Source: Tannerellaceae bacterium (GTDB lineage Bacteria > Bacteroidota > Bacteroidia > Bacteroidales > Tannerellaceae). From it: 64,000 bases of DNA. A program made the translations under genes and the position numbers. Below are positions 1 through 64,000 of the stretch, one piece after another. The notes beneath the pieces were generated by a model. That model was not told where the DNA came from. It saw only the letters and a list, made by a program, of their open reading frames with translations, and searched no databases. The stretch is taken from the NCBI GenBank assembly GCA_031257015.1, contig JAIRPK010000040.1, forward strand, positions 1 to 64,000, written 5' to 3'. Position 1 is the stretch's first letter. Each line of letters opens with the position of its first letter.

Positions 1-228
1 CCGAAACCCAGCGCACCATTTCCGAAACCCAGCGCACCATTTCCGAAAGCCAGCGCACCATTTCCGAAAGTCAGCGCACCATTTCCGAAAGCCAGCGCAC
101 CATTTCCGAAAGTCAGCGCACCATTTCCGAAACCCAGCGCACCATTTCCGAAAGCCAGCGCACCATTTCCGAAAGTCAGCGCACCATTTCCGGAAACGTC
201 GGCACCAGCTCCGGAAACGTCGGCACCG
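1..228. repeat. Array A: 21-bp tandem repeat, at least nine units, cut by the window edge
   Basis: Nine consecutive 21-bp units start at position 1 and run to 189, followed by diverged 18-24 bp units rich in CCGGAA to about 280. Units differ mainly at one codon-sized position (CCC, GCC or GTC before AGCGCACC). The junction of units carries TTTCCGAAA, a 4+1+4 dyad. Frame 1 is open from position 1 to a TGA at 424-426 and would read a PKPSAPF-type heptapeptide repeat, then a proline/glutamate-rich stretch. Frame 3 is also open through the repeat (ETQRTIS heptads) to a TGA near 327, so an open frame alone is weak evidence of coding. The frame-1 stop overlaps the next gene's start as ATGA. This could be the 3' end of a repeat protein or a non-coding array like those at 6.4, 16.5, 22.0, 41.3 and 56.2 kb. 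Confidence 0.85.
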
Positions 229-422
229 GTGCGGGAACAGCCGGAACCAGAGCGGGAACAGCCGGAACCAGAGCCAATATTAGAATCTCCTTTTGTTTTA
301 GGGTTTGGCGGACTGACGGCTGAGGGAATAAATATTGGCCGGAATTTGCATCGTTCGGGAATTCATTTATATTTGCATAAATATTACTTATTTAATCTGT
401 TAGCTTTTAAATTAATATTGTC

Positions 423-1481
423 ATGAGAAAAATCGGAGCTTTTTGCTTATTCTGTTTCCTCATTTTATCCTGTTCTACTAAAAAAGATGACGCCGGCGAT
501 GAAAATGTTTCTACTGTACTACCTGACGAAATCGACGAAGTCCGCGTATTTCGCCTCGAATACTCCGATTTCAGGCACGAACTTGTTGCTAATGGCTTTG
601 TATCCGCGCAGAACAAGGCGGACTTGAGGTTTCAATCATCGGAAACAGTGACGGACATTTACGTGAAAAACGGCGACCGGGTCGAGAAAGGACAAAAAAT
701 AGCCGCTCTCGATGCCTTCAAGCTGAAAAACAGTCTGGCGCAGGCTAAAGACCAGCTTGAACGGGCACGGCTGGATTTGCAGGACGTCCTCATCGGACAG
801 GGGTTTTCGCCTAACGATACGGCAAGCGTTCCCAAGGACGTTATGCGCCTCGCCAAGGTGAAGAGCAATTATGACCAAAGCTTGAACCAATATGCCCTGG
901 CTGAGTATAATCTTTTCAATGCGATTCTCTACGCGCCCTTCAACGGCATAGTTGCCAATCTATTTGCAAAGGCTTTTAACATCCCCGCCGCTACTGAGCC
1001 GTTTTGTACGATAATAGACAATAACCGGCTGGAGGTGGAATTTAAGGTGCTGGAAAGTGAAATCGCGATGATTAACATCGGCGACAGGGCTGTAATTTCG
1101 CCGTTCTCCATCGTCGGGTTCTCCTGCGAAGGGCGGGTTAGCGAAATAAATCCTGCCGTCGATAAAAACGGGATGACGACGGTTAAGGCTATCGTCGCAG
1201 CAGCGCAAAATCGCCTTTATGACGGAATGAACGTCAAGGTTAATCTCCAGCGCTCGCTTGGAAGCCAGCTGGTTATCCCCAAGGATGCCCTCGTACTAAG
1301 GACTAACAAGAAGGTTGTCTTTACGCTAAAGGACGGAAGGGCGCAATGGCACTACGTACAGACGACGCTTGAAAACTCTTTCGGTTATGTCGTCTCCGAA
1401 GGACTTTCGGAAGGGGACAGCGTCATCTTTGAGGGGAATATCAACCTGGCGCATGAAACGCCGGTCGTGCTTAAACGTTGA
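423..1481 (+). CDS. RND efflux periplasmic adaptor (membrane-fusion) lipoprotein
   Basis: A 352-residue protein with a signal peptide and lipobox LILSC, so Cys17 is the likely lipidation site. Family logic: adaptors bridge the inner-membrane RND pump and the TolC channel in the periplasm. Visible domains in order are the first half of a barrel-sandwich (lipoyl-like) domain at about 66-97 (NGDRVEKGQKIAALD), a helical hairpin at about 98-160, the second lipoyl half at about 163-185 (LYAPFNGIVANL), then beta-barrel and membrane-proximal domains. It is first in an operon with an RND pump (1587) and a TolC-type channel (4680). Its ATG overlaps the stop of the upstream repeat frame (ATGA). Substrate cannot be told from sequence. 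Confidence 0.92.
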   Translation: MRKIGAFCLFCFLILSCSTKKDDAGDENVSTVLPDEIDEVRVFRLEYSDFRHELVANGFVSAQNKADLRFQSSETVTDIYVKNGDRVEKGQKIAALDAFKLKNSLAQAKDQLERARLDLQDVLIGQGFSPNDTASVPKDVMRLAKVKSNYDQSLNQYALAEYNLFNAILYAPFNGIVANLFAKAFNIPAATEPFCTIIDNNRLEVEFKVLESEIAMINIGDRAVISPFSIVGFSCEGRVSEINPAVDKNGMTTVKAIVAAAQNRLYDGMNVKVNLQRSLGSQLVIPKDALVLRTNKKVVFTLKDGRAQWHYVQTTLENSFGYVVSEGLSEGDSVIFEGNINLAHETPVVLKR

Positions 1482-1586
1482 GCCTGCGGAATTATGAAAG
1501 AACTGACGGTTCGGATTTCGCCGGTGAAGATGATGGGGCGGCAGGGCGAAACACACATTAATATAATACAACAACTGTAAAACTGA

Positions 1587-4500
1587 ATGGTACGTTTTTT
1601 AATCAGCCGGCCTATCGCCGTTTTCATGGCGTTCACAGCTTTTTTCATCCTCGGTGTTATTACTTACTTTAATGTCCCGGTTTCTCTTTTGCCGGACATC
1701 GCAATTCCGGAAATCGCCGTGCAAATCTCCGGCAAAAACCGATCGGCAAGAGAATTGGAAAATACTGTTGTCGCACCTGTCAGGCAGCAATTACTGCAAA
1801 TCGGAAAATTACGGGACATTCGCTCTGAAACAAGGGATGGCAACGCGATTGTTAGGCTCGTCTTCGAGTATGGAACGAATACTGACCTTGCTTTTATAGA
1901 AGTTAACGAGAAAATCGACGCCGCAATGAATTATATTCCAAGGGACGTCGAGAGGCCACGGGTCGTCAAGGCGAGCGCGACCGACATTCCTGTCTTTAAT
2001 CTCAATCTCACACTGAAGGACGACATCCGATTCCAGGACAACGAATCTGCTTCAACATTCCTAGACCTTTGCGAATTGTCCGAAACGGTAATCAAACGGC
2101 AAATTGAACAATTGCCGCAAATTGCCATGGTGGATGTCACGGGAATTGTTAATAAACAAGTGGACATAATGCCGGACGAAAAGTTGCTTTCCATTACAGG
2201 CATTACGCAGGCTGACATCGAAAACGCCCTGAGCAATAATAACATCGAACCGGGCGGAATGATCGTGAGGGACGGTTATTACGAATACAATATTAAATTC
2301 TCCGCCGTTCTCAGAACCGTTGAGGACATACAAAATATCTACATCCACAAAAACAACAAACTTTTCCAGCTGAAAGACATCGCCGACGTCTCGCTCGCCC
2401 CTGAAAAAGAAAAGGGAATGGCCTTCCACAACGGTAAAAGGGCAGTCACGCTCGCAATTATCAAACAGGCGGGAGAGAATATGTACAATATGCAAAAGTC
2501 GCTGGACAAGGTTATCGAGCGTTTCCGAAATGACTACCCGACAATCGAGTTCGCTATCTCACAGAATCAGACAGAGTTGCTGGATTATACCATCTCCAAC
2601 CTTCAGCAGAACCTCATCCTCGCTTTCTTATTCGTATGCTTCGTCTCGGCGCTGTTTATGAAAGACGTCAAGTCGCCGCTCATCATTGGCATCTGCATGT
2701 TTATTTCGTTAATTATAAGTTTGATGTTCTTTTACCTTTGTCACATCTCGCTCAACGTTGTTTCTCTCACAGGTTTAATCCTCGCGCTGGGAATGATGAT
2801 CGACAATTCAATAATCGTAACTGACAATATAGGCCAATATCGGCAACGCAACTTCTCAATCGACGACGCCTGCATAAAAGGAACCAACGAAGTCCTCGCG
2901 CCAATGCTCAGCTCCGTATTTACAACCATTTCCGTCTTCATTCCTCTCATTTTTCTTAGCGGAATTGCCGGAGCTATCTTCTTTGACCAGGCTTTTTCAG
3001 TGACGGCGGGGCTGCTCGTCTCATACGCAACGGGGATAATTCTTCTGCCGGTTCTTTACAAATTAACTTTCGGAAAGAAAAACAGGCATGGGAAGAAGGA
3101 TAATGATATTAATCATTCTCAACACGCAGATTCTGTCCTCGACAAAATATACGACGCTGGAATTAACTGCGTCTTCTCGCATAAAATCATTACTACGGCT
3201 ATTATGCTTGCTGTTTTTCCTCTCTGCTTCCTCTTTTTCGTTATCATTCCAAAAGAAAAAATGCCAGACATAAGTCAAAACGAACTGATGATCAATGTCG
3301 ACTGGAACGAAAATGTACACATCGGCGAGAATAAAGCGCGAACGCTGGATTTCCTCAATTTCACCGATTCCCTTACCATCGAACATTCCACTCTCATCGC
3401 GCAACAGCAGTTCCTTCTCAATCGAGAAAGAGAAAAAACATCGTCCGAAAGCAGCATTTACGTTAAAACGCCAGAAAAAAAGGACATCAAGCAACTTAAA
3501 GCAACGACCGAACAATGGTTCGCAGCTCATTTCCCGCAGGCCGTCGTATCATTCTCGCCGGTAGGCACAATTTTTGAAAAAATATTCACTACCGGCGAGC
3601 CGGATCTCGTCGTCGAGTATTATACAAAGAAGCGTGCGCAGGCTCCGGACGCACAATCCATCAGGCAACTGGAGACAGAACTCCACCGCAAAACAGGGGA
3701 AGCGCCGTTAGGAATTTCTTTTCAAAAACAACTCAATTTACATATCAACCGAGAGAAATTATTGCTCTACAAAGTCTCATACGACGAGGTCTATCGGGCT
3801 TTAAAAACAGGATTCAAGGAAAACGAATTTGCCGTCATGCGCTCATACCGGCAATATTTCCCGATTGTTCTCGGAAGCGAAGAGCAAAGCGTCAGAAGCG
3901 TCCTCGACAATACGCTTGTTTACGCAGCGGCAACCGAAAACAACGAACGAATCAGACTGCCACTCAGCGTTTTTATATCTTCAAGCCCGACAGAAGACCT
4001 CAAAACCATCGTCGCCGGTAAAAACGGCGAATATATCCCGCTGGAATTTTACAATAATGCCGAGCAAATCATCCCTGTCGCAAAGCAAATGAATATACAA
4101 AACGAACAATGGGAAATTGATTTCTCAGGCTCATTCTTCTCCAACCGAAAAATGATTAACGAACTGCTTATCATCCTGCTTATCTCGCTCTTACTCATGT
4201 ATTTCATCCTCGCAGCGCAGTTTGAAAGCTTCGTCCAACCGTTAATCGTCCTCCTCGAAATCCCCATTGATATTACGGCCTCAATGGCGCTGCTGCTAAT
4301 CCTCGGACACAATCTCAACCTCATGTCGGCAATCGGAATGGTCGTCACGTGCGGCATCACAATCAACGACAGCATCCTCAAAGTCGATATGATGAACCAA
4401 TTGCGACGGCAGGGCTTCCCGCTAATGCAAGCAATTCACGAAACCGGACGGAGAAGAATGAAAGCCATCCTTATGACAAGCCTCACATCCATCGTCTGTA

Positions 4501-4673
4501 TGGCACCGCTACTGTTCAGCTACGATATGGGGTCGGAATTGGAAAAGCCGCTAGCAATCGCAACTATCGGAGGCATGATAATCGGAACGCTCGCAAGTCT
4601 TTTTATCGTCCCGCTTGCGTATTGGGGCATCTACCGAAATAAAAATGGAAAGCTATTAACGAATAATGTATAA
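1587..4673 (+). CDS. RND-family efflux pump, inner-membrane permease (HAE1-like)
   Basis: A 1028-residue protein of the AcrB/MexB type. TM1 lies at about 4-23, a large periplasmic loop follows, then a TM block at about 335-480 and a second half with the same plan, ending in TM segments at about 850-1020. The TM4 region reads LALGMMIDNSIIV; Asp406 corresponds to the first of the two proton-relay aspartates of AcrB, while the second position is Asn, as in many Bacteroidetes homologues. It would export substrates from periplasm or inner membrane using the proton gradient, with the adaptor at 423 and the channel at 4680. The 105 bp between adaptor and pump carry only a 28-codon ATG frame (1494-1580) that I do not call. 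Confidence 0.93.
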   Translation: MVRFLISRPIAVFMAFTAFFILGVITYFNVPVSLLPDIAIPEIAVQISGKNRSARELENTVVAPVRQQLLQIGKLRDIRSETRDGNAIVRLVFEYGTNTDLAFIEVNEKIDAAMNYIPRDVERPRVVKASATDIPVFNLNLTLKDDIRFQDNESASTFLDLCELSETVIKRQIEQLPQIAMVDVTGIVNKQVDIMPDEKLLSITGITQADIENALSNNNIEPGGMIVRDGYYEYNIKFSAVLRTVEDIQNIYIHKNNKLFQLKDIADVSLAPEKEKGMAFHNGKRAVTLAIIKQAGENMYNMQKSLDKVIERFRNDYPTIEFAISQNQTELLDYTISNLQQNLILAFLFVCFVSALFMKDVKSPLIIGICMFISLIISLMFFYLCHISLNVVSLTGLILALGMMIDNSIIVTDNIGQYRQRNFSIDDACIKGTNEVLAPMLSSVFTTISVFIPLIFLSGIAGAIFFDQAFSVTAGLLVSYATGIILLPVLYKLTFGKKNRHGKKDNDINHSQHADSVLDKIYDAGINCVFSHKIITTAIMLAVFPLCFLFFVIIPKEKMPDISQNELMINVDWNENVHIGENKARTLDFLNFTDSLTIEHSTLIAQQQFLLNREREKTSSESSIYVKTPEKKDIKQLKATTEQWFAAHFPQAVVSFSPVGTIFEKIFTTGEPDLVVEYYTKKRAQAPDAQSIRQLETELHRKTGEAPLGISFQKQLNLHINREKLLLYKVSYDEVYRALKTGFKENEFAVMRSYRQYFPIVLGSEEQSVRSVLDNTLVYAAATENNERIRLPLSVFISSSPTEDLKTIVAGKNGEYIPLEFYNNAEQIIPVAKQMNIQNEQWEIDFSGSFFSNRKMINELLIILLISLLLMYFILAAQFESFVQPLIVLLEIPIDITASMALLLILGHNLNLMSAIGMVVTCGITINDSILKVDMMNQLRRQGFPLMQAIHETGRRRMKAILMTSLTSIVCMAPLLFSYDMGSELEKPLAIATIGGMIIGTLASLFIVPLAYWGIYRNKNGKLLTNNV

Positions 4674-4679
4674 CAAATT

Positions 4680-6290
4680 GTGATGAAACGGATTTTTATG
4701 ATGATTAAACAGAACAAACAAATGCCTTTTACATGTATAACGGCGTACAGGACTGAATTGAACATGCAACAGAGCAAAATAAAAACTGCTATTGTAAAGA
4801 CAAAGACTATCGGACGGACGGGGATTTTGTTTAAACTTCTCCCCTTTACCTTTATCCTGACATTGCTCCAGTTTTCTTCAGCTTTCGCCCAACAATTGCG
4901 ACTATCGCTTGAGAAAACTGTTGAAATAGCAGCGGACAGCTCACTCCAGGCTTTTAGCGCGAGGAACGTTTATCAGGCCAGCTACTGGGAGTTCCAGTCT
5001 TTCAGAGCAGCCAGACTGCCTTCGCTAACATTGCAAACGACACCTTTACAATACTACCGCGACATCACCCGGAGATACAACTCGGAAACTAACATGGATG
5101 TGTATCGAACACAACAATCTCTTTATTCTACGGCGAATATGTCGATTCGACAAAACCTTGACCTGACCGGAGGTACTTTCTTCATTGACACAGACTTGGG
5201 ATACATCAGAAACTTCGGCGACCAGGTCTATTCGCAGTTCACAAGCGTGCCGATTCGAGTCGGATACCGGCAGGAACTGTTCGGATTCAACAGCTTCAAG
5301 TGGGAAAAACGTATAGAACCGCTTAAATACAATAAGGCGCTCAGAAAATTTATTTATGACAGGGAAGAAATCTCCGAAAAGTCGGCAGAATACTTCTTCG
5401 ACCTCGCAATGGCGCAGACGGAATACGAAATGGCAACCGAAAACGTGGCATCCGCCGATACGCTTTACCGAATCGGAGAGGAGAGACAAAAAATCGCAGC
5501 AATTTCACAAGCCGACCTCCTCACTCTCAAGCTCGACGCCGTAAATGCCAAGAACACCATGAAAAATGCGGAAATAAATCTCAAGCGAGCAGCCTTCGCT
5601 TTTGCATCTTATCTCAACCTCGACAAGGAGACAGACGTCAGAATCATACTCCCCGAACGGCCGGCAGAGATGGAAATAGCTCTTGACGAAGCAATTGCAC
5701 ACGCAAAAGACAATAATCCGGAGCTGCTCGGCAACAAACAGGAAATTTTACAGGGGGAACGCGAAGTTGAACGGACAGCGAAAAGCTCAGTCTTCGACGC
5801 TTCCTTCTCCATCAGCGTAGGCTTCAACCAGGTCGCGAACAGCCTGGCAGACGTTTATCGAAAACCGTTGCAGCAGGATGTAATTTCGGTAACTTTCTCA
5901 ATTCCACTGGTCGATTGGGGCGTGCGGAAGGGAAAATTGAATATGGCACGCAATAATTTGAATGTGACGCGCATCTCCGTCAGCCAAAAAGAGCTTTCGC
6001 TCGAACAGAATGTAATAATGACAGTGAACGATTTCAATATTCAGCAAAATCTTATACAATCCGCCGAGGAAGCTCTATCGCTCGCCAACATGGCCTACGA
6101 TAATACACGCGAAAGGTTCATTATCGGCAAGGCGGACATCAACAGTCTCACGCTCTCACTCAACCGGCAAAAGGAAGCGAGGAAAAATTTCATCTCCGCA
6201 CTCAAAAATTATTGGCTTAGCTTTTACAAAATACGCAAACTTACGCTCTACGATTTCGCATTGAGGCGGGAGTTAAGTATAAACAATTAA
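4680..6290 (+). CDS. TolC-family outer-membrane efflux channel
   Basis: A 536-residue reading; the mature protein has two repeated outer-membrane efflux (OEP) domains with long coiled-coil segments. A hydrophobic signal (ILFKLLPFTFILTLLQFSSA) ends with AFA before QQL, so cleavage is likely near residue 70. This unusually late signal suggests the true start is downstream, most simply the ATG at 4764 (residue 29). It begins 6 bp after the RND pump and completes a tripartite adaptor-pump-channel set. Its TAA stop overlaps the ATG of the following repeat frame (TAATG). Confidence 0.9.
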   Translation: MMKRIFMMIKQNKQMPFTCITAYRTELNMQQSKIKTAIVKTKTIGRTGILFKLLPFTFILTLLQFSSAFAQQLRLSLEKTVEIAADSSLQAFSARNVYQASYWEFQSFRAARLPSLTLQTTPLQYYRDITRRYNSETNMDVYRTQQSLYSTANMSIRQNLDLTGGTFFIDTDLGYIRNFGDQVYSQFTSVPIRVGYRQELFGFNSFKWEKRIEPLKYNKALRKFIYDREEISEKSAEYFFDLAMAQTEYEMATENVASADTLYRIGEERQKIAAISQADLLTLKLDAVNAKNTMKNAEINLKRAAFAFASYLNLDKETDVRIILPERPAEMEIALDEAIAHAKDNNPELLGNKQEILQGEREVERTAKSSVFDASFSISVGFNQVANSLADVYRKPLQQDVISVTFSIPLVDWGVRKGKLNMARNNLNVTRISVSQKELSLEQNVIMTVNDFNIQQNLIQSAEEALSLANMAYDNTRERFIIGKADINSLTLSLNRQKEARKNFISALKNYWLSFYKIRKLTLYDFALRRELSINN

Positions 6291-6880
6291 TGCTTATGAA
6301 TACAGACTACATCAACGTGCCACTATCAACAATTCCATTCAGCGAATCAACATTTAAACATGGCGAACAGCCAAAAAAACATGTTAAATTGTCAATTAAA
6401 CATGTTTTTTCGCCGCCGCAACATGTATTCCTCGCGATTGTACATGTTTTCTTGCCTCTACAACATGTTCTCTTGGCGATTGTACATGTTTTTTTACCAA
6501 TTCAACATGTATTCCTCACGATTGTACATGTTTTTTTACCGATACAACATGTTTTTCTCACGATTGTACATGTTTTGCTCCCGATTAACCATGATATACT
6601 ACCAGCTAAACATGTACAATTGCCAAAAAAACATGTTGTAGAGACAAAAAAACATGTTCAATCGCCAAGAATACATGTTGCAGAGCCAGGAAAACATGTA
6701 CAATCGCGAGGAATACATGTTGTAGCGGTAAAAAAACATGTACAAGCATCAAAAAAACATGTTTATTTTTCAGCTAAACATGTTAAATGCCTAATTGGAC
6801 AGGTGAAATTGTCGATTCGACATATTCAATCGTCAATTTATCATATTGCCTGTCAAGCTTTTCCCTTAATCTATACATAA
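6290..6880 (+). CDS. Possible heptapeptide-repeat protein read across array B
   Basis: A 196-codon frame with ATG overlapping the tolC-type stop (TAATG) and ending 19 bp before the next RND gene, so it sits like an operon member. It is almost entirely a degenerate seven-residue repeat with KHV, QHV, VHV or IHV at each ACATGT site and four variable residues between. There is no signal peptide or recognisable domain. An overlapping +1 frame is open over 93 codons. Because the DNA repeat unit is 21 bp and lacks stop codons, an open frame may be a by-product of the array. I keep it as a low-confidence gene. Confidence 0.3.
   Translation: MLMNTDYINVPLSTIPFSESTFKHGEQPKKHVKLSIKHVFSPPQHVFLAIVHVFLPLQHVLLAIVHVFLPIQHVFLTIVHVFLPIQHVFLTIVHVLLPINHDILPAKHVQLPKKHVVETKKHVQSPRIHVAEPGKHVQSRGIHVVAVKKHVQASKKHVYFSAKHVKCLIGQVKLSIRHIQSSIYHIACQAFPLIYT
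6358..6846. repeat. Array B: 24 ACATGT-type sites exactly 21 bp apart, inverted about the centre
   Basis: ACATGT or a close variant begins at 6358, 6379, 6400 and every 21 bp through 6841 without a phase slip: 24 sites, 19 of them perfect hexamers, with degenerate versions at 6358, 6589, 6799, 6820 and 6841. The 15-bp intervals have diverged. The left and right halves are inverted relative to each other about position 6570: 6421-6447 is the exact reverse complement of 6694-6720, and neighbouring pairs match with a few differences. The array lies between the channel gene and the second RND gene. Confidence 0.95.
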
Positions 6881-6899
6881 TGCTTATTTTTTTAAGGCC

Positions 6900-9800
6900 A
6901 TGAAGATCTCCTCGTTTTCAATCATCCTCATATTCGTTTGCATCACCCTGTCAGGATTGGCATTTTTGCCGATTTTGCCGGTGAAACTCGCACCTTCGCA
7001 AACGCTGCCGCAGATAAATGTCAGATTTAACATGCCCGGCAGCGCCTCCCGCGTGGTCGAAATGGAAGTAAGCTCGAAATTGGAAGCAATGTTCAGCAGA
7101 ATTAAGGGCGTTGAAAATATCACCTCCACTTCGGGCAATGGATGGGGAAATATCAACATTCGTTTTGATAAATATGTAAACGTAGATGCCGCCCGTTTTG
7201 AGGTATCAGCTGTCATACGCCAGATTTGGCCACATTTGCCGGCGGAGACGAATTACCCGGTCATTTCGTTGAGCCGTTCCGATGAAAATGCAGACAGGCC
7301 ATTCCTTAGTTATACGGTCAATGCACCTGCAAATCCGGTCGTAATACGCAGGTTTGCCGAAAATATCATACAGCAAAGGCTTTCGCAAATTGAAGGAGTG
7401 AACCGCATCGACGTGCAGGGGGCAATGCCGATGGAATGGAGGCTCGAATATGATTACAAGCAACTGGAAACGCTGAATTTGAGCGTCAGCGACATTCAGG
7501 ATGCTATCGCAGGACATCTGAACCGGGAGTTCTTCGGTATGGCTTACGGAGATAGCCAGTCGGGCGACAGGCAGTGGATAAGAATTTCCCTTTCTCCCAA
7601 TGAGGATGCGGAATCAAACTTTAATCCGGCTGATATTTACGTGAAAAATGTTGACGGACGACTGATTTCGCTGGACAAAATCGTATCCGTTGAGCGCCTT
7701 GAACAAAACGCGCACAGTTATTACCGCATAAACGGACTAAATTCAATATATCTCTCAATCACCGCCGAGGAAAATGCCAACCAGCTAAAGCTTAGCCGGG
7801 AGATTAAAGAGACGCTGAACGAGATGAAACGCTTGTCCTTGTTTCCCGCAGGTTACGAAATGCACCTTAGCTATGACGCAACGGAATATATCGACGAGGA
7901 GTTGGATAAAGTTTATTTCCGTTCGGGATTAACGATGGTAATTCTTTTATTATTCGTGTTGATTATTTATCGAAACGCGAAATATTTGTTGTTAATTTCC
8001 GCGTCTTTATTCATGAATATAGCGATTGCTCTTATCTTTTATTATTTCGGAGGACTGGAGATTCAACTGTATTCGCTGGCAGGGATTACAATCTCGCTTA
8101 CGCTGGTTATTGATAACACAATCGTAATGTCCGACCAGCTTATAAGGCGGGGAAATAAAAAGGCCTTTTCGGCAATTCTTGCGGCAACGATTACAACGAT
8201 TGCGTCACTGATAATTATCTTTTTCATGGATGAAAAAATACGGTTGAACCTGCAGGATTTTGCATTGGTTATAATCATTAATCTGGCAACATCGTTGTTT
8301 ATTGCATTGTTTCTTGTGCCGGCTTTAATTGAGAAATTAAAAATTGGGGCAAAAAGGAAATTCAGGCGGCGACGGAGGTTTTTTTTAGACCGTATTTATG
8401 TGGCTTTTTGCCGATTCATGTGGAGATTTCGTGTTGCTGCCTGCATCTTGCTTCTACTCGTTTTCGGCCTTCCTGTTTTCATGATTCCTGATAAACTGGA
8501 GGGCGAAGGACGTTGGCACGACGTGTTTAACAAGACGCTAGGCTCGCAATATTACAAGGGGAAAATCAAGCCGCATGTCGATACATGGATGGGGGGAACG
8601 CTGCGCCTTTTTGCACAGAAAGTGTTTGAGGGGAGTTACTTCTCCGACCGCTCGCAGACGTCTGTTTACGTGACGGCAACACTGCCGAACGGGGCTACCG
8701 TGACGCACATGAACAATTTAATCCAGCGCATGGAAACGTACATCAGCCAGTTCACTGAAGTGCGGCAATTTCAGACTAATATTCAGAGCGCAAGACGTGC
8801 CAGCATCTATATTACATTTACGAAAGAGGGCGAGCGCACGGGTTTTCCATACGTTCTTAAATCTAAATTAATAAGCAAATCTATTGAGCTTGGAGGAGGC
8901 TCGTGGACGGTCAGTGGTTTAGGTGACGGATTCAGTAATGAAATTCGCGAATTTGCCGGAAGCTATCAGGTTCTTCTTTATGGCTATAATTATGACGAAC
9001 TGAGCGAATGGACGGAGCGTTTCAAGCAAAGGCTTTTGGAAAATAGGAGGATAAAGGAAGTGATAATCGCCTCGGAGTTCTCATATTTCAAGGACGATTA
9101 TCAGGAGTTTGTGTTTAAGCTTAACCGCGAGCGTCTGGCGCAGGAAAATATCCGACCAATCGAGCTTTTTGCAAGCCTTAAACCGACATTCGGACAGGAT
9201 ATTTCCGCTGGTATGTTGGCGGGCGAGTTCGGCATGGAAAGAATCGTTCTTCATTCCCGACAATCGAAGGAATATGACATTTGGAGTCTGGAGAATATTC
9301 CGGGAAAAACAGGTGTAAACACTGAGTATAAACTTGCGGAACTTGCCGGGCTGGAAAAGATGCAGGCTCCACAGAATATCGTTAAGGAAAATCAACAATA
9401 TCGTCTTTGTTTGCAGTTTGAATACATCGGTGCGGGGGCGCAAGGACGAAAGCTTTTGGAACGAAACATCAAGGAGTTTAAAACGCTCCTGCCGATGGGA
9501 TATACAATCGAGAGCAGGGAACGATATTGGGCTTTCGGGAAGGACGGTGGGAAGCAATATGCGTTGTTGCTGCTGATTTTTGTTATCATTTACTTTATGT
9601 GCAGTATATTATTCAATTCGTTAAGGCAGCCGTTTTCTGTAATTTTTGTCATTCCTGTGTCGTTCATTGGTATATTCCTGACCTTTTATTTGTTTAAGCT
9701 GAATTTTGACCAGGGGGGCTTTGCATCGTTCATTCTGCTCTGCGGATTGTCGGTCAACGCCAATATTTATATTATTAATGAGTATAACAGCATCCTGCAC

Positions 9801-10040
9801 AAACGGAAAATTTCCCGGCTAAGGGCTTATATTATGGCTTGGAATGCTAAGATTCGGCCTATTTTCCTGACAATCGTTTCGACCGTCCTGGGTTTTATCC
9901 CGTTCATGATTGGAGAAACAAAGGAGGCTTTTTGGTTTCCGCTGGCGGCTGGGACAATTGGGGGATTAATTGTTTCGTTTTTTGGGATTTTTTGTTTTCT
10001 GCCGCTGTTTATGGGGGTAGCGAAGTGGAGAAAGGATTGA
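6900..10040 (+). CDS. Second RND-family efflux pump permease
   Basis: A 1046-residue RND protein, clearly diverged from the pump at 1587. TM1 is at about 5-27, followed by the porter domain and a TM block at about 340-475 containing SLTLVIDNTIVMSD, where Asp405 is the candidate proton-relay residue followed by Asn. Further TM segments lie at about 497-517 and 885-1040. It follows array B after the TolC-type gene, so the operon holds one adaptor, one channel and two pumps. This recalls two-pump systems such as MdtABC, where two RND proteins share an adaptor; a shared complex here is inference. No second adaptor follows. Confidence 0.92.
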   Translation: MKISSFSIILIFVCITLSGLAFLPILPVKLAPSQTLPQINVRFNMPGSASRVVEMEVSSKLEAMFSRIKGVENITSTSGNGWGNINIRFDKYVNVDAARFEVSAVIRQIWPHLPAETNYPVISLSRSDENADRPFLSYTVNAPANPVVIRRFAENIIQQRLSQIEGVNRIDVQGAMPMEWRLEYDYKQLETLNLSVSDIQDAIAGHLNREFFGMAYGDSQSGDRQWIRISLSPNEDAESNFNPADIYVKNVDGRLISLDKIVSVERLEQNAHSYYRINGLNSIYLSITAEENANQLKLSREIKETLNEMKRLSLFPAGYEMHLSYDATEYIDEELDKVYFRSGLTMVILLLFVLIIYRNAKYLLLISASLFMNIAIALIFYYFGGLEIQLYSLAGITISLTLVIDNTIVMSDQLIRRGNKKAFSAILAATITTIASLIIIFFMDEKIRLNLQDFALVIIINLATSLFIALFLVPALIEKLKIGAKRKFRRRRRFFLDRIYVAFCRFMWRFRVAACILLLLVFGLPVFMIPDKLEGEGRWHDVFNKTLGSQYYKGKIKPHVDTWMGGTLRLFAQKVFEGSYFSDRSQTSVYVTATLPNGATVTHMNNLIQRMETYISQFTEVRQFQTNIQSARRASIYITFTKEGERTGFPYVLKSKLISKSIELGGGSWTVSGLGDGFSNEIREFAGSYQVLLYGYNYDELSEWTERFKQRLLENRRIKEVIIASEFSYFKDDYQEFVFKLNRERLAQENIRPIELFASLKPTFGQDISAGMLAGEFGMERIVLHSRQSKEYDIWSLENIPGKTGVNTEYKLAELAGLEKMQAPQNIVKENQQYRLCLQFEYIGAGAQGRKLLERNIKEFKTLLPMGYTIESRERYWAFGKDGGKQYALLLLIFVIIYFMCSILFNSLRQPFSVIFVIPVSFIGIFLTFYLFKLNFDQGGFASFILLCGLSVNANIYIINEYNSILHKRKISRLRAYIMAWNAKIRPIFLTIVSTVLGFIPFMIGETKEAFWFPLAAGTIGGLIVSFFGIFCFLPLFMGVAKWRKD

Positions 10041-10154
10041 TTGCGGCAGTGCATACCTTTGACTTATGTCGTAAACAGGTTTTCATTTATCCCGCTCAAA
10101 TTGGTTTCACGGCACGAAAAATGCGCCTTCTGTTTTTGTATGAACCGGTTCATT

Positions 10155-10195
10155 TTTATAATGAAAAAGCGCCCTCCCAAAACAAGAGAGGACGC
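10155..10195 (-). terminator. Terminator hairpin downstream of the 10310-11326 gene
   Basis: Read on the minus strand, a GCGTCCTC arm pairs with GGAGGGCGC across a short loop and is followed by TTTTT. It lies between convergent genes, after the minus-strand membrane protein gene. The rest of 10041-10309 shows no gene. Confidence 0.55.
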
Positions 10196-10309
10196 ATTGA
10201 ACTACGTGGACTTCTGAAAAAATGTTTTTTATTCGTTACGCTCCGCTGGCAAAATGCTTTTTTGCGAAAGTAAACTCTGCTTTTTCATTTATTGCCGGCA
10301 TGGAAAAAT

Positions 10310-11326
10310 CTAATTTTCAGGAGTATCTTCGGTTTCTCCGCTTTGTTTTCTGTTTGCTATCGGCAATGCGACAATCCCGAACAGGCCGCACAGGATTGTC
10401 CACACGGATTGAAGGGAATAGACGACAAAAGCAAAGGCGGCAGCTTCGCTTTCAAGGACGCCGAAGCAAAGCAAGGTGGAAATTACCATAAAATGCCATG
10501 CGCCGATGCCTCCCTGCACTGGCGCGGCAACGCCAATACTGCTCATCGTAAAGGCAATAAAGCCTTTTCCATAGCCTAAATTGGAAGTGAAGTCAAATGC
10601 GTAGAATGTGGTGTAAAAGTAAAGGTAGTAGAGTGTCCAGAGCATGAGTGTCTGCAAAAGGAACAGCCATTTGCGCTCCATACGCCATACGCTTTTGATT
10701 CCTTCCCAGATGTTTAACAAAATGCCCTTTATTTTTTGCACAATCGACAAGTGCCCGAGGCGGGCAAAGGCGAACCATACTGCCGCAATCATAATCGCGC
10801 CGACCAAAAGAAGCCATAATACCGACGAACTTTCCGGAAAACTAATCGCCACACTCGGATTATGGGCTATGTACGTTTCGACGAAGCCGAAATTGATGGC
10901 TACGAATGAAAGCGCCATCAATCCAACGGTCAATGTATCTGCAACGCGATCAACAAGCAGTGTACCGAGCAATTTTGCAAACAATATCTTCTCGTATTTA
11001 GCAATTATCCCGCAACGCCATACTTCACCGACGCGAGGTAAGGCATAATTGATGGCATAATTGCCTAGAACTGCAAAGATTAAATTCTTAGTTCGATAAC
11101 GCTCGCCGAGCGCATCGATCAATATCCCCCAACGAAAGGCGCGAATTGTGTTGGCTGTTACTCCGAACAGGAGGGACAGAAGCAATATGCCGTAATTTGC
11201 GCTGCGGGCACTTTCCCATATTTTACTAAAATTCATGTCTCGATACAAATACCACAGTAAGGCGAAGCCGAGGGCGAGCGGAAGGAAAATTTTGATGGTT
11301 GTATTAAGAATCTTCTTATAAAGCAT
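10310..11326 (-). CDS. Flippase-like integral membrane protein (lysylphosphatidylglycerol synthase TM-region / UPF0104 type)
   Basis: A 338-residue polytopic membrane protein with about eight hydrophobic segments. The order of features fits the MprF/AglD-like flippase fold: an N-terminal TM, FRWGILIDALG, then a conserved NYAINYALPRVGEVWRCGII segment after TM3, and a glycine-rich GVAAPVQGGIGAWHF motif near residue 270. Family members without a synthetase domain are implicated in moving or modifying lipid-linked groups; the specific role here is unknown. It is transcribed divergently from rsmA. Start is ATG at 11326. Confidence 0.75.
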   Translation of the reverse strand: MLYKKILNTTIKIFLPLALGFALLWYLYRDMNFSKIWESARSANYGILLLSLLFGVTANTIRAFRWGILIDALGERYRTKNLIFAVLGNYAINYALPRVGEVWRCGIIAKYEKILFAKLLGTLLVDRVADTLTVGLMALSFVAINFGFVETYIAHNPSVAISFPESSSVLWLLLVGAIMIAAVWFAFARLGHLSIVQKIKGILLNIWEGIKSVWRMERKWLFLLQTLMLWTLYYLYFYTTFYAFDFTSNLGYGKGFIAFTMSSIGVAAPVQGGIGAWHFMVISTLLCFGVLESEAAAFAFVVYSLQSVWTILCGLFGIVALPIANRKQSGETEDTPEN

Positions 11327-11330
11327 CTTT

Positions 11331-11364
11331 TTGAATAAATATTCGTTATTTTATTATACTTTTG
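11331..11364 (+). promoter_or_regulatory. Bacteroidetes-type promoter for rsmA
   Basis: TTG at 11331-11333 and TACTTTTG at 11357-11364 are separated by 23 bp, slightly wider than the usual 19-21 bp. The box lies 70 bp upstream of the rsmA ATG. Confidence 0.5.
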
Positions 11365-11434
11365 TCGGCCGCAAATATACGTAATTCCCCGAATTAATAT
11401 ATTAATTAATAATCGTCTAACTCTTTGATTGGAT

Positions 11435-12220
11435 ATGAATAATTTCAAGGTTAAACCGAAAAAAGCCCTGGGGCAACATTTCCTTAAAGACTTGAATATC
11501 GCAGAGCGTATCGCCGGAACGCTCGATGGTTTTAAGCATTTGCCAACGTTGGAAGTTGGGCCTGGAACGGGTGTTTTGACGCAATTTTTGCTAAAGGCCG
11601 GGCATCAACTTACGGTTGTAGAAATTGATCGAGAATCGGTTGCCTGCCTGAAAGAGAGGTTCCCGAATTTGTCGGAGGAGAGAATAATTATGGGGGATTT
11701 TCTGCGGCTTAATCTTTCAGAAATGTTCACTACACCTTTTTGCATCACAGGCAATTATCCTTATAATATTTCCAGCCAAATTTTTTTTAAGATTCTTGAA
11801 TATCGGGAGTTGATTCCTTGCTGCACGGGGATGTTGCAAAAGGAAGTGGCCGAACGACTTGCATCGCCGCCGGGGAATAAGGCGTGCGGAATATTGAGCG
11901 TGCTTTTGCAAACGTGGTATGACGTTGAGTATCTTTTTACAGTTGATGAGAATGTTTTTGATCCGCCTCCGAAAGTCAAAAGCGCTGTTGTTCGCGTTGT
12001 CAGAAATGGGCGAACAGCATTGGATTGTGATGAGGCTATGTTTAAAACTGTTGTGAAAACAGCTTTTAATCAGCGACGCAAAACGCTTCGTAATTCAATG
12101 AGGTCGCTTCTCGGTAAAGACCTGCCACCGAACCATGTTTTTAGCCTTCGACCTGAACAGATTTCTATCGAACATTTTGTTGAGCTTGCACAAATGGCAA
12201 GTAAAATGTCTATTATATAA
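11435..12220 (+). CDS. rsmA: 16S rRNA (adenine1518-N6/adenine1519-N6)-dimethyltransferase
   Basis: A 261-residue methyltransferase that dimethylates two adjacent adenines in the helix 45 loop of 16S rRNA, using S-adenosylmethionine, during small-subunit assembly. It has the family opening (KKALGQHFL), SAM motif I (LEVGPGTGVL, about residue 40) and the catalytic GNYPYNIS motif (about 106-113), plus the C-terminal helical domain. I take ATG 11435 rather than the in-frame TTG at 11429. The stop is followed by a weak hairpin (AGGTACTG with CAGCACCT, 12226-12260). Confidence 0.95.
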   Translation: MNNFKVKPKKALGQHFLKDLNIAERIAGTLDGFKHLPTLEVGPGTGVLTQFLLKAGHQLTVVEIDRESVACLKERFPNLSEERIIMGDFLRLNLSEMFTTPFCITGNYPYNISSQIFFKILEYRELIPCCTGMLQKEVAERLASPPGNKACGILSVLLQTWYDVEYLFTVDENVFDPPPKVKSAVVRVVRNGRTALDCDEAMFKTVVKTAFNQRRKTLRNSMRSLLGKDLPPNHVFSLRPEQISIEHFVELAQMASKMSII

Positions 12221-12338
12221 TTGGAGGTACTGAAAATTAGATTTCCAGCACCTACTTTATTTTAACGGCTTCCTAAAAATGATTTTTTCCTCGCTTAGGC
12301 TGTGGATTTCCGGAGGAAATGTGATGAGCGGCGGGTGA

Positions 12339-13574
12339 TTAGTTTATAGGATTTCTCAGGATTTCCTTTAATGGTATGTTTTTTTCTTTGGCCAGGCGAC
12401 AGGCATCTTCATATTCGATAGAGATACGTGTTGCGCCGTTGAAATTCGTCTCTTTTGCCTGCACTTTGCCGTAAGCGGTAGCAACGGTTATGGGTTTTCG
12501 GGGCAGGCATGTCCGCTCGACCTGGGATTTGCGCAGTCCGATGGTCGTTGTTTCCGTAAACAGGATGCGTTCCATTGCGGGACAGTCGGCCTCGTTGCAC
12601 AGGACGGCGAGGAGGGTGGCTGGGCGGCATTTTTTCATATAGATTGGGGTGAAATAAACGTCTTTTGCACCGGCTTCAAAGAGTTTTTCCATTGTGTAGG
12701 CCAAAACTTCGGGGGTGGTGTCGTCGATATTTGTTTCGATAAGGATTGTCCGACTGTTTTGTGCGTCTTTTTCGTCAATCGGTTTGTCAATTGTCTCGCC
12801 ATAAATGAGACGGAGGAGGTTAGGAATATTAAATGATTTGGTTCCGGCTCCGTAAGCTGTTTTTAGCACGTTCATTTCCGGCATTGGCACGAATGCTTCG
12901 GCTAATTCGGCTATGATGGCGGCTCCGGTTGGCGTCATCATTTCTCCTTCAACATCTATTTGCTTGACGCTTGCGCCTTTTGCAGCTAAAACTTCGACGA
13001 CTGCTGGAACGGGAACGGGTATTGTTCCGTGCTGACAGTTTACAAATCCGTGGCCATCGCATAGCGTCGAGGCTATAATTCGAGCGGGCGAGAGGATGTC
13101 GATACAAATAGCCGTGCCAACAATGTCTATGATCGAATCGACGGCGCCGACTTCGTGGAAATGTACATTGTCGGGCGTCGAGCCGTGTATTTTGGCTTCG
13201 GCAACAGCCAGGCGCATAAAGATGCGATGGGCAAGGCCTTTTACATTTTGGGAAAGGGAGCTAGCATTAATGAGCCTTGTGATGTCGGCCATTGTTCGGT
13301 GAACGTGTGAATGTGCGTGTGAATGAGAATGGGTGTGGAAAAAGTGGAACGCTTTATGCGAATGGGAATGTTTTTCACTTTCTGTGATAACATCAACATG
13401 CTTCGCAGCTATTCCATGCTTGAATACGTCCGACACTTTTATTTCCCAACCTGGAAGGTCGAGTTTTTTTAATTCGTTAATGAGTTGTTCGGTGCTGACA
13501 CCCAGGTCAATAAAGGCTGCAAGCGTCATGTCGCCGCTAATGCCTGCAAAGCAATCAAAATACAGTGTTTTCAT
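12339..13574 (-). CDS. larC: Nickel pincer cofactor biosynthesis protein LarC
   Basis: A 411-residue protein that inserts nickel into the pincer (pyridinium-3,5-bisthiocarboxylate mononucleotide) cofactor in a CTP-dependent reaction. The N-terminus has the family signature YFDCFAGISGDM, followed by a His-rich stretch at about 70-93 (alternating His-Ser/Ala), suitable for nickel handling, and a conserved HFHEVGAVDSIID segment. It is one uninterrupted frame, unlike the two-frame larC1/larC2 of Lactobacillus plantarum. It is last in the operon permease-larE-larB-larC. No larA-type racemase lies in the window. Confidence 0.93.
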   Translation of the reverse strand: MKTLYFDCFAGISGDMTLAAFIDLGVSTEQLINELKKLDLPGWEIKVSDVFKHGIAAKHVDVITESEKHSHSHKAFHFFHTHSHSHAHSHVHRTMADITRLINASSLSQNVKGLAHRIFMRLAVAEAKIHGSTPDNVHFHEVGAVDSIIDIVGTAICIDILSPARIIASTLCDGHGFVNCQHGTIPVPVPAVVEVLAAKGASVKQIDVEGEMMTPTGAAIIAELAEAFVPMPEMNVLKTAYGAGTKSFNIPNLLRLIYGETIDKPIDEKDAQNSRTILIETNIDDTTPEVLAYTMEKLFEAGAKDVYFTPIYMKKCRPATLLAVLCNEADCPAMERILFTETTTIGLRKSQVERTCLPRKPITVATAYGKVQAKETNFNGATRISIEYEDACRLAKEKNIPLKEILRNPIN

Positions 13575-13586
13575 CTCGTCGTTAGA

Positions 13587-14330
13587 TTATAATTTGTTTA
13601 TACTGCTTGCAATATAGCCCGCACCGAAGCCATTGTCGATATTTACAACTGAAACGCCGTTGGCGCATGAATTGAGCATGGATAGTAATGCCGAAACGCC
13701 GCCGAAGCTTGCTCCGTATCCCACGCCGGCAGGAACGGCTATAACGGGCTTATCTGTCAGACCACCGACAACGCTGGCCAAGGCGCCTTCCATTCCGGCT
13801 ACAACGATAATTACTCTTGCTGAGGCAATTATGTCCAATTTTGAGAGCAAACGATGGAGACCAGCCACGCCTACATCGCATAGCAATTCAGTGTCGTTAC
13901 CCAGAAATTCAGCTGTTACAATTGCTTCGTCAGCGACAGGAAGATCTGAGGTTCCGGCGGTTATTACAAGGATTTTGCCCTTGCCGTTTTTTTCTGTCGG
14001 ATAGCGACGCACTACTATGGTTCGTGCTGATGAATTCCATTCGGCATCGGGATATTGCTTTAGAATTGCTTGAGCGGCCTCGGCTGTGACGCGAGTTGCC
14101 AGGACATTGGATTTTCCGTTTTCAAGCATGTTTTTCATGATGCCGTTTATTTGCGCAACGGTCTTCCCTGCGCAATATATGACTTCGGGACAGCCGCTGC
14201 GCAACTTTCGATGGTGGTCTATCAGGGCGTAGCCTAAATCGTCGAACGGCTGGGTCTTTAATTGCAGGGCGGCATCTTCAATCGGCAGAGCGCCAGACTT
14301 TACGGCTTCTAGCAGTTTTATGACATCCAT
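13587..14330 (-). CDS. larB: Nickel pincer cofactor biosynthesis protein LarB (NaAD carboxylase/hydrolase)
   Basis: A 247-residue protein. The C-terminal half resembles AIR carboxylase (PurE-like), with GTSDLPVADEA and the glycine-rich PAGVGYGASFGG. LarB carboxylates nicotinic acid adenine dinucleotide at C5 and hydrolyses the anhydride, the first step of the nickel-pincer pathway. It lies 4 bp after larE and 12 bp before larC, so co-transcription is likely. Confidence 0.92.
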   Translation of the reverse strand: MDVIKLLEAVKSGALPIEDAALQLKTQPFDDLGYALIDHHRKLRSGCPEVIYCAGKTVAQINGIMKNMLENGKSNVLATRVTAEAAQAILKQYPDAEWNSSARTIVVRRYPTEKNGKGKILVITAGTSDLPVADEAIVTAEFLGNDTELLCDVGVAGLHRLLSKLDIIASARVIIVVAGMEGALASVVGGLTDKPVIAVPAGVGYGASFGGVSALLSMLNSCANGVSVVNIDNGFGAGYIASSINKL

Positions 14331-14334
14331 GGTT

Positions 14335-15114
14335 TTAATTCATGCTGCCGCTTCGGAAGCCTTCTATGTCTAGGGTGACATATTTAAATCCCTGGGATTT
14401 GATTTCTTCCATGATTTCGTGCGTATTCAATATTTTATCGAAAAGGCTGCGAGGGGCTTCTATTCTGGCGATTTCGCCGTGCCAGCGAACGCGACAACCT
14501 TCCATGCCACGTTTGCGAAGGGATTCTTCGGCGGCTTCAACCGTTGCAAGCCTGTCGGCAGTGATGGATACACCGTAAGGAATCCGGGACGAAAGGCAGG
14601 CGTTGGCAGGTTTGTTCCATGTTGACACGCCAAGCATTTTGCTGTATCGGCGAATGTCGTCTTTTGTTAACCCACATTCTATCAGAGGGCTGACAACGCC
14701 CATCTCCCTGCCGGCTTTAACGCCAGGGCGATGTTCAGACAATGCGTCGTCGGCATTTTGGCCATCGGCAACGTAGCGGATGTCATATTTACGGGCTATG
14801 TTTAATATTAATGTGTAATTGTTCTTTTTACAATAGTAACAACGCATTCGGCTATTTTGAGAAAAATCTTCCGATTCAAAAGGATTCTCTTCTGCAACTT
14901 CATAATGTATTCCAATCCGTTCCAGCAATTCGATTGCGTCGGATTTATCCCGGCGGGCTAACACTGCTGAATCGACAAGTACGGCCAAGGAGTTTTCGCC
15001 CAAAACTTCGTAAGCGACATGCGTCAAAAACGAGGAATCAACGCCTCCGGAATAAGCTATGCAGAGCTTGCCGTATGATGCAATCGTCTGGCGTAAAGAA
15101 TTTAGTTTGTCCAT
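14335..15114 (-). CDS. larE: ATP-dependent sacrificial sulfur transferase LarE
   Basis: A 259-residue PP-loop enzyme with the pyrophosphatase loop YSGGVDSS at 21-28. LarE adenylates the substrate carboxylate and adds sulfur. In L. plantarum it gives up the sulfur of its own Cys176; here Cys173 in the PANACLSSRIPYG segment sits at nearly the same place, supporting the sacrificial mechanism. Two further cysteines (CYYC, 92 and 95) are present, so a different sulfur source cannot be excluded. It is between the permease and larB. Confidence 0.92.
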   Translation of the reverse strand: MDKLNSLRQTIASYGKLCIAYSGGVDSSFLTHVAYEVLGENSLAVLVDSAVLARRDKSDAIELLERIGIHYEVAEENPFESEDFSQNSRMRCYYCKKNNYTLILNIARKYDIRYVADGQNADDALSEHRPGVKAGREMGVVSPLIECGLTKDDIRRYSKMLGVSTWNKPANACLSSRIPYGVSITADRLATVEAAEESLRKRGMEGCRVRWHGEIARIEAPRSLFDKILNTHEIMEEIKSQGFKYVTLDIEGFRSGSMN

Positions 15115-15116
15115 AA

Positions 15117-15806
15117 TTATAAAGATTTTAAATTGTCATAAATCACATAACAGCCATAAGCAAAACACAAAACGGAAGACACCAGCGCTAAGCCCATACG
15201 AAGCCAGGTTGAATTTATCAACTTCTTTGAAAAGGGAATACTGAAAACTCCTGCAACAAGCATCATGCCGACTATCGAACCGACGCCAAACAGAACCAAG
15301 TACAGTAAACTGTCACTAATCGCCTGGATGCGCGTCATGACCAGAACGGCCAAGGCTCCGCTTCCGGCTAATCCGTGAACCAGACCTATGCCATAAGAGG
15401 CACCGTGAAAGCTTTTCCCATCAGGGTGAAGATGAATGTGTGGCTGCCGGTTTTCGCCTGCGTGTTCAGGATTATGCGCATGAAACGTGATTTGGCGCTC
15501 GTCTCTGAAAAATACAAATAATCGCCAGGAAGAGACTAAAATCAGCATCAGCCCAACGGCTGCCTCAAAATATGAAAACGAATTTTCGGGAATGTTAACC
15601 TTAAACAGAATCATAATTATGCCAACCAGAAAAATCGTTGATGTATGTCCCAATCCCCAAAACAACCCGTCCTTCAGCGCAGGGACAATTTTGGTGCGCC
15701 GGGATACAATATTCGTGACCGCTAATATGTGGTCGGCCTCAAAGGCATGAAGCGCACCTTCATACAGGGCATAAAGCAATAAAATAAACAATGGAATAGT
15801 ATTCAT
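15117..15806 (-). CDS. Probable nickel permease (UreH/HupE-like) of the lar operon
   Basis: About 229 residues with six or so hydrophobic segments and the motif HAFEADHILAVTNIV in the first helix region, typical of nickel/cobalt permeases (HxxxxDH). A cytoplasmic-type loop at about 105-140 is rich in His (HAHNPEHAG, PHIHLHPDG). I use ATG 15806; an in-frame ATG at 15836 would overlap the promoter box. It heads the lar operon, 2 bp from larE, so the likely role is nickel supply for LarC. The substrate is inferred from context. Confidence 0.78.
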   Translation of the reverse strand: MNTIPLFILLLYALYEGALHAFEADHILAVTNIVSRRTKIVPALKDGLFWGLGHTSTIFLVGIIMILFKVNIPENSFSYFEAAVGLMLILVSSWRLFVFFRDERQITFHAHNPEHAGENRQPHIHLHPDGKSFHGASYGIGLVHGLAGSGALAVLVMTRIQAISDSLLYLVLFGVGSIVGMMLVAGVFSIPFSKKLINSTWLRMGLALVSSVLCFAYGCYVIYDNLKSL

Positions 15807-15824
15807 TACATTTTGATTTGACGA

Positions 15825-15862
15825 CAAAAATAGCATTTAACTTTAAAAACGTGTTACTTTTG
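15825..15862. promoter_or_regulatory. Divergent promoter pair for the lar operon and rnhB
   Basis: On the minus strand TATTTTTG occupies 15832-15825, 19 bp before the permease ATG. On the plus strand TACTTTTG occupies 15855-15862, 24 bp before the rnhB ATG. Both match the TAnnTTTG box of the Bacteroidetes primary sigma factor. Neither has a clear TTG at the distal position. Confidence 0.55.
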
Positions 15863-15885
15863 GAGCAAAATGAAATTATATCAAT

Positions 15886-16470
15886 ATGTTATCTCCTTTT
15901 TTATCTCCAAACAGACTGGAAGCCGGATGCGATGAAGCCGGACGTGGATGCCTGGCAGGAATCGTCGTGGCTGCCGCGGTCATCCTCAAGCCGGCCAATA
16001 TGTTAAATGACTTGTATATGTTGAAGGACAGCAAGCAGTTAAGCGAAAAGCAACGATTGGAACTTTTTCCCATAATTATGGATAATTCCATCGCGGCGGC
16101 TGTCGGTTCTGCTACGGTGGAGGAAATCGACAAGCTTAATATTCTGAAGGCTTCGTTTCTCGCAATGCACCGTGCTATTGACAAACTTGACAAGAAACCT
16201 GAACATTTATTAATCGACGGCAACAGATTTAATCCCTATCCGAATATTTCCCATACGACAATTGTAAAAGGAGACGCTACTTATTTAAGTATTGCCGCTG
16301 CTTCAGTAGTGGCCAAAGTAACACGAGACAACATTATGCTGGAGCTGCACGCCGAATTTCCCGCCTATCGCTGGAATGAAAATAAGGGCTATCCTACTAA
16401 ACATCATCGAGAAGCTATTATTAAGCACGGCCCCTGCATCCATCACCGGAAAAGCTTTCGTCTTGTTTAA
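15886..16470 (+). CDS. rnhB: Ribonuclease HII
   Basis: A 194-residue enzyme that cuts the RNA strand of RNA/DNA hybrids and single ribonucleotides in DNA. The signature GCDEAGRGCLAG gives the catalytic Asp16 and Glu17; a further acidic residue lies in LKDSKQLS, and the LLIDGNRF segment holds the next metal-binding Asp. Length is typical for RNase HII. It is divergent from the lar operon and followed by array C. Confidence 0.95.
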   Translation: MLSPFLSPNRLEAGCDEAGRGCLAGIVVAAAVILKPANMLNDLYMLKDSKQLSEKQRLELFPIIMDNSIAAAVGSATVEEIDKLNILKASFLAMHRAIDKLDKKPEHLLIDGNRFNPYPNISHTTIVKGDATYLSIAAASVVAKVTRDNIMLELHAEFPAYRWNENKGYPTKHHREAIIKHGPCIHHRKSFRLV

Positions 16471-16511
16471 TTTGATATTATATTGATCTCAAACAAAAAT
16501 GGCAATCGCCG

Positions 16512-16937
16512 CCGCGGAAATGTCAAACATCTCCGTGGATATATCCATAACCGTCGAAAAAGAAGCAACTGCCTCCGAGGGGGAAACAATTCTCTGGGCA
16601 GGAATATCCAAAATCATTGCGAAGGAAGCAACTGCCTTCGCGGAAAGGACTAATATTTTCATGAAAATGTTGAACTGCACTGCGGAAATCGCAGAGGTAT
16701 TCGCGGAAGAAACAACTGGCTCTACGGAGAAATCGAAAAATTTCACGGAAATTCCGAATTTCTCCATGGAAATTTTGGACATTTCCGTGGAAAAGTCGAA
16801 AATCTCCACGGAAATTCCGAAAAATCCCGCGGAAAAACTGCACATTTCCGTGGAAATTCCGGAAATCTCCATGGAAAAATTGAAAATTTCCGCGGAGGAA
16901 TCGGATTTTTCCGCGGGGAAAACGAAAATCTCCATGG
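16512..16937. repeat. Array C: CCNNGG palindromes at 21-bp steps
   Basis: Twenty-one positions at exact 21-bp steps from 16512 to 16932. The last nine (16764-16932) are all perfect CCNNGG cores (CCATGG, CCGTGG, CCACGG, CCGCGG), usually flanked as TTTCC..GGAAA. The earlier ones are decayed versions (TCGCGG, CTGCGG, TCATGA and similar), and three (16554, 16596, 16617) are barely recognisable. Long frames are open on both strands here: 16499-17071 plus, 190 codons, ending in a hydrophobic segment; and 16489-17025 minus. Neither has a recognisable domain, so I do not call a gene. Confidence 0.93.
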
Positions 16938-17101
16938 AATTTTGGGGCATTGAGATGCTTATTTTATTGATTATCATGCAGTTGGCGGTTATTACTATGG
17001 GGAAGGCCGTTAAGGCTGCAGGCACGTTCTTTAGTGTCGCAGCGATGGGCTTTAGGGCGGTCGGGAAATAATAATTGCCCGCTTTTGACGTTATTTAGGA
17101 A

Positions 17102-20100
17102 GTGAAGAAAGTTTTCCATCATATTGTTTTTCTGATACTCCTCGGCTTGTTGGGCGCTTGCGGCACGACTAAAAATACCAAAACGAGGAGGCTTTATCAT
17201 TCCCTGAACTCGCGATATAATATTTATTTTAATGGGAAAACTTCTTTCGACGAGGCTCTCGATGCGATGCAAAAAGGATACAAGGAAAGCTATACGGAAC
17301 GGATTTTAATGTATCCCGTGAGTGCGCTGCCAAAGGAGAAAACAACCACCGGAGGGCCTTTTGACCGCGCTATTGAGAAGGGCAACAAGGCTATCAAACT
17401 TCATTCTATTCAGGCCAAGCCGGCAAAAAAAAGCGGATGGCGAAACAATCCTAAAATGGTCGCTTTTATGGAGCAGGAGGAATATAATCCGTTCCTCAAA
17501 TTCTGCTGGTTAATCGTCGGCGAAGGACAGTTCTATAATGCTGATTTTCTGCAGGCTTCCGCTACATTTTCTTATATCGCGAAGCATTATGCGCACGATG
17601 AAATCATGGCGGCGGACGCACGGCTATGGCAGGCGCGATGCTATTCCGAAATGGGGTGGCTATACGAGGCGGAGGATATTTTGGGAAAGCTCAATACTCG
17701 TGGTATTCCTAAGGAAAGCCGCGACAGATACGCCGCTGTTTATGCTGATTATCTGATTAAGAATCAACAATTTGCGGAAGCAATTCCTTATTTGCAAACG
17801 GCTGTTAAAACGGAGAAGGACAAGCTTCAAAAAAATAGAATGAAATATCTTCTGGGGCAACTGTATTCCGGCGATGGCCAGAACGAGCTGGCTTACAGGA
17901 TGTTCGGGGCTGTTGCAGCTGCCAGTCCGCCTTATGAGCTTGAATTTGCAGCCAGAATCCGTCAAACGGAGGTTTTTCCGGGGGCGAATCCGCGTAAGAT
18001 GGTCGGAATGTTGGAAGGTATGGCCAAAAGTGAGAAAAATAAGGATTATCTGGATCAGATATATTATGCTCTGGGGAATATATATATGGCCGGGAGAGAT
18101 ACTGTGCAGGCGATAAAATATTATGAAAAAGGGGTGGAAATGAGTACGCAGAATGGAATGGATAAGGCTATTCTCCAGATTCGGCTCGGAGACCTCTATT
18201 TCGGAATGAAAAATTACATAAAAGCTCAACCGTGTTTCAGCGGAGCGGTTGGAATTATAAAAAAAGAATATAAGGATTACGAAAGAATTGCTACCCTCTC
18301 GGCTGTTCTGGATGAATTGGTCATACATGCCGAAGCGATTCATTTGCAGGACAGTCTCCAAAAGGTTGCACGTATGCCTGAAGCGGAACGTTTAGCCTTG
18401 ATAGACAAGAAAATAGAGCAGGTCATCAAGGATGAAAAAGAGGCTAAAAAGCAAGCTGAAAAGGATGCGATGATGGCCGAACGCGAGGGAATGGGAACGG
18501 GTATCGACCGGCCGGGAATGGAGATTGTGACGCCGACTATGCCCGGCGCCAGCGGAGGGAGCGGTTTTTATTTCTATAACCCTCAAATGGTCTCGCAAGG
18601 AAAGGCGCAATTCCAGCGGAAATGGGGACGCCGCCCATTAGAGGATGACTGGAGGAGGAAGAACAAGAAAGTCACTACGTTTGACGAGACGGCTGCTGCA
18701 CTGGAAACACCTGTTGCTCAGAGAGATAAGCCTCTTCCTGCCGATTCTGCAAATGTTGCTGAAGCGGACAGCATTGCCGACAATCCCAAGTCCCGCGAAT
18801 ATTATTTGCAGCAGCTTCCTTCCACAGAGGAGGAGTTTGAGGCTTCAAACACGATTATTATTGACGGCATGTACAATATCGGCTTGATTTACAAGGATAA
18901 ACTGGACGATATGTCCTTGTCGATCGAGGCGTTGGAGGAGCTTGAAAAACGCTTCCCGGACAATGAGCATCGACAGGATTGTTATTACCAGATTTATCTG
19001 ATGGCTTTGCGAATGAAGGATGCCGGGCTAGCCGAAAAGTATAAGGACAAGATGATGGCGGAGTTTCCTGATGACGACCATACTATTGCTATCTCAGACC
19101 CTGATTATGAGTACAATATGCGGTCGATGGACAGTATCCAGACGGCTGTGTATGATGCTACTTACGCGGCTTATCTGGCTGAAGACACGGCCGCAGTTCA
19201 CAATAATTACAATGAAATCAGCGCTAAGTATCCCCTGGCCGATCTGCTGCCGAAGTTCATGTTTTTACATGCTCTAAGTTATGTTCAGCAGGATGATGCA
19301 GAGGGGTTCAAAAATACACTTAAAGCTTTGATAGAGAAGTATCCTAAAGCCGATGTTACAGAACTTGCGGGAGAAATGTTGAAAGGAGTTCTCCGTGGAC
19401 GGGAACTTGCCCAGGGGAGTTTTAAAGGTATGATTTGGAACATGAGGTTCGGTGGCGACGGGATGCTATCGGCTGAAGATTCGGCTCGTGTTTTCTCGGC
19501 GGAGAGGAACATGCCCTGCCGCGTGATCATGATGTATCCGGAAGGAAATATTGATCGGAACTCTTTATTATATATTGTGGCCGCTTATAATTTCTCTAAT
19601 TTCCTGGTTAAAGAGCTTGATTTGACCTTTGAGGATGCGGGTGGAGCAAGGATGCTTTCTGTTAGTGGATTTGTACATTTTGACGAAGCAATGCAGTATT
19701 ATAAAATGATTTACGGAAGTAACGGCTACGCATCCAAACTTAGCAGCGAAATAGCAATAATCCCGATTAGCGATGAGAACTATGAAACTCTCATGCGCGG
19801 CAAAACTTTGGACGAATATTTAGACTTCCTTGAAGAGGCTTACGGCGAGGCTGCATCAATCTTAACCGCCCGCTTGAGAGCCAGAATTGACGTCGCACGG
19901 AAGGATGAAGAAAAGATCGAGGACGCCAAGTATGAACCCATAAATGAACCTGCTGAAATACAGACAGATGAACCGGAATTGCCAACAATTATCTCAACGA
20001 TCGCACCAGACAATAATCCCGCAGACACAATCGCTTTTGCCGACGACATACCTGTTTCTCCAATAAAATCAGACACCATTCCCGCCGCAATCGTCCTTCC

Positions 20101-20302
20101 TGATACAGCGACAAAATCCCCTGCCGCAGTAATTAATCCTGCTGAAAAGACAGAAAAGCCTAAAACTCCTGCACAGATCAGAAAAGAAAAAGAGCGCGAA
20201 TACAAAAAACGCCAGCAGGAAAAAGAAAATGCGAGAAAAGAAAAGGAAAAGGCCTATAAAATGAAACAGAGGGAGAAGAAAAAGGCGGCGAGAAAGAAAT
20301 AA
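17102..20302 (+). CDS. Large TPR lipoprotein resembling SprE/PorW of the type IX secretion/gliding machinery
   Basis: A 1066-residue lipoprotein starting with GTG; the signal ends at LLGACG, giving a lipidated Cys near residue 20. The N-terminal region has the family pattern of a Tyr/Asn-rich segment (YHSLNSRYNIYFNG), then several tetratricopeptide-like helix pairs between about 130 and 430, a Lys/Glu-rich linker near 435-480, a second TPR block at about 590-760 and a long charged C-terminal tail that ends in Lys/Glu/Arg-rich coiled coil (about 1020-1066). SprE/PorW proteins are outer-membrane-associated lipoproteins needed for T9SS function; the assignment rests on general likeness, not alignment. 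thyA follows. Confidence 0.7.
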   Translation: MKKVFHHIVFLILLGLLGACGTTKNTKTRRLYHSLNSRYNIYFNGKTSFDEALDAMQKGYKESYTERILMYPVSALPKEKTTTGGPFDRAIEKGNKAIKLHSIQAKPAKKSGWRNNPKMVAFMEQEEYNPFLKFCWLIVGEGQFYNADFLQASATFSYIAKHYAHDEIMAADARLWQARCYSEMGWLYEAEDILGKLNTRGIPKESRDRYAAVYADYLIKNQQFAEAIPYLQTAVKTEKDKLQKNRMKYLLGQLYSGDGQNELAYRMFGAVAAASPPYELEFAARIRQTEVFPGANPRKMVGMLEGMAKSEKNKDYLDQIYYALGNIYMAGRDTVQAIKYYEKGVEMSTQNGMDKAILQIRLGDLYFGMKNYIKAQPCFSGAVGIIKKEYKDYERIATLSAVLDELVIHAEAIHLQDSLQKVARMPEAERLALIDKKIEQVIKDEKEAKKQAEKDAMMAEREGMGTGIDRPGMEIVTPTMPGASGGSGFYFYNPQMVSQGKAQFQRKWGRRPLEDDWRRKNKKVTTFDETAAALETPVAQRDKPLPADSANVAEADSIADNPKSREYYLQQLPSTEEEFEASNTIIIDGMYNIGLIYKDKLDDMSLSIEALEELEKRFPDNEHRQDCYYQIYLMALRMKDAGLAEKYKDKMMAEFPDDDHTIAISDPDYEYNMRSMDSIQTAVYDATYAAYLAEDTAAVHNNYNEISAKYPLADLLPKFMFLHALSYVQQDDAEGFKNTLKALIEKYPKADVTELAGEMLKGVLRGRELAQGSFKGMIWNMRFGGDGMLSAEDSARVFSAERNMPCRVIMMYPEGNIDRNSLLYIVAAYNFSNFLVKELDLTFEDAGGARMLSVSGFVHFDEAMQYYKMIYGSNGYASKLSSEIAIIPISDENYETLMRGKTLDEYLDFLEEAYGEAASILTARLRARIDVARKDEEKIEDAKYEPINEPAEIQTDEPELPTIISTIAPDNNPADTIAFADDIPVSPIKSDTIPAAIVLPDTATKSPAAVINPAEKTEKPKTPAQIRKEKEREYKKRQQEKENARKEKEKAYKMKQREKKKAARKK

Positions 20303-20344
20303 CGATTAGATTCCTTTACAACTGAACTTTTGCATATTAAAATA

Positions 20345-21139
20345 ATGAAACAATATTTGGATTTACTGGATAAAACACTCACCAATGGAACGCTAAAAAG
20401 CGACCGGACTGGTACAGGTGCATTAAGCATATTCGGCCATCAAATGCGATTTGACCTCAACGATGGATTCCCGGCGATTACGACCAAAAGACTGCATCTG
20501 AAATCTATTATTTACGAATTACTTTGGTTTTTGAAGGGTGATACCAATGTGCGATTCCTTAATGAAAATGGAGTAAGTATATGGAATGAATGGGCGGATG
20601 CTGACGGTAACTTGGGGCATATCTATGGATACCAATGGCGTTCATGGCCAGATTATTCCGGGAGGACGATAGACCAGATTAGCAAGGCAGTTGAGTTGAT
20701 TAAGCATGAGCCTGATTCGCGGCGTATCATTGTTAGCGCATGGAATGTTGCGGATTTGGAGAATATGAAGCTGCTGCCGTGCCATGTATTATTCCAATTC
20801 TATGTGGCGGACGGGAAACTGAGTTTGCATATGTATCAGAGGAGCGCGGATATTTTCCTCGGCGTTCCGTTCAATATTGCTTCTTATGCACTACTGTTGC
20901 AGATGACAGCGCATGTGACTGGCTTGACACCAGGCGAATTTGTCCATACGCTGGGAGATGCTCACATTTACAAAAATCATCTGGAGCAGGTAAAACTTCA
21001 ACTGGCCAGGACGCCGAAAGAACTTCCGCGAATGGAAATTAATACGGAGGTGAAATCTATTTTTGATTTCACATTCACGGATTTCCGCCTGGTTGGTTAT
21101 GAACCGTATCCTCATATTAAAGGTGAGGTGGCGGTTTGA
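20345..21139 (+). CDS. thyA: Thymidylate synthase
   Basis: A 264-residue enzyme converting dUMP to dTMP with methylenetetrahydrofolate as carbon donor and reductant. The catalytic [10 protein letters not shown] places the nucleophile at Cys146, as in the E. coli enzyme, and SDRTGTG near the N-terminus is the phosphate-binding Arg loop. I use ATG 20345, which gives the canonical length; an in-frame TTG at 20330 is not needed. folA follows 40 bp later, closing the folate cycle. Confidence 0.97.
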
Positions 21140-21179
21140 TGTTTGTCTGACTTGTTTAATGCTAAAAAAAATCTTTTTT

Positions 21180-21683
21180 ATGAGTATTATTTCTGTTATT
21201 ACGGCTGTTGATGAAAAAAATGCTATTGGGAAGAAAAATCAACTGCTTTGGAACCTACCCTTCGATATGCAACGTTTCAAGGGCGCAACTACGGGACATG
21301 CCGTCATTATGGGGCGGCGAACTTTTGAATCTCTGCCGAAAGGAGCTTTGCCGAATCGAAAGAATATCGTGCTGACGACCTTGCCGCCAGAGAGTTTTGT
21401 TAACGTTTTTGTATGCAACTCCATGCAGGATGCACTTGAATTGTGCGAGAAAGAGGAGGAGATTTTCATGATTGGCGGAGCAATGGTCTATAAGGCTGCA
21501 ATGGAAATTGCCGACAAGCTTTATCTCACCCGCGTGCACCATGTCTTTGAGGATGCGGATATATTTTTCCCTGACATCAATTTTGACGAATGGGAGGAGA
21601 CGGAGTGCGACCCGCGGCCTGCGGATGATAAACATGTTTATGCTTATACATTTCATACGTATGTGAGGAAAGCGAGGCGTTAG
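21180..21683 (+). CDS. folA: Dihydrofolate reductase
   Basis: A 167-residue enzyme that reduces the dihydrofolate made by ThyA to tetrahydrofolate with NADPH. It has the opening SVITAVDEKNAIG, the substrate loop LLWNLPFDMQRFK with catalytic Asp29, GRRTFES and the NADPH-binding IGGAMVY. The start is ATG 21180; upstream in-frame codons run inside thyA. A hairpin with T-tract at 21701-21755 follows. Confidence 0.96.
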   Translation: MSIISVITAVDEKNAIGKKNQLLWNLPFDMQRFKGATTGHAVIMGRRTFESLPKGALPNRKNIVLTTLPPESFVNVFVCNSMQDALELCEKEEEIFMIGGAMVYKAAMEIADKLYLTRVHHVFEDADIFFPDINFDEWEETECDPRPADDKHVYAYTFHTYVRKARR

Positions 21684-21700
21684 CTTTCCGGCTTTTAAAC

Positions 21701-21756
21701 ATTTAAGGCGCGAAGGGGAAATTGTGTGTTTCTTTCCTTCGAGCCTTTATTTTTTT
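21701..21756 (+). terminator. Probable folA terminator
   Basis: AAGGC..GAAGG..GAAA pairs imperfectly with TTTC..CCTTCG.GCCTT and is followed by TATTTTTTT. The rest of 21757-21990 has no gene that I can support. Confidence 0.6.
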
Positions 21757-21990
21757 ACAGACGGCCTGAAAATTTGATTTCGACAGAAGCACATTGAGAG
21801 AGAACTGCCCAGGGGGAGAATTTCCTGGTTTACAGGACATTGCCTCGGCAGGAATATTGCCGGCTTTTGACAGGAAACGTGAAAAATAAGTGTGCGTCAC
21901 CAGGGAAATTGTTTAAATCGAGCGTTTGCCGATCTGCTTCCTTCTGCCGGAACAAGCTGAGGCAGGCGGCAGACAAATTAAACAGAGGTG

Positions 21991-22127
21991 TTTGATTTTT
22001 CAAACAATATTGTTTGAATTATTCGGCACCGCTGTTTGAATTATTAAGCAGCGGTGTTTAATTTTTCAAACACCGCTGCTTGAATTATTCGGCAACGCTG
22101 TTTGAAAAATCAAGCAGCGGTGTTTAA
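21991..22127. repeat. Array D: GTTTGA/TCAAAC repeats at about 22-bp steps with strong hairpins
   Basis: GTTTGA, GTTTAA or GCTTGA starts at 21991, 22013, 22034, 22056, 22078, 22100 and 22122, a 21-22 bp step. 22001-22018 is a perfect 18-bp palindrome (TCAAAC plus AATATT plus GTTTGA). 22046-22059 (AAGCAGCGGTGTTT) is the exact reverse complement of 22069-22082, giving a 14-bp stem. The array sits between the 3' ends of folA and the ABC-F gene. No T-tract follows the stem, so it is not a standard terminator. Confidence 0.85.
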
Positions 22128-22259
22128 CTTTTTAAACAATATCTTTCCGTAAATGAATCGCGGCGCTTGATGGTTTTTCTACCGCTTTTGTAGAGTGTTA
22201 ACAGATGCAGGCTTACCGGCTTACCCTTTTTTCGCTTATTCTGAACTCGGAGGAAACGG

Positions 22260-24191
22260 TTATGAGCCAGCACGCTCCAATTCTTCGCTTAGGCTGGTCC
22301 ATTTATCAATTACCTCGTCCAGACGGCTTTTCATCTTGCCGTGCTCGGCGTAGAGAGTTGCGTCGGCAGCGCCTTCGGAGGTGGAGAGGCGAGATTCCAG
22401 GGCGGCGATGGCGGCTTCCAGCGATTCTATTTCGGCTTCGGCTTCGGCGATGGATTTCTCGACTCTTCTCAATGCTTTGCTTTGTTCCTTACGGGCTTCG
22501 TAGGATGTTTTGCCGGCGGCGGGCTGCTCGGCTGATGCAGAGGAGGAGGGGGCGATGGTTTTGCGCTCCAGCTCGTTGAGATTTTCAATCTTCTTGCGCT
22601 CCAAAAATTCGTATATCCCGCCGAGATGTTCGACAACGCGGCCTCCGCCAAATTCATATACTTTTTCAACAAGGCCATCGAGAAAGTCGCGGTCGTGGGA
22701 GACGACGATTATCGCTCCTTCAAAGTCTTTCAGTGCATTTTTCAGCACATCTTTTGAGCGCATGTCGAGATGGTTGGTCGGCTCGTCAAGAATGAGCAGG
22801 TTGACAGGGTTGAGCAGCAGGCGAATCATCGCCAGGCGGCTGCGCTCACCTCCGGACAGGACGCCGACGCGCTTCTCTGCCGCTTCGCCTCCGAACATGA
22901 ATGCGCCCAGGATGTCGCGGATTTTTGTTCGTATGTCTCCTTGTGCAACGTAGTCGATGGTGTCGAAAACGGTGAGGTTTTCGTCCAGGCGCTGGGATTC
23001 ATTTTGCGCAAAGTAGCCGATGCGGACGTTGTGCCCAAGGGTGAGTTTGCCGGCGTATTCTATCTCTCCTGTTATACACTTGATGAGTGTTGATTTGCCT
23101 TCGCCATTTTTGCCGACGAAGGCGACTTTTTCACCGCGGCGGATGCTTAGGTTTACGTTGCTAAAGACAAGATGGCGGTCGTATTGTTTAGCAACATCTT
23201 CCAGAACCAGCGGGTATGTGCCTGAACGGGGGGCGGGGGGAAATTTCAGATTAATGGCAGAATTATCTATTTGGTCTATTTCGATACGCTCAATCTTGTT
23301 CAGCTGTTTGATGCGCGATTGGACTTGCACGGCTTTAGTCGCTTTATAACGGAAGCGCTCGATGAATAGCTCTGTCTCGGCAAGCTTCTTTTTCTGGTTT
23401 TCGTAGGCGCGTTGCTGCTGTTCGAGGCGTTCGCGGCGAAGCTCTACATATTCGGAATATTTTACCTTATAATCATATATCTTCCCAAGTTCAATCTCAA
23501 TTGTGCGGAATGTTGTGCGATTTATAAACTCACGGTCGTGAGATACGACAACAACGGCGTTGGCATGAGTGGCGATGAACGTCTCCAGCCATTGGATTGA
23601 TTCGATGTCAAGATGATTCGTCGGCTCGTCCAAAAGAAGAATGTCCGGCTTGGTCAGCAGCAGACGGGCGAGTTCGATTCTCATACGCCAACCGCCGCTG
23701 AACTCCGACGTAGGGCGGTCAAAGTCGCTCCTGCTAAAGCCCAAGCCGAGCAGCGTCCGTTCGACTTCGGCCAGATATGTGTTCCCGCCCATCAGCATGA
23801 AGCGTTCCGAACTTTGGGCGGACTGCTCAATGAGGCGGTGGTAGGCGTCGGAATCGTAGTCCTCTCGACTTGACAATTCTTTATTGAGGCGGTCGATTTC
23901 TCTCTCCAGCTCATGAATATGTTCAAAAGCGCGTTCCGCTTCGGCTCTGACAGAGCGGGTGTCTTCGAGTTGCATCTGTTGAGGCAGATAGCCGACTGTT
24001 AAATCTTTCGGTATGGAGATTGTGCCGGATGTGGCGCCGCGAAGGCCGGCCAGAATGGAGAGCAGCGTTGTTTTTCCTGCACCGTTGCGGCCAACAAGAG
24101 CTATACGATCCTTTTTATTGATAACGAAGGATATGTCGTCGAAAAGATTGAAGCCGCCAAAATCTACTGTTAATGAATCTATTGAAATCAT
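22260..24191 (-). CDS. ABC-F family ATPase (ribosome-associated, duplicated ATP-binding cassettes)
   Basis: A 643-residue soluble protein with two ABC domains and no membrane segment. The first Walker A is GRNGAGKTT near residue 35, with signature SGGWRMR and Walker B ILLLDEPTNHLD. A charged linker follows, typical of ABC-F. The second Walker A is GKNGEGKST near 360, with signature LSGGERSR and Walker B LLILDEPTNHLD. The C-terminus (about 545-643) is a Lys/Glu-rich coiled coil. ABC-F proteins act on the ribosomal E site; it could be of the Uup or YheS type. I cannot assign an antibiotic-resistance role. Confidence 0.93.
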   Translation of the reverse strand: MISIDSLTVDFGGFNLFDDISFVINKKDRIALVGRNGAGKTTLLSILAGLRGATSGTISIPKDLTVGYLPQQMQLEDTRSVRAEAERAFEHIHELEREIDRLNKELSSREDYDSDAYHRLIEQSAQSSERFMLMGGNTYLAEVERTLLGLGFSRSDFDRPTSEFSGGWRMRIELARLLLTKPDILLLDEPTNHLDIESIQWLETFIATHANAVVVVSHDREFINRTTFRTIEIELGKIYDYKVKYSEYVELRRERLEQQQRAYENQKKKLAETELFIERFRYKATKAVQVQSRIKQLNKIERIEIDQIDNSAINLKFPPAPRSGTYPLVLEDVAKQYDRHLVFSNVNLSIRRGEKVAFVGKNGEGKSTLIKCITGEIEYAGKLTLGHNVRIGYFAQNESQRLDENLTVFDTIDYVAQGDIRTKIRDILGAFMFGGEAAEKRVGVLSGGERSRLAMIRLLLNPVNLLILDEPTNHLDMRSKDVLKNALKDFEGAIIVVSHDRDFLDGLVEKVYEFGGGRVVEHLGGIYEFLERKKIENLNELERKTIAPSSSASAEQPAAGKTSYEARKEQSKALRRVEKSIAEAEAEIESLEAAIAALESRLSTSEGAADATLYAEHGKMKSRLDEVIDKWTSLSEELERAGS

Positions 24192-24210
24192 CTTATATAT
24201 TTTTGAAAGA

Positions 24211-24240
24211 CAAAGATATAGCGTTTAGAATAATCCTCAA
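24211..24240 (-). promoter_or_regulatory. Promoter of the ABC-F gene
   Basis: On the minus strand TTG (24240-24238), a 19-bp spacer and TATCTTTG (24218-24211) lie 20 bp before the ATG. This is a full match to the Bacteroidetes -33/-7 arrangement. Confidence 0.75.
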
Positions 24241-24373
24241 CAGGGTCGGAATGCGTCCCGGAATCCTGAGTTCAGGATTGAAGGAAAAGCTCTAAAGCGC
24301 GTGGAAGAGGGGGGATGGAGCATATCAAAGATTACTTTTCGGTGAAAAAAGAAGGGGATTATCTTAATACCTA

Positions 24374-24404
24374 TTGCAAGTATTCTTTGGAGTTTATATC
24401 TTTG
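24374..24404 (+). promoter_or_regulatory. Promoter facing the polysaccharide locus, outside the invertible segment
   Basis: TTG at 24374-24376, a 20-bp spacer and TATCTTTG at 24397-24404. Transcription would begin near 24412 and run into a terminator-like hairpin at 24511-24539, about 130 nt later. Confidence 0.6.
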
Positions 24405-24466
24405 TGCCCATATCCAATCCTAAGTTTCAGAGCTGGATATACAATTTAATAATTAAGTAGTATTTT

Positions 24467-24643
24467 TTACATTGGTCTAAAGAATTGAGAATTAAGAACA
24501 CAACTAAGGAAACGGTGGCTTGAGAAAGTCGCCGTTTTTGATTTGCCAAGACCAAACTTTCCTGCATCTCCATATAATATTCTCCCTTCCCTTAATTTTT
24601 GAAGATTAAGATAAGCAGTCCAACGATCAGCTTCAGCAGTCAT
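24467..24643 (-). CDS. Small unidentified frame left of the promoter switch
   Basis: A 58-codon frame starting at ATG 24643. It includes LREGRILYGDAGKFGLGKS, which looks faintly like a glycine-rich loop; I do not recognise a family. It is the first frame that the invertible promoter would reach in the orientation seen here. It may be a fragment of a decayed gene. The hairpin at 24511-24536 lies inside it. Confidence 0.25.
   Translation of the reverse strand: MTAEADRWTAYLNLQKLREGRILYGDAGKFGLGKSKTATFSSHRFLSCVLNSQFFRPM
24511..24539 (+). terminator. Terminator-like hairpin in the leader of the polysaccharide locus
   Basis: AACGGTGGCT (24511-24520) pairs with AGTCGCCGTT (24527-24536) through a 6-nt loop, with two G-U pairs, followed by TTT (five consecutive T in total). 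It would end transcripts from the 24397 promoter after roughly 130 nt unless read through. Confidence 0.6.
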
Positions 24644-24711
24644 CTGTCACCTAGTATTTTTTGCCTGTTTGATAAATAAAATTTGGAAAGGGAAGATAGT
24701 TGTTAGCAGTT

Positions 24712-24934
24712 AAAACGTTCGTTTTTTTTGCCAATTCGATGGACAAAAGTAATTGATTTTTCTCACCACGCAAATTTTCACGATTATTTTTTTTCAACAG
24801 CCTGTATTTCTCTGATATACAACTATCTGCCGACATGCCGCAATGCCTTTCCTGATTGTAAATCATGCTAAAAAAGCGCATTGGTTCGGGCGAATAAAAG
24901 GGGCATTACAATTGGCAGTAAAAACGAACGTTTT
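24712..24934. promoter_or_regulatory. Invertible promoter segment with 25-bp inverted repeats (phase switch)
   Basis: The left repeat 24712-24736 and right repeat 24910-24934 are reverse complements at 23 of 25 positions. Each contains AAACGTTCGT, matching from memory the ARACGTTCGT core of the Mpi-inverted capsule promoters of Bacteroides fragilis. Between them lie 173 bp holding one promoter, on the minus strand: TTG, a 19-bp spacer and TACTTTTG at 24751-24744. It therefore points left, away from the flippase gene, which is the OFF orientation. No recombinase gene is in the window, so a trans-acting invertase is required. A 76-codon frame across the segment (24651-24881 minus) I regard as chance. 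Confidence 0.85.
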
Positions 24935-25361
24935 CGCTGACAATTCTTTTGAGGGAGAGGCTGAAGAAGAGGTGATGAATGATTATTGAAGGATGTAGCC
25001 ATAATAAATGGCGTTTTTTATCAACATATTTATTCATTCTCTGCATTTTGCCATAAAAAAAATAAAAAAGAATCATACTGATGGGAGTGATGAGCTTTTT
25101 TTGTATTTAGACAGTTCATCCCTGCTGTCCTTAATGATGTCAATCTATATAAAAATCGTACTCTATTTGAATTCTGTGATCAATGAGATTAATCCTAAGG
25201 TTTATGGTATCAATACTAATGACTATTGCGTTAACCACAACATATATTGGTATTAATAACAAGGTTATTGCGTTGATTGCAACATATCAAAAATGAACAT
25301 TATAGTATATAGTGAGTCTATAAAGCTCATATTGAGCAGTCTTTAATTTAAGGAGGAAAAT

Positions 25362-26819
25362 ATCAAAAACTCTAAAAAAAATATAATATTTACAGGAATA
25401 ACATATTTTGCTTTTGCAAAATATGGGGGAATGATTGTATCCTTGTGCATCACTATGATATTATCAAGAATATTAACACCATCTGATTTTGCTATAATTG
25501 TTCTGGCAAATATTGTTATCAATTTCTTTTCAGTAGTTAGTACAGTTGGAATAGGTCCAGCAATTATTCAAAATAAAACTCTTTCAGATAAAAATATTGA
25601 AGATATTTTCAGTTTTACATTATACTTAGCATTAATATTATCGGCAATTTATATCTTTTTTATTCCTCTCTTAGTCGAATTTTATGGTCGAAATAGGCTT
25701 CTGGAAAATATATTTTATCTGTTATCCTTTAATGTCTTTTTTGCTCTCGTAACAATAGTGCCTAATGCATTAATATTAAAACAAAAGAAGTTCCAGTTTC
25801 TTGCTCTACGTACTATTTTTATTCATATTATTACGGGGGTAATTTCGATTCTTACGGCATTGAAAGGATTAGGGATATATGCACTTTTAATTACTCCAAT
25901 ATTTGGCAGTATTTTACTGTTTACAACCAGCTATATATATGTCCCAGTAAAAATCAGATGTGATTTTTCAATTGTGTCCATAAAAAAAATATTATCATTC
26001 TCATTTTATCAGATATTATTTAATATAGTATATATACTTTATAGAGCCATTGATAAGATTTTAATAGGACGTTATTTTAGCATGGATATTTTGGGATATT
26101 ATGAAAAATCTTATCGTTTAATGATGCTACCTCTTGAAAATGTATCTAATGTTATAAACCCTGTTTTACATCCGATATTAAGTGATTATCAAAATGAAAA
26201 AAAAATCATTCTTAACGCCTATTCTAAAATGATAACACTCCTTGCATATTTAGGCTTTTCTTTGTCTGTTTTTATTTTTTTTACCTCAAGTGAATTAATT
26301 GTTTTAATCTTTGGAGAACAATGGCTCCCATCAGTACCTGTATTTAAAATATTATCATTAAGTATTGGTCCTCAAATAATTCAATCTCCGATAGGGGCTG
26401 TTTTTCAAGCTATTAACCAAGTGAAAAGCCTATTTTATGCATCTATTATTGTAATGATAACGACCATTTTAGCTGTAATAATAGGAATCTATCAACATTC
26501 AGTAGAAAAATTAGCACTATATTTAGTGCTCACAATGTTTGTCGCAAATTTTATATATAATATTTACTTGTGCCGACATTTAAAATGTAAACTTTTATTT
26601 ATATTTACATTATTATTCAAACCATTATTCTATACAATTGTATTGGCTAGTATTTTTTATATTTATTCGATTTTATGTCCTATCAAAGCTATTTTCTTTT
26701 CTTTTTCAATAAAAGGGTTAATATTTATGTTATACATGCTTATTTGTGTTTATGCCGGGTGTTTTGATGAACTTCCAGCAGCAAAACGGATAAGCGTTTT
26801 TATAAAAAGAATATGTTGA
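25362..26819 (+). CDS. Polysaccharide flippase (Wzx-type, MOP superfamily), probable AUC start
   Basis: A multispanning membrane protein, about 12 hydrophobic segments, that would move undecaprenyl-linked repeat units across the inner membrane. The first ATG in frame is 25431 (462 residues), but the 23 codons before it (NSKKNIIFTGITYFAFAKYG) read like the normal first amphipathic/TM part of this family. A strong AGGAGG at 25351-25356 lies 5 nt upstream of ATC 25362, so translation probably starts at this rare AUC codon (485 residues). It is the first gene of the locus, very AT-rich, and overlaps the next gene by 7 bp. Confidence 0.8.
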   Translation: MKNSKKNIIFTGITYFAFAKYGGMIVSLCITMILSRILTPSDFAIIVLANIVINFFSVVSTVGIGPAIIQNKTLSDKNIEDIFSFTLYLALILSAIYIFFIPLLVEFYGRNRLLENIFYLLSFNVFFALVTIVPNALILKQKKFQFLALRTIFIHIITGVISILTALKGLGIYALLITPIFGSILLFTTSYIYVPVKIRCDFSIVSIKKILSFSFYQILFNIVYILYRAIDKILIGRYFSMDILGYYEKSYRLMMLPLENVSNVINPVLHPILSDYQNEKKIILNAYSKMITLLAYLGFSLSVFIFFTSSELIVLIFGEQWLPSVPVFKILSLSIGPQIIQSPIGAVFQAINQVKSLFYASIIVMITTILAVIIGIYQHSVEKLALYLVLTMFVANFIYNIYLCRHLKCKLLFIFTLLFKPLFYTIVLASIFYIYSILCPIKAIFFSFSIKGLIFMLYMLICVYAGCFDELPAAKRISVFIKRIC

Positions 26820-27925
26820 AAAAAAACATCCTCAAACTTATTAGAATAATTAGTGATTTTTTTCAAGCTGAATTGAATTACAGGACTAAACCAAGAGTTC
26901 TACAATTACCAATCACCAGTAAATGTAATTCGAGATGTGTTACTTGCAATGTATGGAAAAACAAAACTCCAATAGATATTGAACCTGATAAATTAAAAGA
27001 TATTTTAGGAGATCCATACTTTAATGAAGTAACAACTGTCGGAATAAATGGTGGAGAACCGACACTTCATCTTCGTTTTGAAGATGTAGTTAACGCTGTT
27101 TTGTCTTTGCCCAAGATAAAAAACATACATTTAATTTCCAATGCTATTTTAACAAAACGTTTATTATCTTTAATGAAATCATGTAAACAATTATGTTCTG
27201 CAAGTGGGTGTGTTTTCAATTATACAATATCAATAGACGGTATTAGTCAGACGCATAATACTGTAAGAGGAGTAAGTACAGCGTTCAATAAAACCATTGA
27301 AAGTCTTGAAGAGATAATGAAGGACAAAAACTCTTATTGCGACAATATAGATATCGGATGTACTATTTCTAAGTACAATGTTTATAATTTAGTTGAATTT
27401 GAAACATATTTTTCCAACTACGAAATAAATATTAATTACCATCTAGCTGTTCCGAATAAACGAATTGGAACTTTTTATAATGCTGACTATTCGGTTCTCT
27501 CAGATAAAAGAGCCAAACTTATGGCAGAAGAATTTTTTCTTGTCAAATATAAAGAAGCAAATCAAATAAAGAATAAAATCAAATATTTCATGAATTTTTA
27601 TTATCTTAATAAAGGAGGAAAAGGTCGTTTAGCCACATGCCATTATTTGCATCAAGATATTACAATAGATGAAAAATTAGATGTATTTTTATGTGCAACC
27701 GCAAGTGATAAAATAGGAAATTTGACTGTAAATACATTTAATTCACTTATCAAGAGTGGTAAAGTTAATGAAATAGAAAAAAATATATCAGAACTATGTG
27801 ATACATGTATTCATTATTGTGATTTTCCGTCCTTAAAAGGATTATTCATTATGTTTAAATACTTCATAGCGAATAGAATCAGATACATGTTTTTAATTAA
27901 AAATTTATCAAAATGGTTAGAATAG
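26813..27925 (+). CDS. Radical SAM protein of the polysaccharide locus
   Basis: A 370-residue protein with the radical-SAM cluster motif CNSRCVTC, giving Cys38, Cys42 and Cys45 for a 4Fe-4S cluster, and GINGGEPTLH as the glycine-rich SAM loop. The C-terminal part has further cysteines (FLCATAS, CDTCIHYC) consistent with a SPASM/Twitch-like auxiliary cluster. Its ATG lies inside the end of the flippase gene. Such enzymes in surface-glycan loci may modify a sugar, but the substrate is unknown. Base composition is as AT-rich as its neighbours. Confidence 0.8.
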   Translation: MLKKNILKLIRIISDFFQAELNYRTKPRVLQLPITSKCNSRCVTCNVWKNKTPIDIEPDKLKDILGDPYFNEVTTVGINGGEPTLHLRFEDVVNAVLSLPKIKNIHLISNAILTKRLLSLMKSCKQLCSASGCVFNYTISIDGISQTHNTVRGVSTAFNKTIESLEEIMKDKNSYCDNIDIGCTISKYNVYNLVEFETYFSNYEININYHLAVPNKRIGTFYNADYSVLSDKRAKLMAEEFFLVKYKEANQIKNKIKYFMNFYYLNKGGKGRLATCHYLHQDITIDEKLDVFLCATASDKIGNLTVNTFNSLIKSGKVNEIEKNISELCDTCIHYCDFPSLKGLFIMFKYFIANRIRYMFLIKNLSKWLE

Positions 27926-29064
27926 TAATTATCGGTTGGTATGGTACAGAAACAATAGGAGATAGGGCTATCCTTGCAGGAATAATAAGTATAATTGCTA
28001 ATATATATATGGATTTTGAAATAAAATTAGGAAGTTTATATCCCACTTTATCAGAAAGAACAATATTGGAAGATTATATTTTTTTATGTACTTCAGGATC
28101 TAAAAAAAATATATCTATATCTATTTTTAATAGTTCTAAAGTGGCCGAATTGGATTCGGCAATAAAATGGTCGGATATACTTGTCATGGGAGGTGGGCCT
28201 TTTATGGATAGCATTGTAGAGTTATATATGATTGATTATGCATTTAAAAGAGCTAAAAAGAAAAATAAAAAAACGGCTATTCTCGGTTGTGGCATAAGTT
28301 CTTTATGGCATTCCAAATTAATTAAACCAGCATTATCAGTAATATCAAACAGTGATATTACTATTTTCAGAGATAATAAATCATTAACCACTTACAACAA
28401 ATTTATAAAAAAAGACATATTCCAATGTGTGGCGAGCATAGACCCTGCTATATTTGCAGCTGACATTTTTAATAAACGTCATTTTAAAGCAGGAGAAAAA
28501 TCGAAAATTATTTCTGTAAATTTCAGAGAAATTTTGGATGATACATATATCGGAGTTTCCACATCTCAAATGTTCCCTATTTTATCACATTTATTAATTA
28601 GACTGTCAGAGCAAGAATCAACTCGCGAAATACATCTAATTCCAATGCATACATTTGGAATTGGCGGCGACGATAGATATTTACTAAATAAGTTATCTAA
28701 TGCAATTAAAAAGAAGAATATTCATGTGCAAAATAATCCTTTGTCATTAGAAGAAACAATGAAGATATATTCGGATTCTTTTTTTTGTATTGGGATGAGA
28801 TTTCATTCAATATTGTTGCAAACAGTACTGAATGGAAAAAATTATATAGTTGATTACACTAATCCGAAAAGTGGAAAAATAGTTAACTTATTACATCAAC
28901 TTAACGCGTCTGGTATATATAAATCCAGATATTATTCTTTGTTGCAACCAGGCGAACAAATATTTGACATATCAAATGATATAGTTTGTTATTCTGTACC
29001 AGAGTTTCAAATTAATTCTTTTCGCAAAATATATTTGGATAAGTTGAACGAACTACATATTTAA
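27913..29064 (+). CDS. Polysaccharide pyruvyl transferase family protein
   Basis: A 383-residue protein starting VRIVIIGWYGTETIGDRAIL, the typical N-terminal nucleotide/PEP-region pattern of the CsaB/WcaK family. It also has MGGGPFMDS near residue 95 and a C-terminal GMRFHSILLQ, another family hallmark. The family adds pyruvate ketals from phosphoenolpyruvate to sugars in surface polymers, giving negative charge. It overlaps the radical SAM gene by 13 bp. Confidence 0.82.
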   Translation: MVRIVIIGWYGTETIGDRAILAGIISIIANIYMDFEIKLGSLYPTLSERTILEDYIFLCTSGSKKNISISIFNSSKVAELDSAIKWSDILVMGGGPFMDSIVELYMIDYAFKRAKKKNKKTAILGCGISSLWHSKLIKPALSVISNSDITIFRDNKSLTTYNKFIKKDIFQCVASIDPAIFAADIFNKRHFKAGEKSKIISVNFREILDDTYIGVSTSQMFPILSHLLIRLSEQESTREIHLIPMHTFGIGGDDRYLLNKLSNAIKKKNIHVQNNPLSLEETMKIYSDSFFCIGMRFHSILLQTVLNGKNYIVDYTNPKSGKIVNLLHQLNASGIYKSRYYSLLQPGEQIFDISNDIVCYSVPEFQINSFRKIYLDKLNELHI

Positions 29065-29073
29065 AGGAAAAAC

Positions 29074-30300
29074 ATGAAAATTGTCCACATAAGTAATAGT
29101 GATATTGAGGGAGGTGCTGCTCGTGCTGCTTGGAGATTACACCAAGAAATGATGAAATTTGGTATTGAAACTTATATGTTTGTTTTAAAGCAAACAATAA
29201 AAGAAAATACTATTCATACCGTTTCTCGTTTTGATAAATATATACTCTCTGTGTTGAGGACTTCTATAAACACTATATTTTCTCGTTTTATGAATAAATC
29301 CGAATGGATTTTCTCTAACGATTTATGGGGTATTAATATTAGCAAATTTAGACTTGTAAAAGCAGCTGATACAATAATAATCCATTGGGTTAATGGTGGG
29401 TTTATGACTATTAAAAACATAGAACAATTATTAAAACTAAAAAAGAAGACCATTTTTGTACTACATGATATGTGGGCTTTAACCGGAGGCTGCCATTACA
29501 GTTTAGAATGTAATTCCTATCGTGAACAGTCATGTAAGCATTGCTCACAAGTATCTTCAACTTTAAGGAAGTTCATAATTTCGTATTTTTACAGTAAAAA
29601 ATCAACTGTATTTCATAAGTATAATAATTATTCAGTTGTTGCCCCTAGCGTATGGCTGAAATATTGTGCCATATCTACGCCATTTTTTGCAAAAGGCAGT
29701 GTCCATAGAATAGCAAATCCAATAGACAGAACTATATTCAAAAAAATAGATAAAAACATAACTAGGAAAATATTAAATATTTCCAAAGATGTGAAACTTC
29801 TATTATTTGCAGCTGATACTGGGACAAAAAATCCGTATAAAGGCTATAAATTTTTAGAAGAAGCATTATTAAATTTAAATTCAATGAATAAAAGTAAATT
29901 TGAATTTGAACTCTTAATTGTAGGTATGGCTAAAAATGAAGAAATAGAAAAAATATCGCCATATAAAATACACTTTACAGGACGACTTTATGACGAATAT
30001 TCTTTATCATTAGTCTATAATGCCTCAGATGTATTTGTAACTCCTTCATTAGCCGATAATTTACCTAGCACAGTGCTTGAAAGTATTGCATGTGGCACTC
30101 CAGCTGTCGGTTTTGATATCGGGGGGATACCCGATATGATAGTTCACAAAAAAAATGGTTATTTAGCTCGTTATAAAGACGTTAATGATTTACTTGAAGG
30201 GATATTATATTGTTGTGAAAATCTTACAAATGTATCATCATCTAGCAATTTTGAGACAGATTTGATTATAAAACAATATTTAAGTCTCATCTTAAATTGA
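29074..30300 (+). CDS. Glycosyltransferase, GT4-like
   Basis: A 408-residue GT-B protein. The start (KIVHISNSDIEGGAARAAWR) has the glycine-rich acceptor loop of colanic-acid-type GT4 enzymes. The middle has LHDMWALTGGCHY. The C-terminal donor domain has ASDVFVTPSLADNLPSTVLE and CGTPAVGFDIGG, the EX7E-like nucleotide-sugar binding region. A cysteine-rich patch (CNSYREQSCKHC) is typical of this subfamily. Sugar donor unknown. Confidence 0.85.
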   Translation: MKIVHISNSDIEGGAARAAWRLHQEMMKFGIETYMFVLKQTIKENTIHTVSRFDKYILSVLRTSINTIFSRFMNKSEWIFSNDLWGINISKFRLVKAADTIIIHWVNGGFMTIKNIEQLLKLKKKTIFVLHDMWALTGGCHYSLECNSYREQSCKHCSQVSSTLRKFIISYFYSKKSTVFHKYNNYSVVAPSVWLKYCAISTPFFAKGSVHRIANPIDRTIFKKIDKNITRKILNISKDVKLLLFAADTGTKNPYKGYKFLEEALLNLNSMNKSKFEFELLIVGMAKNEEIEKISPYKIHFTGRLYDEYSLSLVYNASDVFVTPSLADNLPSTVLESIACGTPAVGFDIGGIPDMIVHKKNGYLARYKDVNDLLEGILYCCENLTNVSSSSNFETDLIIKQYLSLILN

Positions 30301-30347
30301 ATATCAATCAATTGCTGATTTGGAGCCATAAAAATACATTACAAAAA

Positions 30348-31115
30348 ATGATTAAACATAGAATGAATCCACCTCTTATTAGTATTATAACAGCTGTTTA
30401 TAATGGCGTCTCCACGTTGGAAGCAACAATATTGAGTGTAATCAATCAAACATACAAAAACATTGAATATATTATCATTGATGGAGGTTCAAGCGATGGC
30501 ACGATCAATATTATTGAAAAATATGAAAATAAAATCACTTATTGGGTAAGCGAGCCTGATAAAGGAATTTATGATGCTTGGAATAAAGGTTTAAAAATTG
30601 CATCTGGAGAATGGATCTGTTTTGTAGGTTCAGATGATATCTTATATCCTTATCATGCGAAAACATATATTGATTATATCCGATCCTTAGACCAACGCAG
30701 AGATTATATATATGCGAAAGTTGATATTGTTGATATTCATGGTAATTATATTAGATATAATATAGGAAAACCGTATGAATGGAATTCTTTTAAAAAAAGA
30801 ATGCAAAACATACATGTTGGTTCAATGCACTCTAGTGAATATTTTAGACAATATGGTTTCTTTGATACTCAATATAAAATTATAGGAGATTATGAAATTT
30901 TATTACGGGCAAAAAATAAATTAAAAGTGGGATTTATCAATAAAACTACTCTTAAAATGTCTTTAGGAGGAATAAGTTCTAACATAAAGACGCTATTAAA
31001 TGAAAGTGAAATGGCAAAAATTAAAACAGCGGGAAGAAATAAATTTATTTGTTTTATAGAAAAATATTGGTATTATTTGAGAATATTTTTAATGAAATTA
31101 GTATATGGATATTAA
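30348..31115 (+). CDS. Glycosyltransferase family 2
   Basis: A GT-A enzyme with SIITAVYNGVSTLEATILS, then IDGGSSDGT and the metal-binding FVGSDDILY. About 255 residues from the chosen ATG at 30348. A TTG at 30297 overlapping the upstream stop (TTGA) would add 17 residues and is a real alternative for a translationally coupled gene; ATG 30363 is a third choice. The pattern YWVSEPDKGIYDAWNKG is characteristic of WcaE/WcaA-like transferases. Confidence 0.85.
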   Translation: MIKHRMNPPLISIITAVYNGVSTLEATILSVINQTYKNIEYIIIDGGSSDGTINIIEKYENKITYWVSEPDKGIYDAWNKGLKIASGEWICFVGSDDILYPYHAKTYIDYIRSLDQRRDYIYAKVDIVDIHGNYIRYNIGKPYEWNSFKKRMQNIHVGSMHSSEYFRQYGFFDTQYKIIGDYEILLRAKNKLKVGFINKTTLKMSLGGISSNIKTLLNESEMAKIKTAGRNKFICFIEKYWYYLRIFLMKLVYGY

Positions 31116-31189
31116 AGAATATAATAAAAATACTTTAGCTAACTTTTTACTTTTATAGCTTTATAAAATATTAGGAAGGTACAACACAA

Positions 31190-32401
31190 ATGGAAATAAC
31201 TTTTTCTGGATATTTTTTTTTGATTGTTTATTTTATTGCTATATTTTTCCCTGTAAAATATTTATTTGCAATTACTCTATATTCTTCAATATTTGGAGCA
31301 ATGGCGGTTTTTAATTTAAATTATAAAGGTATAACGCCCTTTATAGTGGGTCTTATTTTTTTTAATTTAAAATCAATTTTCCTACCTACCAAGTTGAGGC
31401 ATAATAACTTTCCAAATAGCTATCTAGTATGTTTATTCTTGTTATATTCAATTTTATATTCAATTGTTATTCCTATTATAGGCTCTGAAAATAGACAATT
31501 AAGCCTAAAAAATTATACTCAACTTGTATATATAATTATTTATACAATAACACTTTATTCCGCTTATAAAATACAGAATAAAGTCGATGCTTCTTTTTTA
31601 ATAAAACTTTTTAAGTTTATGATAATATCAGTTGTGGCTATTGGATTATGGGAGTTTTTTGCTAAATCAACTAATATGATATCATTTCCGAATTCATTTT
31701 TTTTTAATAATAAAGGCTACTCATTATTATATGATCAGGAGCTTGCTATAGGAGGACAGAAGCGTTTAAATTCCACATTTATAGAACCATCGTATGCGGG
31801 CTCTTTTTTGGCTGCTTCATTTTGTATGGTTGTGATACTAGGAATTAAAAAAAACATATTATTCCTATTGTTAATACTCACAGCTTTAGTATTTAATTTA
31901 TCAGCAACAGGAATGTTGTCTACTATTTTTGGGGTACTGTTTTGTATGTTTATAAATATAAAGAATTGGAAACAAATATTAGCATTAAATATTTTATTAC
32001 TGCTTACTCTTTATATAGTATATAAGACGGATTATTTTACTTTTTTTATCGAAATCCTTTTAAGAAAAAAGGACAGTCTATCTGGAGAATCACGGTTAGA
32101 AAGCACTGTCCGTGCAATTAACTTATTTAAGGAGAGTGGTGGTATAGGCTTGGGACTGGGAGTATATAGAAGCGCAAGCTTTATTAGTGATATAATAGTT
32201 AGTTATGGCATTATTGGAACCTTTTTATTTTGTAAACTGTATTATACTTTTATAAGGACTATCGTCAGCAGGAATACTTGGTTGTTTGTTTTTGCTATTG
32301 TTTTATTATGTGCTCAATGTATTGCAATTCCAGACATTTCCAATCAAATTATGTGGATGTGGATATTCATGTCTGTATCTTTAAATCATTATAATAAATA
32401 A
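31190..32401 (+). CDS. O-antigen/capsule polymerase-like membrane protein (Wzy type)
   Basis: A 403-residue protein with about ten hydrophobic segments and a larger loop around residues 160-205 (ending RLNSTFIEPSYAG). The SRLESTVRAINLF/GLGLGVYRSAS region near 300-330 resembles the conserved region of O-antigen ligase/polymerase proteins. With the flippase at 25362 and transferase at 35583 it would complete a Wzx/Wzy pathway. The exact family could also be a ligase. Confidence 0.75.
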   Translation: MEITFSGYFFLIVYFIAIFFPVKYLFAITLYSSIFGAMAVFNLNYKGITPFIVGLIFFNLKSIFLPTKLRHNNFPNSYLVCLFLLYSILYSIVIPIIGSENRQLSLKNYTQLVYIIIYTITLYSAYKIQNKVDASFLIKLFKFMIISVVAIGLWEFFAKSTNMISFPNSFFFNNKGYSLLYDQELAIGGQKRLNSTFIEPSYAGSFLAASFCMVVILGIKKNILFLLLILTALVFNLSATGMLSTIFGVLFCMFINIKNWKQILALNILLLLTLYIVYKTDYFTFFIEILLRKKDSLSGESRLESTVRAINLFKESGGIGLGLGVYRSASFISDIIVSYGIIGTFLFCKLYYTFIRTIVSRNTWLFVFAIVLLCAQCIAIPDISNQIMWMWIFMSVSLNHYNK

Positions 32402-32408
32402 ATATTAA

Positions 32409-33470
32409 ATGAAAATATTTATAAATTCTCGTTTTCTCACTCAGCCTATCACTGGCGTTCAACGCTTTGCAATTGAAATTTCCAAGCAATTGAAAATATT
32501 GTATGGGGATAGAATAGAATTTATCTCTCCTTATAATGTAATGCATCATCGGTTAGCAAAGGAATTTAATGTGAAAACTATTGGAATTTTAACTAATCAC
32601 TTATGGGAACAAATAGATTTGCCTAGATATTTAAAAAAGCAAGGTAGTCCAATATTGTTGAATCTGGCAAATACTGCACCGTTTACCTACAAAAATAAAT
32701 TAACTGCTATACATGATATTGCATTCAAAATTTATCCACAAACATATACTAAATCATTTTTATCTTACTATAATTTATTATTCTCTAAGATACTTGAAAC
32801 ATCGGAACATATAATTACTGTTAGTCATTTTTCTAAAGAAGAGATTATGCGTTTTTATAATATTAGAAAGGATAAAATTTCAGTTGTTTATAATGCAGTT
32901 AATGCTAATTTTAAGCAGATACATAATGATGATTTACAAAAAAGAAACTATTTTCTAATCGTTTCTTCATTGAATTATAGGAAAAATCTAATAAGAATAT
33001 TAGAGGCATTTGAAAATATTTCTGCCAAGGACAAAAAGCTAAAACTATATTTGATAGGAGATCTAAATATAAAAAGTTTCAAGAAAATAGATATAAGTAA
33101 ATACATATATAATAAAAAAATTGAAATTTTAGGTCGTGTTAATGACGCCGAATTAGTTGAATATTACTCTAATGCTCGCGGATTTATTTATCCTTCATTA
33201 TATGAAGGCTTTGGCATTCCTCCATTGGAAGCGCAAGCTTGTAATTGCCCTGTTTTGCTATCTAATGGTTGCTGTTTTCCCGAAGTTTTTGGAGATTCTG
33301 CATTGTATTGCGATCCATTCTCAATTAATTCAATACAAATTGGTATGCAACAACTATTAGATAAAGAGATACGAGATATTCTAATAAAAAAAGGAGACGT
33401 TAACACCAAACGTTTTTCATGGGAAATTAGTGCTAAGAAAATAAGTGAAATATTAGAAAAATATATGTGA
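32409..33470 (+). CDS. Glycosyltransferase, GT4 family
   Basis: A 353-residue GT-B protein starting KIFINSRFLTQPITGVQRFA, a common opening for mannosyl/rhamnosyl-type GT4 enzymes. It has AIHDIAF, then HIITVSHFSKEEI, and in the donor domain LIVSSLNYRKN, ARGFIYPSLYEGFGIPPLEA and CNCPVLLSN. It begins 8 bp after the polymerase gene. Confidence 0.88.
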   Translation: MKIFINSRFLTQPITGVQRFAIEISKQLKILYGDRIEFISPYNVMHHRLAKEFNVKTIGILTNHLWEQIDLPRYLKKQGSPILLNLANTAPFTYKNKLTAIHDIAFKIYPQTYTKSFLSYYNLLFSKILETSEHIITVSHFSKEEIMRFYNIRKDKISVVYNAVNANFKQIHNDDLQKRNYFLIVSSLNYRKNLIRILEAFENISAKDKKLKLYLIGDLNIKSFKKIDISKYIYNKKIEILGRVNDAELVEYYSNARGFIYPSLYEGFGIPPLEAQACNCPVLLSNGCCFPEVFGDSALYCDPFSINSIQIGMQQLLDKEIRDILIKKGDVNTKRFSWEISAKKISEILEKYM

Positions 33471-33493
33471 CTAATTATATATAATTAATCATC

Positions 33494-34615
33494 ATGAAAA
33501 TCGCATTAATCCATGACTGGCTCACTGAATATGGCGGCGGAGAAAAAGTCTTTGCTGTAATCTGTTCTTTATACCCTGATGCAGATGTTTTTACCCTTAC
33601 CTACAATGTAAAATCATTAAGAAAATTAAAGATAGAAAACAAAAATATAACACCTTCCTTTATTCAATCATTACCATTTGGCAAAACAAAATATCGTTAT
33701 TATTTGCCGTTTTTCACAAAAGCTATCGAAAGTTTTGATTTAACTAAGTATGATTTAATTATTTCTTCTTCTTCATGTGTTGCAAAGGGCGTTCTTACTC
33801 ATATTAATCAAATACATATTTGCTATTGTCATTCTCCGGTCAGATATGCATGGGATTTATATTTTCAATATTTGAATCTGTCTGTATATAATAAATTCAA
33901 ACCATTGATGCTTTATATCAAGCACGTTCTACATAAGTTAAGATTATGGGATGTAATATCGTCTAATAGAGTCGATTATTTTATCTGCAATAGCAATTAT
34001 ATTCAAAAACGTATTTGGAAAGTATATCGGAGAGTCTCACAAACAATTTATCCTCCTATATCAACACATGAATTTACATGCGTTTCTTCTAAAGACGATT
34101 ATTATTTTGTTTGTTCCAGATTAGTTTCATATAAAAAAATTGATTTAATTGTCAAAGCATTTAGAGAAATGTCTGATAAAAAATTAATCGTTATTGGCAA
34201 TGGTCCGGAGAAAAAGACATTGTTAAAGCTTAAAACATCAAATATTGAAATTTTGGGATTTCAACCATTTCATATTTTAAAGGCATATATGGAGAAAGCG
34301 AAAGCCTTTGTTTTTGCTGCCGATGAGGATTTTGGAATGGTTTGCATAGAAGCCCAAGCCTGTGGAACTCCAGTAATTGCGTTCGGAAAAGGAGGCTCTC
34401 TGGAAACAGTAAAAGAGAATTTGACCGGAGTTTTTTTCTATCAACAGACAGCAGAAGCCATTATTGAAAGTGTGCATAAATTTGAAACTTTAAAATTTGA
34501 TTATAATATAATCTGCAAACATGCGGAACAATTTTCCGAAGAGAGATTTAAAAGAGAGTTTAAAGATTTTATCGAAGGCAAGGTGAAAAAGAAATATGGA
34601 ACAACAACGCTATAA
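33494..34615 (+). CDS. Glycosyltransferase, GT4 family
   Basis: A 373-residue GT-B protein with KIALIHDWLTEYGGGEKVF at the start, CYCHSPVRYAWDLY near 115 and FVCSRLVSYKKIDLIVKAF for the donor domain, followed by AKAFVFAADEDFGMVCIEA and CGTPVIAFGKGG. Related enzymes are annotated as mannosyltransferases; the donor is not provable here. Its end overlaps the acyltransferase start by 20 bp. Confidence 0.88.
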   Translation: MKIALIHDWLTEYGGGEKVFAVICSLYPDADVFTLTYNVKSLRKLKIENKNITPSFIQSLPFGKTKYRYYLPFFTKAIESFDLTKYDLIISSSSCVAKGVLTHINQIHICYCHSPVRYAWDLYFQYLNLSVYNKFKPLMLYIKHVLHKLRLWDVISSNRVDYFICNSNYIQKRIWKVYRRVSQTIYPPISTHEFTCVSSKDDYYFVCSRLVSYKKIDLIVKAFREMSDKKLIVIGNGPEKKTLLKLKTSNIEILGFQPFHILKAYMEKAKAFVFAADEDFGMVCIEAQACGTPVIAFGKGGSLETVKENLTGVFFYQQTAEAIIESVHKFETLKFDYNIICKHAEQFSEERFKREFKDFIEGKVKKKYGTTTL

Positions 34616-35555
34616 ATGGATTGATATAGCTAAAGGTATTGGCATTATATTAGTAGTTTATGGGCATGTTATGCGAGGATTAAATAGTGCATCATTAATA
34701 GACAAAGATTTCTTTATTTATAGTGATCTAATAGTTTATAGTTTTCACATGCCTTTATTTTTCTTCATATCAGGTTTATTTTTCATGAAAAGTATCGAAA
34801 GATATAAACTTAAACAATTTCTCGTCGAGAAATGCAAAACCTTATTATATCCTTATACTATCTATTCATTATTTCAGATGGGCGTTATGGTATTATTATC
34901 TAATTATACAAATGGAGAAGAAGATATAAATTCTCTTTATACATGTTTATTGGTTCCCAAAGCACAATTTTGGTTTTTGTTTGCTCTTTTTTTTATTAAT
35001 TTGCTAAATGCCCTTATGTTGTCTATTAATAAAAAAAGATGCTTGTGGCTGTCTATAATCATTGGGTTTATATATTATCTATTTCCTGTTGACTTATTTA
35101 TGTTCTCTGAAACATTTAAATATTTAATATTTTTCAACATGGGAATTTTAGCTAAATATGTTTTAGAGATAAAATTAACTTTTAAGCATAAATATTTCAT
35201 TGTGCTATGTACTTTTATTCTTGTTTTGGAATATTTTTACATCTTCAAAATATCAGAAAATCCCTTTCTTCCATTTATCATTTCTATGGTAGGAACGATC
35301 ATGGTTTTATATCTAGCTCTGTCTAGGTTGCAAAACAATTTATTGTTATTCCTAATAGGAAAACACTCTTTAGAAATATATCTTTTACATATTTTATTTT
35401 TAGCAGGATGCAGAATATTATTAAATAATATTTTCAACATACAAAATTCATTAATTCATATTGCTCTAGGAACATTATGCGGACTATTTTTTCCATTATT
35501 CATCTCAGTATTCATAAATAAAAAATATTCAACCTATTTATTTCGTATTCAATAA
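34596..35555 (+). CDS. Membrane acyltransferase (acyltransferase-3 family)
   Basis: A 319-residue polytopic protein, about ten TM segments. KWIDIAKGIGIILVVYGHV carries the family's N-terminal signature with the conserved His, and FHMPLFFFISGLFF follows. Such proteins O-acetylate or succinylate surface sugars at the inner membrane. The position in the locus suggests decoration of the exported polymer. Confidence 0.88.
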   Translation: MEQQRYKWIDIAKGIGIILVVYGHVMRGLNSASLIDKDFFIYSDLIVYSFHMPLFFFISGLFFMKSIERYKLKQFLVEKCKTLLYPYTIYSLFQMGVMVLLSNYTNGEEDINSLYTCLLVPKAQFWFLFALFFINLLNALMLSINKKRCLWLSIIIGFIYYLFPVDLFMFSETFKYLIFFNMGILAKYVLEIKLTFKHKYFIVLCTFILVLEYFYIFKISENPFLPFIISMVGTIMVLYLALSRLQNNLLLFLIGKHSLEIYLLHILFLAGCRILLNNIFNIQNSLIHIALGTLCGLFFPLFISVFINKKYSTYLFRIQ

Positions 35556-35582
35556 ATAAATTTACACTTTAAAATTATTTAG

Positions 35583-36242
35583 ATGATGCTACTCACCACA
35601 CAAAAACCTTTGTCTAAAGAACAGATTATATTAATAATTCCATTAAACAAAAAAAGCAATATCGTTATAAAACGAAGTTTTGATATTATATTCTCCTTAA
35701 CATTTTTAATACTGTTTTTTCCTTTAGTTTATTTATTAGTTGGACTGGCTATAAAATTGGACTCGCACGGACCTATCCTCTTTATCCAGAAACGGAAAGG
35801 ATTAAATGGACAGTATTTTAGTTGCTACAAGTTTAGAAGTATGTATAAAAATCTAGCCTGCAAACAGGCTAGCAAAAAAGATCCGCGAATTACGCGAATA
35901 GGGAAATTAATCCGTAAAACAAATATAGATGAGTTACCACAGTTCATAAATGTTCTTTCAGGAAATATGTCCTTAGTTGGCCCTCGCCCTCATCCACAAT
36001 GGTTAAACGAGCAAGTTTCTGATAAAATCCCAAACTATAATATGCGGAGCCTCATCAAACCCGGCATCACCGGCTTGGCACAAATCAGCGGATTTCGCGG
36101 AGAGACATCGACTCTGGACAAAATGGAAGGCCGCGTCGAACGCGACCTCTGGTACATTGAAAACTGGTCAATGTGGCTTGACATAAAAATAATTTGGCGT
36201 ACCGTGATCCTCTTGTTTAAAGGAGATAAAAACGCTTACTGA
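35583..36242 (+). CDS. Initiating sugar-phosphate transferase (WcaJ/WbaP-type)
   Basis: A 219-residue polyisoprenyl-phosphate sugar-1-phosphate transferase. [20 protein letters not shown] is the membrane-embedded re-entrant helix, followed by [29 protein letters not shown] and [15 protein letters not shown]. It would load the first sugar onto undecaprenyl phosphate. The 5' two-thirds is as AT-rich as the locus, whereas from about 36045 the bases and codons look like the GC-richer chromosome, suggesting an exchange junction inside the gene. Confidence 0.93.
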
Positions 36243-36282
36243 CGTTTCTGCCTATTCTACAAAACTATTGAACTTCTTTCGT

Positions 36283-36334
36283 ATCCGGCTAATGTGAGTC
36301 CCTCTCTATCTCACATTAGCCGGATTTCTTTTTG
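36283..36334 (+). terminator. Strong terminator ending the polysaccharide locus
   Basis: A perfect 16-bp stem (36283-36298 with 36310-36325, ATCCGGCTAATGTGAG and its complement) and an 11-nt loop are followed by TTCTTTTT. It separates the plus-strand locus from the convergent fkp gene. Confidence 0.85.
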
Positions 36335-36395
36335 CCTGCAATATCGGACTAATCCTGCCGGACATATACGAATGAGAACAGTGGCCGCCGCCAAT

Positions 36396-39236
36396 TTATG
36401 AACGGCTGGTCTGCAATCCATGCCTGGATATGCTCATTTCGACAAAGCGGGCGTTCGGATGAGGTGGTTTGTCCGCAAGAATTTGTCGGATGCGGGCGGC
36501 AGCCTGAGGGTCTTTCGCAACAATATACATATAGCCGCCTCCGCCAGCGCCGGGCAGTTTGTAGCCTAATGTGTAATCTTGGATGAGATCGATGATCTTC
36601 GCCTGAATGATCGGCGGATTGGCGCCGGGGTCGAGAGCTTGGTTTTGTTCCCACGTCTTTAGAATCATTTGACCGAAAGCGTTGAAGTTGCCGTATTGGA
36701 TGACGTCGAAGAGGCGCAGTGCATGTTCCTTCATCTCTCTGAGAATACGTAAATGGCGGTTGCTGTTAAGAAACATGCCACGGACAATGCCAGTGAGGAT
36801 CTCTTTCGCCGTGCGGGTTATGCCGGTATAGTAGAGTAGATGGCATGAACGATAAATGGGGTCAGTGAACAGCGTGTCGGGCAGCCAGCGGACAATCGGA
36901 CTTTGCATGAGGCCATCGCCGGTCTGAAGCAGTTTAAGGCCATGAAGGATTCCGCCGTATTGATCTTGCCATCCGCCACCGGTGGTAAGAAGCTGTTCGA
37001 GGATGAGCGTGCGGTCGCCTATCCTGTTCTTGTCCCATTCCAAACCGCAGAAGTCGGACAACGCCGCGAGGACTGTCGCCGCTAGAATGGAACTCGTGCC
37101 CAACCCCGAACCGGCCGGGATAGCCGAAAGGAGAGTAATTTCAATGCCCGCACCGAAGGCTTTCAACTGCTCGTGCAGCGATGGACAGGTATTCGTGCGT
37201 GCGAATTGCGGGGAGAAGCCGGCTAGAGCTAACGCCGCTTTGGGGATGGAAAACGGCGAGCCTACTTTATTGTAATGGCATAGCTCCTCGTAAGTATTGA
37301 TGATCTCGATCGCGCCCAAGTCGATAGACCGAAGCGTAACAACGTACTCTTTCGCAGGCTTAATGTAAACCTGCAAAGGGGGCTGTGAATTGAGTTCTAT
37401 CGCAACGTTCAGCACAGTCCCGCCGGAGTAGAGGCAATGCGGCGGAGTGTCTGTCCAGCCGCCGGCAAGGTCGATGCGGACAGGACTGCGGCTCCAAACA
37501 ATCTGATCGCGATATACATTAATATATGGCTCTTCCTTTCGTTCGATTGTATTGACGAGGGCTTCGCGCAAAAGGGAGAATGCCTGATGCTCCTCGTCGG
37601 CGAATTTTGCATCGTTGACGAGGCGGAGAACCTGGGCACGGAAGGCATGATTGCGAATCCGGTTCATAACAGGCTCATCGTATAGCGGAGGGGGAAGCTC
37701 TATTCCTGCGTCGGCATATTCATGAGCGGCATCATCAAGATCTATCTGATAAAAAACACTTTTACGGTGATTAGCAGCAAGCACCGGCCAGTTCCTGGTG
37801 CGGAACATTCGGCGCTGGTCGGCAAGGACACGCAAATCGCAACGGTTAAGGAGGTCGGCGGCGGAATGTTTGCGGGACGATTCCCATATACGTTTGCCTT
37901 CAGCATCGTCATGGCACGCTATCATCCATTGAAGAACGCGACAAAGTTTGTCCATATCGGCGGATTCGGGGAATAGCGGTGCATGGAATATATCCTGCCC
38001 GCCGTCCGGAAGGGCTATGCGTCTTTCAGCAAGCCATTGGTGCAACGGGCGGTTAAGATAAATCGTTTGCGGATCGCTTACGGCGCCCTTGAAGCAATCG
38101 TTTATCCCGTAAGGACGGGCTACGCGGACGGAGGAATTAATCGGTACAATGTCAATGCAAGTGCAGGGGGGCAGCGTCAACTGCCAGTCGTTGTGCGGTA
38201 TCCCCGTCAGGATATGGTTATTGGACAAATGCCAGCGCTTGCCGATATGGCTGTTCTCGATCCACAAGTCGTTGTTGGCCGACAGCAGCGGGACATCAAC
38301 AGTGGCGTTCTGGACGAACATCGCAGGATGCGGCTTGACGGAATGGTGCATAATGGCACGCTGATCGTGTATCTGATTCTGTATCATCAGCGTCGAGCGA
38401 ATCAACTCCGGGCTGGTGCCGTAATGGTAGAACTTACCGTTGGGCAGCGGGACGATCTTTACGCTCAGGCTGTTCAACTCGTCATCGGCTATCGAAGGCT
38501 GACGGCCTAGCGAACGGCCAAAGCTGTCGTACAAATCGTAATATGCAAACTCGCCATCTGCGTTGCGGGAGCGACTGACGAGCATCTCTACCGCTCTGGC
38601 GCTCAATATCCACAAACCGATGTCCATCAGGAAGAAATGCGAGCGAGAGAGGTCGGACAATTGTTCCATCGTAGGCTTCTGAAGCATGTAGTCTAATTCA
38701 TCGGGTTGCTCGTGGGCGGAAAGAAAGACGCCGTGCCGGGTGGCCGTTACGGAATCGCCCCAAAGACCGAAACATACGACGTCGGCAACAGGAACGTCAG
38801 GCAACTGGCCATCATGATGGATATACACATCACCGCTGGCTATCAGCAGACGGAAGATGTCGGGGGATTGGCGTAAAATGGTTTCATAAAGAGGCTGCTG
38901 CAACGAAAGGAGATTCTGGCTGAGCCGCTGACCGCGTTCCCAGCGGAAGACGGGGACAGGGATGAGCGCCTTGCCGGAGGATGCGTATGACGGCAAGCGT
39001 CTGCTTTGGCCTCCGGCATGGAGGATGATCCGCTTCTCGATTGCCAACCAGTCAGCGAAGGGCTGATGAGCCTCCTCTGCATTGTAGCATCGATCGAGAA
39101 GCCAGGCCGCGCCACCGCCGGAACCTAACTGACGGCCGACGGGGTCGCTGGCGCAGAAGAACTCGTCTTTCGACAGATTCTCCATGTAATGAAAACTATT
39201 AACAAGATTGTTCGGGAGAGAAAGCAGCTTTTTCAT
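36396..39236 (-). CDS. fkp: Bifunctional L-fucokinase / L-fucose-1-phosphate guanylyltransferase
   Basis: A 946-residue enzyme making GDP-fucose from free fucose, GTP and ATP; close to the length of B. fragilis Fkp, whose N-terminus (KLLSLPxNLVxSFH) it matches when started at ATG 39236 rather than TTG 39275. The guanylyltransferase half contains RQLGSGGGAAWLL and HAGGQSRRLPSYASSGKAL (about residues 75-95). The kinase half has RIDLAGGWTDTPPH near 590 and the GHMP loop PAGSGLGTSS near 705-715, then LPGAGGGGYMYIV near 910. It likely feeds fucose into the surface polysaccharides or glycoproteins. It is GC-richer than the adjacent locus and convergent with it. Confidence 0.95.
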   Translation of the reverse strand: MKKLLSLPNNLVNSFHYMENLSKDEFFCASDPVGRQLGSGGGAAWLLDRCYNAEEAHQPFADWLAIEKRIILHAGGQSRRLPSYASSGKALIPVPVFRWERGQRLSQNLLSLQQPLYETILRQSPDIFRLLIASGDVYIHHDGQLPDVPVADVVCFGLWGDSVTATRHGVFLSAHEQPDELDYMLQKPTMEQLSDLSRSHFFLMDIGLWILSARAVEMLVSRSRNADGEFAYYDLYDSFGRSLGRQPSIADDELNSLSVKIVPLPNGKFYHYGTSPELIRSTLMIQNQIHDQRAIMHHSVKPHPAMFVQNATVDVPLLSANNDLWIENSHIGKRWHLSNNHILTGIPHNDWQLTLPPCTCIDIVPINSSVRVARPYGINDCFKGAVSDPQTIYLNRPLHQWLAERRIALPDGGQDIFHAPLFPESADMDKLCRVLQWMIACHDDAEGKRIWESSRKHSAADLLNRCDLRVLADQRRMFRTRNWPVLAANHRKSVFYQIDLDDAAHEYADAGIELPPPLYDEPVMNRIRNHAFRAQVLRLVNDAKFADEEHQAFSLLREALVNTIERKEEPYINVYRDQIVWSRSPVRIDLAGGWTDTPPHCLYSGGTVLNVAIELNSQPPLQVYIKPAKEYVVTLRSIDLGAIEIINTYEELCHYNKVGSPFSIPKAALALAGFSPQFARTNTCPSLHEQLKAFGAGIEITLLSAIPAGSGLGTSSILAATVLAALSDFCGLEWDKNRIGDRTLILEQLLTTGGGWQDQYGGILHGLKLLQTGDGLMQSPIVRWLPDTLFTDPIYRSCHLLYYTGITRTAKEILTGIVRGMFLNSNRHLRILREMKEHALRLFDVIQYGNFNAFGQMILKTWEQNQALDPGANPPIIQAKIIDLIQDYTLGYKLPGAGGGGYMYIVAKDPQAAARIRQILADKPPHPNARFVEMSISRHGLQTSRS

Positions 39237-39428
39237 GCGGAAGGATGTTTTGTATTTTATTAATGTTAAATGCAATGCGTTATTAAATCCGATGCTCTTT
39301 TGTTTTATTGCCTAAGTCGTGATGTTGACCAATGGGATTCCGCATAAATCAGGAAGGCGTTCGTTCTATCGCTTTATCATCGTCCGGGCGCTCCGATTAA
39401 TGACAATCAACATGTTCTTCTTAAAAAA

Positions 39429-39536
39429 AGCGCCCCGATTATCAACAATCGGCGACGCCCTCTTAATTATGATAACTTAGTTAAAAAAACAATTTTTCAC
39501 ATCACAAAGCTAGTAAATTATCATTGAAAAATGCAA
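39429..39536 (-). promoter_or_regulatory. fkp promoter with short leader ending in a terminator-like hairpin
   Basis: On the minus strand TTG (39536-39534), a 21-bp spacer and TAGCTTTG (39512-39505) form a promoter. About 40-70 nt downstream, CCGATT-GTTGAT-AATCGG with outer GCG/CGC pairs is followed by TTTTTTT (39428-39422). fkp starts about 190 bp further on. Terminated and read-through transcripts are both possible, so this is a candidate attenuator. The rest of 39237-39689 has no gene. Confidence 0.6.
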
Positions 39537-39689
39537 ACATTTTTATAAGAATTGATAATTGAAATAAAAAAAATTATCCGACGGCGATTTCAATGGGGCA
39601 ATGGGGATGTTTTCTACATGCAACAAAATATTCATTTGCTTGAGATACACATTATATATATGTGTATTACAGTTCGCAATGAATCTCTT

Positions 39690-40985
39690 TTACAGCTTTT
39701 CAATCTTTCCGGAGAATAAAATCTGGCCGGTATTGTTCTCCTGAATGAAAAACAGGAACGGACGGTTGACAAAGAAGTTCACGTGCGGATAACTTGTCCC
39801 GGCGCTCTCGGTAAACATCGAAACGGCAGTGGCGGAAGTGGCCTCCGTGCCGTTCTCGTCTATTGAGGCGAAGGCCTTTTGGATGACTTTCAAACCGCTT
39901 AGAACAAAGCTCTTCTCACTCAAGGCCGACAGATCGGGGGAGGAGAACATGGTCGGCATCCCAAGGCCGGCCAGAATGTCGGTAAGCTCACTGCCGTAGC
40001 TCACAGTGAATTTGGGAAGCTTGACGGTCGCGTCGTACAGCGCCATTTTTGACTGCACAATATTGAAAGCTTCAGGGGTCAGCGCATCCAACACTGATGA
40101 AAGCGGGACATTATCGTTGGGCAGGATGAGCATCATGCTGTAATTCGGCCTCTTGTCAGAGACGCTAAGCGCAGCGGCATAGCAAAGCTCCAGCATGGAA
40201 AAGCTCGTGCCGCGATACACAAATGTGATTTGACGGGACTGCATGGTCGGCGTCGATGTCTTAGTCCCGTCGGCGTTGATGAAGGCTTCGCTCGCCGTCA
40301 TTTCCGGCCGGAACGGAGTTGCCCATTTGCCGTTGAAATAAAGAGTGTTGACGATGCAGCCGACCATGTCCTGACTGAACTCGACTATGCGGGGGATGCG
40401 CCCGCGGGTCTTGTCGCTCGTCCATTTGTTAATGGCCTCAAAAGTGGCCAGATCGGCGAAAACCACGTTTTCCGGCTCGGCTTGATAATATGTCTTGATT
40501 GCTTCCGTGAAGCCCGGCTTGAGCGGAAGAGTATGGTCGAACCATATCCCGCCGGCAAAATCGACGACCGGATCATCCTTGTCGGACGGCAATGGCGTCG
40601 ACTGAACACCGGACAAATATTCGTTCATCTCCGTGACGCTCAAATCGCCATAGCCCAAGGCTGATTTCGACTCCGTCAACGTCTGTCCGCCAGCGCCGTT
40701 AGTCAAAATAGAGAGCGCAATGTTCGCGCTAATCGGGGAGATGAAAAGGTTCGCGCCATTTTCCTCCACGGCAATATTCTTCAAAAGGTTGAACGCGAAC
40801 TCCGCGTTCGGCAGTAAAGGCAGAGGCTTGCCGCCATTGCGCAGGTAGTACTCGCCCTGCCACTCCGGATCGTTGGCGGCGACTTCCTCCCATGCCTCGC
40901 CGACAGAATCCTCGTTGCATCCCGACAAGCTGATCAAAAAAACAATGGCCAGAGATACGTAAATGATCTTAATAAATTTTTCCAT
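39690..40985 (-). CDS. Serpin-family protease inhibitor lipoprotein
   Basis: A 431-residue protein with lipobox ISLSGC, lipidated at Cys23, so probably membrane-anchored and facing the periplasm or surface. The serpin core is clear: NIALSILTNGAGGQT, a NTLYFNGKWATPF segment and the C-terminal RPFLFFIQENNTGQILFSGKI. The hinge of the reactive loop reads GTEATSATAV at about 378-387, with the small residues needed for loop insertion, so it is probably inhibitory. Counting from the hinge puts P1 near Glu with Ser at P1', but the loop is longer than in antitrypsin, so the target is uncertain. Confidence 0.92.
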   Translation of the reverse strand: MEKFIKIIYVSLAIVFLISLSGCNEDSVGEAWEEVAANDPEWQGEYYLRNGGKPLPLLPNAEFAFNLLKNIAVEENGANLFISPISANIALSILTNGAGGQTLTESKSALGYGDLSVTEMNEYLSGVQSTPLPSDKDDPVVDFAGGIWFDHTLPLKPGFTEAIKTYYQAEPENVVFADLATFEAINKWTSDKTRGRIPRIVEFSQDMVGCIVNTLYFNGKWATPFRPEMTASEAFINADGTKTSTPTMQSRQITFVYRGTSFSMLELCYAAALSVSDKRPNYSMMLILPNDNVPLSSVLDALTPEAFNIVQSKMALYDATVKLPKFTVSYGSELTDILAGLGMPTMFSSPDLSALSEKSFVLSGLKVIQKAFASIDENGTEATSATAVSMFTESAGTSYPHVNFFVNRPFLFFIQENNTGQILFSGKIEKL

Positions 40986-41051
40986 TATAATCTTTTGTTA
41001 GTAATAAATAAAAATATTCGTTGAATCCAGTTTCTACAAAATGTTTCGGCG

Positions 41052-41059
41052 CAAATATA
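41052..41059 (-). promoter_or_regulatory. Probable serpin promoter -7 box
   Basis: TATATTTG on the minus strand, 67 bp before the serpin ATG. No well-spaced TTG upstream. Confidence 0.4.
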
Positions 41060-41300
41060 GCTGAAAAAACCGACAAGACTTCTTGACCGGAAACATCAAT
41101 TAAAACCTCACTGAACTAACGCCGACGGCCTCCAACATTCATTACTCCGCGCCGGCAGGCAGGCGCAGAGCGGAGGACGCGGCTCCCCTACCCTGTCCGG
41201 AAACTTCAACGGCGTCAAACTTTTTGTTCATTTTACATCTTTCATTTATCATGATTTATGACAAAAGCATAATTCCGTTTCGCCGAAAGCTTTTGTTCTC

Positions 41301-41590
41301 GATCAAAACCTTCGCGGAAACCCGGAAAATGGTTTTGTCATAGATCAAAACCATTTTCTGAAACCGAAAAATGGTCTTGTCATAGATCAAAACCATTTCC
41401 GGAAACCGAAAAACGGTTTTGTCGCAGATCAATATCATTCCGGGAACCAGGAAAATGGTTTTGTCGCAGATCAATATCATTCCCGGAATCCGGAAAATGG
41501 TCTTGTCGCAGATCAAAACCATTTTCTGAACCCGGAAAACGGTTTTGTCACAGATCATGACCATTTTCTGAACCTGAATGATGGTTTTGT
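41301..41590. repeat. Array E: seven units of 42 bp with alternating inverted motifs
   Basis: GATCA begins at 41301, 41343, 41385, 41427, 41469, 41511 and 41553, exactly 42 bp apart. Midway, close to 21 bp after each, sits a CCGG or CCGA centre. Around GATC the flanks GGTTTTG and CAAAACC are inverted, and around CCGG the flanks CCATTTTC and GAAAATGG are inverted, so the array is a chain of alternating dyads. A minus-strand frame (41256-41600, 114 codons) reads a 14-residue repeat (CDKTIF..MVLI) with no known domain; I do not call it a gene. Confidence 0.9.
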
Positions 41591-41600
41591 CATAAAACAT

Positions 41601-41880
41601 GGCTAATCGAGGCTAAAAAATGAACAGAAAGTTAAACAACTTCGTGCTCCATGAAAATTGGAGGATGCCCGCGTGCACGGCGCTGCACTTGCCGGCCTGT
41701 TCGGGATTATGAATGTTGGAGGCTTTCGACATCCGGGGGAACGGGGAGAGAGCCATGATGCGTGACGCCGTATACTCGTGTTGAAATTTGAGCAGGAAGT
41801 TCAACGACAAGGATGCCATGTTAAAAAGCGTTATACGCTTGATGGGGAACGACGATTCGACGGAAAAACGGCTTTTAGCG
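41601..41880. other. Intergenic stretch without a supported gene
   Basis: Between array E and the glgB promoter I see no convincing gene. A 110-codon minus-strand frame (41613-41945) covers the glgB promoter, lacks a domain and has unusual composition, so I treat it as chance. Confidence 0.5.
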
Positions 41881-41911
41881 TTGTCAAAAAGATATGTTTT
41901 CGCTATTTTTG
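41881..41911 (+). promoter_or_regulatory. glgB promoter
   Basis: TTG at 41881-41883, a 20-bp spacer and TATTTTTG at 41904-41911, 65 bp before the ATG. Confidence 0.75.
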
Positions 41912-41976
41912 CACTTGAATGTCTATTATAAATAATGAAAAACAAATCAGGACGAATACAATAAGCGTCTCAAATA

Positions 41977-43989
41977 ATGAAAAACAAACTTGGACTAATA
42001 CAAGGAGATCCTTGGCTCGAACCATTCGAGGAGGCAATAAAAGGCCGCTATACCTATTTCATCAATAAGGAGAAAGAACTGACGAACAACGGAGCACGCA
42101 ACTTGAGCGACTTTGCATCCGGTCATTTATATTTCGGCTTGCACAAACAGTCCGACGGACGCTGGATATTCCGCGAGTGGGCGCCCAACGCTACCGCCAT
42201 ATATCTGATTGGAGACTTTAACAACTGGACGAAGAACGAAACGTTCCGGCTGAGACCGCTGTCCAACGGCGTATGGGAAATCAGCCTTGACGGCAACCTC
42301 CTGCATCACGGCAATCTCTATAAACTGAGAATGGAATGGAACGGGGGCAGCGACGAACGTATCCCAGCATGGTGCAGGAGAGTCGTGCAGGACGCCACGA
42401 CCAATATCTTCAGCGCACAGGTGTGGAATCCGCAGCATCCATACAAGTTCAAAAACGAATCATTCGTCCCGCTGACAAAACCGCTGCTGATCTACGAATG
42501 TCACATAGGAATGAGTTCCAACGAGGAAAAAGTCAGCTCTTATGCCGAGTTCCGCACACAAATATTGCCGAGAATCATCAACGCCGGCTACAACGCGATC
42601 CAGATCATGGCTATCCAGGAACATCCATACTACGGCTCGTTCGGCTATCACGTGAGCAGCTTCTTCGCACCCTCATCAAGGTTCGGCAACCCGGAGGAAC
42701 TGAAGGAACTGATTGACGAAGCGCACTCGAACGGCATAGCCGTTATAATGGACATAGTGCACAGTCACGCCGTCAAAAACGAAGTTGAAGGGCTGGGCAG
42801 GTTCGACGGCTCGTATCATCTATATTTCCATGACGGCGAGAGACGGGAACACCCTGCATGGGATTCTCTCTGCTTCGACTACGGAAAGAATGAGACGCTG
42901 CATTTCCTTCTCTCCAACTGCAAATACTGGCTTGACGAATATCGCTTCGACGGATTCCGGTTCGACGGGGTCACGTCAATGATATATTACAGCCACGGCC
43001 TCGGAGAGGCTTTCACGAGCTATGACAACTATTATAACGGAAATCAGGACGGCGACGCGATCATGTACCTCACGCTCGCCAACAAACTCATACATGAAGT
43101 GAACCCCAACGCAATCACCATCGCCGAAGAAGTGAGCGGAATGCCGGGCATCGCGGTCAAGCCTGAAAAAGGAGGATACGGATTCGACTATCGCATGGCC
43201 ATGAACATCCCTGACTTCTGGATCAAGACAATAAAGGAGAAGAAGGACGAGGACTGGCTTCCATCGGCGATATGGTGGGAAACAACCAACCGGCGGGCAG
43301 ACGAAAAAACGATCAGCTACGCCGAAAGCCATGACCAGGCGCTGGTAGGCGACAAGACGATCATCTTCCGCCTGGTCGATGCAGACATGTACTGGTTCAT
43401 GCGCAAGGATGACCACAATATTAATATAGACCGGGGCATCGCTCTGCACAAAATGATTCGCCTCATAACGGCCTCAACGATCAATGGCGGGTACCTCAAT
43501 TTTATGGGCAACGAGTTCGGGCATCCCGAATGGATTGATTTCCCGCGAGACGGGAACGGATGGTCATACAAATATGCTCGCCGGCAATGGCCGCTGGTGG
43601 ACGATCCCAACCTCAAGTATAACTCCCTCGGCAATTTTGACGCAGCGATGCTCGCTCTTATCAAAAGCCAGACGGGGTTCTCAACGCTTCCCATTAACAA
43701 GATATGGGACAGCGACGGCGACCAGGTGCTTGCCTTTATGCGCGGCTCTCTCGTCTTCGTATTTAACTTCAGCCCCGTCAAATCATTTAATGGCTACGGT
43801 TTCCTTGTTCCCCCAGGCGCATATCGCGCAGAACTGAACACGGACGACGTAGCCTTCGGCGGATACGGCCTGGCCGACGACAAAGTCATCCATCATACGC
43901 AGCATGATCCTTTATATGCCGGAGAAAAAAAGGAATGGCTCAAGCTCTATCTTCCAGCCCGTGCCGCAGTCGTTCTCGGCAAACAATAA
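41977..43989 (+). CDS. glgB: 1,4-alpha-glucan branching enzyme (GH13)
   Basis: A 670-residue enzyme that cuts alpha-1,4 glucan chains and rejoins them as alpha-1,6 branches. An N-terminal CBM48-like domain (REWAPNATAIYLIGDFNNW) precedes the GH13 barrel: region I DIVHSH, region II DGFRFDGVTSM with the nucleophile Asp, region III ITIAEEVSGMP with the acid/base Glu, and region IV SHDQAL. The all-beta C-terminal domain ends at VVLGKQ. The YGSFGYHVSSFFAPSSRFG segment resembles the eukaryote-like branching enzymes found in Bacteroidetes. manA follows 25 bp later. Confidence 0.94.
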   Translation: MKNKLGLIQGDPWLEPFEEAIKGRYTYFINKEKELTNNGARNLSDFASGHLYFGLHKQSDGRWIFREWAPNATAIYLIGDFNNWTKNETFRLRPLSNGVWEISLDGNLLHHGNLYKLRMEWNGGSDERIPAWCRRVVQDATTNIFSAQVWNPQHPYKFKNESFVPLTKPLLIYECHIGMSSNEEKVSSYAEFRTQILPRIINAGYNAIQIMAIQEHPYYGSFGYHVSSFFAPSSRFGNPEELKELIDEAHSNGIAVIMDIVHSHAVKNEVEGLGRFDGSYHLYFHDGERREHPAWDSLCFDYGKNETLHFLLSNCKYWLDEYRFDGFRFDGVTSMIYYSHGLGEAFTSYDNYYNGNQDGDAIMYLTLANKLIHEVNPNAITIAEEVSGMPGIAVKPEKGGYGFDYRMAMNIPDFWIKTIKEKKDEDWLPSAIWWETTNRRADEKTISYAESHDQALVGDKTIIFRLVDADMYWFMRKDDHNINIDRGIALHKMIRLITASTINGGYLNFMGNEFGHPEWIDFPRDGNGWSYKYARRQWPLVDDPNLKYNSLGNFDAAMLALIKSQTGFSTLPINKIWDSDGDQVLAFMRGSLVFVFNFSPVKSFNGYGFLVPPGAYRAELNTDDVAFGGYGLADDKVIHHTQHDPLYAGEKKEWLKLYLPARAAVVLGKQ

Positions 43990-44014
43990 TACATTAATCA
44001 ATAAACATACACGC

Positions 44015-45073
44015 ATGAGATATAACGCATTGTATAAAACCAAACCTGAAACAGAACAGAAATCCGCAGCGCTGCCTGTTATCAAATCCCAGCCACAGGA
44101 TAAGGCTGTGCTTTGGGGAGGCAACAAGATTCACAAATTCAAATACAACACATCCAGCATGGAGCGTATCGGCGAGAGCTGGGAAATATTTCCGATAAAC
44201 GACTATATTCCAGGCAAGGAAAAGGCGGACGCGGCAACCTCCGCCAAAGGCATGAAGCCGGAAGAACTGAAAAACAAATTCCTTGACGAACTCCTCGGCG
44301 CCTCCGTGAGGAAGGCATTTGGAGACAACTTTCCTCTCCTCATAAAATTCATAGACGCAACCGACAAGCTCTCCATACAGGTACATCCCAACGATGAGCT
44401 TGCGCACAAACGCCATAAATCTCCCGGAAAAACCGAAATGTGGTATGTCATCGAAGCAGAAGATGGGGCATTCGTCCATGTAGGCTTCAACAAAAGCATC
44501 GACAAAGACGAGTTCCGCCGCAGAGTAGAAGACAACACTCTTGAAGAAGTCCTGAAACGTCACCCAGCAAAAGCCGGTGACGTTTTCTTTGTTCCGGCAG
44601 GCCAGGTACACGGCATCGGAAGCGGTTGCCTCATCGCCGAAATCCAGCAAGCCTCCGACATAACATATCGCATATATGATTATGGTCGCAAAGATGCTGA
44701 CGGGAACACTCGCGAACTCCATCTCGAAGATGCACTGAATGCTATTGACTTCAATGCTGATTTCGACTCCGGACAGAAATACGAGCTGAAAGGAGGCGTT
44801 ATCGCCGCCCTCGTCAAATGCAGGTACTTCAACACTAATATTATTCAAGTGTCAAAGGAATATCACAGGGACGCCCGCGAACTTGATTCCTTCATAGTTT
44901 ATATCTGCATCGGAGGACAATTTGAAATCAGCTATAACAACGTACCAAAAGTCGAAGCACGCAAGGGTGAAGTTATCCTCATCCCTGCCAGTGCCGGGAA
45001 TGTAATCATCCGCCCGTTGAATGGCGAAGTCAAGCTCATTGAAACATACGTTCCGATTAATACAGGAAAGTAA
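44015..45073 (+). CDS. manA: Class I mannose-6-phosphate isomerase
   Basis: A 352-residue cupin enzyme interconverting mannose-6-phosphate and fructose-6-phosphate. The zinc site is visible as SIQVHPND (Gln and His) and GKTEMWYVI (Glu), with a further His in PAGQVHGIG. I start at ATG 44015; in-frame codons further upstream run inside glgB. The product can feed GDP-mannose synthesis for the nearby glycosyltransferases. Confidence 0.93.
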   Translation: MRYNALYKTKPETEQKSAALPVIKSQPQDKAVLWGGNKIHKFKYNTSSMERIGESWEIFPINDYIPGKEKADAATSAKGMKPEELKNKFLDELLGASVRKAFGDNFPLLIKFIDATDKLSIQVHPNDELAHKRHKSPGKTEMWYVIEAEDGAFVHVGFNKSIDKDEFRRRVEDNTLEEVLKRHPAKAGDVFFVPAGQVHGIGSGCLIAEIQQASDITYRIYDYGRKDADGNTRELHLEDALNAIDFNADFDSGQKYELKGGVIAALVKCRYFNTNIIQVSKEYHRDARELDSFIVYICIGGQFEISYNNVPKVEARKGEVILIPASAGNVIIRPLNGEVKLIETYVPINTGK

Positions 45074-45074
45074 T

Positions 45075-45082
45075 TATCTTTG
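45075..45082 (+). promoter_or_regulatory. Probable promoter box upstream of the 45117 gene
   Basis: TATCTTTG starting 1 bp after the manA stop codon and 34 bp before the next ATG; no clear TTG partner. Confidence 0.4.
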
Positions 45083-45116
45083 GCACAAATAATTTAAAGG
45101 ATATACAACATTAAGT

Positions 45117-45842
45117 ATGAACGATAACAAAAGTATTTTCAGCTTGGCTCCATTCAACAAAACGAACGCTCCCATAAGCATATTTGAACAGAGAGTACCT
45201 GTTGAGGTGCAAATGGAATATTTCAGCTACTCAAACAAACTCCGAAACGAAAAGGTTCAAATCTCCGACGAAGATTGCCAATCCTTCGGCGAACAAATAC
45301 GGGATGAGGAAAAGACGCTCGAACAAAAAAGATACATGCTTTCCGCTCTTGCCGTAAGCGGCAAACCGCAAGCCTTCCGCATACTCGAAGAATACACTTC
45401 GCTGAACCTTGCTCCCGAAATAGCCAACTGGGCTTACATGGCATTTATGGAAAGCCGCATCACACTCGAATCTGAACTTCTCGAAGAGAGACATATATAC
45501 ATATCAACAGGCTTAGGAGGAAAAGATAACAAGCTGCGCTTCTTCGTACTTCTTCTTTCCAAAGACCGCCAACCTTTCCTCGACTTCCAAAAACAAATTA
45601 TTCAAACCGAATTTGAATACAACCTCACGCAAAAAGATTGTGAACTCGAACGAATAGATATATCTGACACATACGTCGAGCTTCTCGTACTTATACCCTT
45701 AAACATTGACATAAAAGACATTCTTGATAACATCATCATCGAATGTAACCAATACGGCAATTTCATCTCCGATACAATCACTATAACCAATGTAAAAGAA
45801 CTTGATCAGGAAGAAATCCTCAAAATATGTCAAAAAGCTTAA
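45117..45842 (+). CDS. Conserved-looking protein of unknown function
   Basis: A 241-residue soluble protein without signal peptide or TM segment. An N-terminal helical half (about 1-115, acidic and rich in Glu/Lys) could be a HEAT-like helical repeat; a mixed alpha/beta half follows. I recognise no family. It is the first gene of a run with GtrA, a GT2 and another transferase; its stop overlaps the start of the GtrA gene by 16 bp, indicating tight coupling. Codon use is like that of its neighbours. Confidence 0.8.
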   Translation: MNDNKSIFSLAPFNKTNAPISIFEQRVPVEVQMEYFSYSNKLRNEKVQISDEDCQSFGEQIRDEEKTLEQKRYMLSALAVSGKPQAFRILEEYTSLNLAPEIANWAYMAFMESRITLESELLEERHIYISTGLGGKDNKLRFFVLLLSKDRQPFLDFQKQIIQTEFEYNLTQKDCELERIDISDTYVELLVLIPLNIDIKDILDNIIIECNQYGNFISDTITITNVKELDQEEILKICQKA

Positions 45843-46249
45843 TCATGACCCCTTTCATCAAGCAAGCTATAAAATACGGCGTCGTAGGAGCCTCTAATAC
45901 TATACTCACTTTTATTATCTACTATATACTGACAGAATATCTAGACTATTCCAAAAATATATCCAACACCATCGGCTATATCGCCGGTATCATCAACGGT
46001 TTTATATGGAACAAGCAATGGACATTTCAAAAATCAGGGGCATGGTTAAGGCCTGCAATCATCTACATCCTCATGTTTGCCGCATGTTACTCGCTCCAAA
46101 TATTACTCTTCAATCTGCTTAATGCTCGATTCCCTGATTCGCACATCGTTAACTTCATAATTGCCATGCTGCTCTATAATGTCCTATTCTTTCTTGCCAA
46201 CAAATTCATAATTTTCAAAAGCAATATTAAAGTAAACCTCAACAAATGA
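45827..46249 (+). CDS. GtrA-family membrane protein
   Basis: A 140-residue protein with four TM segments. KYGVVGASNTILTFIIYYIL and GYIAGIINGFIWNKQWTF are the family hallmarks. GtrA proteins are thought to flip polyprenyl-linked sugars and usually pair with a GtrB-like GT2, which is exactly the next gene (4-bp overlap ATGA). Confidence 0.92.
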   Translation: MSKSLIMTPFIKQAIKYGVVGASNTILTFIIYYILTEYLDYSKNISNTIGYIAGIINGFIWNKQWTFQKSGAWLRPAIIYILMFAACYSLQILLFNLLNARFPDSHIVNFIIAMLLYNVLFFLANKFIIFKSNIKVNLNK

Positions 46250-47181
46250 AGCACCTCTCTATCATCGTCCCCTGTTACAACGAACAAGAAGTTATCCGAG
46301 AATCCTATCGCCGTACCGTCCTTGTAATGAATGCCCTGGACATTCCGTCACAAATTATATACATCAACGACGGTAGCCATGACAATACACGTCAAATCCT
46401 CAACGAAATAGCGGACAACGACAGCCGGGTAAAAGTCCTCCATTTCTCTCGAAACTTCGGGCACCAGCCCGCTGTTGCCGCAGGTATAAACAAATGTAAT
46501 ACCGACCTCGCCGTCATTATGGATGCCGACCTCCAAGACCCTCCTGAACTCATTCCGCAAATACTTGAACTGCAGGAAAGGGAAAACGCCAACGTCGTTT
46601 ATTGTGTCAGACGCTCCCGCGAAGGCGATAATTTCTTCAAGAGGATTACAGCGAAAATCTTCTATCGAATGATGAACTCCATGAGCGAAGTAAAATTCCC
46701 TCTCGATACAGGCGACTTCCGACTTATCGACCGCAAAATAATGAACCAGTTCAATCAATTCCACGAACGGAGCAAATACATCAGAGGACTAATCTCATGG
46801 ATCGGATTCAAACAAGTCCCGTTCTATTATCGCCACGAAAATCGCGTTGCTGGAAAAACAAAATATCCGCTCAACAAATTGTTCCAATTAGCAGCCATCG
46901 CATTCATATATTTTTCCAACAAACCGCTAAGGCTCGCCATCAATCTCGGATTCACAGCTGTAATCGTAGGCATTGTCCTTGCCGCATGGTTCACGCTGGG
47001 CAAAATATATGGCTTTAGCAACGCCGAACCAGGATGGACAGCCATAATAACAGTGATAACCTTCTTCGGCGGCGTACAACTACTCACCCTCGGCATCCTC
47101 GGCCACTATATCGGCGTCCTCTTCGACGAAACCAAAGCTAGACCGGAATATATCATCGACGAAGAGCGGAACTTCCAATAA
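46246..47181 (+). CDS. GtrB/DPM-like glycosyltransferase family 2
   Basis: A 311-residue GT-A enzyme with SIIVPCYNEQEVIRESY, INDGSHDNT and the metal site MDADLQDPP. The conserved HERSKYIRGLISWIGF comes before two C-terminal TM segments (about 225-250 and 265-290). Such enzymes load a sugar from a nucleotide donor onto undecaprenyl phosphate at the cytoplasmic face. It pairs with the GtrA gene just upstream. Confidence 0.92.
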   Translation: MKHLSIIVPCYNEQEVIRESYRRTVLVMNALDIPSQIIYINDGSHDNTRQILNEIADNDSRVKVLHFSRNFGHQPAVAAGINKCNTDLAVIMDADLQDPPELIPQILELQERENANVVYCVRRSREGDNFFKRITAKIFYRMMNSMSEVKFPLDTGDFRLIDRKIMNQFNQFHERSKYIRGLISWIGFKQVPFYYRHENRVAGKTKYPLNKLFQLAAIAFIYFSNKPLRLAINLGFTAVIVGIVLAAWFTLGKIYGFSNAEPGWTAIITVITFFGGVQLLTLGILGHYIGVLFDETKARPEYIIDEERNFQ

Positions 47182-47211
47182 AAGACAAGTCTCTCCCATC
47201 TCTGATAAACA

Positions 47212-48360
47212 ATGTCAAACACGTCACGCATGACCGTCAACGTCATATCTCTAAACACCCCTTTCCCTCCAAACTACGGCGGCGTCATCGACATTTTCTA
47301 CCTCATCAAAGCCCTAAAACGCCTTGGTGTAAAAATCATCCTCCACAGTTTTGAATACGAACGTCCGAGAGCGTCCGAACTTCAAAGCCTCTGCGCAGAA
47401 ACATACTATTACAAACGCCAAACAGGTATCGCTGCAAATCTCTCCCTACTCCCATACAACGTCGTCGGTCGCCGAGACCCACAACTCCTAAAACACCTCC
47501 TCGAAAACGAGCATCCCATCATATTTGAAAGTCTCCACTCATGCTATTTCATGAACGCTCCACAACTGAATGGACGACTGAAAATATTCAGGCCTGGCAA
47601 TATCGAACATGATTACTATCAATTTCTCGCCAAAGCATGTCGAAACCCCATCTCGAAAACATTCCACCGTCTCGAAGCATGGAAATTCAAACAATACGAA
47701 CATGTCCTCAAATCTGCAAATATCATCGTCCCTATATCCGAAACAGACACTGCCTACATGCAAACAGCCTTCCCTAATTCAACCATTCAATTCATCCCCG
47801 CCTTTCACGCCAACGAATCTGTCAAATCCTGTCCCGGAATTGGCAACTTCATCCTATATCATGCAAAACTCTCTGTTCACGAAAATGAACAAATTGCACT
47901 GTTTCTAACCGAGAAAATCTTTAGTAAACTCCGCGAAACATGCGTAATCGCAGGAATGAATCCCTCGCAACGCATTCGGCAAGCTATTTCCACATACCCG
48001 AACATTCAACTCGAAGCTAACCCAGACTCCGACCGCATGGAAAAACTCATCAAAGAAGCCCACATCCACATCCTCCCAACATTTCAACCAACTGGATTAA
48101 AACTAAAACTTCTCAACAGTCTATTCGAGGGTCGCCACATCATCGCCAACCGCCCTATGCTCGCCGGAAGCGGCCTTGATGAACTATGCCATATCGCCGA
48201 CACGTCACAGGAAATCCTCCATGTCTGCCGCCAACTAATGCAACAACCTTTCAGTACTGAAGAAATCGAACAGCGCCGACAACGCCTCATCCCATTCTAT
48301 ACATCCTCCTTCCAAGCCAGAGAACTCATCCGACTTATCTCCGTGCACACTTCGGCCTGA
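47212..48360 (+). CDS. Glycosyltransferase (GT-B fold, GT4-like)
   Basis: A 382-residue protein. The N-terminus VNVISLNTPFPPNYGGVIDIF is the glycine-rich loop of a GT-B transferase. The acceptor half ends with a FRPGNIEHDYYQFLA segment, and the donor half has ANIIVPISETDTAYM and HIHILPTFQPTGLKLKLLN. It follows the GtrA/GtrB-like pair by 30 bp and is probably co-transcribed. ATG 47230 is an alternative start. Confidence 0.82.
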   Translation: MSNTSRMTVNVISLNTPFPPNYGGVIDIFYLIKALKRLGVKIILHSFEYERPRASELQSLCAETYYYKRQTGIAANLSLLPYNVVGRRDPQLLKHLLENEHPIIFESLHSCYFMNAPQLNGRLKIFRPGNIEHDYYQFLAKACRNPISKTFHRLEAWKFKQYEHVLKSANIIVPISETDTAYMQTAFPNSTIQFIPAFHANESVKSCPGIGNFILYHAKLSVHENEQIALFLTEKIFSKLRETCVIAGMNPSQRIRQAISTYPNIQLEANPDSDRMEKLIKEAHIHILPTFQPTGLKLKLLNSLFEGRHIIANRPMLAGSGLDELCHIADTSQEILHVCRQLMQQPFSTEEIEQRRQRLIPFYTSSFQARELIRLISVHTSA

Positions 48361-49075
48361 CCATCTATTCCTCCTAAACAAGAGATTAAAGACCTTCGCG
48401 CTGCCCCTTCAATTTATTCCATCCCGCCCTTCGCGAATTTTCAAAACAAAAACATCGTTCTGCTCTCGGAGAAGCTTTGAAACTGGAGTAGGATCATTAT
48501 TGTCTGCTAAACCTAAAAACAAACCTGAATCGTCTCCAAACTATCAGCCTGTATTCGGGAAAATCCCGTTATTTATGTCGTCCCACAAATCGCTCCGTCG
48601 GAGCTTGTTGACTAATTATATGCACATATCTTCCGGAGACATGAATAAAATTATTGCGCCCCAGCACAAAATAATGCTATTCTGTAAAAACTTTTAACAG
48701 GTTAGGTGATAGCAACAAAAAGAAAGAGGCTTGCATTTTCTTTTTGTTCAAAAAACTCCGGACATCAAGTTTGACATTCCAAATATATCAACCGTGATCG
48801 CTGGAAGACTCCGAACATATTTGTGCTGATAACAAAGTTGTCGGCTTATACCAGACTGCCCACTAAAATACTTTTGTTTATATACGCAGGCAATTGCCAT
48901 TGGCGTCTCTCCGGCTTATATCCTCCTGGACGACAGAACTGGAACTCTTACTTGTGCATTGCGACTTTGGCATAACAGTAAATCCGACAACGGGATGTGC
49001 ACAACGGAGCGGACACGGAATACACGCAAACTTTATTACCTTTACCTTCTAATAATATTTAAAAACCATACAATA
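48361..49075. other. Intergenic stretch
   Basis: About 700 bp with no supported gene. A TACTTTTG box at 48869-48876 could serve the CBM9-like gene, but its nearest TTG is 28 bp away. A 65-codon frame (48500-48697) has no features of a gene. Confidence 0.5.
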
Positions 49076-50134
49076 ATGAAATCTTTATCTGTATTTACAC
49101 TTATGGCCACAGTCGCCCTTCAGGCGCAGACCGTAACATTCAACCAGCCCACTTACGTGTGTCATCGAATCCCGCATCCGATTGCTATCGACGGAATCAT
49201 TTCCGAAGATGAATGGGGGAAAGTTCGCTCGCTTGGCGAGTTTAAGGATATATATGAAAATGGGCCAAAGCCTGCGTTGCGGACGATGACGAAAATGGCC
49301 TACGACGACGAAGGCCTTTACATCGCCGCGCACTTGGAGGAGCCGCATCTGTGGGCAACGCTCGATGCACACGATGCCCCTCTCTATCAGGAAAATGCCT
49401 TTGAGTTCTTCATCGATCCGTCCAACAGCACGCATAACTATCTTGAATATGAAGTGAACGCCATGGGGACGGAGTGGGATCTCTTCTTAAGTAAGCCCTA
49501 CCGCGATGCTCCGATGATCGCTATTAGCAATTGGGAGTTTATGGGGATGAAGTCGAAAGTCCATCTATCGGGGACGTTGAACAATCCGACGGACAGGGAT
49601 GAATATTGGAGCGTTGAGATATTCATCCCCTGGAACTCCATCTACCAAGTTACTAACGTTCGTAAACGCAAGCCTGCGGCTGGTGATCGGATGCGAATGA
49701 ATTTCCAGCGTGTCGAGTGGGATTTGTCTGTTCGTGACGGCAAGTATGTCAAGGCTGTCGCTTCTGGAACCGAACGTCCTCAACCGCATTACTGGCTGTG
49801 GGCATCACAGGGCAATACGGGAACTTCTCATGCGCCGGAATATTGGGGCTATGTGCAATTCGCCGGGACGGTTGCTGGCGTTGCCGATACCCCATTCATT
49901 CCAGACCCGGACGATACGGTACGCCATTATTTGCGAAATCTTTATTATCGCCAGAAGGAGTATTATCGAACGAACAAAACATACGCCCGCTCGCTGAACG
50001 AACTGAAAGTAGGGGAGAACATTCCTGTCGGCATTGCAGATATGAAGATTCACAATACTCCATCGTTCTACGAGATTACCTGCACATATAAGAATAAAGT
50101 ATGGCATCTCTCGCAAGATGGACTGATTTGGTGA
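49076..50134 (+). CDS. Secreted carbohydrate-binding family 9-like protein
   Basis: A 352-residue protein with signal peptide (SLSVFTLMATVALQAQ). The CBM9-like beta-sandwich has IDGIISEDEWGKVRSLG, MAYDDEGLYIAAHLEEPHLW and the ENAFEFFIDP / NYLEYEVNAMGTEWDLFLSK segments. Members bind glycans or cap glycoside hydrolase pathways and are common in Bacteroidetes. I use ATG 49076 so that the signal peptide is N-terminal. The next gene encodes a glycoside-hydrolase-like lipoprotein, so the two may act on the same glycan. Confidence 0.85.
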   Translation: MKSLSVFTLMATVALQAQTVTFNQPTYVCHRIPHPIAIDGIISEDEWGKVRSLGEFKDIYENGPKPALRTMTKMAYDDEGLYIAAHLEEPHLWATLDAHDAPLYQENAFEFFIDPSNSTHNYLEYEVNAMGTEWDLFLSKPYRDAPMIAISNWEFMGMKSKVHLSGTLNNPTDRDEYWSVEIFIPWNSIYQVTNVRKRKPAAGDRMRMNFQRVEWDLSVRDGKYVKAVASGTERPQPHYWLWASQGNTGTSHAPEYWGYVQFAGTVAGVADTPFIPDPDDTVRHYLRNLYYRQKEYYRTNKTYARSLNELKVGENIPVGIADMKIHNTPSFYEITCTYKNKVWHLSQDGLIW

Positions 50135-50188
50135 GCGTCCGCAGTGGACTGCATCAAGTTTGCTTTTTAATAATATAATATATAAGGT

Positions 50189-51784
50189 ATGAAACGAATA
50201 CATTTTTATCTCCTATCCTTCCTCATTGCCTTCTCCATGCCGAGCTGCACACCGCTCGCCAGCAACACGGGCGAATACCCTCTCTTCTGGACCTGGCTTG
50301 ACTATCGCCCAACGATGAACTTTGATTCTGTATGCAAGGTGATGAGTGAGACTGGCATCGACGGTGTTATGCTGAACGCTCCTACACCCGACGACTACCG
50401 GAAGGCTATATCTGTCGCCGGCAAATATGGTATCGAAGTTTATGCGTGGCTATGGACAATGAATCTCGAACATGACCGGGACAGCATAGTGAAAGCTCAC
50501 CCCGAATGGCTGAGCGTGAATCGCAAGGGAGAGAGCCTTGTCGACAGCCGCGCTTACGTGGATTACTACAAGTTTCTCTGTCCCGCCTTGCCTGAAGTGC
50601 GTGATTATCTCAAGACGAAAGTTGAGGCTTTCTGCAAAGTAGAGGGCTTGAACGGCATAGCAATAGACTATCACCGCCTGGTGGATGTCATTCTCCCTAC
50701 TACACTATGGCCGCGCTACGGAATCGTACAGGATAAGGAATATCCCGAATGGGACTACGGCTATCATCCGGCCATGATTGCCAAGTTCCGTGACATATAC
50801 GGGTATGACCCTAGAGAACTGGATGATCCTGCGGCAGATGAACAATGGTTGCAGTTCCGATGCGATCAGATTACGGAGATAGCCAACGAACTTGCCGAGA
50901 TCGTTCATGCACATGGTAAAAAGATGGCTGCTTCGCCGTTCCCGACTCCCGCAATGGCACGTAGTATGGTACGACAGGACTGGGGGAAATGGAATCTTGA
51001 CATTGTGTTCCCAATGGTCTATCACAATTTCTATACTGGCGACGTGAGCTTCATATCTGACTGCACAATAGACAACGTTAAGCAAAAGAATCCGGCAACA
51101 ACGCTCTACTGTGGCATGATGGCATCCGACGGCGAAGCAATGTTCGACTGCATGAATGCAGCCTTAAACAACGGAGCCGAAGGTATTGCCATTTTTACCG
51201 TCAACTCTTTCCGCTCGGATGGCGTTCGCACTCGCTTCAAGGCTTATGCCGACAGCGTTCGCAGTCTGCGTGCCCGAACGAAAGAGAATCCTGCGGCAAC
51301 GGGAGTGACAACCGTTAACACCAATCCGTTCGACAAACCCTTCATCATGGACGCTATCCGTATGCGCATCTCGGCCTGTGTCGGCATTGTGGAAACAGTC
51401 GCATCGTCGCCGGCTCTTAAAGATACCGCATGGATGCGCATCGAAGCTGCAACGGCAAATGCCTTTCGCACAAACACTACCACCGATTTTGAGGCTGCAC
51501 TGAAGTCTGTCCCGCGCCGAGGTGGAGATGCAAGCCTGCAATCGCTCAGGAATATCCTTGCGCAAAAACCTTTTGCCGAGATCAATTTGGGTGAATACAC
51601 ATTGGTGGAAGAATATGGAACAACAAAGCGCTACTGCGTCGAAGAGGCAAACAGCGGTGTACGATTCAACGTTACCTTCTATCTCTACGGCGGTCTCCTC
51701 TCCGGCTGGGATGTCGCGCCTGACAAGGCCTCTTATGATGATTTCAGAAAAAGAATGGGAATCAAAGCCTCTGCCGGAATATAA
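50189..51784 (+). CDS. Glycoside-hydrolase-like lipoprotein (family-10-like TIM barrel)
   Basis: A 531-residue protein with lipobox FSMPSC, lipidated at Cys20. The first 340 residues read as a TIM barrel: LFWTWLDYRP, GIDGVMLNAP, GIEVYAWLWTMN, LNGIAIDYHRL and VFPMVYHNFYTG at successive strand ends. These resemble putative GHL10-type glycosidases. The C-terminal 190 residues are a separate domain without known likeness. Catalytic acids cannot be fixed without alignment. Confidence 0.72.
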   Translation: MKRIHFYLLSFLIAFSMPSCTPLASNTGEYPLFWTWLDYRPTMNFDSVCKVMSETGIDGVMLNAPTPDDYRKAISVAGKYGIEVYAWLWTMNLEHDRDSIVKAHPEWLSVNRKGESLVDSRAYVDYYKFLCPALPEVRDYLKTKVEAFCKVEGLNGIAIDYHRLVDVILPTTLWPRYGIVQDKEYPEWDYGYHPAMIAKFRDIYGYDPRELDDPAADEQWLQFRCDQITEIANELAEIVHAHGKKMAASPFPTPAMARSMVRQDWGKWNLDIVFPMVYHNFYTGDVSFISDCTIDNVKQKNPATTLYCGMMASDGEAMFDCMNAALNNGAEGIAIFTVNSFRSDGVRTRFKAYADSVRSLRARTKENPAATGVTTVNTNPFDKPFIMDAIRMRISACVGIVETVASSPALKDTAWMRIEAATANAFRTNTTTDFEAALKSVPRRGGDASLQSLRNILAQKPFAEINLGEYTLVEEYGTTKRYCVEEANSGVRFNVTFYLYGGLLSGWDVAPDKASYDDFRKRMGIKASAGI

Positions 51785-51813
51785 CCCGAAAAATCTGTTA
51801 GACATTTCACCCC

Positions 51814-51850
51814 GCCTGCCGGTTGAACAGCATCCCGGCAGGCTTTTTTA
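51814..51850 (+). terminator. Terminator of the GH-like lipoprotein gene
   Basis: A 9-bp perfect stem (GCCTGCCGG with CCGGCAGGC), 12-nt loop and six T, 30 bp after the stop. Confidence 0.85.
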
Positions 51851-51947
51851 TTTCCTTATCCCGCATCTGATACCGGCAATGAACTATTCACATATATCCC
51901 GTTTGAACAATTGTTTGAGGTTCTCTCCGCATAGCTTGATAAACTAA

Positions 51948-51988
51948 AGGGGACTACTTAAAAAATACTGTTTTTTAAGTAATCCCCT
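51948..51988. terminator. Long A/T hairpin between convergent genes
   Basis: 51948-51965 and 51971-51988 are inverted repeats with one mismatch (AGGGGACTACTTAAAAAA and complement). The run of T within the arm makes it a plausible bidirectional terminator. Confidence 0.65.
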
Positions 51989-52067
51989 GATAAATACGAA
52001 CTCCGTCCACTTTCAGCCGCATGAGCCGCTGCTCATGAAAGAGCCGTTTTCTATAAATATGCAGTTG

Positions 52068-53363
52068 TTATCGTGCTGGTTTATCTGCAAGAAAATTGAT
52101 CATCTGCGTAATTGCCCTTGAACATGCAGGACAAAATGGAGCGTAATCACGCATCATACAATGTTGCTTCGGTCTATATATCCCTTTGGCAAGATAGCCC
52201 CCTCCTTCGTAAACTCCCGTTTTGTCAGCATTGGAATCATTCGTGGGGGTGGGAACAGGCGTATCGCTCTCCAAAAGGTCTTTCCACTTACGGTTGAAAT
52301 CAACCAGCGTGGTTATGTTCGGCTCCCACGGCTCGACGGACGTATGATAAAAAGACTCGTCGTATGCCACCTCCGAGGAGAAGTATTCGTCGGCCAGGCC
52401 TGCAAAACTATGGCCGAACTCATGGACGAAGACGACCGGAGTGCGGGGATGGTTTGCCGTACCCATGGCATAGAAATTATACATCCCGCCACCACCATAG
52501 GTATCGGCGTTTACAAGGATGAAAATGGCGTCGCAAGGAACGTTCCATACGGCATCTCTTATTGACTTCATGTCCGGCGTGGTCAGGTAGCGGTCGAGGC
52601 CGAAAGTGTAATAGCCGGAATTTAAGGCTGTATGCTTGAAAATCCCTTTCCCGGATACGTCCGTTCCGGATTCCTCAGACACGAGGCCAACGCCCCATAC
52701 GTTAAAATCGGAGCGGCGTGCATCGAAGGGCGGCGTGTTGAACAGCGATTCGGTGAATTTCTCCACGTCGGCCTTGAACTTTTCCTGCTCCAATGCAGTA
52801 TATCCTTCAGCGAGGAAGACGAGATCTACCTTTTCATCAGGGGCGCCCATGTATTGGGCTTTGATGATATTATTGTTTTTCAACTTGCCCCTGTCGATGA
52901 ATATACTCTTCGGATCGACGGCCAGCTCCAGCAGAGGGGAGAATTTCATACTCGCACGATTGCGACCGCTAATGACAACGCGCACTTCTTTCCTGGGAAA
53001 CGGCACGGAGATACTGTTCGACCATGATTGAGTTTCCTTGCCGGCCTGCGCCGTCGTTCGCCACTCTTCAAACAATGTATTGAAGCTGCGAGAATAGATT
53101 AGCCGACCGCCGGCGTCATCATATACTTCCACGCGGTAGCCGCCGTAGTCGAACGGTTCTGTCATGTTTTTCACCGGACCGCCCCAGACCGGCTCCTCTC
53201 TCAACTGCTGCAAGGCGGCTTGCTGGTTCTCCGCATTGCCGCTAAGTGCAAAATCTATGCGAAGCGACTTTTTCTCGAACCATGTATCGAACGAACTCTG
53301 TGCGGATGCGCATGATAGCCCTGCGCATAATAGTAAAAATGATATGACGTTGCGTTTTATCAT
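52068..53363 (-). CDS. Secreted M64-family zinc metallopeptidase
   Basis: A 431-residue protein with signal peptide (ISFLLLCAGLSCASAQ). An N-terminal beta-rich domain comes first. Next is the M64 peptidase domain, whose zinc motif VFVHEFGHSFAGLADEY supplies the two His, the catalytic Glu and a downstream acidic ligand; MMRDYAPFCPAC lies near the C-terminus. The family was named for a clostridial IgA protease, but many Bacteroidetes members have no known target. Its ATG overlaps the dnaJ stop (TAATG), an odd partner for a chaperone gene. Confidence 0.9.
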   Translation of the reverse strand: MIKRNVISFLLLCAGLSCASAQSSFDTWFEKKSLRIDFALSGNAENQQAALQQLREEPVWGGPVKNMTEPFDYGGYRVEVYDDAGGRLIYSRSFNTLFEEWRTTAQAGKETQSWSNSISVPFPRKEVRVVISGRNRASMKFSPLLELAVDPKSIFIDRGKLKNNNIIKAQYMGAPDEKVDLVFLAEGYTALEQEKFKADVEKFTESLFNTPPFDARRSDFNVWGVGLVSEESGTDVSGKGIFKHTALNSGYYTFGLDRYLTTPDMKSIRDAVWNVPCDAIFILVNADTYGGGGMYNFYAMGTANHPRTPVVFVHEFGHSFAGLADEYFSSEVAYDESFYHTSVEPWEPNITTLVDFNRKWKDLLESDTPVPTPTNDSNADKTGVYEGGGYLAKGIYRPKQHCMMRDYAPFCPACSRAITQMINFLADKPAR

Positions 53364-54511
53364 TACTCGAACATGTTTTTGAACCGGCTGAATATCCTGT
53401 CCTTCGCCGCTTTCCCTGCATGAAAGTTCTGAGATTCATCCAGCCCCTTAAGGATTTTCTTCTCCGAGTCTGATAATTTTTCCGGGATATAGACGCTGAC
53501 GTTCACGAGCAGATCGCCGGTTCCATATCCGTTTATGTTGGGCAAGCCTTTGTTGCGTAGCCGAAGGACTTTCCCCGGCTGAGTGCCTGGTTCGATGGTG
53601 ACTTTTGCTTTACCGTCGATGGTGGGGACTTCCACGCTTGTGCCCAGAGCCGCTTGCGACACGGTCAGCACCAGACTGTACAGCAGGTCGTTTTCGTCAC
53701 GTATCAGTTCGGGATGGTTCTCCTCTTCGATAACGACAAGCATGTCGCCGTTGACGCCTCCATGTCTGGCGGCGTTACCCTTGCCGCTCATCGAGAGCTG
53801 CATACCTTCGCCGACACCGGCTGGGATTTGGATGCTTATTACATCATCGTCTTTCACGATTCCTTCGCCGGCGCATACCATACATTTCTTGGTGATTATC
53901 TTCCCCTCGCCCTGGCATGTTGGGCAAACAACTGTGGCCTGCATAACGCCGAAGAGCGTCTGCGTAGGCTGCGTAACTGTTCCGCGTCCGCGGCAGGCAT
54001 CGCACGTCTTGTGGCTGTTCGGGCCGTCAGCTCCGCTACCGTGGCACGCCTTGCAGGGAATAAGCTTCTTGACCTTTATCTTCTTTTCCACGCCCTTGGC
54101 TATCTCGGCTAAATTCAGTTTCACCTTGACGCGCAGGTCTGTTCCACGATTCGTTCGCCGTCCGCCGCTTGTTCCTCCTCCGAAGCCGCCAAAGCCGCCC
54201 ATCGAGAAATGGCCGCCGAAGATGTCGCCAAAGCGCGAGAAGATGTCCTCGATGTTGAAATCGGCATTGAATCCTCCTCCTGCTGCGCCGGTGGCCGCAT
54301 GACCAAACTGGTCGTAACGCTGGCGCTTCTGCGGATCGCTAAGGACGTCATAGGCCTCTGCTGCTTCTTTGAATTTTTCCTCGGCTTCCTTGTTGCCCGG
54401 ATTCTTATCGGGATGATATTCGATGGCTTTCTTACGGTATGCTTTCTTGATTTCGTCTGTCGAGGCATTTCGTCCTACGCCCAGCACTTCATAGTAATCT
54501 CTTTTCGACAT
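53363..54511 (-). CDS. dnaJ: Chaperone protein DnaJ
   Basis: A 382-residue class I J-protein that stimulates the DnaK ATPase. The J domain (1-70) has the HPD motif (YHPDKNPGN). A Gly/Phe-rich linker (about 75-120) follows, then four zinc-binding CxxCxG-type repeats ([32 protein letters not shown]), then the substrate-binding C-terminal domains. It lies 27 bp after grpE; dnaK is not in the window. Confidence 0.96.
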
Positions 54512-54538
54512 TATAGTTCTCCTTTGTTTACTTTATTG

Positions 54539-55111
54539 TTATTCTCCGACAACCACTTTCGCATGACGGATAATCTTATCGTATAATGTATATCCGGGTT
54601 GAACGCAGTCGATGACTTTGCCTTTCTGCTCTTCGCTTGGGGCGGGAACGGTGGCGATTGCTTCAAACATTTCCGCGTCGAACGGCTGTCCGATGGCTTC
54701 GACAGGCTTGACGCCCTGCTGGGCAAGATAGTTTCCGAACTTGTTGTATATCAGCTCGACGCCTTCTTTAATGGCCTCTATGTCGTCAGTCTTGCGGATG
54801 TTCTGGATGGCTCGCTCCAGGTCGTCGATTATGGGGAGCAGAGCTGCCAGCGCTGATTCCCCGCCTGAACGAATCAATTCGGCCTTTTCTTTTAGCGTCC
54901 GCTTACGGTAGTTGTCAAACTCGGCTCGCAGCCGGAGATGAGCGTCGTTCAGCTCGTCCAGTTTTTTTTGAAGTTCCGGTTCTTTTTCGTCGGTCAGATT
55001 GTCAGTCGCGTCTGTAACGGATGACTGTTCTTCCGCTCCGTGCTGCAATTCTGTCGCATTGTCCTGGAGTTGTTTTTCGTCCTTGTCATTCATTTCTTTA
55101 TTCTTGTTCAT
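54539..55111 (-). CDS. grpE: Nucleotide exchange factor GrpE
   Basis: A 190-residue protein with a Glu-rich disordered start, a long coiled coil (ELNDAHLRLRAEFDNYRKRT, about 53-72) and the C-terminal beta wing ending GYTLYDKIIRHAKVVV. It exchanges ADP for ATP on DnaK. A TATATTTG box occurs on the minus strand at 55195-55188, about 80 bp upstream. Confidence 0.95.
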   Translation of the reverse strand: MNKNKEMNDKDEKQLQDNATELQHGAEEQSSVTDATDNLTDEKEPELQKKLDELNDAHLRLRAEFDNYRKRTLKEKAELIRSGGESALAALLPIIDDLERAIQNIRKTDDIEAIKEGVELIYNKFGNYLAQQGVKPVEAIGQPFDAEMFEAIATVPAPSEEQKGKVIDCVQPGYTLYDKIIRHAKVVVGE

Positions 55112-55262
55112 GCTCGTATCCTTTGATTGTATTGATGAAACTGATTTGTTTTAAGCGTTCTCTCTTTGCGCTTTGTTCTTTTGGTATCAAATATATTGCC
55201 AAAGTGTTGCGGAGGCTGGTTTGGTTGTGCCGTCGGGCAGGTTTGCTACGGTCTTTGGAGGG

Positions 55263-55296
55263 CAAAAAAAATTAGGAGTTCTTTTGGAACTCCTAA
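55263..55296 (-). terminator. Terminator of the 55320-56156 gene
   Basis: On the minus strand TTAGGAGTTC and GAACTCCTAA form a 10-bp perfect stem with a 5-nt loop, followed by eight T. Confidence 0.9.
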
Positions 55297-55319
55297 CTGA
55301 ACAATAATGATTCTTCAAT

Positions 55320-56156
55320 TTATCCGATTCCCCCTCCACCGGTACCACCGCCGCCGTTGCCGGAACCATCCTCGCCGCCTTCTCCCCCGTCGCCGGGAGA
55401 GGGTTTGTGAGGTTTGTTCTTGAGGTGGCGATGTGAGAGTACGTCGATGTACGCCGTAATCTCGGCATTGAGGAAGTCGATCATTTCGCCCAGCAGCTTT
55501 TGCATCGCTTCGGGCAGGAGGTTGGAGTTGTAGAGCGCTTCAATGAAGTCTGTCAGTTCGCCTAGCTGCTCGTCTGTTTTTGCGCGAGCTTCCTTGACGG
55601 TACCATGTTGCCGCTTTGCCTCGGCGCCTTGTGCACGTTCGTCCCAAAGGCTTTTGAAGGTGTTGTTGGCTGTTCTCAGGTCTTCGACGACCGATTGTAT
55701 ATTGAGTGTGGCCAGCGCCGCTTTGGCGGCAGGTTTGTCGAGGTCTTCGAGCAGGTTGGTGACCAGGCCGGTCTCGTCCGTCAGGTTCTTGTTTTTTATG
55801 TTCTTATAATTGGCAAGAATGGGCATGAGGACGTGGGCGGCTTTTTGTTCATTGGGGAGCTTGCTGTATCCGTAGGCGACTGTTACGGTTGATTCGATAT
55901 ACGTCATCGCATCGCTTCTGTCAAGGTCTGCTTCATGGATGAGGGGAGTTTCCTTGGCTGCTCTGAAGGGCTTCATCACCATGTCTTCATGGGTGTATGC
56001 GGCTTTGTACGCAGTGGTATGGGCGGTAAGCTTGGCGTTCCCGATTTGGGGTTCGTATGTTTCCATACGGCTGACGATGGATTCGTTCATTGTGGCATGG
56101 TCGCCGTTCTTCAGGTCTTTTACGATTTTTTTGTATGCGAAGATTTGCTTCTTCAT
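55320..56156 (-). CDS. Helical protein resembling DUF6261, with Gly-rich tail
   Basis: A 278-residue protein without a signal peptide. Residues 1-240 are predicted mostly helical with conserved-looking aromatic/hydrophobic spacing. The last 30 or so residues are a low-complexity Gly/Asp/Glu tail (GDGGEGGEDGSGNGGGG). From memory this resembles the DUF6261 family seen in Bacteroidetes; the function is unknown. Array F lies immediately upstream, in the space where its promoter would be. Confidence 0.7.
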   Translation of the reverse strand: MKKQIFAYKKIVKDLKNGDHATMNESIVSRMETYEPQIGNAKLTAHTTAYKAAYTHEDMVMKPFRAAKETPLIHEADLDRSDAMTYIESTVTVAYGYSKLPNEQKAAHVLMPILANYKNIKNKNLTDETGLVTNLLEDLDKPAAKAALATLNIQSVVEDLRTANNTFKSLWDERAQGAEAKRQHGTVKEARAKTDEQLGELTDFIEALYNSNLLPEAMQKLLGEMIDFLNAEITAYIDVLSHRHLKNKPHKPSPGDGGEGGEDGSGNGGGGTGGGGIG

Positions 56157-56230
56157 AAAATTAACTACTTAAATGATTGAACTGTTCTGCTTATATATTA
56201 GTATTATTTGCTGCGGAGGCATTTTGTCTT

Positions 56231-56550
56231 GTTTCCCACGGTGGAATAATGTAAATCGTGGCGGGGAAATTGTCTCCTACGTTGGGGGACGATATGATCT
56301 GCAGTTGGATTGAGTTGGCCCACTTTGTGGGAGGGTACGATCTGGGGTCGATTTGAGTTGTCCCCCCTGGTGGGAGGATTAGTTCCGTGTGCGGATCGAG
56401 TTGTCCTCCATGGGGGGAGGATATGATCTGCGTCCGGATTGTGTTGTCCTCCATGGGGGGACGATGCGTTTCAGTGTCGGATCGTGTTGTTCCACCTGGT
56501 GGGACAATACGATTCGTTTTGGGATCAGGTTGTCCCACCTGGTGGGACGA
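56231..56550. repeat. Array F: CCCACC..GGTGGG palindromes at 42-44 bp steps
   Basis: Dyad centres lie near 56239, 56281, 56325, 56368, 56410, 56453, 56497 and 56540. The last unit has the perfect palindrome GTCCCACC-T-GGTGGGAC; others are variants such as TCCTCCATGGGGGG. Less conserved GGATC/GATCTG segments lie about halfway. A minus-strand frame (56191-56652, 153 codons) reads a 14-residue repeat with PPGGTT and similar; I do not call it a gene. Confidence 0.88.
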
Positions 56551-56652
56551 CGAGATTGACATCTGGCTAGGCTTTTCAGCGTTTGCGACCAAGTCTGTTT
56601 TCATTAAATTTAGAATATTCGAATCGTTAGGTTTCATTATTGTTCTTTGCAA

Positions 56653-57180
56653 CTAAGTTTATTTATGTTGTACTCTGTGTTGCCGCTTGTGGGGATTGTA
56701 TCGGACAACACTGCAAATATATATATAATTGTTTTGTAACAAGTCATCCTTTGTTTTTTACAATGCTATTTTTCTTTGTCACCGTTTTATTCTTATATGT
56801 GAAAATGTTTCCGCTGGTGTTATAAAGAAGGAGTAGTGGTTATGTAAAGGGCTTATTTTTTATTTGCTCAACCATGATTATTGGCGAGGCGGAGTTGATT
56901 TTTGTGGTTCTGGCATCTGTTGCTTGCTTTTGCCTGTACAATGGTTTTGTTTCAAAATATTTCACAGTTGCGGTATGCTGGTAATTTTTTGGGGGGATGT
57001 ATATTTTTCTGTTCTGATCTGTTTAATTTTTGAAAAGCAGCGGGTATATCTGTCTGGCAGGCGTGTTTGATATTGGGGACTATCGCTTCGGTCTTTTTAA
57101 TTGCATGGTGATTGTGCTTGCCGCGAAGCTTTTTTTTCATTCTTCTGCTATGGTTTTGAGGATGCGAATGAACATGAAAA
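56653..57180. other. Intergenic stretch without a supported gene
   Basis: AT-rich, T-rich on the plus strand. Small frames (56864-57070 and others) look like chance. I see no RNA gene or repeat. Confidence 0.5.
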
Positions 57181-57304
57181 AGGGCAAACGCATCTGTTGA
57201 TTTATCGTTTCCGTTATTTGCCGATTGCCGTTTCTGTCTTTTGATGCGCGATAAGCGCAGAAGATTCGGTGTGAGGCGGTAGGGAATCTGGATGCGTTTG
57301 CCCT
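57181..57304 (-). ncRNA. Possible structured 3' element after secA, closed by a 14-bp stem
   Basis: AGGGCAAACGCATC at 57181-57194 and its exact complement at 57291-57304 enclose 96 nt containing a small TGCGC/GCGCA hairpin. On the minus strand the closing arm is followed by TTTTT. It could be a long-loop terminator of secA or a small structured RNA released from the secA 3' end. Confidence 0.45.
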
Positions 57305-57358
57305 GTATTAAAAATGAATTTTATTCTTTTTTTTCTTTCTTTTTATTAGTCGAGGTGG

Positions 57359-60300
57359 TTATAAGCCCTGACCGTGGCAATTTTTATATTTTTTGCCGCT
57401 GCCGCAAGGGCAGGGATCGTTACGTCCGACTTTTTTCTCGGCCTTGACCGGTGTTTGCTGTTTCGGAGGTGTCGGTCCTGTCGGGGGTAGTCCGGCGCCG
57501 TTGTTTGCTCCGGCGGCTACTCCTGTGGCGATGTCGCTTTTTTCCATGCGATAGCGGCTCATGTCCTGCTTCTGTACTCTTGTTGCTTGTTGGACGTTGA
57601 GGTTTCGCCCGCCTTCCTGTCCGGGGACTTCTCCTCTTATTGGAATTTGTCCTCGCATGAGTACTCCGGCGGTTTTACGGTTCATTGTATCGACCATGTT
57701 TTTGAACAGGTTATAGGATTCGAGCTTATAGATGAGCAGCGGGTCTTTGTTCTCGTAACTGGCGTTTTGCACTGAGTGGCGGAGTTCGTCCATTTCCCTG
57801 AGATGCTCTTTCCATGCTTCGTCAATGGTATGGAGAAGGATTGATTTTTGGAAGGCTTTGGGTATGTTCCGTCCTTCGTTTTCGTAAGTTTCCTTCAGGT
57901 TGCATGAGATGTTGTACATGCGCTTGCCGTCGGTGACGGGGATCATGATGTTTTCGTATATCGTCCCTTGATTCTCATAAATTTGTTTGATAACCGGCGC
58001 TGCGGTTTGAATCATGCGTTCCATTCTGCGTTTAAAGAGTTGCAGGGCTTCATCAAACAGATCTTCCGACAGGGCTTTGGCACTTTTAGACTTAAATGTT
58101 CCTTCTTCAAAAGGACATTCCATTGCAAAGGTTCGGAAAAGGTCGATTTTGAAGCCATCGTAGTCGCTCTGTTCGGCGTACTGCTCAACTATGGAGTTGG
58201 AGTTGTCGCATATTGTATGCAGAACATCCAATCCGATGCGTTCTCCGATTAGTGCATGATGCCGACGTGTGTAAATGACTTTGCGCTGGATGTTCATCAC
58301 ATCGTCAAATTCCAGAAGGCGTTTGCGGATGCCGAAGTTGTTTTCTTCGACTTTCTTCTGCGCCCGTTCAACGGCATTGCTCAGCATTTTGTGCTCCAGT
58401 ACTTCGCCTTCCTTGAATCCCATTCTGTCCATGAGGCTGGCGATACGGTCGGATGCAAATAATCGCATGAGGTCGTCTTCAAGAGAGACGAAGAATACTG
58501 ACGAACCGGGGTCGCCCTGACGCCCTGCACGTCCGCGCAACTGTCGGTCCACTCGCCGGCTTTCATGACGTTCGGTGCCGATGATTGCCAATCCTCCCGC
58601 TGCTTTTACTTCCTGAGACAGTTTGATGTCTGTTCCGCGACCGGCCATGTTAGTGGCGATGGTTACGGTTCCGCGCTGTCCTGCCTGCGCTACTATTTCA
58701 GCTTCACGCTGGTGCAGCTTTGCATTTAATACGTTATGAGGAATGTGACGCATGTTTAGCATACGACTAAGGAGTTCGGATATTTCGACTGAGGTTGTTC
58801 CGACCAGTACGGGGCGTCCGGCGTTAACAAGCGTGTTTATTTCCTCAATCACCGCATTGTATTTCTCTCGTTTCGTCTTGTAAATCCGATCGTTCATATC
58901 TGTTCTGGCAATCGAGCGATTTGTCGGGATAACTACGACGTCGAGGCGGTAAATGTCCCATAACTCACCGGCCTCTGTTTCAGCCGTACCGGTCATACCT
59001 GCAAGTTTGTGATACATGCGGAAGTAGTTTTGCAAGGTTATTGTGGCGAAGGTCTGAGTGGCGGCTTCCACCTTTACGCGCTCTTTTGCTTCTATCGCCT
59101 GATGCAGTCCGTCAGAGTAGCGTCGGCCTTCCATTATACGCCCGGTTTGTTCGTCCACGATCATGACCTTATTGTCAATCACGACATATTCGTCGTCCTT
59201 TTCAAACAAAGTGTATGCTTTCAGCAGTTGGTTGACTGTATGCACTCGTTCACTCTTTATCGAATAGTTAGCCAGAAGTTCATCTTTCCTGGTTTGCCTG
59301 TCAGCCTCGCTACCTTCAAAGTTTTCGACTTGTGAGAGTTCGGATGCAATGTCCGGGAGGACGAAGAACTGCGGGTCGTCCGATTTGCCGGTGAGGAGGT
59401 CGATGCCTTTGTCCGTTAGTTCTATTGTGTTGTTTTTCTCGTCAATTACATAGAACAGCTCCTCGGTCACGATGTGCATATTGCGCATGTTATCGGCCAG
59501 GTAGGTTGCTTCCGTTTTTAGCATTGAGGCCTTAATGCCTGGCTCGCTAAGGAACTTTATCAGCGCTTTGTTGCGAGGGTTTCCCTTGAATGAGCGGTAG
59601 AGGAGGAGGTTGCCTTCTTCAACTTCCTTGGTATTGTTGCTGCTTATCTTCTGCTTGGCTTCGGTGAGCAATTTGGTGGAAAGATTTCGTTGAGCGTTCA
59701 CAACGACCTCTACATTCGGTCTGAACTGTTCAAACAATTGCTCTTCGCCTCTGGGAATAGGGCCGGAAATAATCAGCGGAGTGCGTGCATCGTCAATCAA
59801 AACGGAATCTACCTCGTCTACGATAGCGTAATTATGCTTGCGCTGCACTAAATCATCCTGACTAATTGCCATATTGTCGCGCAGATAGTCAAATCCAAAC
59901 TCATTATTTGTTCCAAAGGTGATGTCAGCGCAGTAAGCCTTACGTCTGGCATCTGAGTTTGGTTGATGCTTATCTATGCAATCAACGGAAAGGCAGTGAA
60001 ACATGTAAAGAGGTCCCATCCACTCCGAGTCGCGCTTGGAGAGATAATCATTAACAGTTACTACATGCACGCCTCTCCCTGTCAAAGCGTTAAGGAAAAC
60101 AGGGAGTGTGGCAACTAGAGTTTTTCCTTCGCCGGTAGCCATTTCAGCAATGTAACCCTTAACCCGTTTGCTTAGCTTGAAGTCTTCAGAATCTTTTTCG
60201 TATTTCTTGGGGCTGGGATTATGCAAGACTACACCGCCTAACAATTGCACGTCGAAGTGAATCATATCCCATGTAATTTCATTTCCACCAGCTACCCAAT

Positions 60301-60769
60301 GATTCGTGTAGATAGCTTTATCTCCGTCGATGGTTACGAAGTCATGTGTCGTAGCCAGTTCCCGGTCGAAATCGGATGCGGCAACTACGATTTGTTCATT
60401 CTGTACGAATCGTCGGGCGGTATCTTTTACGATTGCGAAAACTTCCGGAAGGACTTCATCCAGTATTTTTTCCTGAATCTGTAATATTTCTTTCTCTGTC
60501 TCGTCTATCTCTGCCCATACTTTTTCGCGTTCTTCCAGTTCGATGGTTTCGATAGAAGCTCTTAATTCTTCTACTTTCCCTCTCTCACTGGCTACTGCAT
60601 CAATAATCTTCTGCCTGATTTGTGCAGAAAGAGCACGCAGTTCATCGTTCGAGAGTTTCTCTATATCGGGATAAACTGCCTTGATTTTGTCCACATAAGG
60701 CAGAATGTCCCGCAAGTCGCGTTGTGATTTGTTGCCGAATAGTTTCGACATAAATTCATTAAATCCCAT
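57359..60769 (-). CDS. secA: Preprotein translocase ATPase SecA
   Basis: A 1136-residue motor that drives unfolded proteins through SecYEG. It has the Walker [17 protein letters not shown], the [12 protein letters not shown] box, the preprotein cross-linking and helical scaffold regions, [12 protein letters not shown] of the second helicase domain, and the C-terminal zinc/SecB site [15 protein letters not shown]. The N-terminal region has an insertion (about 70-120, Glu/Ile-rich) that makes it longer than E. coli SecA, as is usual for Bacteroidetes. Confidence 0.97.
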
Positions 60770-60839
60770 ATACTATAATATATGTATTACTAAATTAATA
60801 AAACGTGAATAAACTATAAATGGAAAAACAAGCAGTCGC

Positions 60840-62423
60840 TTACTGAAGCGTCAGCTCGTACAGTGGCAATTCCTCCGTTGCATTCGGAGGCCTTATCCTT
60901 AGTATGTAAGTAATGGTTGGCGCTATTGCTTCCGCTTTGACTTCCCTGTAAATATGTTGAGGCTTTAAGCCGTTTCCCATAAAAACTAGCGGGGTAATTA
61001 CCGCATTGTTCCGTATCAGCTTTGCCTTCTCGCCCGGTATTTCGGTATTTACTTTCCATCCCGGTTGCAGCTCAATTACCAGATCGCCACGCCCAATGTA
61101 ATGTGTTCCCTTATACAGTTTAGCGTTGCCTTCATACCAATTGCCGTTCCTTAGATCGAGATCGGTGATTACACTTTGTACTCCCGAAAACTCGGAGACG
61201 AAGGCAGCTGCTTTTTTCTGCATTTCCTCTAATGATAATTGCGCATCTTCAACGGCTTTTCGGTTGAGATGTATTTGATTGTTATAATAGCCCGTCACCC
61301 AGTTCTTTTGTCCGTACAGCTGCATTAAATACATGTTCAACAATGCTACGCAACGCTTGGGGTAGAAATCCCCGCCGCCAAGCTTAATATCTTCAGGCAA
61401 TTCTTCCTTGCTCCTGAAGTAGCCCGTTCCCATGAACACCACCAGAGTATTAGACAGCCCTACTTGCTTGTCTATCGTATTAAGCAATTGCTCCAAACAC
61501 TTGTCCAAGACGCAGTAAGTATCTTGTATTTCTAACGTATAATCCTTGTCGCTCTTACGGTTGAAACTGCCGGCATAATATGTAACTGACAGCATGTCGG
61601 GACATGAGCGCGTGCCGAACGCCGCATACTCAAGAAAATTAAGTGCCAGGCGATTCACTTCAACATTGACCAATCCGGACGTCTTAAAATCCGGATAACA
61701 CTCCTTTGCTCTCTCCTCAAACGTATGCTTGAACGTCCGATTATCCAGCATGTATGGGAAGGCTGCATAACGGTTTGTCGGCAACATTGGCTCCCAAACC
61801 ATCCGGCTGATGCGAGCAGAGAGAGATTCGCTGCCATTGTTATACCGATCAACGTACCACGGCACTCCTTTATAATATGTCGTAGTAGCCCATTTCCCAT
61901 TAATATTATCAATCCAGAACGCCCCGTTGGCAGCATGGCCGGCAGAGATTATGGCCGCACTGGCATCGGGAGCTATGGAATAAACGTCGCTTTTCCCCTG
62001 CGAGGCAATCTTAAGCTCGTCGCCGATAGTTGAAGCCAATAGTTTTTGAGGCGAATAATTATCGCGAGTATAATTACCAAGGAAGTTGGGGTCGTACAAT
62101 GCAGGCATTTCACGGTTATTCGCAAAGTCAAACCGCTTGTTGTGGCTAATACCATGAAAACACGGGTTTGTACCAGTAAACAGTGTAGCAAAGGCAGTAG
62201 CTCCGTCGATATTTGAAAATTCAAAGCCCACATTGCCGTAAGTAACGCCCTCGTTCAGCAATCTTCTGAATCCATGCTCGCCAAACGTACTTTGAAAATA
62301 ATCAACATAGTCTCCACGCAACTGATCAACTGCGATACAGACTACCAACTTCGGAACACGTTGCTGCGCATCCATGTTCGTAAAAGCCATAATTGCCATC
62401 AATGAAGTAAGTATTTTTCTCAT
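60840..62423 (-). CDS. Secreted alkaline-phosphatase-superfamily protein (PafA/nucleotide pyrophosphatase-like)
   Basis: A 527-residue protein with signal peptide (LTSLMAIMAFTNMDAQ). VCIAVDQLRGDYV supplies the first metal-binding Asp, and GATAFATLFTGTNPCFHGI is the nucleophile region, with a Thr as candidate; later Asp/His residues lie around 300-320 and 480. The fold is shared by phosphomonoesterases and phosphodiesterases, so the substrate class is open. I use ATG 62423. A TACTTTTG box ends only 8 bp before the ATG, so the transcript would have almost no leader. Confidence 0.82.
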   Translation of the reverse strand: MRKILTSLMAIMAFTNMDAQQRVPKLVVCIAVDQLRGDYVDYFQSTFGEHGFRRLLNEGVTYGNVGFEFSNIDGATAFATLFTGTNPCFHGISHNKRFDFANNREMPALYDPNFLGNYTRDNYSPQKLLASTIGDELKIASQGKSDVYSIAPDASAAIISAGHAANGAFWIDNINGKWATTTYYKGVPWYVDRYNNGSESLSARISRMVWEPMLPTNRYAAFPYMLDNRTFKHTFEERAKECYPDFKTSGLVNVEVNRLALNFLEYAAFGTRSCPDMLSVTYYAGSFNRKSDKDYTLEIQDTYCVLDKCLEQLLNTIDKQVGLSNTLVVFMGTGYFRSKEELPEDIKLGGGDFYPKRCVALLNMYLMQLYGQKNWVTGYYNNQIHLNRKAVEDAQLSLEEMQKKAAAFVSEFSGVQSVITDLDLRNGNWYEGNAKLYKGTHYIGRGDLVIELQPGWKVNTEIPGEKAKLIRNNAVITPLVFMGNGLKPQHIYREVKAEAIAPTITYILRIRPPNATEELPLYELTLQ

Positions 62424-62458
62424 ACGGCTCCAAAAGTACGTTTTTTTTTGACATTCTG

Positions 62459-62488
62459 TTGCGAGAGACAAGAAAAGCACTATCTTTG
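62459..62488 (+). promoter_or_regulatory. Promoter of tRNA-Leu
   Basis: TTG 62459-62461, a 19-bp spacer and TATCTTTG 62481-62488, 14 bp before the tRNA. The divergent TACTTTTG box of the phosphatase gene lies at 62438-62431. Confidence 0.85.
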
Positions 62489-62502
62489 CAATCGTAAATT
62501 AT

Positions 62503-62584
62503 GCGGCTGTGGTGTAATTGGCAGCCACGCCAGACTTAGGATCTGGTGCTTCACAGCGTAAGGGTTCGAGTCCCTTCAGCCGCA
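62503..62584 (+). tRNA. tRNA-Leu (anticodon UAG)
   Basis: The acceptor stem GCGGCTG pairs with CAGCCGC. The anticodon arm CCAGA-CTTAGGA-TCTGG gives anticodon TAG. A long variable arm, typical of leucine tRNAs, precedes the T arm (AGGGTTCGAGTCCCT). The 3' CCA is not encoded. Confidence 0.96.
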
Positions 62585-62698
62585 CCGAAAATAAACAAAT
62601 AAAAACTCAAATTTTTTGATTAAGCTCCGAACGTCGTGATGATGTTCGGAGTTTTTTGTCTGCTTTCCAGTTGTGTTTTTTACAATAGATTTAAATGT

Positions 62699-62882
62699 AA
62701 AAAAGCGCTCTATGCACAAGGCAAATGAGCGCTTAGTGAAAAACGTAAACTACGTTAAGGTTTAAAATAAAACAGTATTTTTAATTTTGTATCAATTAAT
62801 GTTTCGCTTTTAAATTTAATCTTTATGTCGATGCAAAGATAGGGGCATTATCGCTCATGATTATTTTCAATATTTATATTTC
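62699..62882 (-). ncRNA. RNA-like element, left copy of an inverted pair
   Basis: Read on the minus strand from 62882: a TATCTTTG box (62841-62834), a conserved A/T-rich leader (with ACATTAATT, AACCTTAAC and ACGTTTTT), then AAGCGCTC-loop-GAGCGCTT and TTTTTT. It is about 70% alike to the right copy at 63247-63429 over its whole length. The hairpin loop TTTGCCTTGTGCAT is identical in the two copies. Confidence 0.6.
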
Positions 62883-63246
62883 AATTGTAGATTTCTCCAA
62901 AAACGAATAAAAGTTTTTAGATTCATAATCCTCCGCCACCAAATGTTTGGATTTTTATGTTGTTTTTTGCAAAAACGGTTCTTGATACGAACTTTCTGTT
63001 GCTTTCTTTAGGCTCAAGAGCAATGCAAAAACAGACATCACTTGCGAAAAATCGTCCTATAAGCCCTGGAAGTGTTTTTAAGCGTGGGACTGCTTCCTTA
63101 ATTGCCGATACAAATGAAGTTGTCAATGAATTGTTCAGAGTGAGAATTTGTTTAACAAATAACTGCAATGCAAAGCGAGCATCCGCAGGTGAAGGATAAT
63201 GAATAGACAAATATTTTATTTGCTTTTTCAAGTAAATAGACAATCT

Positions 63247-63429
63247 AAATATAAATATTGAAAATAATCATTACCAATAAAGCACCTACCTTTGCATTGT
63301 CATAAAGATTAAATTCAAATGGATTAAACATTAATTAATACTAAAGTAAACAAAGTATTTAACTTGAAAACCTTAACTATTTCACGTTTTTATTAAAGCG
63401 CTTTTGCCTTGTGCATTAAGCGCTTTTTT
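63247..63429 (+). ncRNA. RNA-like element, right copy of an inverted pair
   Basis: A TACCTTTG box at 63287-63294, then about 100 nt of A/T-rich leader, then AAAGCGCTT (63395-63403) paired with AAGCGCTTT (63418-63426) and a T-run. Compared with the left copy, the stem changes C-G to T-A on both sides while the loop is kept. It may be a free small RNA or a leader of the lipoprotein gene at 63577. Confidence 0.6.
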
Positions 63430-63526
63430 GTATTCGAAATTATTTAAAAATATGGCAAGACGAGCAACGAACTCGGCAGTTGAAGAACTTCCGTGCGAAA
63501 AGTTCGGAATTAAAAAGCGGAAATAC

Positions 63527-63534
63527 TATCTTTG
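63527..63534 (+). promoter_or_regulatory. Probable promoter box of the 63577 gene
   Basis: TATCTTTG, 42 bp before the ATG. It lies inside a 32-codon frame (63452-63550) that I regard as chance. Confidence 0.45.
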
Positions 63535-63576
63535 CGTCGATGAAAAATAATTACTAATCAAAAATTCAATACCGTT

Positions 63577-64000
63577 ATGCAAAAAACTGTTCAGTTTATC
63601 ATCTCCGGAATATTTCTGTTTGCCCTCAACTGCTGCAAGACAGACGGTAATAGAGACGTTGCAGTCAGGAGTAATCCTTTTGTGGAAGCCTTTACGTCGG
63701 GCAACATCTCCAGATTTGCCCCCATTTATCTCATCTTTGCCTATGATGCTGCCGAGGAAAAACTTACGCCCGACTATCTGAAGAAACATATACGCATCCG
63801 CCCAGAGACGAAGGGGGAATTTGTTCGTCAGAACGCCTCAATGGTTATGTTCAAACCAGAAGATTCTTTTGAAAGAGACACGCGATACGATGTTATGGTT
63901 GACATTGGCGCATGGTTCGACGCCGGAAAGGAGGACGCTTCTTTCAAATTCTCATTCACTACGCTGCCTATCCGGCTGAACGTCGAGGAGGAAATGCTGG
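63577..64000 (+). CDS. Lipoprotein, N-terminal part only (possibly alpha-2-macroglobulin-like)
   Basis: A 141-residue open stretch runs off the window edge. The signal peptide ends at FALNCC, so a lipidated Cys near residue 19 or 20 is likely. Residues 35-140 look like a beta-sandwich (Ig-like or MG-like) domain, with APIYLIFAYDA, IRIRPETKGEFV and FERDTRYDVMVDIG. That arrangement is seen at the start of large bacterial alpha-2-macroglobulin-type lipoproteins, but too little is present to decide. Confidence 0.6.
   Translation, partial: MQKTVQFIISGIFLFALNCCKTDGNRDVAVRSNPFVEAFTSGNISRFAPIYLIFAYDAAEEKLTPDYLKKHIRIRPETKGEFVRQNASMVMFKPEDSFERDTRYDVMVDIGAWFDAGKEDASFKFSFTTLPIRLNVEEEML

Follow-up and report, generated by a model that had tools for sequence, protein, structure and literature searches.

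Tandem arrays of many unrelated sequences share a step of about 21 bp or its double, and are mostly self-complementary, in a Tannerellaceae genome

Minisatellites in bacteria tend to be regarded as stand-alone oddities or as markers for typing. Tandem sites spaced at about two helical turns are familiar from plasmid iterons and from ParR/parC centromere arrays. In Porphyromonas gingivalis, BrickBuilt is a 23-nt minisatellite carried in a MITE with a leader, a tail and terminal inverted repeats, which is present at 19 loci and makes up 0.44% of the genome (PMC4596501). It is intergenic, is predicted to form long stem-loops, varies in length between strains and consists of repeats without spacers, and segments of it show bidirectional promoter activity (PMC4596501). 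The same species also has 41-nt 464/PgRS repeats and 22-nt repeats, as cited in that paper (PMC4596501). The arrays described here resemble BrickBuilt by description in that they are imperfect, spacerless tandem repeats, intergenic, present at many loci, capable of long stem-loops and found in a member of the Bacteroidales. With the 464/PgRS and 22-nt repeats they have in common periods of 41 and 22 nt, a MITE-like or tandem organization and the same order, again by description; the flanks of 464/PgRS, unlike those of our arrays, are themselves repetitive (PMC4596501). Whereas BrickBuilt is a single family, the host genome has at least 11 families with periods from 21 to 46 bp, covering ~3% of sampled bases; some have the 22-23- or 41-nt period, and the others have steps of 21 or 42-46 bp. 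The arrays represent a repeat type already known from Bacteroidales, in a form with many families present at once, and their closest known elements are the 22-, 23- and 41-nt repeats of P. gingivalis (BrickBuilt, 464/PgRS). A first-pass annotation of the sequence had known of no described system with this pattern, a statement that these tandem repeats contradict. Literature searches on such a pattern in Bacteroidales or termite symbionts yielded nothing beyond P. gingivalis.

The window, by which we mean the whole stretch of 64 kb that was analysed, is the first 64 kb of its contig in a draft genome of 3.12 Mb, 73 contigs and ~93% completeness. By SecA comparison the nearest named genomes were MAGs labelled Tannerellaceae or Tannerella (71-78%), and the host is likely a termite-gut member of the Bacteroidales, judging from the sample code of a related MAG in a termite-gut paper (PMC11707648). 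The first-pass annotation had proposed six arrays in the window, each a short dyad repeated at one common step, and TRF recovered all six at or near the same positions:

1-274, no strand assigned: array at the contig start, period 21 (TRF), clustering with the CACCGGTG / TCGCGTGCGC group
6358-6846, no strand assigned: ACATGT array with a 21-bp step, between the OEP and RND genes; TRF bounds 6395-6763, period 21/42
16512-16939, no strand assigned: GGAAATTCC-type array with a 21-bp step, higher order 42/63 and dyads every 10.5 bp; TRF bounds 16726-16939, period 21/42/63, with weaker units from ~16600
21975-22142, no strand assigned: GTTTGA..TCAAAC array with a 22-bp step, higher order 66 and dyads every 11 bp
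41301-41592, no strand assigned: array of period 42/126 (TRF) with the imperfect inverted repeat AAAACCATTTyCGG...CCGGAAAATGGTTTT
56231-56550, no strand assigned: array of period 43 downstream of secA, with the strong palindrome GTCCCACC-GGTGGGAC; TRF bounds 56286-56550

To these we added 20 further stretches of the host genome, for a sample of 414 kb in which 5 stretches were picked for holding ACATGT arrays and 15 (253 kb) were blind, all of the latter coming from contig starts. The genome-wide autocorrelation that the first-pass annotation had called for was run on this 414-kb sample, where it gave 71 hits against 5 in block-shuffled DNA, and the step class recurred. TRF found 53 arrays of at least 90 bp; the period was ~21-23 or ~41-46 bp in 47 of them and between 24 and 40 bp in none. 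The proposal of one step length of ~21 bp or its double therefore holds as a class and not as one exact length, the steps being 21, 22, 23 or 41-46 bp. Had arrays been absent elsewhere in the genome, or had the lag peaks varied widely between loci, the idea of a common process would have been in difficulty; arrays are present elsewhere and the peaks do not vary widely. Array density was 11.4 per 100 kb in the full sample and 11.9 per 100 kb in the blind stretches (30 arrays in 253 kb), from which we extrapolate an estimated ~300-370 arrays in the whole genome. Arrays comprise 5 to 42 modules (median 10) and account for 3.1% of the bases sampled.

The arrays are real, non-random and genome-wide. 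Chance periodicity or an assembly artefact might be suspected, given that these are MAG contigs and that arrays occupy several of the contig ends (window 1, L032:1, L036 end, L039:1, L044:1, L046:1 and L050:77). The excess over shuffled DNA, together with the same class of arrays in independent assemblies of other species, of P. canoris and of Bacteroides, already refutes chance, units within arrays diverge by up to ~30%, and we regard this explanation as extremely improbable. Arrays at contig ends probably break the assembly, and their real lengths may be larger.

Node spacing is strict. Of the 77 steps between ACATGT nodes in seven family-A arrays, 74 measured 21 bp and the other 3 measured 42 bp. 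Outside arrays, tandem pairs of 18-60 bp with two copies were missing from the host sample, for which reason a general slippage spectrum was rejected, and solo units were not above control (6, against 4 in the reversed control). Since neither two-copy pairs nor solo units are seen, arrays appear either to emerge as ready-made blocks or to grow fast. An analysis by rank showed array edges to be decayed over 3-4 units, as expected if array interiors are homogenised. We also observed, within 1.5 kb, a 22-bp array bordered on its two sides by arrays with a 198-bp period (L048:9761-10252 and L048:10714-11195).

Sequence clustering of 46 arrays gave 15 clusters, 11 of which recur at 2-9 loci, so that the core motifs are not locus-specific as had been supposed and single families extend over many loci as in BrickBuilt. 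Families with a 21-bp period include ACATGT, CACCGGTG/TCGCGTGCGC and GATTCTCCGAGAATC; others have periods of 22/44 (GTTTGAaTTATTCaaAC), 23 (TTAGTGGGATGyCGTCACTAACG), 41 (TTTGCAtatATGCAAA) and 43 bp (CCCACCATGGGGG). Among the arrays of the window, 16512-16939 falls in the same cluster as L035:14575 and 41301-41592 clusters with L044:1, while the family of 21975-22142 is found also at L037:3242, L038:2054, L039:1-914 and L045:14505, and that of 56231-56550 at L031:4102, L031:9948, L035:7145 and L039:9256. Some arrays are composites: in L038:9622 the sequence changes after the first 11 units and a further 11 units follow, both sets being of 21 bp and in register. A CRISPR array was rejected as an identity for these elements, as the units abut and vary along their full length, without identical repeats or unique spacers.

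Dispersal over many loci raises the question of mobility. Like REP/BIME elements with their RAYT, the arrays are built of short palindromic units, are intergenic and dispersed, and come as several families per genome; unlike them, they are tandem at a fixed ~21-bp step and have no solo units. No Y1_Tnp/RAYT gene (PF01797) was found in the ~93% complete host genome, and RAYT/REP transposition was rejected on this absence. The arrays might instead be cargo of MITE-like mobile elements that are mobilised by a transposase acting in trans, a scheme put forward for BrickBuilt. The leader and tail of BrickBuilt and the inverted repeats at its termini (PMC4596501) would fit, as would the many-locus dispersal and an insertion into a compact operon described below. 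Conserved flanks comparable to the BrickBuilt leader and tail were found in the 43-bp family, where up to 150 bp of flank is common to three loci. The remaining families have no flanks in common beyond array-like edges, orientation flips occur inside arrays, and the transposase search, which covered the Y1_Tnp/RAYT family only, was negative. On balance we consider cargo of this kind unlikely.

We examined the symmetry of 46 host arrays with column permutation within each array as the null. Twenty-eight were palindromic at p<0.01. In the other 18, the array at 1-274 among them (p 0.48), the dyad was not significant, so that not every array is built of short dyads. Dyads recur every 10.5, 11 or 11.5 bp in 21-, 22- and 23-bp arrays, and in the 41- and 43-bp families there is mostly a single strong dyad to each period. 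The 41-46-bp units may be strict pairs of ~21-bp modules, but the +-+- pattern at half-period steps is given by any dyad array and is by itself no proof of alternating modules. In a folding test (15 permutations per array, RNA parameters), the mean self-folding z was -5.6, and 36 of 46 arrays had z < -2 against their column-permuted copies, a long stem-loop potential like that of BrickBuilt. Folding is therefore a more general property of the arrays than are unit dyads. Two arrays of one ACATGT subfamily have inverted halves (77-78%), while their units show modest palindromy or none; their self-complementarity therefore belongs to the array as a whole.

The arrays might be selected as platforms for one or more dimeric DNA-binding proteins, sitting on dyads about two helical turns apart and building a filament or nucleoid domain by analogy with iterons and ParR/parC. 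The 10.5-, 11- and 11.5-bp dyad spacing, the 74 of 77 ACATGT steps of exactly 21 bp, the single register of composite arrays and the intergenic placement would all agree with such platforms. However, the 18 arrays with a non-significant dyad do not, nor do the two ACATGT arrays that are self-complementary mainly through inverted halves, and helical phase is lost at 22- and 23-bp steps: at 10.5 bp per turn these drift by ~34 and ~69 degrees per unit. The same drift and the same 18 arrays set aside, as a strict rule, the first-pass suggestion that all dyads lie on one DNA face. At least 11 families would call for 11 proteins or for one blind to sequence, there is hardly any compensatory change, and the neighbours are unrelated genes. 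In contrast to iterons and ParR/parC, moreover, the arrays are chromosomal, number by estimate at least 300 and have many sequences, and no cognate gene was found. Selected protein platforms would thus be a possible but doubtful explanation.

Mismatches within the arms allow a role as RNA to be weighed. Transcribed arrays could form hairpins with a role in terminating, stabilising or punctuating the mRNAs of operons, and both the very stable predicted folds and the bidirectional promoter activity of BrickBuilt segments (PMC4596501) are in keeping with this. Compensatory transversions, however, made up 41 of 98 (42%) against 33% expected, which is barely above chance, and related units are not independent. 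The asymmetry of arm mismatches (G.T vs A.C) tracked local GC skew (rho 0.47, p 0.001, 46 arrays), as neutral replication-strand mutation would give; G-U-compatible mismatches followed this skew and not the direction of the genes (5 sense, 12 antisense, p 0.14). Selection on mRNA hairpins was rejected on these results, which fit DNA mutation, show no sign of RNA-level selection and are compatible with protein binding. The arrays might even act as a gauge of replication-strand mutation. In a simple ORF-based gene call, which placed two arrays inside doubtful ORFs, the flanking genes were co-directional at 21 arrays, divergent at 9 and convergent at 4; the corresponding numbers for all gene pairs were 189, 36 and 33. 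With no bias to gene ends, a terminator role was rejected; a regulon or operator cluster was rejected because unrelated genes lie beside the ACATGT, 43-bp and 23-bp families. The only Rfam match was tRNA, and no array family was matched. Function as RNA appears quite improbable. At L032:16594-17379, a gene for an HU-type DNA-binding protein (PF14848/DUF4469) directly adjoins a 23-bp array.

The ACATGT array of the window lies inside an efflux operon, in the following setting:

4680-6290, + strand: OEP gene, outer membrane efflux protein (PF02321), left neighbour of the array
6290-6880, + strand: ORF of 196 codons that covers the array and is not considered a gene
6900-10040, + strand: gene for an RND efflux pump, ACR_tran (PF00873), to the right of the array

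This array is one long inverted repeat, with a forward half to ~6598 followed by an inverted half, and its arms are 78% complementary over 176 bp. Because the right half is the reverse complement of the left, the array has a predicted self-fold of -181 kcal/mol (z -19.7 vs column-permuted copies). Inverted halves (77%) likewise make up the sister array L042:9093. That 21 bp is also seven codons, as the first-pass annotation had remarked, and that an ORF spans 6290-6880 could be taken to mean that the arrays encode proteins of seven-residue repeats. But an open frame follows from the 21-bp step itself, short periodic DNA is expected to be open in two or more frames, as several arrays are, and the array at 21991-22142 has 3-4 stops in every frame. 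Periods of 22, 23, 41 and 43 bp are not multiples of three, so the sister arrays with these steps cannot hold a frame or code; the seven-codon reading falls, coding repeats were rejected and repeat proteins are scarcely credible.

The OEP and RND genes overlap or nearly abut in 10 of 10 same-genus genomes that have the pair, and are 609 bp apart in the host genome with the array in between. The array is therefore a derived insertion. Insertion into a compact operon is demonstrated at this one site only: in the other empty-site comparisons, gene order around RNase HII and the neighbour of secA, DUF6261, are not conserved among relatives. No phage or plasmid match was found for the 6358 array, leaving a horizontal carrier unsupported. 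Other arrays, of 21, 23 and 41 bp, lie directly downstream of RND in 3 of 11 relatives, and arrays follow RNase HII in 2 of 15 relatives as well as in the host. Species of the genus bear arrays of differing period and sequence at these same spots (L012-L022, L233, L234), which gives a hint of repeated placement.

Across taxa, the step class persisted while sequences changed. In other species of the genus (438 kb), all 18 arrays were in the class and none had a period of 24-40 bp, although their sequences differ from those of the host. In-class arrays were 12 of 20 and 4 of 10 in the other Bacteroidales samples and 1 of 4 in other Bacteroidota. Density per 100 kb fell from 11.4 in the host to 4.1 in the genus, 0.7-0.8 in other Bacteroidales and 0.26 in other Bacteroidota; as the controls outside Bacteroidales were small (380 kb), "order-wide" describes a trend and not a survey. 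The ACATGT family, searched in the genus, and the 23-bp family, searched in the order, were essentially private to the host genome. Porphyromonas canoris and Bacteroides ndongoniae have 22-bp arrays, some of them with dyads. In P. canoris, two long 22-bp arrays (L248:4815-5097 and L248:9500-9854) lie near 63-bp repeats that look like protein-coding repeats.

The surprising part is the conserved step with unrelated sequences: one step length common to many unrelated families across the order, with a steep density gradient that peaks in one genus. The shared architecture and the common process or constraint proposed at the outset are borne out, as the step class recurs genome-wide, in the genus with different sequences, and thinly in named Bacteroides and Porphyromonas; this points to one shared process that makes or keeps the arrays. 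A Bacteroidales machine or constraint might make or keep ~21-bp modules whatever their sequence and raise new self-complementary arrays in each lineage, with the 22-, 23- and 41-nt repeats of P. gingivalis as the same product, a proposal that we hold only tentatively.

We prefer to read the arrays as self-complementary minisatellites dispersed between genes, in which a repeat type present at low density in Bacteroidales has expanded to an extreme degree, and which are spread and kept by foldback copying. We give description and mechanism jointly a probability of about 0.5; the description alone is much firmer and the enzyme step much weaker. Arrays would reach new sites as ready-made multi-module blocks, and slippage or unequal exchange would lengthen and homogenise them there. 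Orientation flips may arise through single-strand foldback, by hairpin-primed copying or template switching, and the ~21-bp module, at about two helical turns, may be the unit preferred by the foldback or copying machine. Spread by foldback would explain both the self-complementarity of most arrays and the missing conserved ends of most. The arrays would then be mainly a by-product of DNA metabolism and not regulatory elements.

Several results sit poorly with foldback copying. From slippage alone one would expect neither that unrelated sequences share a fixed ~21-bp module nor that the interval of 24-40 bp is empty. The composite array at L038 keeps its 21-bp register, as would be equally expected of a bound protein or of some other machine that keeps length, and the 43-bp members share flank at three loci as a mobile element would. 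SbcD attacks hairpins. It is present in the host, so loss of SbcCD was rejected as the cause of palindrome survival.

A conserved product, the ~21-bp and mostly self-complementary module, that could be traced to an enzyme makes the origin of such repeats testable, and repeats of this kind are available in culture in P. gingivalis. At a few percent of sampled sequence, and with insertion inside an operon, the arrays have effects on assembly, on annotation through false ORFs, and possibly on expression. Elsewhere in the window, an AT-rich island at 25431-36242 (27-33% GC vs ~46%) holds ten + strand genes, among them a flippase, glycosyl transferases, a pyruvyl transferase, a Wzy-like ligase, an acyltransferase and a sugar transferase, and is a surface polysaccharide locus that was likely acquired.
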